From Hyperoplus lanceolatus (taxonomy: Eukaryota > Chordata > Actinopteri > Uranoscopiformes > Ammodytidae), in NCBI GenBank assembly GCA_026929865.2, contig CM049403.1:6160001-6224000 (forward strand): 64,000 nt of DNA, given 5' to 3'. Positions 1 through 64,000 of the stretch are shown here, piece by piece. The translations under genes were made by a program, and so were the position numbers. The notes under the pieces are model-generated. The model was not told the origin of the DNA. It did not search any database and saw nothing but the letters and a program-made list of their open reading frames with translations. Position 1 is the stretch's first letter. Each line of letters opens with the position of its first letter.

Positions 1-491
1 AATGACGGTAAAAAAAAACAAAAGCTGGGAGGTTGTGTCAAAGCTTAGCTCAGTAGCTTAGTATATATTGGATACATGTAATTTAATTTGCCGAAACATA
101 GGGTTTGTATTTTTTCAACATTGCACCCTGTTTTGTCCCACTTCTCAAGAATCACTGATATACACTCAACGGCCACTTTATTAGGTACAGCGGTTCATTT
201 CCTTGTTAACACATAGAACGTATGAGCCAATCACATGTCAGCAGCATTTAGTCATGTAGACCTGGACGGGACAACTTATTGAAGTTAAAACCGAGCAACA
301 GAATGGGGAAGAAAGGGGTTTTAAGTGACTTTGAACATGGCAATGTTGAGGGTGCAAGGAGGGCTGGTATGAGTATCTCAGAAACTGCTGATCTACTGGG
401 ATTTTCACTCTAAATCCCAGTAGAGTTTACAGCGAATGGCCCGAAAAAGAAAAAATAGCCAGTGAGCGGCATTTGTGTGGACGTTAAATGC

Positions 492-1602
492 CTTGTTTAT
501 TATTATTTAATTTATTTAAAAGGGACAATGTACAGTTAGAACATAAATGTTGCCATTTGATGCACTATACCAGATTATAGCTTTAAGCTAATTTGCATCT
601 GTAGTCCCTTGGCAGGTCACAAAAATACAACACAGTAACAAGACAGATTATTAGTATACAGGGATAAAACACCACAACAACATGGCTACACACGTCTGCG
701 TGCAACTCCCCCCACCTTCCTCATCCCACCCACGCCCACACACACAAAAACAAGTCTAAGGACCAAATTAGTGGTTGCAGAGCTGAGCAGCTTTTAACAG
801 ATTTTTTAGGTTAGATTTGAAGACTCTGAGAGAGCTACTGCCCCTTACGGCGTCAGGTAAGGTATTCCACTGGTTTGTGGCTCTTACAGAAAAAGCAGAT
901 TGCCCCGCTACAGTGCGGCGAAATGGTATGGTACAATCTCGTATGGAGGATATTCTAGTGGATCTGATGGAATTTGACGAGCGGCGTGGACAAAAACACA
1001 TAATGACTGTGGGGCCAAACCATTTAAAATTTTATAGACCATACACAAATTGACGAATAACCTAAAATTCTCAAAGCTCAATAACTCATGTTTGTCAAGT
1101 ATCCTACAATGATGATAACGAATTGGCTTTTTGTCCAGTGTTTTTAAGGTTTGTTTGTATAAAGACTCCAGAGGTCTCAAAGTAGATTCACCAGCCTGCC
1201 CCCAGCAGGTGATACAATATGACATGCGGGACAAAATCATGGCGTGCATAAATATCTTGGCTGTATCCAGAGAGAGACAATTTCTGATGTGTTTAAAATT
1301 AACTAAATTGTATTTTATGGTTTTAACCATTTTTTTGACATGTTTCTTAAATTTTAAATTTGGATCCAGAAACAGGCCAAGATATTTAAATTCAGTAACT
1401 ATATCAATTCGTTCACCTTTAATGAGAATCTCAACATCAGGGATTTGTACCATGGTTTTAGAAAAAAACATACATTTTGTTTTGTTTACATTTAAACTCA
1501 AACATGATTGATCAAGCCAAAGAGTGATTCTCTCCAGTGCAGTTGTTAACTTAGCAGCTGCTAAGTCAGCTGTTTTAGCATGTACATGAACAACAGTGTT
1601 GA
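492..1602 (-). mobile_element. LINE 3' fragment (L2/Rex-like reverse transcriptase C-terminus)
   Basis: The minus strand encodes the C-terminal part of a non-LTR reverse transcriptase. The stretch LNVNKTKCMFFSK is followed by YLGLFLDPNLKFKKHVKKM and the thumb/C-terminal region. The last part, with AFSVRATNQWNTLPDAVR, is in a different frame (769-1001), so there is at least one frameshift near 950. The element's 3' end is the T/A-rich tail at 492-530. It sits inside the Tc1-like element, whose sequence resumes at about 1603. A 5'-truncated, dead copy. L2 versus Rex1/CR1 is not settled. Confidence 0.75.
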
Positions 1603-1667
1603 AGTCAGAGGTCAGTGCAGGATGGGCATACTGGTTTGAGATGATTGAAAGGCAACAGTTACTCAAA

Positions 1668-1742
1668 TTTTTTATTTTATTTATTTAACTTTTATTTATC
1701 CTCGAGAGACCAATTGAGGGGTGACCCTCATTTACAATGACG
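1668..1742. mobile_element. Short LINE 3' tail inside the old Tc1-like element
   Basis: An AT-rich run (tttattttatttatttaac) followed by a short unique stretch interrupts Tc1 transposase sequence that is continuous on either side (about 1633-1667 and 1743 onward). It resembles the 3' tails of fish L2-type elements. Boundaries are approximate. Confidence 0.5.
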
Positions 1743-2531
1743 TAATCACTCGTTAAAACCAGGGTATGCAGAATACCATCTCTGAACACAAAACATGACC
1801 AACCATGAAGCAGATGGGCTACTGCAACCGAAGACCCCACCGGGTGCCACTCCTGTCAGCTAAAAACAGGAAAATGAGGCTACAATTCTCACAGGATCAC
1901 CAATATTGGACAATAGAAGATTGAAAAATCATGCCTGGTCTGATGAGTCTCGATTTCAGTTGGGACATTCAGATGGCAGGTTCAGAATTTGGCATAAACA
2001 ACATGAAAGTATGGATCCATCCTGCCATGCACCATCAACCACGCCATGTTCAAAGTTACCTTAACCCCCTTTCTTCCCCATTCTGATTCTCGGTTTGACT
2101 TCAGTACATTGTCTTGACCACGTCTAAATGCCTAAATGCATTAAATTGCTGCCATGTGATTGGCTGATTAGCTTTTTGTTTTTATAAGCCATTGAACAGG
2201 TGTACCTAATAAAGTGGCCGGTGAGTGTATATGATATAAATAAAACTAATTATTTAGTTTGTGTTCAAAGAACAATATTTTTGAGTCTAAATTCTGAGAA
2301 ACAATGTGTAAAAAACAATGTTTTTACACTGAAAGAGCTTCGCATGCAAATAGTCTCTTTTAAAGCAAAGAGTCATTCAATTGTAACACAAATCTGTATT
2401 CAATTAATAGGTAAAACAATACAATTTTATACAGCAGTTTGAAGTTGAAGTTGTCAAAATGCTATGTATACTTTACATCAACATTTATATATTCACACTC
2501 TGTGCATAACCATCCACTTTCTGTATATCTA

Positions 2532-4162
2532 CACTCAACAAAAATATAAACGCAACACTTTTGTTTTTGCTCCCATCTTTCATGATATGGACTTAAAGAT
2601 CTAAAATTCATTCAAGAAACACAATATTACCATTTCTCTCAAACATTGTTCACAAATCTGTCTAAATGTGTGATAGTGAGCACTTCTGCTTTGCTGAGAT
2701 AATCCATCCCACCTCACAGGTGTGCCACATCAAGATGCTGATCTGACATCATGATTAGTGCACAGGTGTGCCTTAGACTGTCCACAATAAAAGGCCACCC
2801 TGTAATGTGCAGTTTTGTCTCACAGCAAAATGCCACAGATGCCACAAGCATTGAGGGAGCATGCAATTGGCATGCTGACAGCAGGAATGTCAACCAGATC
2901 TGTTGCTCGTGCATTGAATGTTCATTTCTCCACCATAAGCCGTCTCCAAAGGTCTTTCAGAGAATATGGCAGTACATCCAACCGGCCTCACAGCCGCAGA
3001 CCACGTGTAACCACACCAGCCCAGGACCTCCACATCCAGCAGGTTCACCTCCAAGATCGTCTGAGACCAGCCACTGAGACAGCTGCTGAAACAATTGGTT
3101 TGCATAACCAAACAATTTCTGCACAAACTGTCAGAAACCGTCTCAAGGAAGCTCAACTGCATGCTCGTCGTCCTCATCGGGGTCTTGACCTGACTCCAGC
3201 TCGTCGCCGTAACAGACTTGAGTGGGCAAATGCTCACATTCGATGGCGTCTGGCACGTTGGAGAGGTGTTCTCTTCACGGATGAATCTCGGTTTACATTG
3301 TTCAGGGCAGATGGCAGACAGCGTGTGTGGCGTCGTGTGGGTGAGCGCTTTGCTGTTGTCAATGTTGTGGATTGAGTGGCCCATGGTGGTAGTGGGGTTA
3401 TGGTATGGGCAGGCATCTGTTATGGACGAAGAACACAGGTGCATTTTATTGATGGCATTTTGAATGCACAGAGATACCGTGATGAGATCCTGAGGCCCAT
3501 TTTTGTGCCATACATCCATGAACATCACCTCACGTTTCAGCAAGATAATGCACGGCCCCATGTTGCAAGGATCTGTACACAATTCTTGGAAGCTGAAAAT
3601 GTCCCAGTTCTTGCATGGCCAGCATACTCACCGGACATGTCACCCATTGAGCATGTTTGGGATGTGCTTGACCGGCGTATACGACAGCGTGCACCACTTC
3701 CCACTAATATCCAGCAACTTCGCACAGCCATTGAAGAGGAGTGGACCAACATTCCACAGGCCACAATTGACGATCTGATAAACTCTATGTGAAGAAGATG
3801 TGTTGCACTGCATGAGGCAAATGGTTGTCACACCAAATACTGACTGGTTCTGAGTCCCCAGACCCCCAATAAAGCAAAAAAATGCACATTTCAGAGTGGC
3901 CTTTTATTGTGGACAGTCTAAGGCACACCTGTGCACTAATCATGATGTCAGATCAGCATCTTGATGTGGCACACCTGTGAGGTGGGATGGATTATCTCAG
4001 CAAAGCAGAAGTGCTCACTATCACACATTTAGACAGATTTGTGAACAATGTTTGAGAGAAATGGTAATATTGTGTATCTGGAATGAATTTTAGATCTTTA
4101 AGTCCATATCATGAAAGATGGGAGCAAAAACAAAAGTGTTGCGTTTATATTTTTGTTGAGTG
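2532..4162 (+). mobile_element. Young, nearly complete Tc1-like transposon with ~270 bp terminal repeats
   Basis: Starts CACTCAACAAAAATATAAAC and ends with its complement, flanked by TA at 2530-2531 and 4163-4164. The two arms (about 2532-2800 and 3896-4162) match almost base for base in inverted orientation, with only scattered differences (for example gtgtatctgg versus the complement of ttcaagaaac). Length is 1.63 kb, usual for Tc1 elements with long inverted repeats. The single transposase ORF between the arms is broken by only one stop codon, which with the arm similarity indicates recent insertion. Confidence 0.93.
2830..3792 (+). pseudogene. Tc1-like DD34E transposase, one in-frame stop
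   Basis: Reads from ATG 2830 to TGA 3373-3375, then continues in the same frame to the stop at 3790-3792. It would encode about 320 residues, close to a normal Tc1 transposase. The N-terminal half has a paired-type helix-turn-helix region (about residues 5-110: STRSVARAL, then ISRLQRSF). The catalytic core shows LFTDESRF (first Asp), QQDNARPHVA (second Asp) and SPDMSPIEHVW (Glu), with exactly 34 residues between the second Asp and the Glu. The interrupting TGA could derive from CGA by a CpG transition. As it stands it cannot make full-length transposase unless read through; it is otherwise undamaged. Confidence 0.92.
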
Positions 4163-4227
4163 TATATGGATTGTGGCAATTATTTAGAAAAATATTATTA
4201 TAGAAAAATAATAGCCTGCAGCAACAT

Positions 4228-4377
4228 ATAAAAAAAGAACTATGAACTAGTTCATTTTTGAACTGTGAACTTAGTTCAGAATTTTGAATTATGAACTATG
4301 AACTGAACAAGTTCATTTTAAAGGGTGTGAACTGAACTTTGAACCAGTTCACGTAAAAAAAGAACTTTCCCAACACT
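4228..4377. repeat. Short palindromic dispersed repeat (hAT-like end)
   Basis: Contains many alternations of gaactatgaac/gttcat and ends AAGAACTTTCCCAACACTG, whose complement CAGTGTTGGGAAAGTTC is a common start of fish hAT-type non-autonomous elements. An aaaaaaagaact block occurs at both ends. Class assignment is from memory of fish repeats and is tentative. Confidence 0.5.
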
Positions 4378-5640
4378 GTTGAAATGTATACACATCACCT
4401 TTTTTAACCTACCTGCATGGATACAATACTGTAGTTCAATGTTCATGTTTCTCTATTTTTGCACTGCTTTGTCTTCCTAGTTTTTTGCTGCATATCTATG
4501 GCTGTCTTCCTGAAACTTGTTTGTGGAACTGTATTTAAGTATATGAAGATAAACCTGAGTAGAATCACTTGTAAGTGTGCATTAATCAGATTTTGAATAT
4601 ATCCATTTTCTTGTTTATTATTGTGTATATGAGCACACAATGATAGTCTATCCCACTCAGTTTATTTATTCAGCACAAAAAAGATTGTTATCACATCCAA
4701 TTATAATAAATTCTCTGCAACATTTGGTTATTTTCTATTCAAAAAAACATTTGTGCGAAATTTGTGTTCAAAATGTCTCATTTAGTGTTATAAAATTGTG
4801 ACAGAAACATGATTCCACATATATTGTTAATAGACTGATCAATATTTGTCCACAGACCCGTTTGTCTTCATTTGGTTGGCACATTTAACACCAGTGGAGT
4901 AAAGCAACATTTTCAGTTAATAGCTTTAAATAGGGGTCCATCCCCAATGATATTTGACTCTCTAGTTTATCCTTAGATATATTTAATGTTGAATGTGAGT
5001 GTGGGAGCAGAGGTGATTGTCTGAGAGCGACGCCTGACACAGTTTCCTCTGTCTGCCCCCACCTCTGTCCCAAATGTCTGACTTTGTGTTTCTGGCAATT
5101 TGCTCCCATTGTGCAGCACTTCCTGATAGGAGGCACTCTGGAAGACTGGGCTCAGTCAACTGCAAAGGAATGTGACATTCCTTTCTAAAATTACGGATGT
5201 GTCTTTGCATTTCTAGGGCGGATTTCGGCCATTTTCACTGTGGTGTCTGGAGAAAGTGTTTCTGCACAGACACACAAGTGAACACAGAGCGTATGTTCTA
5301 AACCTCATCCCTGATTGACTGCAACAGACTGCCGGACGCCAACAAGGTGTTTATTTACACTGGTAACGCACCAGCGCATATTGGTATTGTTCTTTTGTCC
5401 ACAACATGAACTATGTCGGGTGGGGGAAAGTGATCTAACATTATACAATACAATAAATAAATAAATCCACAATAAGAAAGTCAGTTGTCATTTATAAAAG
5501 AACTTTATACATAACAAATATACACTACATTGCATATAGGCATATCCAATACCATGCAAAGCTACATATCGTGGAACAGAGATTTGCAATTATTATTCTT
5601 ACACTAACGTGCCTAAAAACAGTGTTTTTTCCACCCCTTT
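4378..5640. other. Intergenic, nothing recognised
   Basis: AT-rich single-copy-looking sequence. Open frames here are short and show no family motif or splice pattern. Confidence 0.6.
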
Positions 5641-5675
5641 GGTTTCCCCCCCCCGGGGGGGGGGGGGGGGAAACC
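5641..5675. repeat. C/G homopolymer palindrome
   Basis: GGTTTC, a run of C, a run of G, then GAAACC. A near-perfect palindrome of two opposed homopolymers. The exact lengths may be assembly-dependent. Confidence 0.8.
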
Positions 5676-5796
5676 ATATAATAGAATGATTGTTTCATCT
5701 CAGAATGCCAGAATTACAAGTGTGTGACAATAATATTCAAAATAAAATTTGAATCTGCATTAACTCTTGGGGGCAGCATAAACACATAGTTAAAAT

Positions 5797-5923
<127 letters not shown>

Positions 5924-5929
5924 AGCATT

Positions 5930-8900
5930 CATTCAGTCCTGTTTGTGCCCAGCAGATGAATGTCGGTACAATACTCACTCTCCTTTTCTACTCTTCAACT
6001 TCTCCTGAATATTTAGCTGCTAAATGCTAACCCTTTTTTTGTCGTTGCTGTAAACAGAAGCCTGCACTGACTGACAGAGGCACTATAGGAGTGGTGAGAA
6101 TAAACCGAAATGTTACAGGCTGTAATAAACAAAAAGACCAAAGTGCTGTTACAAGCTACACAGAGCTGAGGCTGATAATTCTATGTGGGTTCATCACTAC
6201 CAGCAAACCCTTACAGATACAAATAGTCACATGAACGAATGTTGAAATTAAATCTTGATCACAGCCACTTTAATCATATTGTGACCCCTCAAATCTACTG
6301 TATCTTGAGACCCCGTGGGTTCTCCCAACCAGCCAGGTTTGAAACTAGTGCTATTAAGCAGACATATGTTTCTTTATCTGTAACCATAATCAATATATAC
6401 ATGAAATATTTGCTTGAGGAAATAAAGATCAAGATTCAAGATCATTTATCACAGCCTTTAAAGGAGCAGTCGCTGGCAATGAAATTCTTGAGTCTTCAAC
6501 AATGCGTCCTTCACAACAATGCAACATAACAAAAAGTTCAGTTCATTTAAAAAACGTAAATGAGTTGGGATAAAAATCAATGATCTTCCATAAAATAAAC
6601 CAAATATTTTGTATTGTTTTAAAATAAACTGAAATCTAAATGTGACCTCTAATGATCATAAACCATTTGTGTATGCCTTAGCAGCATGTATGTAAACACT
6701 ATCCACTCACAGAGTCACTGACTTGTGATTCATTTAGTCACACCTGTATCTGCATGTAGATTTCTAAATCAAAAGGGAACCTGTTCGTACATATTGACGA
6801 GCATTATATGTCAGTGGAGAGCTATTGGTAAAGCACAGGTCTAATTGAACCAACATGATGAGGCCACAGGCTGGCTGTGATATAGCCTTGTATCTCCAGA
6901 TGGTCTTGTGGAGTTAAAGGGTTAAGAGGTAGAAAGAGTATAGTGGAGGGGTCAGGAATGAGGAAGTAACCTCCCACCCTGGCCCCAGCAGATACAGAGG
7001 ACAGGAAGCACTCGCCATTTGCATCCCAATTCTCCCCGGGTAACACGACATGTGCTTGCTCAGGGGTGAGTGTGTTAAGAGCGTGGGAGGAGACCTGCAC
7101 ACCACTGATAGTGCACTGACAGGTGGCCATTAACGTGCCTGATGACATCCACAGGCCCAGGCCGTTGGAGACAGGGGAGAGCAGATAAAGAGGAACCGTT
7201 CATGTCAAGTCCAGCACTCCCATTCATCAAGAGGGCATGTGAACCAGTGACCAGTGGAATGAATGGTACATTCAATAGACAGTAAGCACTGGCCTACAAA
7301 CAATACTACAGGATGTCCTTTTTAAGATGAAGATTTAGAATTCTTTACTTGTGAGTGGAAACAAACAGACCATCATTCAAACCCCATTGCATATAGCGCT
7401 GACAGCAATGTACAATACATATACCCTTATTAGATGAATCATATAAATACAAATGCTTTTAAGTGTGGGACTCTGTAACATCACAAGTCTGATCCTGTTT
7501 GTGTGGACGAATGGATGCGTCACATGCTTGGCCTCTCTGTGCATATTTGAAAGGTTTGTCCCTTCCTCTTACTGTGTCTTGGGCTTTTTGTAAGTTTTAA
7601 TCTATGAAATACCGCAAATGTGTATTTAAACATGACTATATTTAATACAAAAGGGTCTTTCAGATATGCTGAATCAGCACTTGTAGGAGCAGCCTGGAGA
7701 GAGCCTGTGTTATTTATGACGCAGGCCCCTGTAGAGTGATCCCCACAGGTGAGGCCAATTGTCCCTGTGATCTCCAACAAACACTGACAATTTTATGGCT
7801 TGTGTAATTAAAGCGTTAAACACACAGGAGCGCCACAGTTCACTCGAGCATGAAAGGGAGGGAAGCCGTTAAGAGGTCGTGATTTTAGTCAGACTGAGAA
7901 GGCAATCCCAAATGGCCTCAGATCCCAGATAAGGCAGTGGTATTAGAAATATGCAATTTCAGGCTGCTGGACATGAGTCAGGACGGCCAGCATTTAAATG
8001 TCCGCACGCACGCACGCACGCACGCACAATGTCGGTATGCACTAATTGGTTAAATCAAAAAAGGACACATTTCCACGTTAGAAAGGTAAAGACAGAGACC
8101 TTACATAAGAGGGTTAGTGATTAGTTATAAAGTGGTATAGGGTGAGATTATTTCACCTCCACTGTGTACTGCAGTGCTAACTGTTCGGACATGTTTGTTC
8201 TCAGAAGGGACTGCTAAAGCAATCTATTTTCGGAGTGAGAATAATCTTGATAACACTGTTGTTATCTACCCCCCACTCCATTGTCAAGTGACACCAGCTG
8301 CCTTAAAAGCAATGAGGCGTGAAAAGGCTCCAACCCCAGAAATAAGGGTGCCTTTTCGCCATCCTGATTTCTTGTCAATGTGTTTGGCCATTATAAACAC
8401 ATACATAGTGTTGATGGTGCATGAGAAAACTGGGCGAGATTACATGGATAAAGACTGAGGAGGCACTTTCTCTGTGTGTTAAGCTTTTGACACAGTTTCA
8501 CAAGAGTACAACCTTCTAAGTCATCCGTAAGGTTTAAAAACACAATTATTATATCACTGGGTCATAACAACTTTTGGCAACAAAGCTGTGGCATGTGGAA
8601 AACGGTTGGTATTGGCAGAACATCGTGACATTCCAGCAAATGTAAGAGTCATGTTTAAAGCAAATTCTAGGGGAAAAAAGAACAAATACAGACAATCGGT
8701 TGCCAACCTTTTGCATAAATCATTATAGTGGGAACTTGAAAAGCTGTGAAACCCGAAGAAAAGCTTAACAAAAAAAAGCTTATAAAATAAAATCAAGACG
8801 AACATGAAGCATTTGCCACTAAGGCTTCCATTGGCGAGAGGAGAAACATCTCATCTGGATGGAGAATTGACTATATTATATTCTTCCTTGAGTTATTGCA

Positions 8901-11545
8901 TGAAAAATAAATAATTTTTCAATTTTATTGACTGACGGAATGGAGAATATGTGCCACCATGTTAACCAGCCCACATTCTGATATTTGGATGATACTACTA
9001 TTATGTTCATGAATTCACGTTTACTTGTTGTGATTTGGGTGAAATTCAGAGGACTAGCATCAATGTCTGAACCAAATCTGAAGAAAAGCCATCTCATTTA
9101 TGTCAAGACTATTCACTTAAAACCAACCAAACCTCAACCTCATGATGTCAGAGGGGACATTGAGGCAACATGCAAGGAATCTATGGACCATCAATGTCTA
9201 TACAAAAATGCTAGGCTATCTATTAGACAGGCTTGTTTATATTCTTTTCAGTGGTTTGCAACCACTGATCAAGCAATGAGACAGGCAGCATAAAGCAAGA
9301 CCTGACTAGTCGGTCATCTCTGGGAAACAAGAGTCCAATATAATAAATGACAAAGGATATGAACAAATTTTGTTGACCATCGTGGAAAAATGAGGAAGCT
9401 TTAGAAAGTAGGTAAGAGGAAGGGCCCCGCTTCCTCAGGCGTTTCTTCTGCAAAGACGTATCAAAACATGCTCAGCTGTTTATGTCACTACCAGTGAAAG
9501 AATGTAAACACAGCGATTGGGCAGCGTATCGCAGGATGCTTGTGTGGCGTGCATTACAATCAGTCTCTGTACATTGTTTTCCCCCCTGGACTTTTTCTTT
9601 TTCAGGCAAAGCAATGTCCAGCGTATCACAACTTTCTCAGACTGAATGGCACCGACAACTTCATCTCTAATCGTCTTTTCATTTGGGATGGGACACTCCA
9701 AAGGTTGTGATTTCTTTGTTCTACTAGTTTGTAATGACGTAGGCAAAGCTCCAACAATTTGCTAATTGAATGGTAAAGCATTTTAAATGATTTACTGCAA
9801 CGGTCAAAGGTGCCTGGTTCACACGGTTTTACACGTAATATGATGTCATTGCCCACACCTCAGCCCTGAGGCACATAACACAGCATCAAAGGTCGCACTT
9901 GATTGGCCAGGGGCGCATCATTGCGTAAGACGGACAGAGAAAATGAGGCTGGCCTGGGATATTTGTTGTTGCAAGGCAAATCTGAAAACTAATTACACGA
10001 GACGATCCAAACGGATGCCCTCATTAGCCATGAATGAACAAGGAATGTTCTAAATAGTTTTTATGTAACGGAATCCCTACATCAAAGCCAACACGCAGAA
10101 ACACTGCATGGGAGAAATTCCTATTCTGACTGGGCTGAAAATCAGCAGGAAGTTGCTCCACTTTTCAGGAATGTATATGATTTTGATACTGACAAAGTTA
10201 TGGTTTAAGCCTTAAGGGCCCTGTTAGAATGGGGAGGGAATTTAAACTGTTGCAAAAAGAGTTTGTCCATCTCATCAGACATGATCACATTGTAAGTAGA
10301 AAAGCAGTATTAGAATATATGCAGCAAAGTTACCCTAAGAGCAGCCAACGAATGTTGGATGGAAATACCGTAAGGTGCTCTAAGAGCAGTATAAGAAAGA
10401 GAGTCTGGCCACGACCAATAGAACTTCTCAACTAAAGGGGCGGCACCTACTTGTGCATTTCAAATACCACTGCACACAATTGGATAGCACTAAGACCAAT
10501 CAGAGTAATAAACAAGGTGACGTATTAAGCCCCGTTTGTTTAGCGAACAGCAGGTTAACTGATAAATTAAACATTGGCCCTGGTCGGTCTGCAACAGAAA
10601 ATTCTTCTTTCTTGCTAAAAAAAAAAAAGATTTGAGTGCCGTCCTCCAAATCGTTAGGTGTCGAGGTGAAAGCTGTTTCACGCTGAAACAACGTATCCGC
10701 AGCCATCTTTGTTGTTTATCAACACGGCTTCGACCGCGCATGCCGAGCACTGTCGTCATCCGGTTACGTCCACCCCGAGAACGATTTGATTGGCAACTCC
10801 AAATTTCTGACATTGTTAATGAGCTTCAATGTATCGTGTCCAGACCAACAGGCTGGGCAAACGTGTTAGTTAGACTCAGTCCACCTCTAATAAGGTAACT
10901 GGCAAAGCTGTACAAAATAAAACGCAATGTTGCACAATTCAAGGGCTGAGGGGGGGCCACTATGCAACCAACTCACAGAGGAGGGCAAACCTTTACACAA
11001 ACCAGCCCATACGTTATGGAAAGAAAAGCTAAGAAGGATGGACACTGGCATATCAGAAGGGACCGTCAGGAACATGCGTGGCTGGACAATCTTGCCAGAG
11101 TTTTCATATCACAAAGAGTCAACACTCGCCACAAAGCCCTATAACTTCTTATATGTAATTTAGTGAATGGACTGTTAAGATTAGATAATTTTATCACACC
11201 TACTGTTCACTGGGTAGCCCTCTCCACCCCCCTCTGTGGTCACCTGATGCCTCCCACCTGTCCCTCGTTAGCCCATCTGTCTCACAGTGTATACAGCATA
11301 CCTGCCCTCCAGCATCACTGCCCTCACACAGGGTCTATTGTGTCTGAAAGCCTTATCTTAAGTGCTTTGTTTTTAAATCACATTTAGATCAATAGTGCTC
11401 AATCGCCATCTGATTCACTGGAATTGTTAATGATCACACAGAGCAGGAATTCCCACTGTGTCCGCAATTGCCCTCTGTACAGTTTAGTAGTTTTACTGAT
11501 GTCTTCATTTATACCATCACCAAAAGAGGGGCAGTCAGGGAGGAC
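5930..11545. other. Intergenic, no gene recognised
   Basis: No open frame here shows a family motif or convincing exon borders. A (CGCA)n microsatellite lies at 8003-8028. Near 6426 a tcaagattcaagat stretch resembles fish LINE/SINE tails. The 10,630-10,870 part is more GC-rich with several CpGs but has no recognisable coding content. Regulatory function cannot be judged. Confidence 0.5.
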
Positions 11546-11546
11546 A

Positions 11547-13769
<2,223 letters not shown>

Positions 13770-14025
13770 TTCAACAAACAAATAACTATTGAAATAGCCT
13801 TTATTAAGTTTAGTGTATTCAGAGTTTTTCTCATCAAAATCCAAATGATTAAAAGTCCACCAAAATACTGCAAAGCCTCCAACTCTTTCCTAGAGCAGAC
13901 ATCTGGAGCCCATAATTTGACGGCAGCTGCAGCGCCATCCTCCACCAACAACAGACAGCAACATTTAGCCTCAGCCTTCAGAGAACCATCTCCAGCTGCC
14001 TTCCTGTTAACACACTCTGCCTTCA

Positions 14026-14031
14026 AATAAA
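14026..14031 (+). terminator. Candidate polyadenylation signal
   Basis: AATAAA about 255 bp after the stop of the 12.4-13.8 kb gene. It is the first canonical signal downstream on the plus strand. Confidence 0.45.
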
Positions 14032-14139
14032 AAACAAGCCATAAACCCAGTCTTTATTTTCATCCAACCAGTGTCAGGCTCAGGCTTTATACTATAGCAT
14101 CTACATTAAAAACACAATATGTAACAATGACGCAGTTAC

Positions 14140-14545
14140 CTTTGAACTGCAAACTCTATTCAGTTCATCTTCAGAGTCAGAGTCGACATTTGCGAAAATG
14201 TGCAGTTTGAAGAAAATCCCTCAAAGCGTTCACAAGATATTACTATTACTCACAAAACGTGAGGTCACAGAGAACTCCACCTTTGATCTCTACCGTCTAA
14301 TCTGTTCATTCTCTAATCAAAGAGTGATTTTGTGCCACATTTGACAAAAGTCCCTCAAAGCGTTCTTGAGATATTGCATTCATGAGGCATGACGTCTCAG
14401 TGACCTTGACCTTCGACCTCCAAACTCTAATCAGTTCATCCTTGAATTAGAGTGGACATTTGAGCAAAGTTTAAAGGAAGATCCCTCAAAGCGTTCATGA
14501 TATATTGCGCTCACAAGAATGGAAGGGCGGACAGATGGACCGACA
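14140..14545. repeat. Degenerate tandem repeat, three ~132 bp units
   Basis: The block CCCTCAAAGCGTTC recurs at 14218, 14352 and 14483 (spacings 134 and 131 bp). Each is preceded by a 'gttcat...agtggacatttg' stretch and followed by a 'gatattgc...cacaag' stretch. The units have diverged substantially. This pattern is a known type of dispersed repeat in fish and has no coding potential. Confidence 0.75.
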
Positions 14546-16192
14546 ACCTGAAAACATAACGCCTATAAAGTGGCACTTCCACTTTGTTGTCGACCTTCAG
14601 CTTCCAGCAACCACCTTCAATCTTCTACAAGATACAAGACCATCTTGCTGATCTAGACATCACCTCTTACCTCTACCAGGAACCTATAGCAAGACAAAAC
14701 ACCTACTGCTTTACCAGCGTGAAAAACCTCCAGGTATGGTCCCAGCCTCTCCGGTTTCTACATGCAGATTCCTCCAGTCAGCCTTGGCCAGCAACAGCCA
14801 AACTTTCTGTGTATCGATTGCATTTGGTGAGCATGTCTATACCATACCAGCCCTATATTATCAAGACTTCACCAGATGCTGCCCACAGTTTCTAGCCTCT
14901 GTCTACAGCCTCTGACAGCCAGCATGAGATGTGATGATAACAACTATCATAATCGTGACATTTGAGCAAACTGCAAAGGGTTCAGAAGGGCCAAGAAATT
15001 TGGTTGAAATACTTTTTGAAACAATTTGTTTTATTTTCCAAGAGTGTTGTATTCCTACATTTACTTAAGGAAAGGACGTCAATAACTTGTTCCACAACTG
15101 TTAACGTGCAACGGTATGCAAACAAACACATACTGTAAGTGGGACATTAGTAGTGTGTGCATGGACGCACTCATTGTGTGCTAGAGGAATGAGTCTTTTC
15201 CTCTCGGCCTCTCTGGCACAGTTCCCTTGGCCCGGGAGCACGGGGCGTCCAGATAAGAACGCGCCCCTCTGTCTCTGTAGCATTCCAAGCATCCTGCAGT
15301 CAACGTAGTCCCAGAGTCCCCACTGCACGAGACGCGTCCGGCCGCTAACCTGCACCCACTCCCTCCAAACCCCAGCCCCACCCACTCCCTTTAGCGTGCT
15401 CCTAACCCAAGAACAATGAGACTTTCCCATCAAATATAAAAAAGGGACATGTCTGGAGCAAGAAGTAGGACATGGACACAAGCAAAGCACGACCGGCATC
15501 TCCCCAAAGGCCCCGCCATGGAATGCGTGACAAAGAATGCATGAGGGCTGCAACAATTGTGGGAAAAGACGACTTATCTTATGAAGGAAGTTTAGCAGAT
15601 TCATATACAAACGGGTGATTATCTCCTCTATCAAGGTGCAACCACATGCATGTGAGTGGGTTGGTTGGGTCATAACATAGGAGCACAACATTATTCATAC
15701 TGAAGAGACATTTCTCACTTTGTGGGCAACTATCAGAACATATTTTGAACACATAAAAAAAAACATGTGTAGCAAATGTGTCAAGCACTTGCAGATACTG
15801 GTAAATGGTTGGAACCAATTATCACTCAAGAGAATCACAGCTGTTCTTCCCCTGCCATGCTCAGTCAATTCCTGGCCATCCTGCATTGCCTTTCAGCCGT
15901 TCTGCAGAGATAAGTCAGGCCACTCTACACAAACAATCTATCTGAATTCTTCATTCCCATGACACGTTATGATCGCTCAGATAGGGAAGATTCCAAATAC
16001 CTCAGATATCTCCTACAAGATGGCTTGATAATGTCAACCAACTTCGCCCCTTGAGTATTCATTAACCCGTTAAGATCCCCCATCCATTCCAATGCACATA
16101 ACCTTTACACTACAGGATGCAAAGACAGAGGAGAAGCAGGAAATTGTAATTAGATATTCCATCATTACACCCAAAGGTGACATTGTGTGGAA

Positions 16193-16577
16193 CTTCAAGC
16201 TATAGTGCGTAACTTCTGTCACCCCCATGAGGAATTCTCAGGAAGTAATAACAACAACACTGTGTCCACATCTAGATTTGATAAGCCTTTGGTGATCACA
16301 AATGGATTTTATATATTCTGCTGTACGTCCTGGTTTTTTGTTAGAAGTAGAATCAACAACTGAAACACTTCTTTGGCGCTCCTTTGAATTTTTCTGAGAT
16401 CCTGCTCCAGTGTAGGCGGCGACACCAGTTTGTAAACGCTGCCATACTGAGAAATGGAGTGTTTTGCAGAGCTGATAGGCTAAATCAACTTTGTATCAAC
16501 TCATTTGGCAATGGCTGGAATGTAACCGGCATTCATTGTTATGACAAGGTTACACACTACGTATATAGCTTTAAACA
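16193..16577. mobile_element. Miniature DNA transposon (family also at 55.34 kb)
   Basis: Left end AAGCTATAGTGCGTAACTT and right end GTTACACACTACGTATATAG, then CTTTAA, form imperfect terminal inverted repeats. Internal blocks such as CCAGTTTGTAAACGCTGCCA reappear in opposite orientation at about 55,350-55,480. Non-autonomous. The flanks suggest TTAA target sites, but the left one is degraded. Confidence 0.65.
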
Positions 16578-17759
16578 ACTAAACCAGTTTTACTGCTGTG
16601 TTATTAAGCCAGCAACCTGGACATTGAAAAATTATAATAGAATAAAAAAAGGCCTTCAATTGTAAATAATTATGTTTGGATCTATTAGAAATGATATCCA
16701 ATGATAAAAATAAAAATAAATTAACTTGTGTTTATGATTGACCATTTATAGAATTGTTGTACTATTGGGTGGTGTCTCATATCACATTATGATTTCCTCA
16801 TTTCAACGGAAGAAAAAAAAAATATATAGCTATATATATAATATATATATATATGATCTATGTGTGCAGTAAGAGTAGAAATTCACTATGACAATATTTT
16901 TTGTGTGTGTTTGGATCATAATTGGGTCCTGAACGTGCAAATGTTGCCACATGTAGTCACTTATTTGTTCCTTTGGCTTCATGCAACCTCTGGTTTGTGA
17001 CATAAGGCCTTCAGTATGGTGTTGGACTGTAGAGGCATTCCTGAGCAAAGAAAGTGATTTGCCGCTTTATTGAGGAGTATCTCACTTGGCAGTTTCATTA
17101 CTGTGTTGACTCCTGTTCAAGCATTTCCATTGCACCCTCTGCTGCATGTTTATGGTAAAAGCCAGAGAAGCAATGATGTCTGCTTTAAGGATGATCTAAA
17201 CAGAGCAAAGTATTGACTTGATATTTATTTCCAAATTTCACTCAAGGCAAATTGAAAAAAATTCTTGGGGGCATTTTTGGTCTGTTTCACCAACGTAAAA
17301 TACATTTGGGTGCTACTCTTGCCTTAGCTTAGGACAAAAAAATGTGTGAACTTCAACTATGCTCATGGAAAGTGGTATACATTCAGTTTATCCGTTTCAA
17401 ATGAATTATTCAGCTCAGAAACACCGTAGTACAGCTCTGGATGGAGTGTTTTAAAGAGAAAATTACTCTGATGTCTCTTTGTGGGCTTCACCAATACTTG
17501 GTAAGAAAGTCAGACTCTTGTTTATTGTTTGCCACTCCTTTTTATTTAAATGTCTCTTGTAAGTCACCAAGGTAAGGGAAGGGGATTATTTTGGTGTAAC
17601 GTTGGATCCTAATCTTTTTTGTACGGCACATTACAGAAATCACGATGATGTCCTTTATCAATCAAAGCAAGATAGATACAATTAGCACATTTGGCTGTTG
17701 TGGGGTTCATATTTTCCATTTTTGTATCATCCAGGCCCGAATATTGTAACGTTTTTAAG

Positions 17760-18108
17760 TTATAAGGCCGGTTGCGTGTTGGTACTTCAAATCTTTCCCT
17801 GCATTTCCATCAGTGGATGTGACATAGCTTCCACTGCACAGTGGATTGTGTGTCAGAACCACCATAAAAGCATGTTGGTTTGCACACTCAAAATAATGGG
17901 TATTTTTCAGAATACTGCATTTTTTAATTTATTTGTTTATTTGACAGGGACAATGCACAACTCATGAGCAGTACCAGAGTTAGCAATAATCTAATTTTTT
18001 CATCTGTAGGTACTCACTGATTTGACATCATGTATTGGGACCTTGGGACATCCTAAATCTGTTTTTACCATACAAAATAGCAGGGTGGTATGGGTATTGG
18101 AACACACC
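17760..18108. mobile_element. Dispersed DNA element, copy 1 of 3, split by a LINE tail
   Basis: Aligns with copies at 34,192-34,550 and 60,943-61,347: shared blocks are 'tgtgggtcag', 'gctggtttgcacactgaaa', 'gggtatttttcagcatgctgcat' and 'catgtattgggacatcctaa', ending in TTGGAACACACC. The block between 'tactgcat' and 'gacatcatgtattggg' is broken at about 17,925-18,008 by LINE-tail sequence. The left boundary is approximate. Confidence 0.7.
17925..18008. mobile_element. LINE 3' tail inserted in a dispersed DNA element
   Basis: The motif 'tttgacagggacaatgcaca' through 'catctgtag' matches the tail of the LINE at 505-606 ('aaaagggacaatgtacag' through 'gcatctgtag'), in the same orientation. It separates two halves of the host repeat that are continuous in the other two copies. 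Confidence 0.7.
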
Positions 18109-19932
18109 CTTTTTGAAGTCTGTATTCTTCCAGGATTCCATTGTGGAGAGGATGTTTGGCAACACCTGAAGTTTCTCACCATCCTTCTGGAACAATGCTG
18201 TTCACATATCTTTACAATCTATTTAGAATTTCGTCATCCTGATTGTCCATACTGCAAAGACTTCACTTGACATGGCTGGAATAACTTTTGAAAGGATAAT
18301 GTTAGACACAACAGAGAGTAAGAGTGCCCTCTCTTTGAAGAATACTACTAATTGCACTCACAACATTTTTGGCCATAGTGTAGGTGTAAGACTCTAATGT
18401 ATGCAATCAAGTCATTAAACAAATCCATTTAGAACACACTCAATCATCTTGAAGTCAACAGCATTTTGACAACGTTTTGTGGGGAGTTGTTATACATAAA
18501 TACCGAGGGCCAAACTCTTCCCATACCTGAATGGGCCTCTCTTCTCCTCCCTTTCCCCAGGCCCCTACAAAGAATCTCACCATATAAAAAGAGGTTTCAC
18601 CTCCGTCCATAGAGAGCCAGAGGAATGCCTGCATTGCCAAATAGCTCAGTGCTGTTTGTCGAGGCTTACAGTGCTAGTAACACAGGCTGGTTCCAAATAC
18701 CAAGGTGAGGAATCATTGGACTCAAGACACAGCTGAGCAGAACTTCTGTATTGTGGTTGTATTGGTATGAGAGCAAAGACGAAAAACACATGCTTCTTGG
18801 AGATATTTTCCCCATTTTATTTCCATTCCATCAGTGTGTCCTTCATTAGGAAAGCAGTAAAATATGACCATGACCCCCCCGGGGTTTCTCTGAGGTAGAG
18901 CAGCGCCCCACATGGTTGATATTAACATTCCAAAAAGTTTTCTAATGATGAAAACAAAGCAGAAGGTTCATGACAGAATTGGCACGGTGCACACATTCCT
19001 GCACTAGCCAGAGGGCCTCTGCAGGGTGGGTGGTGGGGGGTTTGGGACACTAGTAACAGGGGAGAATGAGGAGAGCTACAGTATTAGCCCCCCCCTCCCT
19101 CCCTGCTGCCTGGGACTTCTGGACAGATGTGTACATATGTGGTATTTTCCCAGTTATGACAGACGTGCAACGCCTCTCTTTGGCACAGAGCAACATTCTT
19201 TTTCCTCCATGTAAACGCAAAGCTCGTGTAAATGCTGCATTCCTGACCACTTGAACATTTGAAATATGCAGCGTTCAAAGTGAAAGGGGGCAAAGGAACC
19301 TCGCTTAACGTCAGAAATCCAACAAGTAACTCATTGAAAAGCATACTTCTCAAGGCCATTTCAATTTATTGAAAGCATTATTGAGGCACATTTCCCCCAT
19401 GGGCTGAAAATTAAATTATATTTGCACAGACAACATGAATTACCAACTAATTTTGCTATGTTATTTTAAATAGAAAGCGTCTCGGGTCACTAAATTAAAC
19501 AGACTTGCTTGTTATTTTCCGCAGCCAGGCAAATCACAGTGGTGCAAGAATAGTAGGCTAGTTTGATTGTCTTTCTACAGTCTTTCTCTTTCTCTGTTCT
19601 TATGGAGGCACAGAACATGTACGGTTTAGTGTGCTCGTGGACGGTCAGCTGGGTGAAGGGATAGCAATGCAGTAGGGTTACTCCAGTTAAAAGCACTCTC
19701 TGTCCTGATGGTCCAGTGGCCCTATACACGTAAGCACCGCTCCTTTTGAAAGTTCATATTAGACACTAGATTGAACCCAAAGCTCTGTGCTAACATACTC
19801 AAATTAAATGTGGATCAGACTAGATGTCTCCTTAGTTCCGTTGATTGAGGAACACAAACCAAAGGTCATTCTCCACTCAGGTTGATGTAATTAAATACAA
19901 CAAAGTGGTCTTGGGCACTGCAGTTCAAGACA

Positions 19933-22900
19933 CTAACCGGTCTGTGCTGTAGTCTGGGCAGGCTCTGGTCCCGAGCCGTCTGCCAGGTACTTGGAAACTG
20001 TCTTTGCGTTGTTTTCTGTCATCCCCTGGATGTAGGTGTCAAAGGCCTGGTTCACCTCCTTGCAGTATAAGCGCTCTTCCTGGAGGAAAGTAGAGATCAC
20101 CTCTTCTACAGGCGACACTGACAAAGGCGCCTGTGGGACAAAACACCACACACAACGTTCTATGATTGCATTGCTGAAATAGGGCAGTGGAACATTACCT
20201 ACACCAACACTGATGTTTCAGAGTATTATGCCTTGTTTCCACTGAGCCGCGCAGTTCAGTTCGGCACGGTTGGCAGGGCAAGGATATGGCTTGCTTTTCC
20301 ACTGCCGACAGAACCCTTACTTGGTAGGCAGGGTTTATGCCGGATGGTGATAGCCGCAGTCAGAGTATATGCAGTCTATGGGTCACAGCCGTCGAAGGGC
20401 GACGGCCGCAGCAGCTACGTAACTGTTGTGACATCGTAGCAGCGGGACAGTGTAGCCCGCTGATAAATTCAATGGAGAGTAAAAAAGCCACACAATAAAC
20501 AGAGAGCTGCACACCAACATTTTTCTCTCACAAAACTCTTCTCTCTTGTCGAGGTGACTAAACACAGCGGTTTATCTCTCACACGGAAATTATTCTGTCG
20601 ACCAATCAAAGGACTGCAGCCTGTAGCTCCACGAAAGGGTGACAAAAACGGGTACGGCATGGTTAGCTTATCTTGGTACCGTTTCCAACTTTTTACAGTG
20701 GAAACGTAACAAATAAATGCGCGCCAAGCCACACCGAATCGATCCGCACCACTCCACCCCAGAAACAAGGCATTCTTGCTGAAGAGACTCACCGGTGGAG
20801 AGGGACAGGATGGGATTATTGTCCCTTGTTCCCCAGCAGCAGCAGCAGCAGCAGCAGACTCGTCTGAGCTCTGGTCTGCCTTTGAGTGTCTGGTGCTGGA
20901 GGGGACTGAGCGAGGCCTCCTGTCTGGGGCCTGCTGCCCACTGGGCTGGGTGATGAGCTGTCTGAAGAGCCTCTGGATCTCGTCTTCCTGGACACTGGAG
21001 TTCTGCTGGAGCTCGGCCTGCGTCGCCTCCTGCATCTCCTCCACGGGTTTGTGACGTGCGGGGGCTTCAGCGCTAGGGATAAAACAAGATAGTTAAACCA
21101 CAAGTCTCCATGACCTGTGTAGGTCTGTAATATTTATACCTTCACATCATAATAAATCATCCTGAAAGCCATCCATCTGTTGTACATTCCCCATCGACCT
21201 GACACATAAATTGAGTGATCAGCAGCCTGGATCCTGTCTTTAAATGTTCTCTGATCCAACATCACACAAACAGCGCAGCTTTAGTAGTCTTACAGTTCAA
21301 TTATCTTCGATCTTTTGTTTGTGTGTGTGCGTTTGTTTGTTTGTTTGTTTGTGTGTGTAGGCCTTGTACCTGTCCTGAGCAGGGCTGGTCAGAGCTCCTT
21401 CCTCTTGGTCTCGATGTGTTCCATTGGGCCTCTCTCTTATGGAGCGCCACTCAGCGAGCACCTGACTTCTCTGCCCACGCTCTGGTTCCAGGCTGCTCAC
21501 AGACGACAGGCAGCTTCTCCCCTGGAATAAGGGAGAGGAACCCCCCTCCTGAAGACAGCGGGACACATGAAGAACATTTATAAATACAAAAACCGAAGCC
21601 GAAAAGATTAAAATGATCTGCTGTGAACTGTGTAACTACAACCAAACAGTATTGTTGAATCAAAAAGGGACAAACCTTAGGTGATTGTGCCCCCAGCCTC
21701 TGCAGTAGACCTCTCAGGTGCTGGCTCTCAGTTTGTAGAGTCGCCAGCTGTGTCTGAGTCCTCTTTAAAAAATGTCAGAGGAGAAGAAAAAATGTGAGCT
21801 TTTCCCTCAAATCTTAATGGTTAAAATGACCACAATACTGAGCTATTAACAGGACTGTCAACTTTCGTGGACAGTCTCAACTCTAAAACTACATCCCCTT
21901 TCACACAGGCACCTTGTAGGTTAAATGTGATGTGCAATTTATAGCTTTTGGTCTTATATCAATATACAATACATGCCAAATTGATAAGGAAGAGCATTAG
22001 AGGTTTTTTCATCATAATGCACAACAATAATAAAGTCAAAATGTCGGGAATAAACTCCACAGTTAATGGACACCTCGTTTCGGTTAAAATGCATTATGCA
22101 CTGCTAATAAAACTATTAAAAAAGACCCTCCCATGGCCATAATACAACTGTACAATAGTCCCTGGACCTGAAGTTAGCCTTTAAAAAGGTAAAATAAGCC
22201 TGTAAGCGACTGGAACACATCCTTCCTTCCTCAGTTAAATCATTACTCTTCTGCTCCCTTCGGCACCAAATACAAAAGACTGTGTGAACATCGTGGCTCT
22301 TCTAAAATAAACTGTAAGGAATTTAAAATGACGACCATTTCAAGAGAGATTCAGTGTCAAAGAATGCAGAAAATAGTTTTGCAATTTAAGATAAATATCT
22401 CATTTCCATTTTTTTTTTTATTTCACTACACGTCTTCATGTGCTTACTTGAAGCTCTGCTGCCTTGTGCTGTGCTTGCTCCACCTCCCCACTGAGCTGCT
22501 GCCTGACGGCGGATGTAGAGGTGTTGAGCGCTGCGATGCTGGCCTCCCGTTGGTGGAGCTCTGCAGTCAGCTTGGACACCTCCTGCCTCATGCCCTCCAG
22601 CTCCCCACAGTGAGTCTGCCTGGCCCTTTGAAGCTCCTCTCTGAGCTGGAAAGAAAGAAGTGTTCTCATCTTTTTATTGAGATTTCAAAAAAAGGAAAAA
22701 ATACAAACCCGGTGGTGTATCATATATAGACAACATTGCATTAAAAAGGTCACACAAAGGCATGTGTAATGATAGTAATAACACAAAAATAAAAATACAT
22801 GAGTGATACTGAGTACACAGGGGAGGTGGGGTCAGGGAGACCTACTGCTGCTTGGATGCTAATTCTTGTTCACAGTAGGATAAATATCTGCCACACTTAA

Positions 22901-25900
22901 AAACGTTTGTTAATGGAGCCTCTTGTAGTGTTCTCTGAGCTATAAGATGAACCCAGAGACGTGATGAAAAAAAACAGAGGCTAACTGGGTTTGTGTTGAG
23001 CACACACAGTGTGTGCGTTGAAAACTCAAAGAGACTTTTTCTGACCTTTTTCATTTCAGCAACAGAGGAATCATATTCTGCTTTAACTCTGCTCAGCTTC
23101 TCCGTGGTCGGCTGGTTGGCTCTCTGTCCGCTGGCCCTATCCAGCCTGAGTGAACCCCAAACACATCACAGGGAAAACCCATGTTGAGATCACAAGTTCA
23201 ACACACACAGAAGCACAAACACCCGAAAATAACATCAATGTGGAAGTATAGAGAGACCAGCATCCACACCTCTCTTGGAGACATGCCAGCTCAGCCCTCA
23301 GGTGAACCTCACATGCCTGGGCACAGTGCAGCTTGGTTGCAGTCTTCTCCAGATCTTTCCTGATGGTCTCCACCCCAGCACAGCCCTGAGCAGCCAGGCA
23401 GTCCTCCAGAGAGCTAACAGAACAAAACAAGAGATGATTAGGTCTGGGTATCGTCCACAAGGTTTTGATATCGATACAAACATATCCATTTTAAAGAAGA
23501 TGAAATTACACATTAAAAAAGAAAGTTGAATGTTTTATCTCCTTGGCAATTTATCATAATATCAATAAATAAAACTTTAAAAAAACTGAAATGGAACTAA
23601 CTGCCTTCAGATTAGCACAAACAAAGCCACTGCAGCTCCAACAGAATATACCAGCAGAAAGTAACAAAATGTAAACAATACAATGGACCATTGAAAATAG
23701 TTTTCAATGCAAAATGATTATATAAGACTCACTGATTCATACTGCTTAAAGGTGCAGTGTGTAATATGACATCATCAAGTAAGTTCTACAAAGTTCTAGA
23801 ATGCAACGCTCCCTGGGAAACCCCAACCCTTTAGAATAATAACAGAAGCTACAGTGGCCTTCAAGGACAAGAACAATTCTAAATGTTAAACAATGCACCT
23901 GATGACATTCCAACTATGACACTTTCAAGATGGGGGCACTAGGCCTTGGTCCGAAATATGCAGAAATATGGACATATATGAGACCCTTTCTAAGGGAAAA
24001 AATAATAATTAAAAAAAATGTTCAGCTATTATACACTAAATTAAATGTACTTATGGATATTATAATTACTTTCTACAAAATCTGCTAGGAAATAAAACCC
24101 AAAATTCTACACACTGCAGGTTTAACCCCTGTCCTGTTGTGACCTAATCTATGTTTTCATTGGATGCCTCCATATAGCAAATCACCAGCACATTATCATT
24201 GACATTGAGGAGATGAACTCCTTAGGTACTGAAATTTGTAATTGAAAAACAAGAAATGTTTCAATATTAGATGGTATGGAGGCATTTCAGGTTGGTGCCA
24301 AAAGGTATTTTAGAACTACGTTACCCAGCTTGAGGGGATGATGAATATGTCCATGCAGCACACAAGCACTGTGCCTGCTTTATCACAGTTAATCAACAGT
24401 ACATCCCTACCTATAGTACCAGTAAAGAGTGCCCTCTTGTGTACTGCTGCAGTACTACATGGTATATTTACAGGTAGAACATTTCCCACTCACCGAATGA
24501 CTTGATCTTTAGCTTGCAGTACTTGGCTGAGTCTGGTGGCTTCATTACGAAGCCTTTTGCGTTCCAGACTGGCTTTTTGCATAATGGTATCCTTGGAGCC
24601 CAGTGTGGCGTGGGGCTCCTCCCTTTCCTCTGACTGCGCCTGTGGAACAACAGAGGATCCTCAGCTTAAACCTGCAGTGTGTCGAATTTTGGGTTTTATT
24701 TCCTAGCAGATTTTGTAGAAAGTAATTATAATATCCATAAGAAAATTTAATTTAGTGCATAATAGCTGAAATTTTTTTTTGGAATTATTATTTTTTCCCT
24801 TAGAAAGGGTCTCATATATGTCCATATTTCTGCATATTTTGGACCAAGGCCTAGTGCCGCCATCTTGAAAGTGTCATAGTTGGAATGTCATCAGGTGCAT
24901 TGTTTAAAATGTAGAATTGTTCTTGTCCTTGAAGGCCACTGTAGCTTCTGTTATTATTCTAAAGGGTTGGGGTTACCCAGGGAGCGTTGCATTCTAGAAC
25001 TTTGTAGAACTTACTTGATGATGTCATATTACACACTGCACCTTTAAAGGATAATCTAACTTTAAACACTGTGGCACAAGTCTACTGTTAAAAACAAGCT
25101 TGCAGTTTTTTCTTTATTTTATATTTATATAACCATTTGAAAAAAGTTTAGTAGTTTCTGTGAGTGACATTTTGCCGTTTTCCATGAGGGATCTAAAAAT
25201 TCTTAGAAAACATCCATTCCCATCCCTGTTTATTCAAAGCTCTGCTCAGTGCTTTGCATCAGTTTGTATACTGGGGCGAGTGGACACAGGTTGACCTAGG
25301 CTGTCTCATGCAAGACTCCTCATCTATCTACTATAGCTACTGTGGACATGACTTGCTAAGCTAACATTAGCTAGTCCACTGATGTGATGCTAGTTAATGG
25401 GTACAGAGTTGTGACTGAAAAAGAAGAAATCCCTGACTACAGATCCCACACACTATGTGTCTCCCTGTCTCTCCAAGACTAAACAAATCTGTGCATGTCA
25501 GTGGAAATGGTCTTAACTTGTGTCTGTTGTTCTTTTTGGACACTACACCATGAAAAGCAGTTCTAGTTTCTAGTAGAAACCCAAATTACGGTATTTAACC
25601 TGAGAATGGGAATAACATGTGACCTTTAATCTGTCAGTTCTTGTACACGTCCCTAGCATTGTGCTAACCTGCTGCTCCCTCTGATAGTGTCCCAGCCACG
25701 CTTCCAAAGGTCTGAGGCGTTGCAGCTCCAGCTCCTGTGTGTGCATGCTGCCCTGAGCCTTCTCCAGCTGGGAGGACAGCTGCTGCACCTGCAAGCAGCA
25801 CTCCCTGTGCTCCCTCTCCTTCTGCCACACAGACCCCTGGGACTGCAAAGCAAAAAGACATTGAAATATAACCTGCCTCCGCTTTGCTTCAGCATTTAAT

Positions 25901-27662
25901 CCAGTCTGAGCTGTGTAAAGTTATTCAGTTGCCATTACTGTCATGTGTGTGAGCTGATCAGTCAGGCTCTTGTTTTGGGCCTCCAGGGCTGTCACTTGTT
26001 TCTGGTGCTGGATGAGCTGCTGCTCCCACTCAACAGAGCGCTGATGATACTTCTGCAGGGAGAGACAGCGTGTAAAAGCAAACTGTAGTGAGAATTATTA
26101 TCAGAATCTGATTCATTGGTTTAAAGGTAGGTTCACATATACAGTACAAGTAATTTTCCGTGGTGTGGTGGTGCACACAATAAACATAAAAAGAAAAACA
26201 TAGAGCACACAAGTGAAAGCAAGTCAAATAGAAATATATAAAATGTTCTATTTTAAACAGAACATTATGAACAAGTGTGCATTGGAATTATCAAAACTGT
26301 GCAAAGTATCAGTTTTCAGACAGTGAGCGACTATGTGCGTGTCTAGGGTAACGTATTGAAGAGGAAATAAAGAGAATTGTTATTAATGTTATTGTACCTC
26401 AATCTTTTCATTGAGCCTGTTCACGTCTGAACGGTCCGTCTCTTTGGTTTTTGCTCCTCCGCTGGTCTCTTTGAGCTGTTTGCGCTGAAGCTTGACGTAA
26501 CTTCTCTTTAATTTCTCTAACTGCAGGAAGAAATGGTTGTGAGAAAAGGATTATCAAATTCAACTTTAAATCACGGGATATGAAAATCAGGATGTCAGAT
26601 AAGTGAAAGGGCTACAATGCAAAATGTTTTGTCATCAGACTTCACAGTCATTTCAAATGTCATCTTATGTCTTGTATGGAGTAAGATCTAAGGTTGTTCA
26701 GTGTGCAAAGATAAAAAAAAACAAGCAAAATTAGTTATGTTAAACTGGTTCGTTTGGAGTTAAATAAACCTTGACATTGTAAATCTGTATCCACCCCAAT
26801 ATGTTTAAGACCAGTTGAGGAAGGGAAAATATTTGTACAAAATATATACTGCAATCTACTGATCAATAAAGCGAAAGGCGGTTTGATCAGTTTCCTCTAT
26901 TTGTGTAACTGTTTTTACTCGTGTGTCTCACCTCTTCACGGAGTTTTTGCAGCTGCTGCTCGTACGTGGAAACCACCTGTGGATGACTAGACTGGGCTTC
27001 TTCTAGCTGATTGCGTAGCAAACAAATCTACGTTCAGAAAGGATGACAGTAATAACAGTAGTAAAACATCAACAAGTTGATACCACATAGTATCAGTGCC
27101 ATCATGCAGATGAGGATTTGTGGTCAAAAACTCATAATTGTACTGTAATACAACAAAACAGTATTCCAAGATGGATGGTGAATGTTTGCACAAGTATGTC
27201 ATCTCTCTCTCTCTCTATGTTACAAAATAGGGTAAATACTCTGGTTATATCACTCATAGTACAGCTAAAGAATAAGCAGATAAACAGGGTGATGCTCACT
27301 GGTTTATCTGCATCAACACAGCACGATGTGACTTTAATAAAGACTGTGCTACTACTGCACCTCCAGGTCCCTCCGTTCAATGAGATTCCTGGCAGCAGAG
27401 ATCTCCTCTTCTCCACTCCTCAGCCGGAGCTCCATGGCCTGAGTCTCGGCCTCCCACTCTCTCTTCTGATGGTTGATCATAATGTCAATCTGCCTCATCA
27501 GCTCCTGAAGCTCTGGCTCACACGAGGACAGCACAGAGCTGGAACACACATTCAACATTTTAAGAACACAGATGGTTGTCTTTGATATTTGCAAAACTTA
27601 GTCAGCCACTTTTTGCGTTACCTTGCGTCCAGATTCAGCAGTGATCCCAAAGAAGCCTCCAT
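19933..27662 (-). CDS. cep63: Centrosomal protein of 63 kDa (Cep63), 14 coding exons, complete
   Basis: Exons, 5' to 3' on the minus strand: 27662-27622, 27538-27361, 27027-26932, 26520-26398, 26052-25939, 25842-25669, 24639-24494, 23413-23270, 23145-23046, 22645-22448, 21762-21676, 21548-21370, 21072-20793, 20130-19933. All borders are AG/GT and all phases agree. The sum is 2,058 nt, 685 residues (human CEP63 is about 700). The N-terminus, [20 protein letters not shown] (about residues 16-35), closely follows human CEP63, as do LTAELHQRE (exon 10) and the C-terminal [12 protein letters not shown] helix. Most of it is predicted coiled coil. The paralogue Deup1 is less likely by these matches. 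Cep63 with Cep152 forms a ring on the mother centriole that supports centriole duplication (family knowledge). Oddities: a seven-alanine tract (about residues 600-606) and several transposons in the introns. Confidence 0.95.
20230..20771. mobile_element. Miniature hAT-like element in the last cep63 intron
   Basis: Ends are GCCTTGTTTC (20230-20239) and GAAACAAGGC (20762-20771), a perfect 10 bp inverted repeat. Further in, 'cactgagccgcgcagttcag' faces a similar GC-rich complement. It fills most of the 662 bp intron and stops 21 bp from the donor of exon 13. Confidence 0.75.
23746..24125 (+). mobile_element. TTAA-flanked miniature transposon, copy 1 (cep63 intron 7)
   Basis: Bounded by TTAA at 23746-23749 and 24122-24125, with inner ends AGGTGCAGTGTGTAATATG and CTACACACTGCAGGT forming inverted repeats. 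380 bp, no coding content. TTAA duplications fit piggyBac- or Kolobok-type non-autonomous elements. Almost identical in reverse to 24666-25047. Confidence 0.85.
24666..25047 (-). mobile_element. TTAA-flanked miniature transposon, copy 2 (cep63 intron 6), inverted
   Basis: Bounded by TTAA at 24666-24669 and 25044-25047, 382 bp. Read on the minus strand it matches the copy at 23746-24125 nearly base for base (for example 'ttctagaatgcaacgctccc' and 'ggacatatatgagacccttt' in both). The two copies lie on either side of cep63 exon 7. Confidence 0.85.
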
Positions 27663-28383
27663 CTGTTTGGAAGTGATCCTGTCGCTGTTCATCAACACTT
27701 TAAACTGGCCTCAGGTTAGCTTACCACCGAAGTGACCGACCTCGCAATCTCTGTGATAGAATTGACGTTACCAACCAACCAAAACCAAACTTAGCTGCAA
27801 CGGCGCCAAATTTAAAAATGATACAGCTCTAGTTCAGTCGATTTTGTTTGCATAAAAGCTAAGGCTTGTTGCAGTAATCGGACGAGCAAAGGTTATATCG
27901 TGAGTGGCTAATGTTAGCTAGTGTCGGTGCGCCTAACTGCTTTTGTTTACATCGTTAACTGAACTTCACCGCGCCATGGAGTTCCTGTTGTGGCGGTAAC
28001 TCCGCCTCCAAACTGTGACCTCATCACGCTGTACGTCAAGAGATGAGGCTCTCTGCATCCAGGTACGGTGAAAATTAATATTGTACAGCACAGCAGTTGC
28101 AATGAATCCAAATCAAATGAGAGTATTAATACTGGCGTCAAGCGTTTACAGTTTCCAAATGTTTAAGAGCAGCCTTCTTTAGATTCGGTGTATGGAGCTT
28201 GTTTCCACGGTCTTTCTGTCGAATGTCTCGGACCAAATGGCACTCGGAATGCAAGTATTATGGAAATGATATGGAATCAAGATAACCACTTCGACAATGT
28301 ACGGACGCAGACTAATTTATATCCATGAAAGTGCTCAGGGGCTTGGGTTCATGTTTGTGTGGTATCATGCTTTGTGGACACGT
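27663..28383. other. cep63 5' flank / probable promoter region
   Basis: About 0.7 kb between the cep63 start codon and tRNA-Pro. The first 350 bp is moderately GC- and CpG-containing. No TATA box or second gene is evident. ANAPC13, which sits head-to-head with CEP63 in human, was looked for and not seen. Confidence 0.4.
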
Positions 28384-28455
28384 GGCTCGTTGGTCTAGGG
28401 GTATGATTCTCGCTTCGGGTGCGAGAGGTCCCGGGTTCAAATCCCGGACGAGCCC
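28384..28455 (+). tRNA. tRNA-Pro (anticodon CGG)
   Basis: 72 nt. Acceptor stem GGCTCGT pairs with ACGAGCC, followed by discriminator C. The anticodon stem CTCGC/GCGAG encloses loop TTCGGGT, giving anticodon CGG. The T stem is CCGGG/CCCGG. The A box (TGGTCTAGGGGTA) and B box (GGTTCAAATCC) are intact, and a TTTTTT Pol III terminator follows at about 28457. Confidence 0.97.
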
Positions 28456-28738
28456 ATTTTTTGAACATTGCAAAGACAGGACAGTTGTTGTAGGCCTACA
28501 TAACTTGGCGATGTGCTCACAACAGATTTAATCATCGTGAACGCCAATCTACTGTATATAGGCCATGGACCTTTAAAGAAATATAGGCCTCTTTGCCTTC
28601 TCCCGAATTGTGAAGTAGGCCAAATGGGGTCTGGTTGAAGTCTTTAAGTAGGATGTTTCCCTTCTAGCTAGGCAGAAGCGTGCAGGGCAGTGAACTTTGT
28701 TGTTATTAAAAACAGTACATTATTACCTCGGACCTTTA

Positions 28739-28845
28739 CCTTACTGTTATGGCTAACCAGGAGGCTCCTTTAATAGGTGTGATATCCTAGGAGAAGCCAT
28801 GAGTGCTATGGGTTTTTGCATAATGCAGAGTTTGCGAAACATAGC
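28739..28845 (+). repeat. tRNA-associated duplicated segment, copy 1
   Basis: Begins CCTTACTGTTATGGCTAACC and continues to GCAGAGTTTGCGAAACA. A second copy in the same orientation lies at 51100-51205. Copy 1 lies about 280 bp after tRNA-Pro(CGG); copy 2 lies about 75 bp before tRNA-Pro(TGG). Confidence 0.85.
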
Positions 28846-28853
28846 CGATTATT

Positions 28854-29000
28854 TAGCTCCCTAAACCGTTTTCCATTCATTCCCTATGGTAGTGCTAAAG
28901 TACTACGGATGTAATATATTTTCGGCCACTATTGGGATTTGGGGGGCGCTGTTTCCCCGCCCTCTCTCTAAACTGTTACAGTTCATTCTCTATAGCCCCT
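28854..29000 (+). repeat. Left-most copy of the large transposon's terminal block
   Basis: 'ctccctaaaccgttttccat', 'tactacggatgtaatatatt' and 'ggggggcgctgtttcccc' reappear at 35,129-35,290 and 35,905-36,055 (same orientation) and at 50,945-51,085 (inverted). Together with the last copy it brackets the 22 kb of nested mobile DNA. Confidence 0.75.
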
Positions 29001-29198
29001 TTTACACAGAGATTGCGAAATATTGACGGAACAACATCACTCCAATATGCCAGCTTTGCTTGCTTCTGTGTTATTTACACAGAACCAAGCAACGCCGGCC
29101 TGCTGGCGCATCAGTAGCCCCTTTTACACAGCGTTCGGGAATGAAAGAGGTGCTTGTAAACAGCGTCAGGTGTGATGTAAACATTTAGCGCAGCGCCG

Positions 29199-30525
29199 GG
29201 GCCTGTTTCAGGTAGCTGGTTTTGAGGCAACCCAGAGTTTGTTCGCTCTGAGTTAATGGAAACTCTCGGTTTTCCGTTTCAAGAAGCAGGTTCAGCGCAA
29301 CAGAGAGTCAGTTACTGCGGCAACATACGCCATGGGTCTAACCTGCTGGATAGGTGGTTAGACCTACCCTGAGTTTGTTTTCACTTTACGCTGCAGCTCC
29401 GACTGAAGAAAGAGTCACTGTCACAACGCAACCCTGTACAGTTTAAAGCAAAATCACTCCATAGAAATCTCCATCGGGATGTTTTTATCATTTCCTGATG
29501 ATTTTACGTTTGATCGATCATTTGATCAGTAGCCTTGTTCTCAGCCCTCGTTCGTTCATATGCGGCCACCTTACACATCGTGAACATGCTTTACATACAG
29601 ATTAATAAACCTATTGTATTGTATGTATCTCGTTATTTATTTTTATCATTATCAGTAGTTTTTTAACATCTGTGCCACTGAACATAGGCTATTTATGTCA
29701 GGTTGAAATGTAATTCTGCGGCTGCACGCGATCGTTACTGTTCACTTGTGTCATCCCAAAGTCACAGACAAGCCTCGTTAAATAGCCCAATATGAATATA
29801 GAAATAATATAATAATTTAAACTGTGATCACTAGAGGACAAGGGATCTGGTAATAAAACAATCAGGATCTACAATGGAAACTGTCACCTTATGTGTCAAA
29901 CGTTAATATCTTTCACTCCCCATTTAAAAGAAGCGACAGTCTGTTAACTGCACAGTAGGCCTATTATAGCTTGCCTACATAATAGGCTACAGCGAATATA
30001 AAACACTGTCAGCAGTGCTGTGCAGCGGCAGCTTGATAATTTTGTTGCTGCTGATATGCGTAACTTAATTCTTAAAATAGACTTGCTTCTCATACGGAAG
30101 CAATGATGCTCTTGACAAAAAACGTTCGCACCGTTTTTTCTGAATTGCCGAAGTGATTAGATCAGAGTTATGAGACTATCCCCGTTCATTCTTCTCTATA
30201 AACTCATAAGTTAATATTTCTTACTCTAGTGGGAGGAGCGGAGAAGTTTTTTTTTTCTTTTTTGAGAAGTGGAGAAGTGGGAGGATCAAGCATTTGTTTC
30301 TTCTGTTTCCATGGTGAATCATGTTTTCAGCGATCCATTGACGATGGCTTTTATGCACACGCTCCACCCAGAGTGAACACGCTCAGAGTTGATTAACCCA
30401 ACGCTGATCCACTGTTCTGAAACCGAAAACCCAGAGTTTCTCGTCAACCCTGCGCTCTGAGTTGACCAACTCAGAGCGCAGGATTAAACCCAGAGTATGT
30501 AAAACCAGCTACCTGAAATAGGCCC
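29199..30525. mobile_element. 1.3 kb DNA transposon remnant with 25 bp inverted ends
   Basis: The left end GGGCCTGTTTCAGGTAGCTG and its complement at 30501-30525 differ at one position in 25. Next to each end, 'acccagagtttgttcgctctgagtt'-like blocks are repeated in inverted orientation (30,430-30,500). No transposase ORF. The termini resemble fish Harbinger/ISL2EU non-autonomous elements (recollection, not verified). Confidence 0.75.
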
Positions 30526-30717
30526 CCCGGTGGCCGGTGAATTGAGAGCAGAAGTGCTGGAGCTTGCAGTAAGAGGGACGTATTTTACTGTCCCCACGAT
30601 GTGCCGGTTGATCTCACGACACGCTGACTCCAACATCTCTGGGACTGTTAACCAAACTGACAAAAATCACTCTGCTGCCACTGCTTCACCTCTGTGTCTG
30701 TGTGTGTGTGTGTGTGT

Positions 30718-31130
30718 TTGTGTGACAGGTTGGCTGTGAGCGAGTCTCTTTGTGAGGGCAGAGATCTGCCAATCAGACATACACATACACACAGTGTGTG
30801 AAGTCACGTTACTGTAGACAGAAATAAAGTGTGGATATACGCTCAGACTTAGGATAATAATATATAATAGCGGCGGCGATCCGGTCGCAGCCTAGCTTAG
30901 CCTAGCCTAGCTTTCCCAGTGTGTGTGTGTTTGTGTGACAGGTTGGCTGTGAGCGAGTCTCTTTGTGAGAGCAGCGATCAGACATACACACACACATACA
31001 GTGTGTGAAGTCACGTTACTGTAGACAGAAATAAAGTGTGGATATACGCTCAGACTTAGGATAATAATAGCAGCGGCGATCCGGTCGCAGCATAGCTTAG
31101 CCTAGCCTAGCTTAGCCTAGCTTTCCCATT
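30718..31130. repeat. Tandem duplication, two ~213 bp units
   Basis: 'ttgtgtgacaggttggctgt' starts at 30718 and again at 30931. Each unit contains 'gaagtcacgttactgtagac', 'gataataata' and 'gcgatccggtcgcagc', and ends in repeats of 'ctagcttagcctagc'. The units differ by small indels. Confidence 0.9.
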
Positions 31131-34100
31131 GTACAACTTCCACCAGGCAGAAATAAACTCATACACTCTACAAAATGAAGCGCGGGGTTTGTATTGAGCA
31201 GCGGACCTTATGTCCAGCTAGATTATACGCCGTTCCTTTTATTTGGTGATTTTTACGGGACATCAGGCCGCCGTGGTTAAGCTTAAACACACGTCCTTCA
31301 ACTGCTAACATGGTCGCATGTTTAGAACGTAGGCTATGGAACGTCAAACAACAAGCTGGAGCATTTAAACAGAGAGGCGGAACTGATTGTGTCGGGAATC
31401 TTACTTCCCCCGAGGTATAGTAAAATTCCCGGAACAATCTCTCGCACCTTTCTTCCCTCGTTCCGCAACGGTCGCATTTATACAGCAGGAGGAGCTCTAC
31501 TTCCGCCTTCTCTCGGTCTCTCACTATTTGATGTGTGCAGACTTTACTGATAAAAGGTAAGTTATCTACATTTTAAAGTAGGCTAATACTGTGGTGAATT
31601 AAACAATGGAGGATGCACAAATGTTTAGTGATACTTTCTGTCGCCAATTGCAGACGTTGTCCCGTTTACGTGAACGAGTTAACAGTTGCTCGGCGGAGAT
31701 GTAATAGTAAAGAAAACTGCGACTATTTGGCCACAGAAAGTTTGTCTTAATACTGTGACTAACGTCTGTGACGTTTTCTAAGGTTAATAGATGTTTAAAT
31801 ATGCCGGTAAAAGTTAAAAACGCTGGGTGTTTCTTTACACAAACTGTCAAAAAACGGAAGATAGCAGAGAATAGACGGTGCTTCATACTGCGTGCTGTCG
31901 TTCTGTTTACATTTTAGTGTGCATTAACTGCTTCCAGTCGCCGTTTTATAACGTTATCAGACGGTGAACAAAGCTTATTACCCTTCAGACCCTGCGTCCA
32001 TTGGAATGGACATGACATATTTCTTTCTCTAAACCAATAAATACTCTGTAATTGGATGATGTCAGCACTGCTGGTTACTGATTGGATCCTGATTATCCAA
32101 TCAAAATCATGTAATGACTTTGACCATGCTCTGAGAGAGTGACAGCCATCTGACAAGACAAGTATGGCTGAGCCGATCCAGAGAGGGAAGAGTAACTGCC
32201 CATTTTCAATCTAAAATCTACATTTATGTTCATGCTAGCCAAACAAACGTGCTCTCAGTGTAATTTTAACTATTACAAGTGATAATATTTGAAGTTATTT
32301 TGAACATATGTCACGTAATTAATTTGTAGGATTTTTTCAAAGTCCGATGTCCATTGCAATGGACATCAGGAGTCGGGCGAATAACCTTGTTAAAGGTTCA
32401 TTAGCCTACTATAAAAAGCATGGTTATGTGTTGGAAGTTCCATGATCGTTTTACTGAAGGCAAAACTGATATCTTTTTTATGTCATCTTATCTACAATCC
32501 TACATATATTGTCTTCATGTGCATGTTCAGATTGCGTCATAGCATTTCCCTCTCTTCTAGTAGGCACTGGGCTTTCCTGGTGATGACCCCACTGCTGTTC
32601 CCTACCCTCGCTGTGATACACCTATCAAGTTGTGCATGTTCAGAAACTTACACAGACTCAAAAACACCCAGTTCTAGATGTTTAGGCCATACCTGAGGAC
32701 ATATATGCCTTTTATTTTTAATGTTTTTATGGCATTTTACGTGCATCGTGTCCTGGCGTCCATTGGAATGGACATGAAAAAAAACTCATAAAAACATGAG
32801 TTTGAAAAAAAAAAATATCCACTCTGTTTTTATGTTTAAGAGTAGTCTGAATCAGCTAAAAAAAAAAAAATAATTTGCCCAGCAGAAAAAATGCGGGTCT
32901 GAAGGGGATAAAGCAGGTCTTCACTTTCCATTTTGAATGGCTATATCATTATTTTTTAGCCCATATAGCAATTTTAGCAAACAACTCTGTGAGGGGGTTT
33001 CATACTCTTTCATGTTATGTAGCCTACATGACAGGCCTAACTGTCATGCATGCTTTATTTTACTACACCATTTACGTTTTTATAATATGTTTAGGCAATG
33101 ATGAGAGGTAAATAAATGCTGTAAATTAACTCCAAATTAAAGATGACAATCTCAGCACAAATTAAAAAAAAAAAAAAAATAGTGCTTTGATATCGGAGAT
33201 GCCCAAAAGGTTAAGACAATGTACACATAGGCCTACAGTAGTTGTTACATAAGTCATGGGGGAGAAAGAAAGGCAGACCTGTAATTACGATCTAGGCAAA
33301 TATAGTGATGCAGACAGTAAAAGTGCTGGGGACCTTCTTATTTGTATTTATCATACATAAATGCCTGTAACATTATAAAGCTAACACACAGACGGTCATC
33401 ACAGCTCCAGGTGTGTGATATTTAACATGTATTCACATTTTAAAAATATTGATGTACTGTCTTTATAATGATAACGCATTATTGCAGATACATGGCCATA
33501 TAACACATCATACAGTATACATAGTATACTAAAGGAAATACATAAAAAATGCATATTGGCATTTAGGATAAACAGGCTATTGCACCAATGCCGTCCAAAC
33601 CTTATATCAGCTTTTCAGAGGGGACTAGGGCTTCAATTATTTGGTGTTCGGACTTGTCCATGGGACACATCAGACATTTTATGCTACCTTGAACCTCTGC
33701 ATACTCTTTTTTTACAGTTAGACCACAACTGAGCAGTATATAACGGTGTGATGTTCGAAACAGAGAGCACTTCACAGTCAGAGCACATAGAAAACTTCCT
33801 TATAAGCATGTTAGCTTGAAAATAAACTGTGTAAAATGTAAAAAAAAATTAAAAAAAATAATGAAATGTTTAATATTCTATACAGAACGTCTGATCTATT
33901 GAGCCGTCTGAAGCAACCACTGAACCTCCGCTGTCACCAAATGCAGAGAGGGCTCAATGTATTAACATGTTACTGATTTGGTTGCCAAAGACATCATATG
34001 AAGTCACATAAAAAATCTTAAACATTTGCTGTCTTGATTCTTGTCCGACTAGGTCCGCCGGCTACCCCGGCCGTCCTCTTCCTCCACTTCCTTCCTGTGG

Positions 34101-34190
34101 CTGTGATGTCAGACCGTGCTGCTCACAACAGTAGAGAATACCTGGCTCTCTGGATGGCTCCATCCCTGTGTGCAACCTCATGAAGATGTC
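31130..34190 (+). mobile_element. Truncated 5' copy of the large multi-exon transposon
   Basis: Parallels 36,800-39,125: both have a first exon ending AAAAG/GTAAGT (donors at 31557 and 36868) and similar intron blocks ('gctgggtg', 'acacaaac', 'gtcatgcatgctttatttta'). An acceptor-plus-exon 'cttgtc(c/t)gactag' then 'ccacttccttcctgtg' lies at 34,053 and 38,947. The exon breaks off at about 34,190, where an unrelated element starts. No catalytic region is left. Confidence 0.75.
31981..32906. mobile_element. Miniature transposon with three copies of a 16 bp palindrome
   Basis: Termini CCCTTCAGACCC (31981-31992) and GGGTCTGAAGGG (32895-32906) are perfect inverted repeats. It lies in the intron of the truncated transposon copy and is absent from the matching intron at 36.9-38.9 kb. 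Internal GTCCATTGSAATGGAC motifs lie at 31996, 32349 and 32758. Confidence 0.7.
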
Positions 34191-34191
34191 C

Positions 34192-34550
34192 TGCGTTCCA
34201 AACCCTTTGCACTTTCTTTTTTCTATTCTACATACTGCAGCTGACCATAAAGAGTACATAGTTGGCATGCAGTATGCTACTATTGGGAAGTACTTTTAAA
34301 TGTTGTCGTAACATAGTGCCTTGGACTTGACTGTTGCTTGTATATCACTCAAATTGCTGGTTGTTTTCTCTGGGAGGCTCAGTCCATGTGACGTCACTTC
34401 CGCTGTGTAGAAGATTGATTGTGGGTCAGAATCTCCATAAAGCTGCTGGTTTGCACACTGAAAATTGCTACAGGTTGTAGTAGGACATCTGGGTATTTTT
34501 CAGCATGCTGCATCTGACATCATGTATTGGGACAAGCTAAATCTTTACAC
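34192..34550. mobile_element. Dispersed DNA element, copy 2 of 3
   Basis: Starts TGCGTTCCAA and contains 'gtgggtcagaat', 'gctgctggtttgcacactga' and 'catgtattgggacaa'. It truncates the exon of the transposon copy at 34.05-34.19 kb. The right end is degraded relative to the copy at 60.9 kb. Confidence 0.7.
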
Positions 34551-34589
34551 AGAATATCTTACATTTGAAAATAGTCTTTTTTAATGTAA

Positions 34590-36055
34590 TGAATCATTAC
34601 TCCTCTGCGGCTCCTGTATTTTAACCTGATGTGGATTCTTTACTTTATAGCCCATTAATAATGTTGCAGCGAGTATTTCATATGTGTGAAAGGATTTGAT
34701 AGAGTTGATTTATAGTATTGTTGTTGTGTGACTCTTTGTTTGTTGAAATCCAGCTGTCATTGTTGTGAAGATGTTTTAATAAACAACTCATTTGATCCAT
34801 TTATGTCTGTGTCAAGTAAATAATGTTTATTGATCATTAAATATATTGGGTTTGAAAAAATAGTTGCATTTTAAACATGTTACACATAGAATCAAATTAT
34901 TTTAATATTATTGGTTGATAGCATTGATAATTCTGCATTTAAATGTCCAGTGTAGTTTTGGTTTAGTGTTTTATGTCCATACAACGAATTTAAGTTATTT
35001 ATTCTGAAGTTCTAAAGTTCATCTTTTGTCTGACTTGGGATTCGAACCTGAAAACTTTGAGTGATCAGCAGGGGACAGTGCTGCAATTTCATTGGCTGTC
35101 AGGCTGTGCCAACTATCCACGTCTTCGTCGATTCTTTAGCTAAAACTCCCTAAACAGTTTTCCATTCATTCCCTACGGTAGTGCTAAATCACTACGGATG
35201 TAATATATTTTCGGCCACTATCGAGATTTGGGGGGCGCTATTTTCCCCTTACATCTCCCTTAACTTTTTACAATGCATTCTTTAATGTATGAATCATACT
35301 CCTCTGCGGATGTAATATATTTTTAACCTGATGTGGACTCTTTGTTTTATAGCCCATTAATAATGTTGGGGCTGGTATTTCAGCAGTGTTGCCAGGATTT
35401 GATAGATTTTGATGCTATATGTAGCTTCTTGTTAGCCCTCTGGCTCTTTGTTTTTTGAAAATCCAGCTGTTTTTCTGGTGTAATTGGTGATTTTTTAATA
35501 AGCAAATCTCACTTTGTCAACTAGGGCTGTGTCAAGCGATAAAAAAGTTTATTGATCTAATTAAATATATAGGCTCTGTGATTAATTAATTGTAATTTAA
35601 TACATAGTTTTATGACACTTTTATACCTGTTTATAAACAGTGTATTGCGTTGATAGCCTTGCTAACTCTGCATTTAACTCTCTCTGTGTACTCCATTCTG
35701 GTAACTACTGTTTCCACAACACTGCTCCACTGCCACAGAATGCTTAAGCTTATTCATTCACCAAGTTCTAAAGTTCATAGCAAAAATTTTGTAGATTGAG
35801 ACTCACACACTCAACACTTTGAGTGCACAGCACGGGGACACACCTACACATTCGTTTAGGCTGTCAGGCTGTGCCAACTATCAATCTTCGTCGACTCTTT
35901 AGCTAAAACTGAGAGATACTGTTTTGCATTCATACCCTACGATTGTTGCTAAACCACTACGGATCAATATATTTTCAGACACTGGCTGCGGAGATTTAAG
36001 GTGAGATGTTTTCCTACCTTCATGCTTCTTAAACCGTCTATAATGCATTCTCTAT
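34590..36055 (+). repeat. Tandemly duplicated terminal unit of the large transposon (~0.7 kb x 2)
   Basis: Unit I (about 34,590-35,288) and unit II (about 35,289-36,055) share 'actcctctgcgg', 'ttaacctgatgtgga', 'tagcccattaataatgtt', 'gtgccaactat', 'cactacggat' and 'ataatgcattct'-like blocks in the same order. Unit I carries a perfect minus-strand B-box sequence (GGTTCGAATCC, 35038-35048). Diverged and inverted relatives lie at 49.2-51.1 kb. Confidence 0.75.
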
Positions 36056-36146
36056 CGTCTGTTTCTCTCTTTACGTTTTCTACCTTTTCGCCCGCGGGGG
36101 CTGTGTCTGCTTGGAGTGTGCAGGCGGGCGGGGCTGGGCTACTTAG

Positions 36147-36760
36147 CAGTGTTGCCAACTAGGGATTTTGTGGCTATTATAGAAGTGCGATTCAGCCCCT
36201 CTGGCGTTTTTTTTTTTAATCGCGTTAATTTTTCTGTGATTAATTATTCTGGTGTAATTAAGGTGTTTTTTTGACAGCCCAAATATCACTTTTAACGCTT
36301 CTCAACGAGCAGCGGGAGCCTCCCGGCCCGTCCCCCGTCACAGAGCACTGACAGACGGCCCGGTCCTCGCGCTGCAGCCCCTCCCAGCTGCGGTCAGAGC
36401 AGGAGATACCTCTCCGCTCGTGTTCCGTTAGCATCACTATTAGCAGTTAGCAGCTTTTCCCACCTCTTCTACAGTCTACGAGTAGTGCAATTCAAAATGT
36501 TATGCAGTGCTTTTTTAAACCATGAGCATGTATGATTACTGCTAGACTTAACATTACCACGTTGGTTGTTTATGCGATTGTCACGTTCATAACACTAGAA
36601 CCTCATCTATTTAAATATTACTGTATAAAACCCCTGTCTACAAATATGCAAATTAGGCGATGACGTCATCTACAAATATGCAAATTAGGTAATGACGCCA
36701 TCTGGCGACTTCTAGCGACTTTTTGGACAGCCAATAGCTACTTTCCTTACTGAAGAGTTG
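36147..36760. mobile_element. Non-autonomous element starting CAGTGTTGCCAAC
   Basis: The left end 'cagtgttgccaactagg' faces 'actgaagagttggc' at about 36,757. The interior has GC-rich sequence at 36,300-36,420 and 'gcgacttctagcgacttttt' near the right end, a phrase typical of fish repeats. Boundaries are approximate. Confidence 0.5.
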
Positions 36761-37912
36761 GCCTTCGGCTTTTCATGGGCTTGTCAGTCAATAGTAGGTC
36801 AGTATTCGCCTGGAGTTTGAATTGTCTGCAGCTCGCGCAGTCTTGAAGAGACTATCACAGTTCAAAAGTAAGTGATTTACATTATAAAGTTATGATATGT
36901 TGAATTAAACAATGTACGATGAACGGACCTGTAGTGATATTTTATCTCAGCGCCGTCTGAAGTTTTCCCGTTTAGGCTACGTGAACATTAAAGTTGCCCG
37001 TTGCAATGTATAATGAATTACGGCGAATATACTGCCACATTGAGCCGTCAATGTTCGTGGAATTAAATTTGTACAGTTCTAATGATTGTCGTGAGTTAAC
37101 ATATGGGAGTATGGCTTTTACTACCGTTAATAAGTCTCGCCGTTTTGCGGTTAAAGATAAATATACGCTGGGTGCTTTTTTACACAAACAGTCAAAATGA
37201 CGGTGGATAAATGAAACCAGCTACGAATGGACGTGCTTCATTTGTATCGTCGACATAACGTTGTGCGTTCAGTCGCCATTATAAAGTTACAGGCGAAAGT
37301 AACTTCATAACGGCTCGCTTGGAACGTTCACTTTCCCCGCTATAATGCATTCTGTCTTTGAGATTTAAAAAAAAAAAAAAAAAAACACACAATACAGACA
37401 GTTTAACTGAGCTGTCATATTTTAAACGCTGATATCGTTATTTTACATTGCAAACCACTCTGAGGGAATTGCTTACTGTGTCATGCTGCTGTGTAGGCCT
37501 ACAAGCCTACCAGTCATGCATGCTTTATTTTACACCAATCACGTTTATATAATAATGTAGGAAATGCTGAGAGGTAATTAAATGTTGTTTTTTGTTGAAA
37601 ATACACTGAAATTGACATAAAATCTCAACAAAAGAAAAAGTGGCTTTGATGTCAAACTTAAGTCAATTCACACCTAGGTGTTACTTTTGGTTCTCACGAT
37701 GCTGAGGGAGGGAGTGTGTGTGTGCAAACACAGTTCAAAGGAACAGAGTGAGCAAAGTTCTGTCATCTCTACTTTAAAGGAGACTTTAAAGAACGGTGGT
37801 GGCAAATGGTCTGCAAATCTCCAGATGTAATGTTTGGGCTGGCTTTTACCTGAAAAATCCCTTTTCTTGTGGCGCTTGAGGATATTGTTGAAGGAAGTCG
37901 ACTTCTAGACTC

Positions 37913-38436
37913 TTAAAGCTCCCATATTACACACTTTTCGGTTCTATTATACACCATATTATATGGTCTTAGTGGTCCCTAATACGCTTTTCTTTAATTG
38001 TTTGCTGAAAAAAATTTCAGATAATTTATTGTACTATGCTGATGTTCAGCTAATCTCACAATGGCCTATTTTAAAAAAAAGAGCTGCAGCTCCCCTCGTA
38101 AATATACCATCTTTGAGCTCCCCCCGCCCCCTGTCCAGAAGCGAAGCCAGATACACCTCGCCCTCTGTCTGTCAGGGCCGTGGACCAATAAGAAATAGGG
38201 GTGTGGGCTGCACAGTGGAAGCTTCTGGCTTTCCAGTTTGTGAGGTCAGAAAAGGGGAGAATTCTGACTGAAGTATATTGGGTGGGGGACGGGTGGTGGT
38301 TTCAGAAAGGGGGAGAGTGAGAAAAGGAGAGTGTTATTTAAAAAAAATATTTTGGCAGTCTCTAGGCAAACCTTGGACCCATGGATATGTTAGAACATAT
38401 TTAAAAAGTGCATTTAGCATAATATGTGACCTTTAA
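37913..38436. mobile_element. TTAA-flanked miniature transposon, 524 bp
   Basis: TTAA at 37913-37916 and 38433-38436, with inner ends AGCTCCCATATTACACA and TAATATGTGACCT facing each other. It lies in the intron of the large transposon gene. Of the TTAA (piggyBac/Kolobok-like) non-autonomous type that is frequent in fish. Confidence 0.75.
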
Positions 38437-40088
38437 AGCTCTCCATTTGTAGCTGATTTGCCTCACGGTGGACCGATGGAGCTCAAACTTTTTTATATGA
38501 ATTTATAGCTGTCCCCAGACAAATGTGCAACATCAAAACTCTATTCCTGAGATCCTCTGAGATTTTTTCCCCTTTGAGCATGTCTGACCTGTATGGGTTC
38601 AGTTTGGTGGGCCTAAACTGACCTGGTTTTATCTTTGTTTTATCTAGTGACGCCCAATTTCTTCCCTGAAGATCTCTCACTACATTGGTCCATTTCATGA
38701 CTCAATTTGGCCCATCTGTGTTTACTTGCTCGATTTAAGCAATGCAGCTCAGGATTCACAAACTTTTGCACATACAACATTTGTCAAATAATTTGTTTTA
38801 TCTGTTTTAACAGTTGATTTCTGGAAAAGAAAAATGTTGAATTGATAAACAAACATCTGTTATTTCATATAAAAAATACTGGTATTGATAAAAATACAAA
38901 TACAAAATCTTGATGATTTTCTGTGTTTTTATTCTTGTCTGACTAGGTCAGCCATCACCTGTCCCCAGCCGTGCCTCTACTCCACTTCCTTCCTGTGACC
39001 ATGACATCAGTCAGTGGAACTGCTCACAGCAGCAGAGGATCTGGATGAAGAGTGAGCTGGAATCCCTGGGTCTCTGGCCAGGCTGCATCCCTGTGCGCAA
39101 CCCCATGAAGATGCTGTCATTGTGGCGTTCCCCTCCTCAGCCTGAGTTAATCGATAGCATCTCTGAGCTTCCATCCCCCAAGTACTTTCAACTTCACCCC
39201 TTTTTTATATGAAAGCCAGAGAATGATAACATAATGGTTAGGCTGAGGAACAATTACACCCTGCCTTGCATAGATGGTTGCGCTCAGGCTCAAGTTGCCT
39301 CTGCAGGTGTTGGCAGACCTCGAGTTATCGTCGGACTAACCGGACACTATTACCTGCTGTCATCCAGGCTGTGCTGCAAAGTTTGCCGGAAAAGGTGGTA
39401 TGCTGACAACCCGATCTGGCTGGAAAAACTTCCCCAGATGTTTACAAACCTGTTGCCAGCAGTACTCGCATACAAGAAGGCTATTTGTAAGTCAGTACTG
39501 AATAAGCTACGACTGACGGGCAACTCTCCAACTGGAATAGCTAAGCTGGTCCTGGAGATGATGCACCTGAAGTATGAGCGCGCTAACCTGGCTTACCTCC
39601 TCAGCTGCCAGACTATCATCGATGATGAAGCAGGGAAGTTTGGCCAAAGAACAATAACAAAGTTCATTCGAAAGGGCACAAATCCAGCTCCCTTTGGCGA
39701 GTATGGAGATTCAGATGGCTGGAACGGGGTCTCTGTCTCTTCACACTACCTGACTGACTGCCTACGCCGGTTTCACAGACAGGGCCTAGATTAAGCCAGG
39801 AGTAGGCCTTAATGTGGACTAATTAAACTGGGATGTTTAAGTCACTTTCATGGATATGGCTTAAGTTTGGCTTAGTTAGTCTGAGACTATGAAGTCCTGG
39901 AGTAAGGGAAGTAAGGCCCGGTTCTAGACAGATTAGATCAGGGTGGGCCTGTAGAAATTTTAGGTGGGCACACTGGGCAGAGATAATATATATATATATA
40001 TAATATTTTGGATTAAAAAAAAGATAAGATTTCCAAAAAAAATAAAAATAATTGAGAAAACATCAGAAATGTTCTATGTGGTCTACTT

Positions 40089-41117
40089 AGGGTGTATTCA
40101 CACATGCCGTGTTTAGTTCGGTTGAAACGAACTCAGATGCACTTCCGCCTTCGGTGCGCATCTTTCAGGCAGGTGTGAATACAGCAATCGCACTCGGGGG
40201 CGGACCAAACAAACGCTCCGAGACCCAGCTGAAGAGGTAGTCTCGGTGCGTTTCCAAACGGACTCTGCTGCAGTTCGTTTGTGGTGTGAATTTGTCCGGA
40301 CTCGATCCGACCCAAATGCAGGAGGCACTGTGCCTTTTCTTTCTTTTCTTTTTTAATAAATAGCCGTCAGCTTCACATTATGGGAAAGTGTTGTTGTCGC
40401 CATTGTTAGGACGATAAGTTGTGGTTTGACCGGGAGCCCAGAACAATATATTACATTTGATCGAGAGGACACGTAAACATGCTGAATGAGTTCAGCGATC
40501 AGATGAAGGAGAGGGGAGCGTCTCCCGCACAGTGCCAACAGGTTCACGCTGCGCAAGAAGTGTGTTTTTATTTTGCTTCCCATGTAGCCTACGGGACCGT
40601 CAATACTATCCCCGTGTCAGTTTGGAGCTGAACTACGCCGACCCAGCTGATACACAGCTTAATCAGATGAGTGTCAGCTTGAGCCTATTCTTCTCGTGTA
40701 ACACGCGTCCAGCACCAACAATACAGTAAAAATTATGTTTCACATTGTAGGCTACAAGCCACATAACGTGGCATTGACATAGGGCTACGTATTATAACCT
40801 TATGAAACAACAATAATTTGATGTTTTTCCTCTTTATTTATAGGTTAGATGTAGGCCATTTTATTATTTTTAACCCCACATTATATCAATTATATATTTC
40901 ACAGTGTTCACTTCGTGCTTCCTGTTTCTCTCCACCCCAGAATGTCTGTCCAATGAATGAATGACCTCAGATCACGTGTGGTTTTGCTTCGTAATGCTGG
41001 TTCACTTTCAAAAGGGGCAATATGAAAGTGGACCACACCAAACAAAACAATCAAAACTCTATTTGGTCTGGACCAAAGCAAGTGAACTAGCGGACTTTCC
41101 CAGTGTGAATACACCCT
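40089..41117. mobile_element. 1.03 kb non-autonomous element with 15 bp perfect inverted ends
   Basis: AGGGTGTATTCACAC (40089-40103) and its exact complement (41103-41117). Subterminal 'gttcggttgaaacgaact' and 'ggtctggaccaaagcaagtg' are typical of fish hAT-type MITEs (recollection). It lies in the left arm of the composite insertion, which partly explains why that arm is longer than the right one. Confidence 0.8.
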
Positions 41118-42082
41118 CAGTCTGTGTTCCATCCCTCATATTTGTCCTATAAGTAGAACTGGGTGCGGGATCTTATGGGTTAAAGTGAAATGCATGAATC
41201 TGGTGCACTTTGAGAGGAAAATTAAGAGGCTAAATCTGAGGAATTTTGTGTGAACAAATAATGTGGAGACACTGGTTCGGATGAATTAGAAGCTATTGAA
41301 GAAAGACACATGGATTTTCCATAGAAATATAAATTTGAAATAAAATATGCTGGGTCCTCTGGGATGGGCTTGGTGCTCTTTTTCTTTTACAGGACATATT
41401 TTTCTGTAAGATAATGAATTCATTTAAATGCAGTGAGAGGAACGAAGCAGAAGAACTCTGTTGTCCAGTTATCTTTTTTTCCACAGACAAGGCTGAAATA
41501 GGCTATAGACTATATACAATGCATGGGCAACTGAGGGCAGCCCCATTTCCAAATATTTTTAAATAAACTCAATACACATGCCATGGACTTGAACGTGACG
41601 TGATCAGTTAACCTCGGATTACCTCCCAGATGAATTGATTCAAATATTAAGCTATTAACTATCTACCAAAACATTGTATTCCTTTTATTTCATGATAATT
41701 TACATTTACATAATATGATGTTGATATCAAGCACACAAACTAAAAAAAAAATAATAATTGGGGGGCCCCCCTAAGCAACCGCTCATTTCGCTTATGCCTC
41801 GGGCCGGCTCTGCTGACCAGTGACCACTATAAGCAGGTGGGTAACTTGGAGGCAGGCTGTCCTGCCCACCCAATAATACAATTAGAAGCAATGCATGGTA
41901 ATGGTATATTCTTTAGTATTAATTAATTGTCTGAATTTTATTTGACATTTTCTTGAACAGCGAATGAACAGGTCTGTCCGATAGTGGGTCTGGACTTCCA
42001 CCTAAAAAACTTTTTATTTTTATTTTTATTTTTTTTATTAGGTGGGCCCAGCCCACATTTGGGTGGGTACGGCCCACCCACA

Positions 42083-44812
42083 TGCTGCTGGTCCAATGGT
42101 GATCATAAAAACCCGGAGTGGAGCAGAAACACCATTGCTTGTGAGAAAAAACAATTGCAGAGGCAATTGCAGCAAATTCAATTAATGAAAATGTTACTAA
42201 GAGAACATTACACCAACTTCAGGTTATCTTCATTATTATCGGTATTTCACATCTTTCTCATTTATAATTTTGACATTATATTTAATGATATCTGCACTGA
42301 TAGGCTCTGGAAAAACCCGAATCTCGCTTTAAAGAAGAGCTTGCCACAATCTTTCAACAAAGGACTAAAAAGATGACGTTTCATGTAAGTTAGCCCGAGA
42401 ATTCCATGAACAGAAAATGCAATATCTGAAGGAAGTATGACATGTAAATGAAAATTCTACAGGTGGAATTGGACATTATTTAATCTTTATTTTACCAGGC
42501 AAAATTGCTAGAGGTCAAATGACCTCTTTTCCGAGCAAGGCCTGGCCAAAGTGGCAGCAGCTAGAATTAATGAAATATAAGACAAACATAAAGAAGAAGG
42601 AAACAGAGACAAATACATTCCAGTGGGTGAAAAAGAAGAACAGTTTTGAGACAATGATAAAATACTATTCAGTGAAACATTGACACACTCCAAAATGTGC
42701 CATTAAAAAACATGTGAGTCGAGTTTTAAAATCATTCATAGTGATGAGTTCCTGCAATTTGAGTGTTTTTTTAATAGTGTTACAGGCGGAGGGAGCAGAG
42801 TACATGAAAGCCCTCTTCCCAAACTCAGTACGGGTTCTGGGGACAGAGGTGGAAAGAAAGTCCAGAGAGTGTAAACTGTATGACATGAAGTTGGAAGAGA
42901 GAGCTATGATTCAAACAAGGTACTGAGACAATTGTGATTACTAATCACAGTGAAGATATAAGTAGAATAAAGTTCATGTTGTGTTTTGTCATTTTGTTAT
43001 TCATGTGTGTCAGTATTTTAAATCAACCACATTTGAAAACAGAATTGTTTTATGCTGAATACATCTTCAATTTAAATGCATCCATCTAACAAACTCAAGC
43101 AAAGTTGTTATTTTCAGTACATTTTCCATATTGAAAGCGTTCTCGAAATGTAAGTTCATCAAATAAATGTTTTGGATAAGACCTATCCACAAGTACTCTT
43201 CTGGCTGGCCTCTGCAGTGGGAGTTGGTCTTCATTTAGATATGCCAAATTGTCCATGCTCTCTCACAAACACCACTAAACTGAAATTAAACCTGCCTCTT
43301 TGGAGGATTAATTTAAACTAAAATTTAGACATAGGGCCGGTTTCATAGACAAGGCTTAAGCCTAGTCCGAGACTAAAATGCCTGTTGAGCTGGATTAATT
43401 CAAAGCCACTTGCACAGACTGAGTTTAAAATAGTCCTAGATTAAAGTTATTCTGGATTAAACAAAGCCAATTGCAAGACTGTCGACTAGATCTACTCTAG
43501 GTCTAAATTTGAGTTTAAATTAATCCTCCAAGGAGGCAGGTTTAACTTCAACTTAGTGGTGTTTGTGAGAGAGCATGGACTATTTGGAATATCTAAATGA
43601 AGACCAACTCCCACTGCAGAGGCCAGCCAGAAGAGTACTTGTGGATAGGTCTTATTAACATTTATTTGATGAACTTACATTTCGAGACCGCTTTCAATAT
43701 GGAAAATGCACTGGAAATAACAACTTTGCTTGAGCTTATTAGATGGATGCATTTAAATAGAAGATGTATTCAGTACAATACAATAAGTGTCTAAAACAAT
43801 TCTGTTTTCAAATGTGGTTGTTGTGATTTAAAATACTGACACACATGAATAACAAAATGACAAAACACTACATGAACACCTTTTATTTTCTACTTATATC
43901 TTCACTGTGATTAGTAATCACAATTGCCTCAGTAGTACTGTATCTTGTTTGAATCATAGCTCTCTCTTCCAACTTCATGTCATACAGTTTACGCTCTCTG
44001 GACTTTCTTTCCACCTCTGTCCCCAGAACCCGTACTGAGTTTGGGAAGAGGACTTTCATGTACTCTGCTCCCACCGCCTGGAAGACTATTAAAAAAACAC
44101 TCAAATTGCAGGAACTCATCACTAAGAACGATTTTTAAAACTTTTCTCATTGCCTCAAAATTGTTGTTCTTCTTCGCCTTCTGGAATGTATTTGTCTCTG
44201 TTTTCTCATGTCTGTGCTTTCTTCTTATGTTTGTCTTATATTTCATTCATTCTAACTGGTGCCATTTTCTACCAGGCCTTGCTCGGAAAAGAGGTCATTT
44301 TGCCTAAAGGAATTTTGCCTGGTAAAATAAAGGTTAAATAATATCCAATTCCACCTGTAGAATTTTCATTTTCATGTCATACTTCCTTCAGATATTGCAT
44401 TTTCTGTTCATGGAATTCTCGGGCTAACTTTCATGCAACGTCATTTTTTGTCCTTTGTTGAAAGGTTGTGGCAAGCTCTTCTTTAAATATAATGTCAAAA
44501 TTATAAATGAGAAAGATGTGAAATACCGATAATAATGAAGATAACCTGAAGTTGGTGTATTGTTCTCTTAGTAACATTTTCATTAATTGAATTTGTTGCA
44601 AATTGCGGCCCAACTATTTATTTGCTCAGTCCCAGCAGTATGGCTTTTAGATTCAATAGCCGGATGGTTTCAAACTATTTCTTTAAGAGATTTTTTTCAA
44701 ATTCATTAAAGTTTATTGACGGGGTTTTTTTTAGCCTCTGCCATTGTTTTTTCTCACAAGCAATGGTGTTTCAGCTCCACTCCGGGTTTTTATGATCACC
44801 GTTGGCACAGCA
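42083..44812. repeat. 2.7 kb imperfect palindrome with ~1.25-1.3 kb arms
   Basis: The left arm, about 42,083-43,325, and the right arm, about 43,497-44,812, are inverted copies separated by roughly 170 bp. Paired blocks: 'aacaccattgcttgtgagaa', 'cagtacgggttctggggaca', 'gtggataggtctta', 'tccatctaa'. Each arm contains the 3' end of a LINE reverse transcriptase (42,480-42,930 minus strand; 43,880-44,340 plus strand; SVPRTRTEFGKRAFMYSAPS), so the LINE was present before the arms duplicated. Confidence 0.85.
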
Positions 44813-47800
44813 GCATGTGCTCATGGGCAGGTGTTTACAATCAGGCTTACTTACCTTACTCCAGGACTTCATAGTCTCAGACAAACTAAGCCAAATTTAA
44901 GCCATATCCATGACAGTGACTTAAACGTCCCGGTTTAACTAGTCCACATTAAGGCCTACTCCTGGCTTAATCTAGGCCCTGTCTGTGAAACCGGCCCCTC
45001 GAGTAGCTCTAGTCGTTCGTCTTGCAATTGGCTTTGTTTAATCCAGAATAGCTTTAATCTAGGACTATTTTACACTGAGTCTGTGCAAGTAGTTTTGAAT
45101 TAATCCAGCTCAAACAGGCATTTTAGTCTCGGACTAGGTTTAAGCCTTGTCTATGAAACCGGCCCTTTGAGTACCAGTACCAGGAGGGAGCGATCAAAAC
45201 ACTTATGCAGGGCATCTTTGGGCAGGCTTTCCGCTCAGATCAAACCCGCAAAGTGGCCAGGAAGGTCACTTTTGTATCCGGGACCATGTCATCCTATGCA
45301 GTGATGAACGAGCACTGGATGATCCTCTCCTGGGCAATGGTGCAGTCTGAGACGGAGAGATCCCTGAAGCCCCTGTACAAGGTAATGGCAAACCGCTACA
45401 GCGCTGCAGGCATCCAAAAGGCACAATACCAGTGGGTTGACAGGTAATAATTTTTTTTTTTTGCTTTTTTATAATAGAAATGTTATTATTGATGAACGTG
45501 AATAGCCCATATTCATAACTTACATCTCCCTTTAACATACATATTAACAGTTTGATGAAAGACTTTCGCACACAATTATAATACGTTTTTTTATTAATAC
45601 AAATATTATTGTCATGGTTGAATGCATTTGAGTACACAAAGTAATAAGACTGTTTTAACAATTCATTGATATACTTTGTTGTGTTTCTTTTAGGGATTGC
45701 TGTGCATCCTTCAAGGTGGCAGAATCCTTTGCAGGAGAGCATCTGAGCTGGGAGGCGTGGAGAACAATTGATGCTATTGTCTCTGTAGCCACTCATGGGA
45801 GCCTGCTGAATGCATGTGCTTCAAGGTCCAACTTCAACCAAGATATAACTATCAAGTTGGACTTGTTCCACTGCATGAGGCGTCTCCTCCGTGAGTGTGT
45901 TTCAGAACATCATGCTCTTTACAGCTCATTTGCTCAATTCTTGTCCGCTGCTTTTTCTGTGGTGGATCAAGAAGACCTGCAGAGGCTGAAGGATGCATAC
46001 ACATTTTGTAACATTCAACCATGCAACCCCACCAAACAACATATATCCGTGAACACTGCCGAATCAAGATTCCCAAGCCCGAGATCTGGCGGATTCAGCG
46101 TGTGCACATCCTGCGAGGCTGCCTGAGTGATGCAGAGGTGGAAGGTGGGATCCTGTACAGGAATGGAGGCACATTACAGTTGAACCACATTCAGGGTGAA
46201 GAAGTACCTGTTTGGATCAGAGGCACATCACAGCAGGAGGGGTACCACTTTCATCAGGCAAAGTGGGTCACAGGAACACGGGTTTCCTCTGAGCTTTTTC
46301 AAGCTCAGGGGATGACAGGGGTTGCACGGTGGAACTACCAGCGCCTTGTAGATTTAAAGCAGCCAGGTGTTTGCCTCCCAGCTGTTTTTGACCCTGCATT
46401 GATTGTAGACCTCAATGCAGTCTCTCACAAGGTGTTGGGCCACAGGAAGTATCCTGCCTTCCATCCCTCCGGCAGAGACACAGGAGAGAAGTTCGGCCTG
46501 GAATATTTGCAGCCTGGTTGCCGCCCAGTCCCTTTGGATTGGGAAAAACACAGGAGCAAGCCAGACTCCCAGGTCATCAATCCACCTCCTCAACCCTGCC
46601 CACCCACCGACCAGTCCGGGCTTCCTCCATCATCCTCCATGGTTCCAGCAAAGTTGTTCCAGTGGCAGCCAGCTGATCTTGGAGGTGAACGAGATGTGAT
46701 GGCAGCTCCCAAACCTGAAATAGAGTCAGGTAAGCACTTGACAAAGTAGTGGCAAAAGTCAGCAGCAGCACTTATATTATAAATAAAACAATTTGATTAC
46801 TAAATTATTATTTTCTTTTTTAAATAGCTGTATCAGTGTTTTATATTTATTTTCTTAGAGATGTGACAACAAAGGGATCTTATTTACTCATTTCACCTGA
46901 CCTGTATAGGAACCACAAGCCCGCTGCCTTTGCCTCTGCTGACATCACCGACTGCAGCTCGCACTGGACCTGTCAAGTCAGGAGGGAGAACCTTTGTGTT
47001 GGACCACAAGCGCTGGCCAGCACCTATGAGCCAATCATCGACAACATCCTCAATAAATATCACGGACAAAAGGACATGCTAAAGCTTGTGGACCAGGATT
47101 ATGCCACCCTGGTTCACAACTCAGCCAAAGATCCAAATATCTTGCTCCACCCAACAACAAAGCTACATATAGCACAGTATGTAAAGCACCTGAGCAAGCT
47201 ATTGAACACTAGCTCATCTTTGAACACTACACCAGAACGGCTTCAAGACAGGCAGCAACTGTGGTGTGCGCTGACTGAGTCAGACTACCAGTGTGCCAGT
47301 TGTCACAATGCCTGTTGAAGTCACAAAACCACCTTCACCCGTTCAGACCGTAGAACCCATCACTTAGGAGTCCCTTGAGAAAATGGTTCAAGGCATAATG
47401 GCAGTACAACAGCAGCAGCAAAAGCAGCAACAGCCACACACAAAAAACAAAACAAAACCTGTCTTTCCTGTGGCCAGCCAAAGTCCAGGTATGAAAATGA
47501 TGTTTCATCAGTCCATTTCTTTTATCAGCAAGGGCCTGTCATATACTTCTACTGCTCCACCAAAGTTTTCAAAACATACGCTGCTGAAGGTCTGACAGGC
47601 CCTAGGATGCCATTCAACGACTTTGCCGGGACAGAGTTCTTCCAGCGGGAACTGGATGCCACAAAAAAAAGGTGGAGGAGAAAGTGGAGAAGAAGAGGAA
47701 AAGAACCGCCACGGAGCCGACAGGTTGAAAGTGCCGGTTCTGTCGGCTGGAACTAAAGCAGGGCCCCAGCAGTCCACATGTCCACACAGGCTTCCCTGAA

Positions 47801-48045
47801 CTTGCTGGGAAGTACATCTACTGCCCTGCCAAAGTTCTGTCCATCTATGGAAAACAGGGCATGCAGATGGAGATGACCTGGAAAGGCTTCTGCCAGTCTC
47901 CATTTTATGAAATGGAAAAGAAGAGATGGGAGGTTGAAAAGAGAAAATAAGGGGGTATGTACATATATTTTGCCCATTTTAAATTTCCTGTTAAGAGTTC
48001 AAAATTAAAGTAATATTTTAATCAGTTTACATGTCTGTCTGTAAT

Positions 48046-48539
48046 TGTTACGGCCGGCCATCCCAGGCTCGTCCAGCCGGCCAGTAAACATGCAAATAAA
48101 CCAGATGAAACCATGAATCAAAGTAATAATGTGCTTTGTTTTAAAACAAACCCACAACACAACTCGAGCAGGAGGCTGCAAAAGGAAAAGGGTAAACGGG
48201 AGGAAGACCTGGGGAGGCACAGTTGGACCACAGTATTGCCCAGGCCTTCCTCCAACTAAACTATAACTCCGGCCCCTCTAAACTACGAGCAAAGTAAAAT
48301 AATACAACCTAGCAGCCCCCCATAAGTAAACCATGAAACTAAATAAACCACAAGCAGCAGGTCAGCAACACACCGTCCTCCAGGCAGGCAGGCAGAGAGA
48401 GAGTGACCGGCGCAGGCCACGCCTTTAAGCCCCACATAATTAGGAGCACCTGCCGCCAATCAGGCCCCAGGACACCTGGGAGAGAGAAAGTGTGGCGGAG
48501 CAAGAGGAGGGAGGAACAGAGAGGTGGGAGCGCGTAACA
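48046..48539. repeat. Possible solo LTR
   Basis: A 494 bp block beginning TGTTACGGCCGG and ending GCGCGTAACA. It is GC-richer than its surroundings, with flanking GTAAT and GTAAA that could be a 5 bp target duplication with one change. No adjacent primer-binding site or gag/pol remains. It may instead be part of another element. Confidence 0.4.
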
Positions 48540-48712
48540 GTAAAATAAGCCTCTTTTGGACTCCCATCTGTTCTTTCATCTCCACTGCAAATGATGTCAT
48601 GACCCCGGATGGACAGCGGCCCTCGATTCCTCAATAAGCTGGACGATATCTCCTCCACCCCCCTGGATCTTACTGTCATTTGTTCACTTTCATCTATTTA
48701 TAAAGCAAGAAA

Positions 48713-48743
48713 CGTCTGTCTGTCTGTCTGTCTGTCTGTCTGT
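48713..48743. repeat. (GTCT)n microsatellite
   Basis: About seven to eight tandem GTCT units. Confidence 0.95.
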
Positions 48744-49239
48744 GACTCGCATATCTCTCTCACTGTTAGTCAGATCGGCCTGAGCTTCTGGATATCGCTT
48801 GCGCACAGCACAAAGGTGTGCATCCTTGATTGATTATGAAGTTTTGGACCAAATATGTAGAAGTTATCATATTTATATCATGCTGCCAGCGAATACATGC
48901 GCACACTGAAGGTCACAGTAACGACGGGCATGAAGCGGCATGAAGTAGTCTCCGGGCTAAACCCCGCCTCCCTCTGGTTTGATTGGCTGCTGCGACCAAA
49001 GCTTGAAATGAGTGACGAGTGGGACACACACAGCAGACCTGCTTCCTACGGGCAATGCACTAGTTTCTGTAAACTGAATAAAAATTCAAATTAATTCCAC
49101 GTCATCCCAGTTCAACGCGAATGCAACAATAATACTGTTGCAGTTTTATTTCCTCAAATGTGAGCCAGGAAAATGTAAATTTTTAAATATTGTAAATAAA
49201 ATTAAAATCTGTTTTATATTTATATTATGTTTCTTGAAT

Positions 49240-51085
49240 ATTAAGTTGTGATGCTTGTTGTGAAGATTGTTAATAATAAATGATTAAGATGTAACTGTCC
49301 TTGTGTAATTTTAATAAGTGAATAATTTTTTGTGATCATTGAATCTATTGGATTGTAAAAAGTAGCTGCATTTTAAATATGTTGTATACACTAAGTATGA
49401 AAGGTATGTAATATAATTGGTTAATAGCCATAATAAATATGTCAAGGACTTGACAATGCTTTAGTATTTTTTTCCACACTGCATTTGAGTTATTTCTTCT
49501 AAGCTCCTAAATGTATTACCAATATAAAGTGTAGAAAACATTAGCACACACCTCTCTGTCTGTAACTTAAATATAATGCTAATCATAAGAGAAGAAAACC
49601 ATCAAAGTGAGATTAACATTTCTTGTTTCAAAACCACCTCTTTACCTTTTGTCCGTTCCGGGGTTTGAACCTGCGTCCAGATATTTATCTTAACTACTTA
49701 AGGGAAAACTTTGAGGGGTTAAGCACCATAGTCAGGAGAGGTCGATGCTGCAAGACGTGGATAGTTGGCACAGCCTGACAGCCAATGAAATTGCAGCACT
49801 TCCCCCTGCTGATTTATGGGCCAAATCACTCAAAGTTCGCAGGTTCAAATCCCAGTTCAGACAAAAGATGAAGTTTAGAACTTCAGAATAAATAACTTAA
49901 ATTAATTGTACGGACATAAAACACTAAACCAAAACTACACTGGACATTTAAATGCAGAATTATCAATGCTATCAACCAATACTATTCACTAGTAACTCTA
50001 ATGTTAGGTATTTATCTTCATCTCTTATCTATTGAGTTTTATGAATGACTGCACGTACAGTTGTCAGATCGCGGTCGTTGCCTAGTAACTTGCTCGAAAA
50101 TATTTCATTTTCCTGGGCGGGTAGAATTGACCCAGTGCATTGTGGGGCGGTTGAGTAGGAAAAGTATACAATCGATTCATACCCAAAATCTTCCCGGAAG
50201 TTAGTACTCATCCGGGAATTTCTCGCATCTCCGCGAGACTGCGGCTGTATCCCGTTACAGAGACCGCCTCCTTGGTAGGACGCGGTCTCGCGGTCTATGA
50301 AGGCTATAGCCTATGAAGGCCGATTCCAAGGCCGAACCACTGCCGAACGAGCGTTGTTAAACGGGACGGTCTCCGCAGGTCTCCGTTTACGAGCATTTCC
50401 GGTTTGCCTAACAAGCCGTTACCTTGCGTGACGACATGCCGCTCCTGTGCTGCCTAGCAACCCTGATAGCTGCCAACGGAGACAGCCTTGTCAGCAGAGG
50501 AAAAAAGAAAAAGAAGTTGCCTATCAGACGAAAAGAAAAAAAGTACAAGAAAAAAAGAAAGGAAGATAAAAGTTAAGAAGATGGAGCAACACGTTGCTGT
50601 TTTGTTATTTTTCATTTTATTGTATGCCATCTCTGAAAAAAACGCAATAAATCATGGGATATGTTGGGCTGCGAAGGATACATCTGATGCAGCCTTCAAA
50701 ACCGTGAAACGAAGGTTGCATTTCTCGGCCGCATATGAGGAGCCTTGCAAGGAGCCTTGCAAATGGAACAACCTTTGCGCGCCGCTATGATGCAATCGGT
50801 CTTCAAATGCAGCCTTCGTAGACCGCAACCCCTGAATCGAGATACAGCCTGTGTCCTACCCATGGGCCCATAAAGAAGGTCCTACCAAGGAGGCGGTCTC
50901 TGTAACGGGAGAGAGAAGGCGGAAGTAGAGCTTCTCCTCCGCCTACCAGTTTAGAGAGAGGGCGGGTAAAACAGCGCCCCCCAAAATCCCTTAAGTGGCC
51001 GAAAATATATTACATCCGTAGTGGTTTAGCACTACCATAGGGAATGAATGGGAAATGGTTTAGGGAGTTTTAGCTAAAGAATCCA
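49240..51085 (-). repeat. Right-hand inverted terminal region of the large transposon
   Basis: Read in reverse, 49,735-49,990 matches 34,910-35,128 ('catcttttgtctga', 'gtgtagttttggtttagtgt', 'catttaaatgtcca'), and 50,945-51,085 matches 35,129-35,290 and 28,854-29,000. Part of it (49,300-49,500) is instead a diverged direct relative of 34,790-35,000, so the region is itself partly palindromic. B-box-like sequences lie at 49,842-49,852 (plus) and 49,662-49,671 (minus). An unrelated element is nested at 50,250-50,910. Confidence 0.7.
50250..50910. mobile_element. 661 bp non-autonomous element with 31 bp perfect inverted ends
   Basis: TCCCGTTACAGAGACCGCCT and onward at 50250-50280 is exactly complementary to 50880-50910. 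Further in, 'tgaaggctatagcctatgaag' and GC-rich 'ggccgattccaaggccgaac' face 'gaccgattgcat'-like sequence. A lysine-rich open frame inside (50,488-50,790) has no family features. No clear target-site duplication. Confidence 0.75.
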
Positions 51086-51099
51086 CGGGTGCCGCCGGT

Positions 51100-51205
51100 C
51101 CTTACTGTTATGGCTAACCAGGAGGCTCCTTGAATACCTGTGTAATATCCTAGGAGAAGTCATGAGTAGGCTACTATTTTGCATAACGCAGAGTTTGCGA
51201 AACAG
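51100..51205 (+). repeat. tRNA-associated duplicated segment, copy 2
   Basis: Matches 28739-28845 in the same orientation (CCTTACTGTTATGGCTAACC, GATATCCTAGGAGAAG-like, GCAGAGTTTGCGAAACA). It lies about 75 bp upstream of tRNA-Pro(TGG). Confidence 0.85.
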
Positions 51206-51279
51206 TGCGAATTCATAACCGATAACTAGACTGCATTCTGTTTCGGTTTATAAAGACAACATTGTTCTTTGTACAGTGT

Positions 51280-51351
51280 GGCTCGTTGGTCTAGGGGTAT
51301 GATTCTCGCTTTGGGTGCGAGAGGTCCCGGGTTCAAATCCCGGACGAGCCC
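51280..51351 (+). tRNA. tRNA-Pro (anticodon TGG)
   Basis: 72 nt, identical to the tRNA at 28384 except for the first anticodon base: the loop is TTTGGGT instead of TTCGGGT, giving TGG. All stems, the A box and the B box are intact. TTTTTT follows at about 51,355 as Pol III terminator. Confidence 0.97.
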
Positions 51352-51479
51352 TCCTTTTTTCCAAAAAAGGTTGTTGTGTCAATTTATCTTTCACATCATC
51401 TTAATACATCCATATGTACAATGATGCGGATTATTTTTTGAATAGGCGTTATCAATGTTTGTATTCACTACCCCCCTCT

Positions 51480-51765
51480 TCACATCTCCCTCAAACCTCC
51501 AACACCCACCTGTCCTTCGTCACACACTGAACAAAGAGCGTCTCCAGCCCTCTGCTTCCCCAGCTGTTGTGTTTTGACGGCTTGAGGAGAGAGAGCGAGA
51601 GAGAGAGACGTTTGTGTCCCGCCCCTCACAAACACACCAGACACTCCTAACAGGCGGCAGACGAGCCAGCTCTCCTCTTCATTCACTACATTCAATTCAA
51701 AAGGGCAACACTCTTTAACAGGTCTGAAGGAGCCTGGTCTGGAAATAACGAGCTTCAAATAAACT
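51480..51765 (+). other. Probable 5' UTR exon of the RING gene
   Basis: The stretch ends AAACT/GTAAGTAG (donor GT 51766-51767) and the next acceptor is TTTTACAG at 52,144, leaving a 379 bp intron. No coding frame is needed in it. The transcription start is not determinable, so the left boundary is arbitrary. A GA-rich run lies at about 51,588-51,610. Confidence 0.45.
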
Positions 51766-52199
51766 GTAAGTAGCCTAGGCTTCACTGACAAACATAATTA
51801 TTTTTAAACTTTTTATTTTATTTTTAACATTCAATAAAATATAATTGTTTAGTATTCGGCTAGTGGTTATAATTATCAGTGGTTATTCAACTCAAAATTT
51901 CGAAATCATATTTGACAGTCTTAACTAGCCTATACTCAAAATATACATGATCTGACTGTTATCCATAAGGCCTGAACAAAGATAGAATAAAATCATTATG
52001 TGAAATGTAAGATAAGTCATGTCATTTCAATTCAATTTTGCCAAAACTAAAAGTGCACACTAGTGTGACCTATATTTTTCCTCAGTAGCACATCTAAAGC
52101 AAACCACAATTATTTTTTAATTTGCAATTATTTTAATTTTACAGAGAGAAGGAAACTGGGGATTTGGAACCTGCAGCAACCATCTACTTCACTTATCAT

Positions 52200-52301
52200 A
52201 TGTGTGAGTTGCTACAGTGCAGTGGCTGTCACTGGGAGTCAGATTATCCACAAAGACATTTACAGTCAACTTCAGTCAGATTGCGCGGTGCAGCCCTTTA
52301 G
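52200..52301 (+). promoter_or_regulatory. Upstream ORF in the RING gene leader
   Basis: ATG 52200 opens 33 codons ending in TAG 52299-52301, only 7 bases before the main ATG at 52309, in a different frame. If the 52,145 exon is transcribed as inferred, ribosomes meet this ATG first. The main start has a better context (GACCATGG). Confidence 0.6.
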
Positions 52302-52308
52302 TGTGACC

Positions 52309-53863
52309 ATGGTGCTGTGTGAGGACAGTGACTGCAGCGTGTGCCTCTTGCCCTACTCGCGGACTGACAGGATCCCGCGGGTGCTCCACTGCAGACACAC
52401 CTTCTGTGACCAGTGTCTGGAGACCATGTCTGTGCAGCGCAGCGGGCTGCTCACCGTGGCCTGCCCACTGTGTCGTAGAGTGACCTGCATAGGAGGAGGC
52501 CTGAGCCTGCAGGCGGCTCTCTGGGTGGACAGCACTCAGTGGGAGCAGATAGTGGAGGAAGAGGAGGAGGAGGAGGAAGAGGAAGATGGACTGAAACAGG
52601 AAGCAGAGGAGGAGAGGATGGAGAATAAACAAGAACCCTCGCTGCAAGCAGAATGGTGAGTTTACCAGTGTGGAGCAGTCACGCATGTGCACATTTACAC
52701 AAGGCGAGGATAGTTTATTTATGTTGCACATGTCATACACAGACAGAGACATTTCAAAGTGCTTGAAGAAAATAGATGAATAAAAGAAAGATAATCATTA
52801 AATAGAAGGAGCACAAAAGTCACAATAGATGCAGAAAAAGATCAAAATCACTTTGTAACAGCAGAGGAAACTTTGTCAGGTTGTGGGGCCAAAAACTAAG
52901 GTATCACGTTTAAGCTTTATCAATACAACTGCTACATTCAATTAAAAGCAGAGGTGAACACATTAAGGTTGTACGTTTAGTTTTAAAAGGTAGCAACAGT
53001 TTAGGCTGATTCAATATCTTCAGGACGTTTATTCCAGGTTAGGGCAGCTTATAGCTGTGTGCAGCTTCCCCATGTTTTGTTCTGGTCCGAGGAACAGTTA
53101 TCAGCCCGGCTCCAGATGACCTAAGACATCTGGTGGGTTCGTAGGGTGGAATCAAGTCAGAGATGTATTTTGGCCTTAGATTATTGAGTGATGTGAAGAC
53201 ACAAGACACAATATCTCTAAAACAATTCTGTGACAGACTGGTAACCAGTGTAGAAATGTGAGGACTGGTGTAATGTAACAAGGAGAAACCTCTGCCACGT
53301 TTGACGCTATCATAGGTTCAGTTTCCTTCTTGTTTATTTGCATTTACAAGCAGATGACATCATCTTACAACAGTGATCTCAGCGTCAGGACTGAAACTGA
53401 TAGAAAAACAAAGAACATGAGAATCGTATCTCTTCAACGCCAGTGTTGAATTTGAAGAATTGGAACCTGCATCCAAAAAATTCCAGCCATACCTACCCAT
53501 TCACACACCGGTGTAAATCTGTGCATTTGTCCACACAGCTTTTCATTAGCACCTCAGTGCTGCTCTCTGTCGCAGCAGTAAATCAGCCCCTAACGCAGGA
53601 ACTTTTGCTTTTCAGTGTTTCCTCCTGGCCGGCAAGAACAAAACTCAAACTGCCTGCGTTCCTCAAAAAGTTCAGTTTGACAAAACAACACCAGGAGAGG
53701 ATCGTGCCCGGCAGTAATGTGTAAGTTCAGACTTTGTGGTGAACTGTTTTAATAATAACAAGTAGACATGTAGTGAAAATGTAGACTGATGTGTCTCTTC
53801 TTTGTCTTTTAATTTAAAAGGGAAATGAAATCCTGGCGCAGGCTTTCTGAAGAGAGCCTATAG
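52309..53863 (+). CDS. Small C3HC4 RING-finger protein, probable E3 ubiquitin ligase
   Basis: Coding exons 52309-52655, 53616-53720 and 53821-53863 (stop TAG 53861-53863), all with AG/GT borders and matching phases. 164 residues. An N-terminal RING has zinc ligands C9, C12, C28, H30, C33, C36, C52 and C55 (DCSVC, HCRHTFCDQC, ACPLC). It is followed by an acidic stretch with ten consecutive Glu (83-92), then a basic tail (RTKLKLPAFLKKF) ending in KSWRRLSEESL. No membrane segment. RING proteins of this build transfer ubiquitin with an E2; the substrate is unknown. It resembles small single-RING proteins of the RNF222/RNF224 kind, but no symbol can be assigned. ATG 52309 is preferred because it directly precedes the RING and has a strong context. 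Confidence 0.85.
52700..53285 (-). mobile_element. LINE 3' fragment in the RING gene intron
   Basis: On the minus strand 53,281-53,039 encodes SLNNLRPKYISDLIPPYEPT then LITVPRTRTKHGEAA, the usual C-terminal end of L2/CR1-type reverse transcriptases. The 52,700-53,035 part reads as its 3' tail. 5' truncated, dead. Confidence 0.75.
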
Positions 53864-54225
53864 AAGGAGACAGATCAGGGACCATGTGAATAGTGACAGC
53901 TCCTCTCAGGATATGATTTGCGGACTGTAGACACCACTAGAAGACTGCAAAGGAAAGTGAAGGCCGTTAGGACCGAGGATCCATTTGTGTTCCTGTCAAA
54001 ACAGTGTTTTGTGCTCAGCCAAAGGTGCCCTGACCCCCCATTATCTATCCTGGGCTTAATTCTCCCAGCTGCTGCTGTGGGATTGGGTTCAGCTGTCCCA
54101 GAGGGACTCACACCCATAGACCCCCTGGTAACAGATGGTCTCCTTCACTTTCCAGCCACGGCTCAACATTTAATATAAGTAGATTTGTTGTTCTTAATTT
54201 ATGATAGCTAGTTGAGAAAGTATTT

Positions 54226-54231
54226 AATAAA
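54226..54231 (+). terminator. Probable polyadenylation signal of the RING gene
   Basis: AATAAA about 363 bp after the stop codon, the first canonical signal downstream. Confidence 0.55.
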
Positions 54232-54259
54232 ACTATTTTTTGAAATAGTTTTTCTGTAT

Positions 54260-56229
54260 CTGCGTATTTATTTAGTAAGTAATGCTGCTGGCTTTGGGGA
54301 GACGGCTGTCATCTGAAAGAATCATGAGCTCCAAGCAATGACGTTCTACTTTACAGCGTACATCATTTATGAAAAATTAAGTATTTAAGTGACTGAAAAG
54401 AAGTGACGCCAGTAGGCAGATTTTCTGAACAGCATAATGTGAATATTACTTTTTGTGGGCTCCGGCCACAACAATAACATGTCACAAAAGACTCAGTCAA
54501 CCGTGAAAGCAGATTATAAACTCCATTCAGTGAGCATCTGGCAAGTTTTCCAATGTTCGCAGATATTAGAAGACTGGATCATCACTTTCATGCAAATGGC
54601 TTTTGTTCCTTTGTTCTACCTTATGTGCACATACAATTTAAAAAATACACAACACGTACCATTCAGGGTAAAAATAAAAAAAGGCTTTGAATGTAGGCTA
54701 TAATCTCATTTCAAGGTCAGTGTTAAGTATTATGGTGTTTGGCGTCTTAGTCATATTAAAGTTTCTGTAATTTGCCTGTTTGGCTGCATGGAGCAAGACA
54801 TCCGTTAGTGGTAACACTGGTTTGGTGGCTAAACTAGTTTCAACAGATAGTTTCAGCTGTGCGCTTGGGAAATACACCAGTCATAGTCTGATGCATGGAG
54901 TGTCAGTCTGCCCCTGACAGTACAGTGTATGTGTTCCCACGGCTAAGTGTTAACACAATGACACATCATCTCCTCCATAATACCAAACACGGGGCTGCTT
55001 CCAACTTCTAAATGAACTGGCAATCAGCAGTGTTGGCAGACGCAGCTGCTGTCTGGAGCACGGCAACCCCGCAGAGAACAAACAAACAAACACACACAAC
55101 AGGATTGTGAAAATGGCAAGGCACCAGTTTCAGTTGCACAATGTGGCTCTCCTGCTAGTGTTGATCAATGGGATTAGGCTGGAACCGAACAGGAAACAAT
55201 TTGCGGTGCAGTTCGGAAGTGGCACAGGAAGCACTCAGATAATTGAACTATCAGTAAAATATTTAAACACATTATAAAAATACTCAATTACAAATAAGAG
55301 CATTTCAAATCGTACCTAAAGTAAGCATAAATAAAATAATGTATTAAAGCTACAGTGTGTAACTTTTTCATACAAATGAATGTAAGTTACATTCAAGCCA
55401 TCAAGTTGATTAAGCCTATCGGCTCCACAATTCTCTCTGTATTTCTCAGGATGGCAGCGTTTACAAACTGGTGTCGGTACCTCGATCAGTCAGGTAATGT
55501 ACCTGCAGCAAAGTTTGTTGGTTGGTGAGAAATCTTATAGTACAAGTACCATCAAATTGTACTGAAGCAGAGTATCCAACTGAGCAGATATTGTCATATT
55601 TGTGCACAGCAGCTTGATTTGCTCTGATTAGCAGTTATCAGAACAGGTGCCACAACATATCAATGTATTTTATAGGCGGAATTCTGGGCAGGAGTCTTTG
55701 AAACCAAAACATTGCTCAACACAGTTCCCACAGTACTGCCTGCTCACTACACCAAGCAATAGTACATTCCTTTTAGAGTATGTGTGTCAGCAAACAGACG
55801 CAGTGATGTCAATTACACAGCAATGTCTACCTTATGTTAGCTAACGGTAGCCACCAGAAGCTACTAGTCATACCAGACCACAACGTGAACAAATACTAGT
55901 TTGCGTTGACACAATTATTGCTTCATTACTGGTTACAACAGCAGTGTTTCCAGACCTTTTGGTCAGATGTTCCACCACTTTCCTATCAAATGTGCAGATT
56001 TTCAGTAATAAGAAGTGCGGATGTTGTCATAACAATATTTGATTGAGTTGCAAATGCAAAGGGTGGTAAAATCTGCATTTCTACTACAAACTGCTTGGAG
56101 CAGCACCTTACAACCATCGATTACCGTTCATCCAATACTTAAACTATCTGTGGAAAACATAGCTGGAAAAGAAGGATGGATACCTCAAATGTGTAAAGTG
56201 TTAAAAGAAAGAAAGAAAAGTACTGCACA
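54260..56229. other. Intergenic between RING gene and rab6b 3' end
   Basis: No gene recognised. At about 55,344-55,560 lies a member of the miniature transposon family also seen at 16.2 kb ('acagtgtgtaact', 'ggcagcgtttacaaactggt'), flanked on the left by TTAA. Confidence 0.5.
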
Positions 56230-58565
56230 TGACTTTGGTAATAAGACATCTTTATTAATCATTTGGAGAGACATGCTAAATCTCTGTACAGTGTGAATGG
56301 AGAGCCAGCTCTGGACTGATCAGGTCTGCTGCACAGAGCTGACAGAATATACCCCCCAGCGACCCTCCCACCCCAGGGAATAGCCATGGCCTCCATCCTC
56401 AAATGCAGACCACCGACATGCAAAGACATTTGTTGCATCAGGCTACTTGGTCCATTTCCAGGGAATGTCAAAACTGTAATAAGTAAGGGAAATAAATACA
56501 AAGGAACCGCCTACAGTAAAGGATGAATCACTTATCCTTTAAAAATTAAAATACCCATTGAATCATTTCTCAAAAAGTGCTCTCCTTACAAGGCTGTGTG
56601 ATCAGTAAAGAAAGCAGTACATTCCTGTTTCAAGATAATAAATAGGCAGCAACATAGAGGGTTGACACATCATTACATTTGTCTTCATTTGCAGGTATTC
56701 TCACTTGAAATGCAACACGTCTTTGTCATTCCCAAACCCAAAAGAGTGTTTTCCAGTCGACATCTCCTGGGACATTTGATCCAACCCTGTCTCTTAGTGT
56801 TAATTATTATTTGGCTCATTATGTGGGTTAGAAAGGTTCACTAGAGCTCCCCTTTTTTGGACATGTGTGAACAATTCATGAACGTTCTAGTCTACTCTAT
56901 GACACAGTACTCCAAAAGTTCTGGAAGATTTTCTCTTTTTTTTTTTTTTTTAAACCATGTCTCTAAGACCTACATCGTTACTCTAATTCTAAAACATGTT
57001 CTTAAAAAGTGCAGTAAGATCTTTCACTTCATTGATGAGTCAAATCAAAGTAGTGTTCTCAACACTGGCTGACTTCCCTCACCAGTACGTTATGATACCT
57101 GGCTCTAAACAATAAAACAAATCGAGAAGACTAAATTCAAATAACATTGCATAACGTCAGTAGTCAGTTAAAACACAAGCAGCAAAAGTAAACCTCATCT
57201 CCGTGGGGACACGTTACGTGACGGTTGCTATGACAATCAGACAGGTCTTAAATTAAGTGACTTTACATTTACAATGAAGCTTTTTCACATCTTCATATTA
57301 ACCTGAAAGCTCTACGTGTGCAAAATGAGTCTTCAGTCAGGAATGAAACAATGCACTGATTTACAATGTTAGCGGTCCGTGTTGGTCACAGAACCTGCAT
57401 TACAAGTCTACAGATCACCACATGGGCAGCTTTGTGTTCACAAGGCAAAGGGGTTTGGATCCTCCACTGCTCATTTACAGCATATGTGCACACTACCACG
57501 ATCACAACTACGAGATATCACACAATGCAAGGGCAGATGTCATACTGTTGTGAGTGGGGGAGTCTATGACATTCTGCCAGACAAATGGGTGATCTACATG
57601 GTGCCCTAGTGTGGCACAAATGACATGACTTGGCAGTGGCCCTCTACATAATGCCTATACAGAAAGCTCACATTTACACACACACACACACATACACACA
57701 CGACAAAGGTCAAGTATACAAATCCAGTTCAACAGCTTTCAGAAACAACAAAAAAAAGACTTGGGACTAGTCATTATCAGAGTGCATTAAGTCACTGGTG
57801 TAACGTTACCATTTACAAATTCAAACTTGTGCACACTGGCAGACAAGTACCTATGCTGAAAAACTAGGCATGCATTAGATACTGAAGATGTCTCGCTTCA
57901 CTTTGTCCTGTCACGTCTACAACGTGAAGCCATGGATCCCACAGGGATTGAAGGCAGGAGCGCTGCTGGAACCGGAAGGCTAGGTTTAGCTTCAAAATGA
58001 GGAATGTTTCTTTGTTTAGGTAACAAGCCTTTAGATGGTTGGGAGTAGGTACAGTATATAGTTATTAATAGTTGTGTATGGGTTAGGTCAGAGGTTTACG
58101 TGGTTACCATTTCTGCCTTCAACACGAGTGGGATCCACAAAAACACATCAGGAACCATCAGATCCTATCAAGCTCTCAAATGCAGAGCTTAGTTGTTCGC
58201 ATAAAAAAAAAATCCACATTCCCTGAATGTACAAAAATATACAAAAATGAAACTGGGGAAACTTCCTTTTTCTACTTAAAAAAAATTTATCCACATAATG
58301 CAATTTGGGGATGTTTTTTTATCTCGCATATTTGTCTTATTTTTTTCTTCTCTAAGTTGTAAGACTTTTTTGGCAGTTTCATTAAAAAGTAGGCTACACT
58401 ACTTTAGACCCAAATTCTCATATTGCTAGTTCCAACTGGTGACCAGTAGTCAGGTGAGGAGGCCAGATTCTCGACGTGCAAAGTCAACTGCAGGTTAACC
58501 AATAGGAAGCAACATAACAAGCATGTGGTGTAAATGGTGTTTTGATCCCATGACGGTGCTGACTA
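56230..58565 (-). other. Probable long 3' UTR of rab6b
   Basis: Runs from the rab6b stop (58566) to a minus-strand AATAAA at 56251-56256 (TTTATT on the plus strand), with cleavage expected near 56,230. No other gene intervenes and no earlier strong signal was chosen. Long 3' UTRs are known for vertebrate RAB6B. The extent is inferred and transcript data could shorten it. Confidence 0.5.
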
Positions 58566-58630
58566 TTAACAGGAGCAGCCGCCTTCAGTAGTCTGGGGCT
58601 CCTGCGATTTGTCCAACTTGATGTCGATCA
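58566..58630 (-). CDS. rab6b: Rab6b small GTPase, last coding exon only
   Basis: After an acceptor (ctcctccag, ending at 58631) the exon encodes IDIKLDKSQEPQTTEGGCSC and TAA. RAB6 proteins end IDIKL-(E/D)-KPQE...EGGCSC, and the D in LDK favours RAB6B over RAB6A. The final CxC is the double geranylgeranylation site that anchors Rab6 to Golgi and vesicle membranes, where it directs retrograde and post-Golgi traffic (family knowledge). The split codon before Ile would be Met (A/TG, phase 1), as in the family. The G domain exons must lie beyond 64,000. I found none in the remaining 5.4 kb. In human, RAB6B is a neighbour of CEP63 on 3q22. Confidence 0.9.
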
Positions 58631-59691
58631 CTGGAGGAGAACGTTAAGGAGGCTTTGGAAACACAAAGGTATTATCTCATTCGGTTTCATGCACCTGAAC
58701 GCATCAGTTAGCAGATATGAATATTATCAAAGAGGAAAGGTAGACAAAAGTGATGGGTTCCCTTCACATTTCTTTCATGTTCTTGCCACAACTGTATATA
58801 GGATATTTACAGGTGACTGTAGTACCACTTTACAACCACTGGGAGGGGCAATTTCTCATCTATGTCATTTTTTAGACCAGCCAACAGTCCAGACTATGAC
58901 TCAAAAGTAAATCACTATATGATCTACCAAATATTCATTTTATTTGAAAAGGTTTAAAATATACTCTGTCATCATATTGTTAAAGCAGTTGTTAGACATG
59001 GTGTGAGAGTGTTCTAAAAATCCTACCTCGATAAGATATTCAGCTCCACGTGAAATCCTCTCCTCTATTGTTGGTTGGGCAATAAACCCAGAATGGATGT
59101 TGGCTGTGCTACAACACTAGATGATGTATAATTGCTTGGTAATGAGTTTTTGCAGAATGATTTGTCCATTATTTTGTTTTCACTTTTTTTTTTGCACAAT
59201 TTAATACTAAGGTGTTATTCCTATTCAGTCCTGCAGAGAGTTTTTCATAACAGTGAGAAGTAGGGGCAGAAATCTGTTTTTGAGGAGTCAAGAAGTGCAT
59301 CATGTTTGAGTTCTTGTGATTTCTTCCTTATGCTTCTGCTGGTCAGTGTAGCAGCACAGCAGCAGTCCACTCTTACTATTCTGGTGAATATTATGCATGC
59401 ATAAAGAGGAGGCATAGGAAAACTGTGGCCTACATATTTAGTGTCTGGAAACATCCCACTGTGGCATTAAAATGCCCACCGTACACTGGCTGTAACAAGC
59501 AGCAGTGGATGTGTGTGTCTTCATATTTTATGGTGGCATATTTTTCCTGACATGGTAGCATCTAAATATTTAATTGTGGATATATACTTGCGTTTATATT
59601 TGGATGGGCTTCCACCTGGGGGTCGAATCTCAGAAGCAAACATTTTAAAACCATATGGGCAGCCAGCCTCAGTCCTCTGATACCTGTATAG

Positions 59692-59694
<3 letters not shown>

Positions 59695-59732
<38 letters not shown>
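59695..59732. repeat. (TG)n microsatellite
   Basis: About 19 TG units. Confidence 0.97.
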
Positions 59733-59733
<1 letters not shown>

Positions 59734-60942
59734 ACAGTCTACAGCATCTCCTGAACAGTGAGTAATGAGTCATGTTTGTGTAGAGACATATTAGCTTTCA
59801 AACAACAGATGGGTAGCTTAAAGCTGCAATAAACATCTTTCCAACATTGCCTGATTTCAAATGACAGCCAGAGGATGAAGCCTGATTAACCAGAAATAAA
59901 ACTCCACTGATATATTGTCATCTTCGAAGTTGGTATTGCAATTGTGTTAGCAAACAGTCTATCTACACACCCAGGAGATCAAAACGAATGTACTCACTCA
60001 AGCGAGAATAATAAAACTGCTTTTAAAGATCATTTATTAACAAAATAAAAGAGCGGCACCATTCTTTGATTTATTCTGCTTTCAGATTGGTGTATTAACT
60101 CAGAGGATGCACTTGATCTGGGTCAGACCCCCTCTTCACCCTCTCTCTCTACAGTGGTGATAATAACCAGCGACTCTAGGAAATCGTTCTCAGAAACAGA
60201 GCAGAGGAATGTGCCCCACAGGCCATGACATCCACCATAAATCACCGTGACCCGTTCGTCCCCAATTTAACGCTGGCAATTAATGGGGGCAGAGAATTTG
60301 ATTTTTTTTTTCATTCTGTTTCAATAGCTAGTGGATAGCTAGTGGAATTCACTATTAGGACTGGTTATCTAAAGCAAACACAAGTGGAACCACAGTGAGA
60401 AAAAGTTAAATTTTCTTCATATAATTGTTCCTTTTTCAAATTTCTTTGGTTAATTCTGTTGGCTTGCTGTAGACATCAAATGCTTTTCCATTACAGAATG
60501 GTTGCTCAATATGAGGAGAAAAGGGAATATTTTCTTCTGCACCATGCTTATTAAAGTGAGGCCTGTACGTGAAGCACTTTGAGGCTATATAACATACATG
60601 TATGTATCCTGGACTAAAGCTATTTGTGCCTTTCTCACAGTAAGATCATTACTTTTTCACAAAGCAATAACAGAAGAGGAGCTGCTCTATTAAGTGACAA
60701 TGTCAGCACAGGCACAGAGCTGCTAAGGAACTGTCTTCACCTGCCATCAATCACCTCACCTCCACCTCACATATCCATTAAGTCTCATTGAGATAGAGAC
60801 AGAAACAGCACCAAAAGATAAAAGCAGTAAAATGAATATGGCTACATGTGAGTGATGCAATATAGCCGGGAAATATGGCTGACTGCAATTAAACGCATAG
60901 GGTTTAGCTCAACAGCTGAGACGGGCTGTTCGGTTACTGTCC

Positions 60943-61347
60943 CTGCTTTCCATTTTGCATACTCTTTTCTTTTACTTTCTACATACAGCTCATCATAACA
61001 AGTATAATGTAAGCATGCAGTAGGCATACAAATGGGACACACTTTTATCTATTTATTCTATCATAACATCGCGCCTTAAGTTTGCCTCTTTCTTATACAG
61101 TATATCCATCTCATCGCTGGTTGTATTCACACGGAGGCTCCGTCTATGTGATGTTACTTCCAATGCGCAGTGTACTGTGGGTCAGAGTCACAGAAAAAGC
61201 TGCTGGTAACCACACTAAAAGTCACGACTGGGTGTAGTAGGGCAACCGGGTATTTTTAAAGCATGCTGCATCACACCACATGTATCGGGACATCCTAAAT
61301 CTTTTTCTACCATACAAAGTAGCAGAAAGTATGGGGATTGGAACGCA
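60943..61347. mobile_element. Dispersed DNA element, copy 3 of 3 (most complete)
   Basis: Begins CTGCTTTCCATTTTGCATAC and ends GGGGATTGGAACGCA; the TGCGTTCCAA-type ends are inverted. The interior aligns with 34,192-34,550 and 17,760-18,108. No coding capacity. Confidence 0.7.
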
Positions 61348-62378
61348 ATCAGAGTTTTTCTTTTAAGCTAGGCTGGACGACACTGGCTAAATGATGTCTG
61401 ATGCTCAGACATGCACAGGGAGACAAACGTAGGCATTCCTTCACTATGCCAAGGTCAGCGTCTGATTTATGTTGACTTTAGAGCAGATAAACGCTGCAGG
61501 GCTGATCTGGAGACCCTGAGAGATGGCTTCACTCTGAAGGAGTAACACACCAGCGCTGTATGCAGCACATGGTAAAATCAAAGGCAGTTTCATAATTCAC
61601 CCACAGTTACCATAGAGATGACACCCTACGTTGAGCGTTGAGGAGGAAAGGATGGACCAGTGCTGTCACATAAGAAACGATATTAAATGGTGTTGATTTA
61701 TTGTATAGAAATAGAAAAACATGTGTATAGACTTTGGTTTAGTTGCAACTTTCAGAGACAACAATATTAGTACTTGACGACAGCAAAGGTATTGGCTATG
61801 CCTGTAGGTGACACGTTATTTCAGCTGTTGGATAGTACTTTGTAAATTCAACAAGTCAAGTTGGGCGATGTTAAATGGCAGGGAGACATTTGTATTTAGC
61901 AACACAAGACAAAAAGACTGCTGCTTTGGAAGTCGTTCTGATTTGATTTTGACTGAAACAAATTCAAACATAGTAGGAGAATCTCTTAGTGGTCAGTAAG
62001 AACACAAGGCCATCATTACTTGTTACACTGTATCTTGTACCTCTTGAAGTGTGGGTGGGTTTAGCTTTCATTCTAGCCACTGAGCTTATTGTATGTTAGT
62101 CAATAAGCTCAGTGACTCTGTTGGAAAAATATTATACTTTTTTTTTAGTACGTCTCTGATAAAACGATATCAGGGGTAGTGATTTTGGAGACTATTTATT
62201 AAATGATGACAATCACTACCATATTTTTGGGCGATTGCCAGGTTGTTGTGTCGATTGGCAGTAAATGTTCAACTATATTAATAATGTATTTGGAGTTGAC
62301 ATTCCTTTTATTTATCTCCCTTCACAACAAGTGTCTGCTATACTGTATAAATGTTATGAATGCTGCATAGAAAGAAAA

Positions 62379-62380
<2 letters not shown>

Positions 62381-62458
<78 letters not shown>
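62381..62458. repeat. (GT)n microsatellite
   Basis: 39 uninterrupted GT units. Confidence 0.98.
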
Positions 62459-62462
<4 letters not shown>

Positions 62463-62906
62463 TCATATTTCAAGGACTGAAAGGCTGCATTCTTCACGAT
62501 TAAATGCTTCTTCCTGAAGAATAAAATGGCTGCAGCCCCTGACCTATCTTGAACAGGTGGAGCTGTGACATGCTCAATAACAACAGCAGATAGGAGGTGC
62601 CAGTTAGCATAGCTCTGAGAGTAGAGACTCGAGTCACTGGTTTAAATGAGCCAACCTGCCTTTCCACCATAGACAAACCTGCAGGTGGCTCCTGCTAGAC
62701 TGACTGCCCGCCCACTCATGCACTTGTCAGGCACCAGTACTAAAACACAGTTAACAAGAGAGTTGTTTAAAAACACAGGCAGCTGACAGCTATTCAAATA
62801 GACGTCAGAATGCAGAGTTCATTTCAAGAAACATTAAAATAATAAAAATGTTTCCTCTGAGTTTAGTCTATTCACATACTATTAAGAACATTATTTTTCT
62901 TTATCA

Positions 62907-63090
62907 GGGGTTGGCCACCTTAGGCACGCATGGCACACTGGCAATCAGCAGTATGCATACCCTCTCAGGGGTTGGCCACCTTAGGCACGCATGGCACACT
63001 GGCAATAAGCAGTATGCATACCCTCTCAGGGTTTGGCCACCTTAGGCACGCATGGCACACTGGCAATCAGCAGTATGCATACCCTCTCAG
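62907..63090. repeat. 61 bp tandem repeat, three copies
   Basis: 'ttggccaccttaggcacgca' starts at 62911, 62972 and 63033 (period 61). The three units are nearly identical (a single C/A change in 'caatcagc' and one G/T change near the start). The unit resembles the end of a hAT-type element ('caggggttggcc...ggcacgc...ggcac'). Confidence 0.95.
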
Positions 63091-63795
63091 CAGCATTTGA
63101 AATTGTGTAAAAAAGTACAGCCTTTATATGTGGCGTGTGAATGTACTGTTTGATTGGGTAGGCCACGCGCTCCAGCGAACATTTCCCACAGTGGGCGCTG
63201 CACGTGTCCTCAGTGCCAATATTTCCTAACGCACGCATGGTTCAGGCGCCGTAGCTGGGGGTAGAAGCCGCTCCAGTGCTGCCCGACTCGCTGGCTCTCC
63301 CCGGGGGAAGAAGCTCCAGTGATGCCCGGCGCAGTCGCCCTCTCAGCCGAGCGAATCTATACGAGCCGGCGCCCGCCTCGACCCTAGCCAGCAAGGAATC
63401 CATCGAGTTTAGTTTTTAGGGATTCAATAAATGCATCGGCCTGAAGACCCACACCACGTCACAGAACTACACAGGTGTCACTCTCCAAGAAACATTTAGC
63501 CTACTGCTGCTGCTATAAGCACAGTAAGAGATGGAACGGTATTAGAGCAATCACGCTCATTTATTTTCTTCTTCTTTTCAATTATTTTAGTCAAGTAAAA
63601 ACAAAAATCGAATTTAGAAGGGGAGCTGGCCGAAATAGCAGCTGAAGTTTGTTCATTCCTAAAGATCTTTAGTTTTAAGATTGCATGAAACTCTCCCAAG
63701 TCTTTGTTGGAAAATATCCCATTTACTTATTATATGATCAACTCATTAAATGTATTTATATACAATTATAATATATAGGCCAGGCTACTCCTCCC

Positions 63796-63807
63796 AATAA
63801 CAATAAC

Positions 63808-63854
<47 letters not shown>

Positions 63855-63859
63855 TAATA
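63796..63859. repeat. (AAT)n microsatellite
   Basis: About 20 AAT/AAC triplets. Confidence 0.97.
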
Positions 63860-64000
63860 TCTTGGTTTTATATAGTGCCTTTCAAGAAACCCAAGGAAGC
63901 TTCAATATTTAGGCTACACAAAAAAGTGATATGCCTAATGTAATATAATACAGTCACCATCCAAAACATAAAAAATACAGTGACATACATTTTGCGGTTC

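What the first reader, a model, noticed from the sequence alone, without database searches (positions are those of the whole stretch)
34590..51085. Large, spliced, hard-to-classify DNA transposon with duplicated long terminal units
Exons spanning 36.8-47.95 kb encode, in order, a Cx3C plus CCKVC cysteine domain, a transposase-like stretch with WVDRDCC and KLDLFHCMRRL, and a C-terminus with repeated cysteine modules. The element has at least three introns, and its terminal blocks recur at 28.85, 35.13, 35.9 (same strand) and 51.0 kb (inverted). A truncated second copy sits at 31.1-34.2 kb. Size, splicing and terminal architecture differ from Tc1, hAT or piggyBac. I recall similar ORFs being common but unnamed in fish genomes (DUF6729-like), so this may be a poorly described superfamily.
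Basis: partly seen in the sequence, partly recalled or inferred. Interest (0 to 1): 0.8.

Follow-up and report, generated by a model that had tools for sequence, protein, structure and literature searches.

The report
Decayed Dada transposon cluster beside tRNA-Pro
This stretch of what looks like fish DNA holds several decayed, partly nested copies of a known kind of "jumping gene" (Dada) that inserts into small-RNA genes, here a family not found named in the papers consulted, lying in a cluster of proline tRNA genes.

Summary
The coding exons are real (Pfam DUF6729, E 3.4e-13) but belong to a described superfamily, Dada, whose members insert into multicopy small-RNA genes. Elsewhere in this 807-Mb genome a U1 snRNA gene is cut at the published Dada-U1 site, 3.2 kb before another DUF6729 exon. 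The window protein is collinear with that element and with published Dada-U6_DR: CCCC finger, D1-67-D2 (68 published), DxxH, E, C-terminal C-C-H-C modules. KDZ, a host gene and a new superfamily are not supported.

The "duplicated long terminal units" are not TIRs but the unlike 5' and 3' ends of several copies placed head-to-tail and tail-to-tail. 39.77-45.16 kb is a nested insertion, not an intron: three of four sister copies are unbroken there. The window copy is dead (a stop, a frame change, insertions).

Probably new is the family: 22-25% identical to other Dada here over DUF6729. One copy's 3' end lies inside a tRNA-Pro gene after nucleotide 42, and the window cluster lies between two intact tRNA-Pro genes. 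tRNA-Pro is not a target named in the 2022 fish Dada survey. With one direct junction, targeting is suggestive, not proven.

The parts
28384..28455 (+). intact tRNA-Pro (cgg) gene flanking the cluster
   Evidence: ARAGORN; Rfam RF00005 55.2 bits
28739..28841 (+). spacer sequence near tRNA-Pro, repeated at 51100-51204 on the other side of the cluster
   Evidence: 87% identity
28850..35125 (+). copy 'el-0': diverged, interrupted Dada copy; 5' block at 28857-28992, gene 5' part in pieces at 31539-34188, 3' end at 34904-35125; that these pieces are one copy is inferred from their order
   Evidence: a related form (80.6% over 33034-35125, 85% over 31539-31692) is multi-copy elsewhere
35126..49753 (+). 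copy 'el-3': gene-bearing Dada copy; 5' block 35126-35324, 3' side running to 49753 where el-4 abuts
   Evidence: 5' block 90% identical to the C5 copy; coding stretches 91-96% and other stretches 76-92% identical to C263, C4 and C5 copies
35278..36054 (+). older 3'-end/5'-start junction inside el-3 (73% identical to 34577-35284); origin unresolved
38949..39765 (+). exon with DUF6729 / CCCC finger (C-x3-C-x31-C-x2-C); one in-frame stop
   Evidence: Pfam
39766..45164 (.). nested insertion (nest of inverted repeats) interrupting the exon; not an intron
   Evidence: inverted repeats; absent in three of four sister copies; the fourth (C6) has about 980 bp of unmatched sequence there
45165..45444 (+). 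exon with D1 (SDQTRKV) and D2 (WVDR)
   Evidence: collinear with the Dada-U1 element of this genome
45695..46731 (+). exon with DxxH (LDLFH) and putative catalytic E (RGTSQQEGYHF); frame change near 46.05 kb
   Evidence: E region 30% identical over 99 aa to the Dada-U1 element, E 5e-7
46902..47318 (+). downstream coding exon
   Evidence: open frame; 94-95% over 82 aa in C263 and C5
47433..47950 (+). C-terminal coding end with two cysteine modules (C-x2-C...H...C), in different frames here, ending at a stop
48044..48544 (.). 501-bp insertion absent from the C263 and C5 copies
49750..51096 (-). copy 'el-4': inverted, internally deleted copy (3' end at 49752-49986, 5' end at 50944-51096)
51280..51351 (+). 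intact tRNA-Pro (tgg) gene flanking the cluster
   Evidence: ARAGORN; Rfam 56.7 bits

Best explanation
A decayed cluster of DNA transposons of the Dada superfamily. The spliced gene encodes a DDE transposase: an N-terminal CCCC zinc finger (Pfam DUF6729), a D-D(DxxH)-E catalytic core, and C-terminal C-C-H-C modules. By analogy with published Dada (inferred, not shown here), the transposase recognises the sequence of a multicopy small-RNA gene, cuts the element out at its unlike 5' and 3' ends, and pastes it into that gene, making a short target duplication. For this family the favoured target is probably the anticodon arm of tRNA-Pro, entered in antisense. One copy (contig C263) shows one such junction directly; the window copies lie in a tRNA-Pro cluster, in the spacer. 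Shown here: motifs collinear with Dada, the two ends, one tRNA-Pro junction, tandem and inverted stacking, nested insertions, loss of reading frame. Inferred: catalysis, target recognition, how the stack formed. The confidence given is for membership of Dada; for tRNA-Pro as main target it is about 0.55.
For: DUF6729 match. In the stretch C4:4170100-4190099, antisense U1 nt 164-90 ends in AAATTCGCA and gives way to non-U1 sequence at position 6788/6789; the published Dada-U1 target is ATTCGCAGGGGTC (PMC8869645; intact U1 here reads ATTCGCAAAGGTC). A DUF6729 exon follows on the + strand from 9955, and its protein carries the same four motifs; the E region matches ours at 30% over 99 aa, E 5e-7. 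Motif spacing: D1-D2 67 residues in the window and in C5 against 68 in Dada-U6_DR; D2 to E about 183 in the window against 176 (PMC3706591). An ORF downstream of the C21 DUF6729 exon ends in C-x2-C-x9-H-x8-C, the published Dada-U6_DR spacing. C263 copy: tRNA-Pro nt 1-42 at C263:593-634 meets the element 3' end; nt 43-72 lie at 15001-15030 beyond a 7.5-kb run of N. The window cluster lies between two tRNA-Pro genes. A Dada 3' end is followed directly by a Dada 5' end at 35125/35126, as published for tandem Dada-U1A. Chance estimate for 2 of 5 gene-bearing loci having an end within 400 bp of a listed tRNA-Pro gene: 7.6e-8; post hoc, the 400-bp limit was set after seeing 395 bp, and the C84 positions were approximated.
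Against: Of 31 places with the 3' end, 25 lie in one repeated context and one of the other six is in tRNA-Pro. Of seven 5' ends, none abuts an RNA gene; L032 (the window's el-4) and L033 (C5) have a tRNA gene 190-220 bp away. No clean target-site duplication was recovered at any copy examined. The far side of the C263 insertion is hidden by N. DUF6729 identity to other Dada here is only 22-25%. D2-E spacing in C5 is 217 when read through a stop. The U1 junction and the DUF6729 exon after it are 3.2 kb apart, so that they are one element is inferred. A half 5S gene near the C16 DUF6729 copy is not placed as a flank of it. No published Dada protein could be compared directly.
Confidence: 0.92

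Rival explanations
1. A Dada lineage that has lost strict targeting, or whose main target is another RNA gene (for example the Dada-tD/tV branch, described as loose in its choice among tRNAs), with the tRNA-Pro neighbourhood secondary or incidental.
For: Five of six 3' ends in distinct contexts are not in tRNA-Pro. The insertion point in tRNA-Pro is in the anticodon arm and antisense, like Dada-tD/tV, which PMC8869645 describes as inserting in several tRNAs. The C5 copy begins about 180 bp from a tRNA-Arg gene.
Against: Two of five gene-bearing loci are in tRNA-Pro clusters, unlikely by chance (post hoc).
Confidence: 0.35
2. A KDZ (Zisupton, Kyakuja, Dileera) transposon.
For: Cysteine-rich, large, known from fish (recalled; papers in the listing, passages).
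Against: No KDZ model among Pfam matches of the exon pieces. DxxH and motif spacing match Dada. A sister DUF6729 element lies beyond a cut at the Dada-U1 site.
Confidence: 0.02
3. A single-copy conserved host gene, or a domesticated one like dDada of carps.
For: Spliced, long exons.
Against: Frame broken here; five gene-bearing loci; 46 DUF6729 matches in the genome, exon by exon, at about 24 places by my grouping.
Confidence: 0.01

Closest known systems
Dada superfamily of DNA transposons (Kojima and Jurka 2013, PMC3706591; Kojima 2022, PMC8869645)
   Same: N-terminal CCCC finger, D-D-DxxH-E order and near-equal D1-D2 spacing, C-terminal C-C-H-C, introns, no TIRs, sister loci at small-RNA genes, head-to-tail copies without extra bases.
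   Different: tRNA-Pro is not among the targets named in the papers' text; the C-terminal cysteine module is doubled with wider spacing; most copies seen here are not inside an RNA gene; no target duplication recovered.
Dada-tD/tV lineage
   Same: Insertion in the tRNA anticodon arm, element antisense to the tRNA (as described in the text of PMC8869645).
Pfam PF20499 (DUF6729)
   Same: Direct profile match of the zinc-finger exon.
   Different: Named only as a domain of unknown function; the present calls tie it to Dada transposases.

Membership tests
Dada superfamily | N-terminal CCCC zinc finger | tested here: met
   C-x3-C-x31-C-x2-C in the window; Dada-U6_DR positions 389, 394, 429, 432
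Dada superfamily | DDE core with DxxH after the second D | tested here: met
   D1-67-D2, LDLFH, RGTSQQEG; collinear with the DUF6729 element beyond the U1 junction. Motif level only; catalysis and RNase H fold not tested.
Dada superfamily | C-terminal CCHC finger | tested here: met
   Two C-x2-C..H..C modules, with wider H and C spacing than published; the exact published spacing is seen in a sister DUF6729 locus, C21
Dada superfamily | introns in the transposase gene (all but Perkinsus) | tested here: met
   Coding gap after WVDR of about 230-250 bp kept in the window, C263, C4 and C5; no transcript seen
Dada superfamily | no terminal inverted repeats | tested here: met
   5' and 3' end blocks show no match to each other in the window self-comparison (matches of 50 bp or more) and read as unlike sequences
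Dada superfamily | 6-7 bp target-site duplication | tested here: inconclusive
   No copy with both ends in one recognisable target; one side of C263 is N
Dada superfamily | insertion inside a multicopy small-RNA gene | tested here: inconclusive
   Met at one end of the C263 copy (tRNA-Pro nt 42); not met for the window copies (spacer of a tRNA-Pro cluster) or the other ends examined
Dada superfamily | sequence match to published Dada transposases | not testable with these tools
   Supplementary alignment not available (supplement look-ups capped at 0)
KDZ / Zisupton | match to a KDZ transposase profile | tested here: not met
   No KDZ hit among the exon pieces, scanned separately at E up to 1 and up to 10; the spliced core was never scanned as one (searches failed)

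The most novel reading that the evidence does not exclude
A further, deeply divergent target-specific Dada lineage ("Dada-tP") that inserts antisense into the anticodon arm of tRNA-Pro genes, adding tRNA-Pro to the known Dada targets; and Pfam DUF6729 is the N-terminal zinc-finger domain of Dada transposases generally.
Probability: 0.55. Interest if true: 0.4.

Novelty: new member of a known kind. Interest (0 to 1): 0.33.

Why it matters
It gives a name to a protein family listed only as DUF6729: in this genome these proteins look like Dada transposases, so annotators can rename them. If tRNA-Pro targeting holds, the lineage is one more natural example of a DDE transposase that reads a particular RNA gene, useful for work on site-specific insertion. 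Otherwise the locus is an ordinary graveyard of decayed transposons.

Tried and rejected
TIR reading: rejected, because the block taken for a TIR is the 5' end of several copies and the 3' end is a different sequence. KDZ/Zisupton: no Pfam support for the separate exon pieces (the best new matches were TMEM260-like at E 0.011 and DUF2232 at 0.093, both below their cut-offs and not believed). Host gene: rejected by the broken frame and multiple copies. Structure prediction of the D1-D2 exon alone (93 aa) was worthless (mean pLDDT 42.8); the core is split over exons, so no contiguous piece was folded further. Two pattern-based scans of IMG/VR viral contigs (of 8 allowed) gave no confirmed relative. 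Rfam at E up to 10 on 27000-53000 found no part of an RNA gene at the copy ends. A hAT-like end beside the multi-copy 3'-end context was suspected from a recalled motif, but the matching other end was not found in the 8 kb looked at, so it is not claimed. In one search the C16 row was translated in mixed frames; it is dropped from the identities (14 of 15 rows used) but was in the tree. No background control was run for how often random 20-kb stretches hold small-RNA genes; 8 of 10 fetched DUF6729 stretches did, not counting the window, and 14 further DUF6729 places were not examined with flanks (24 places by my grouping, less the ten stretches; the window is among the 14 and was examined).
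Full report
WHAT IS THERE. The window lies at C9:6160001-6224000 of an 807-Mb, 527-contig genome, taken here as a fish from its content; the species is not given. The exon at 39213-39794 matches Pfam DUF6729 at E 3.4e-13. Further exons carry SDQTRKV, WVDR|DCC, LDLFH, RGTSQQEGYHF and two C-terminal cysteine modules. The frame holds one stop and one frame change, so this copy is dead.

IDENTITY. The published Dada transposase has a CCCC finger, a DDE triad with DxxH, and a C-terminal CCHC finger; in Dada-U6_DR D1-D2 is 68 residues and D2-E 176 (PMC3706591, parts 1-3 of 4 read). Here D1-D2 is 67 and D2 to E about 183 (across the frame change); in the C5 copy, read through a stop, it is 217. The genome gives 46 DUF6729 matches, counted exon by exon, at about 24 places by my grouping. 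In one of these places, C4:4170100-4190099, antisense U1 nt 164-90 ends in ATTCGCA, the published Dada-U1 target (PMC8869645, parts 1, 2, 3 and 5 of 5 read), and a DUF6729 exon follows 3.2 kb on. Its motifs are KYDSTRKV, YVDRGCC, LDIFH and RGSNSLEGIHF, collinear with the window's, and the E region aligns at 30% over 99 aa. That junction and exon are one element is inferred; the other junction was not found in the stretch. An ORF downstream of the C21 DUF6729 exon ends in a C-x2-C-x9-H-x8-C finger, the exact Dada-U6_DR spacing. Of ten stretches of about 20 kb around DUF6729 loci, eight hold at least one small-RNA gene; several stretches have runs of N and no random control was run. No paper in the library holds the word DUF6729.

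ENDS AND COPIES. A pattern from the 5' block found 7 places in the genome (reversed control 0), and one from the 3' block found 31 (control 0). Flanks of all 31 were read: 26 stretches of 166 bases and five already held (C263, C4:5590575, C6, two in the window). Twenty-five of the 31 lie in one repeated context, some diverged from it; two of those copies are 99.94% identical over 1731 bp, so I count them as spread of one insertion (inference). They carry a relative of el-0 (81-85% identical to window 33034-35125 and 31539-31692). The other six are C263 (tRNA-Pro nt 42), C4:5590575, C6:37494422, C4:14428492, and two in the window (35125, joined to the next copy's 5' end; 49752, joined to el-3's 3' part). 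None of the seven 5' ends abuts an RNA gene: Rfam finds two tRNA genes in the seven 3-kb stretches, tRNA-Pro beside el-4 and tRNA-Arg beside C5, both about 190-220 bp off. BLAST with the 13 RNA genes used found besides only short matches, the best a 20-base tRNA-Gly piece about 460 bp outside one end, in L035.

WINDOW ARCHITECTURE. From left to right: intact tRNA-Pro (28384); spacer; el-0 (about 28850-35125); el-3 with the gene (35126-49753), carrying an old 3'/5' junction (35278-36054), a 5.4-kb nested insertion (39766-45164) and a 501-bp insertion (48044-48544); inverted, internally deleted el-4 (51096-49750); spacer; intact tRNA-Pro (51280). The 5.4-kb insertion is absent in three of four sister copies; the fourth, C6, has about 980 bp of other sequence there, without a match to the window. 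The spacer sequence just outside the cluster is duplicated (28739-28841 and 51100-51204, 87%). How that arose is unresolved; an exchange between units of a tRNA-Pro array is one possibility.

TARGET. On contig C263 several tRNA-Pro genes lie in an array; one gene is cut after nt 42 with the family's 3' end beside it, antisense, and a second gene is cut after nt 41 by a different sequence. The two cuts suggest a preferred site. The far side of the first insertion is masked by a 7.5-kb run of N. tRNA-Pro is multicopy here (64 matches listed, 40 of 60 candidates scored). tRNA-Pro and Dada-tP do not occur in the held main text of PMC8869645, and Dada-tP occurs in no paper of the library; a combined search gave two papers, seen only as a listing. 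Supplements and Repbase could not be searched.

RELATIVES. Over the DUF6729 exon the window copy is 89-92% identical to four sister copies and 22-25% identical to nine other rows (C21, C20, L003-L008, U1); a fifteenth row (C16, 18%) was dropped for a frame error, though it was in the tree. In that FastTree run the family sits on a long branch (1.55 substitutions per site), which fits an old lineage but is not a placement among published lineages.

VERDICT. An ordinary kind of object, a decayed Dada cluster, with two useful additions: DUF6729 is very probably a Dada domain, and a divergent family probably favours tRNA-Pro.

Noticed in passing
C263:15257-15297 (L028): A second tRNA-Pro gene in the same array is cut after nt 41, joined to an unrelated sequence of about 1.9 kb with no coding content recognised.
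   Followed up: partly
L036-L052, L054-L061 (25 places): A relative of the el-0 Dada piece is carried inside another repeated context at 25 places; two copies are 99.94% identical over 1731 bp, so this passenger seems to have spread recently.
   Followed up: partly
L012:4179-4227; L016:3840-3863; L026:4536-4578: Further part-genes near DUF6729 loci: U5 nt 1-49, 5S nt 96-119 and a tRNA-Tyr nt 1-44. The 5S piece is not placed as a flank of the DUF6729 copy there.
   Followed up: partly
window 42163-44606: A 2.4-kb near-palindrome (81% over 2590 aligned columns) inside the nested insertion.
   Followed up: no
C84:914-28674: A tandem array of tRNA-Pro genes with a unit of about 1.2 kb; most units also hold a shorter tRNA-Pro-like match, nt 15-72.
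   Followed up: no
window 5798-5922, 11544-11663, 12536-12659, 62380-62458: Arrays of the same short tandem repeat at four places, two orientations.
   Followed up: no
window 52270-52560: An open frame with a RING-finger-like cysteine/histidine pattern next to the cluster (pattern recalled, not searched).
   Followed up: no
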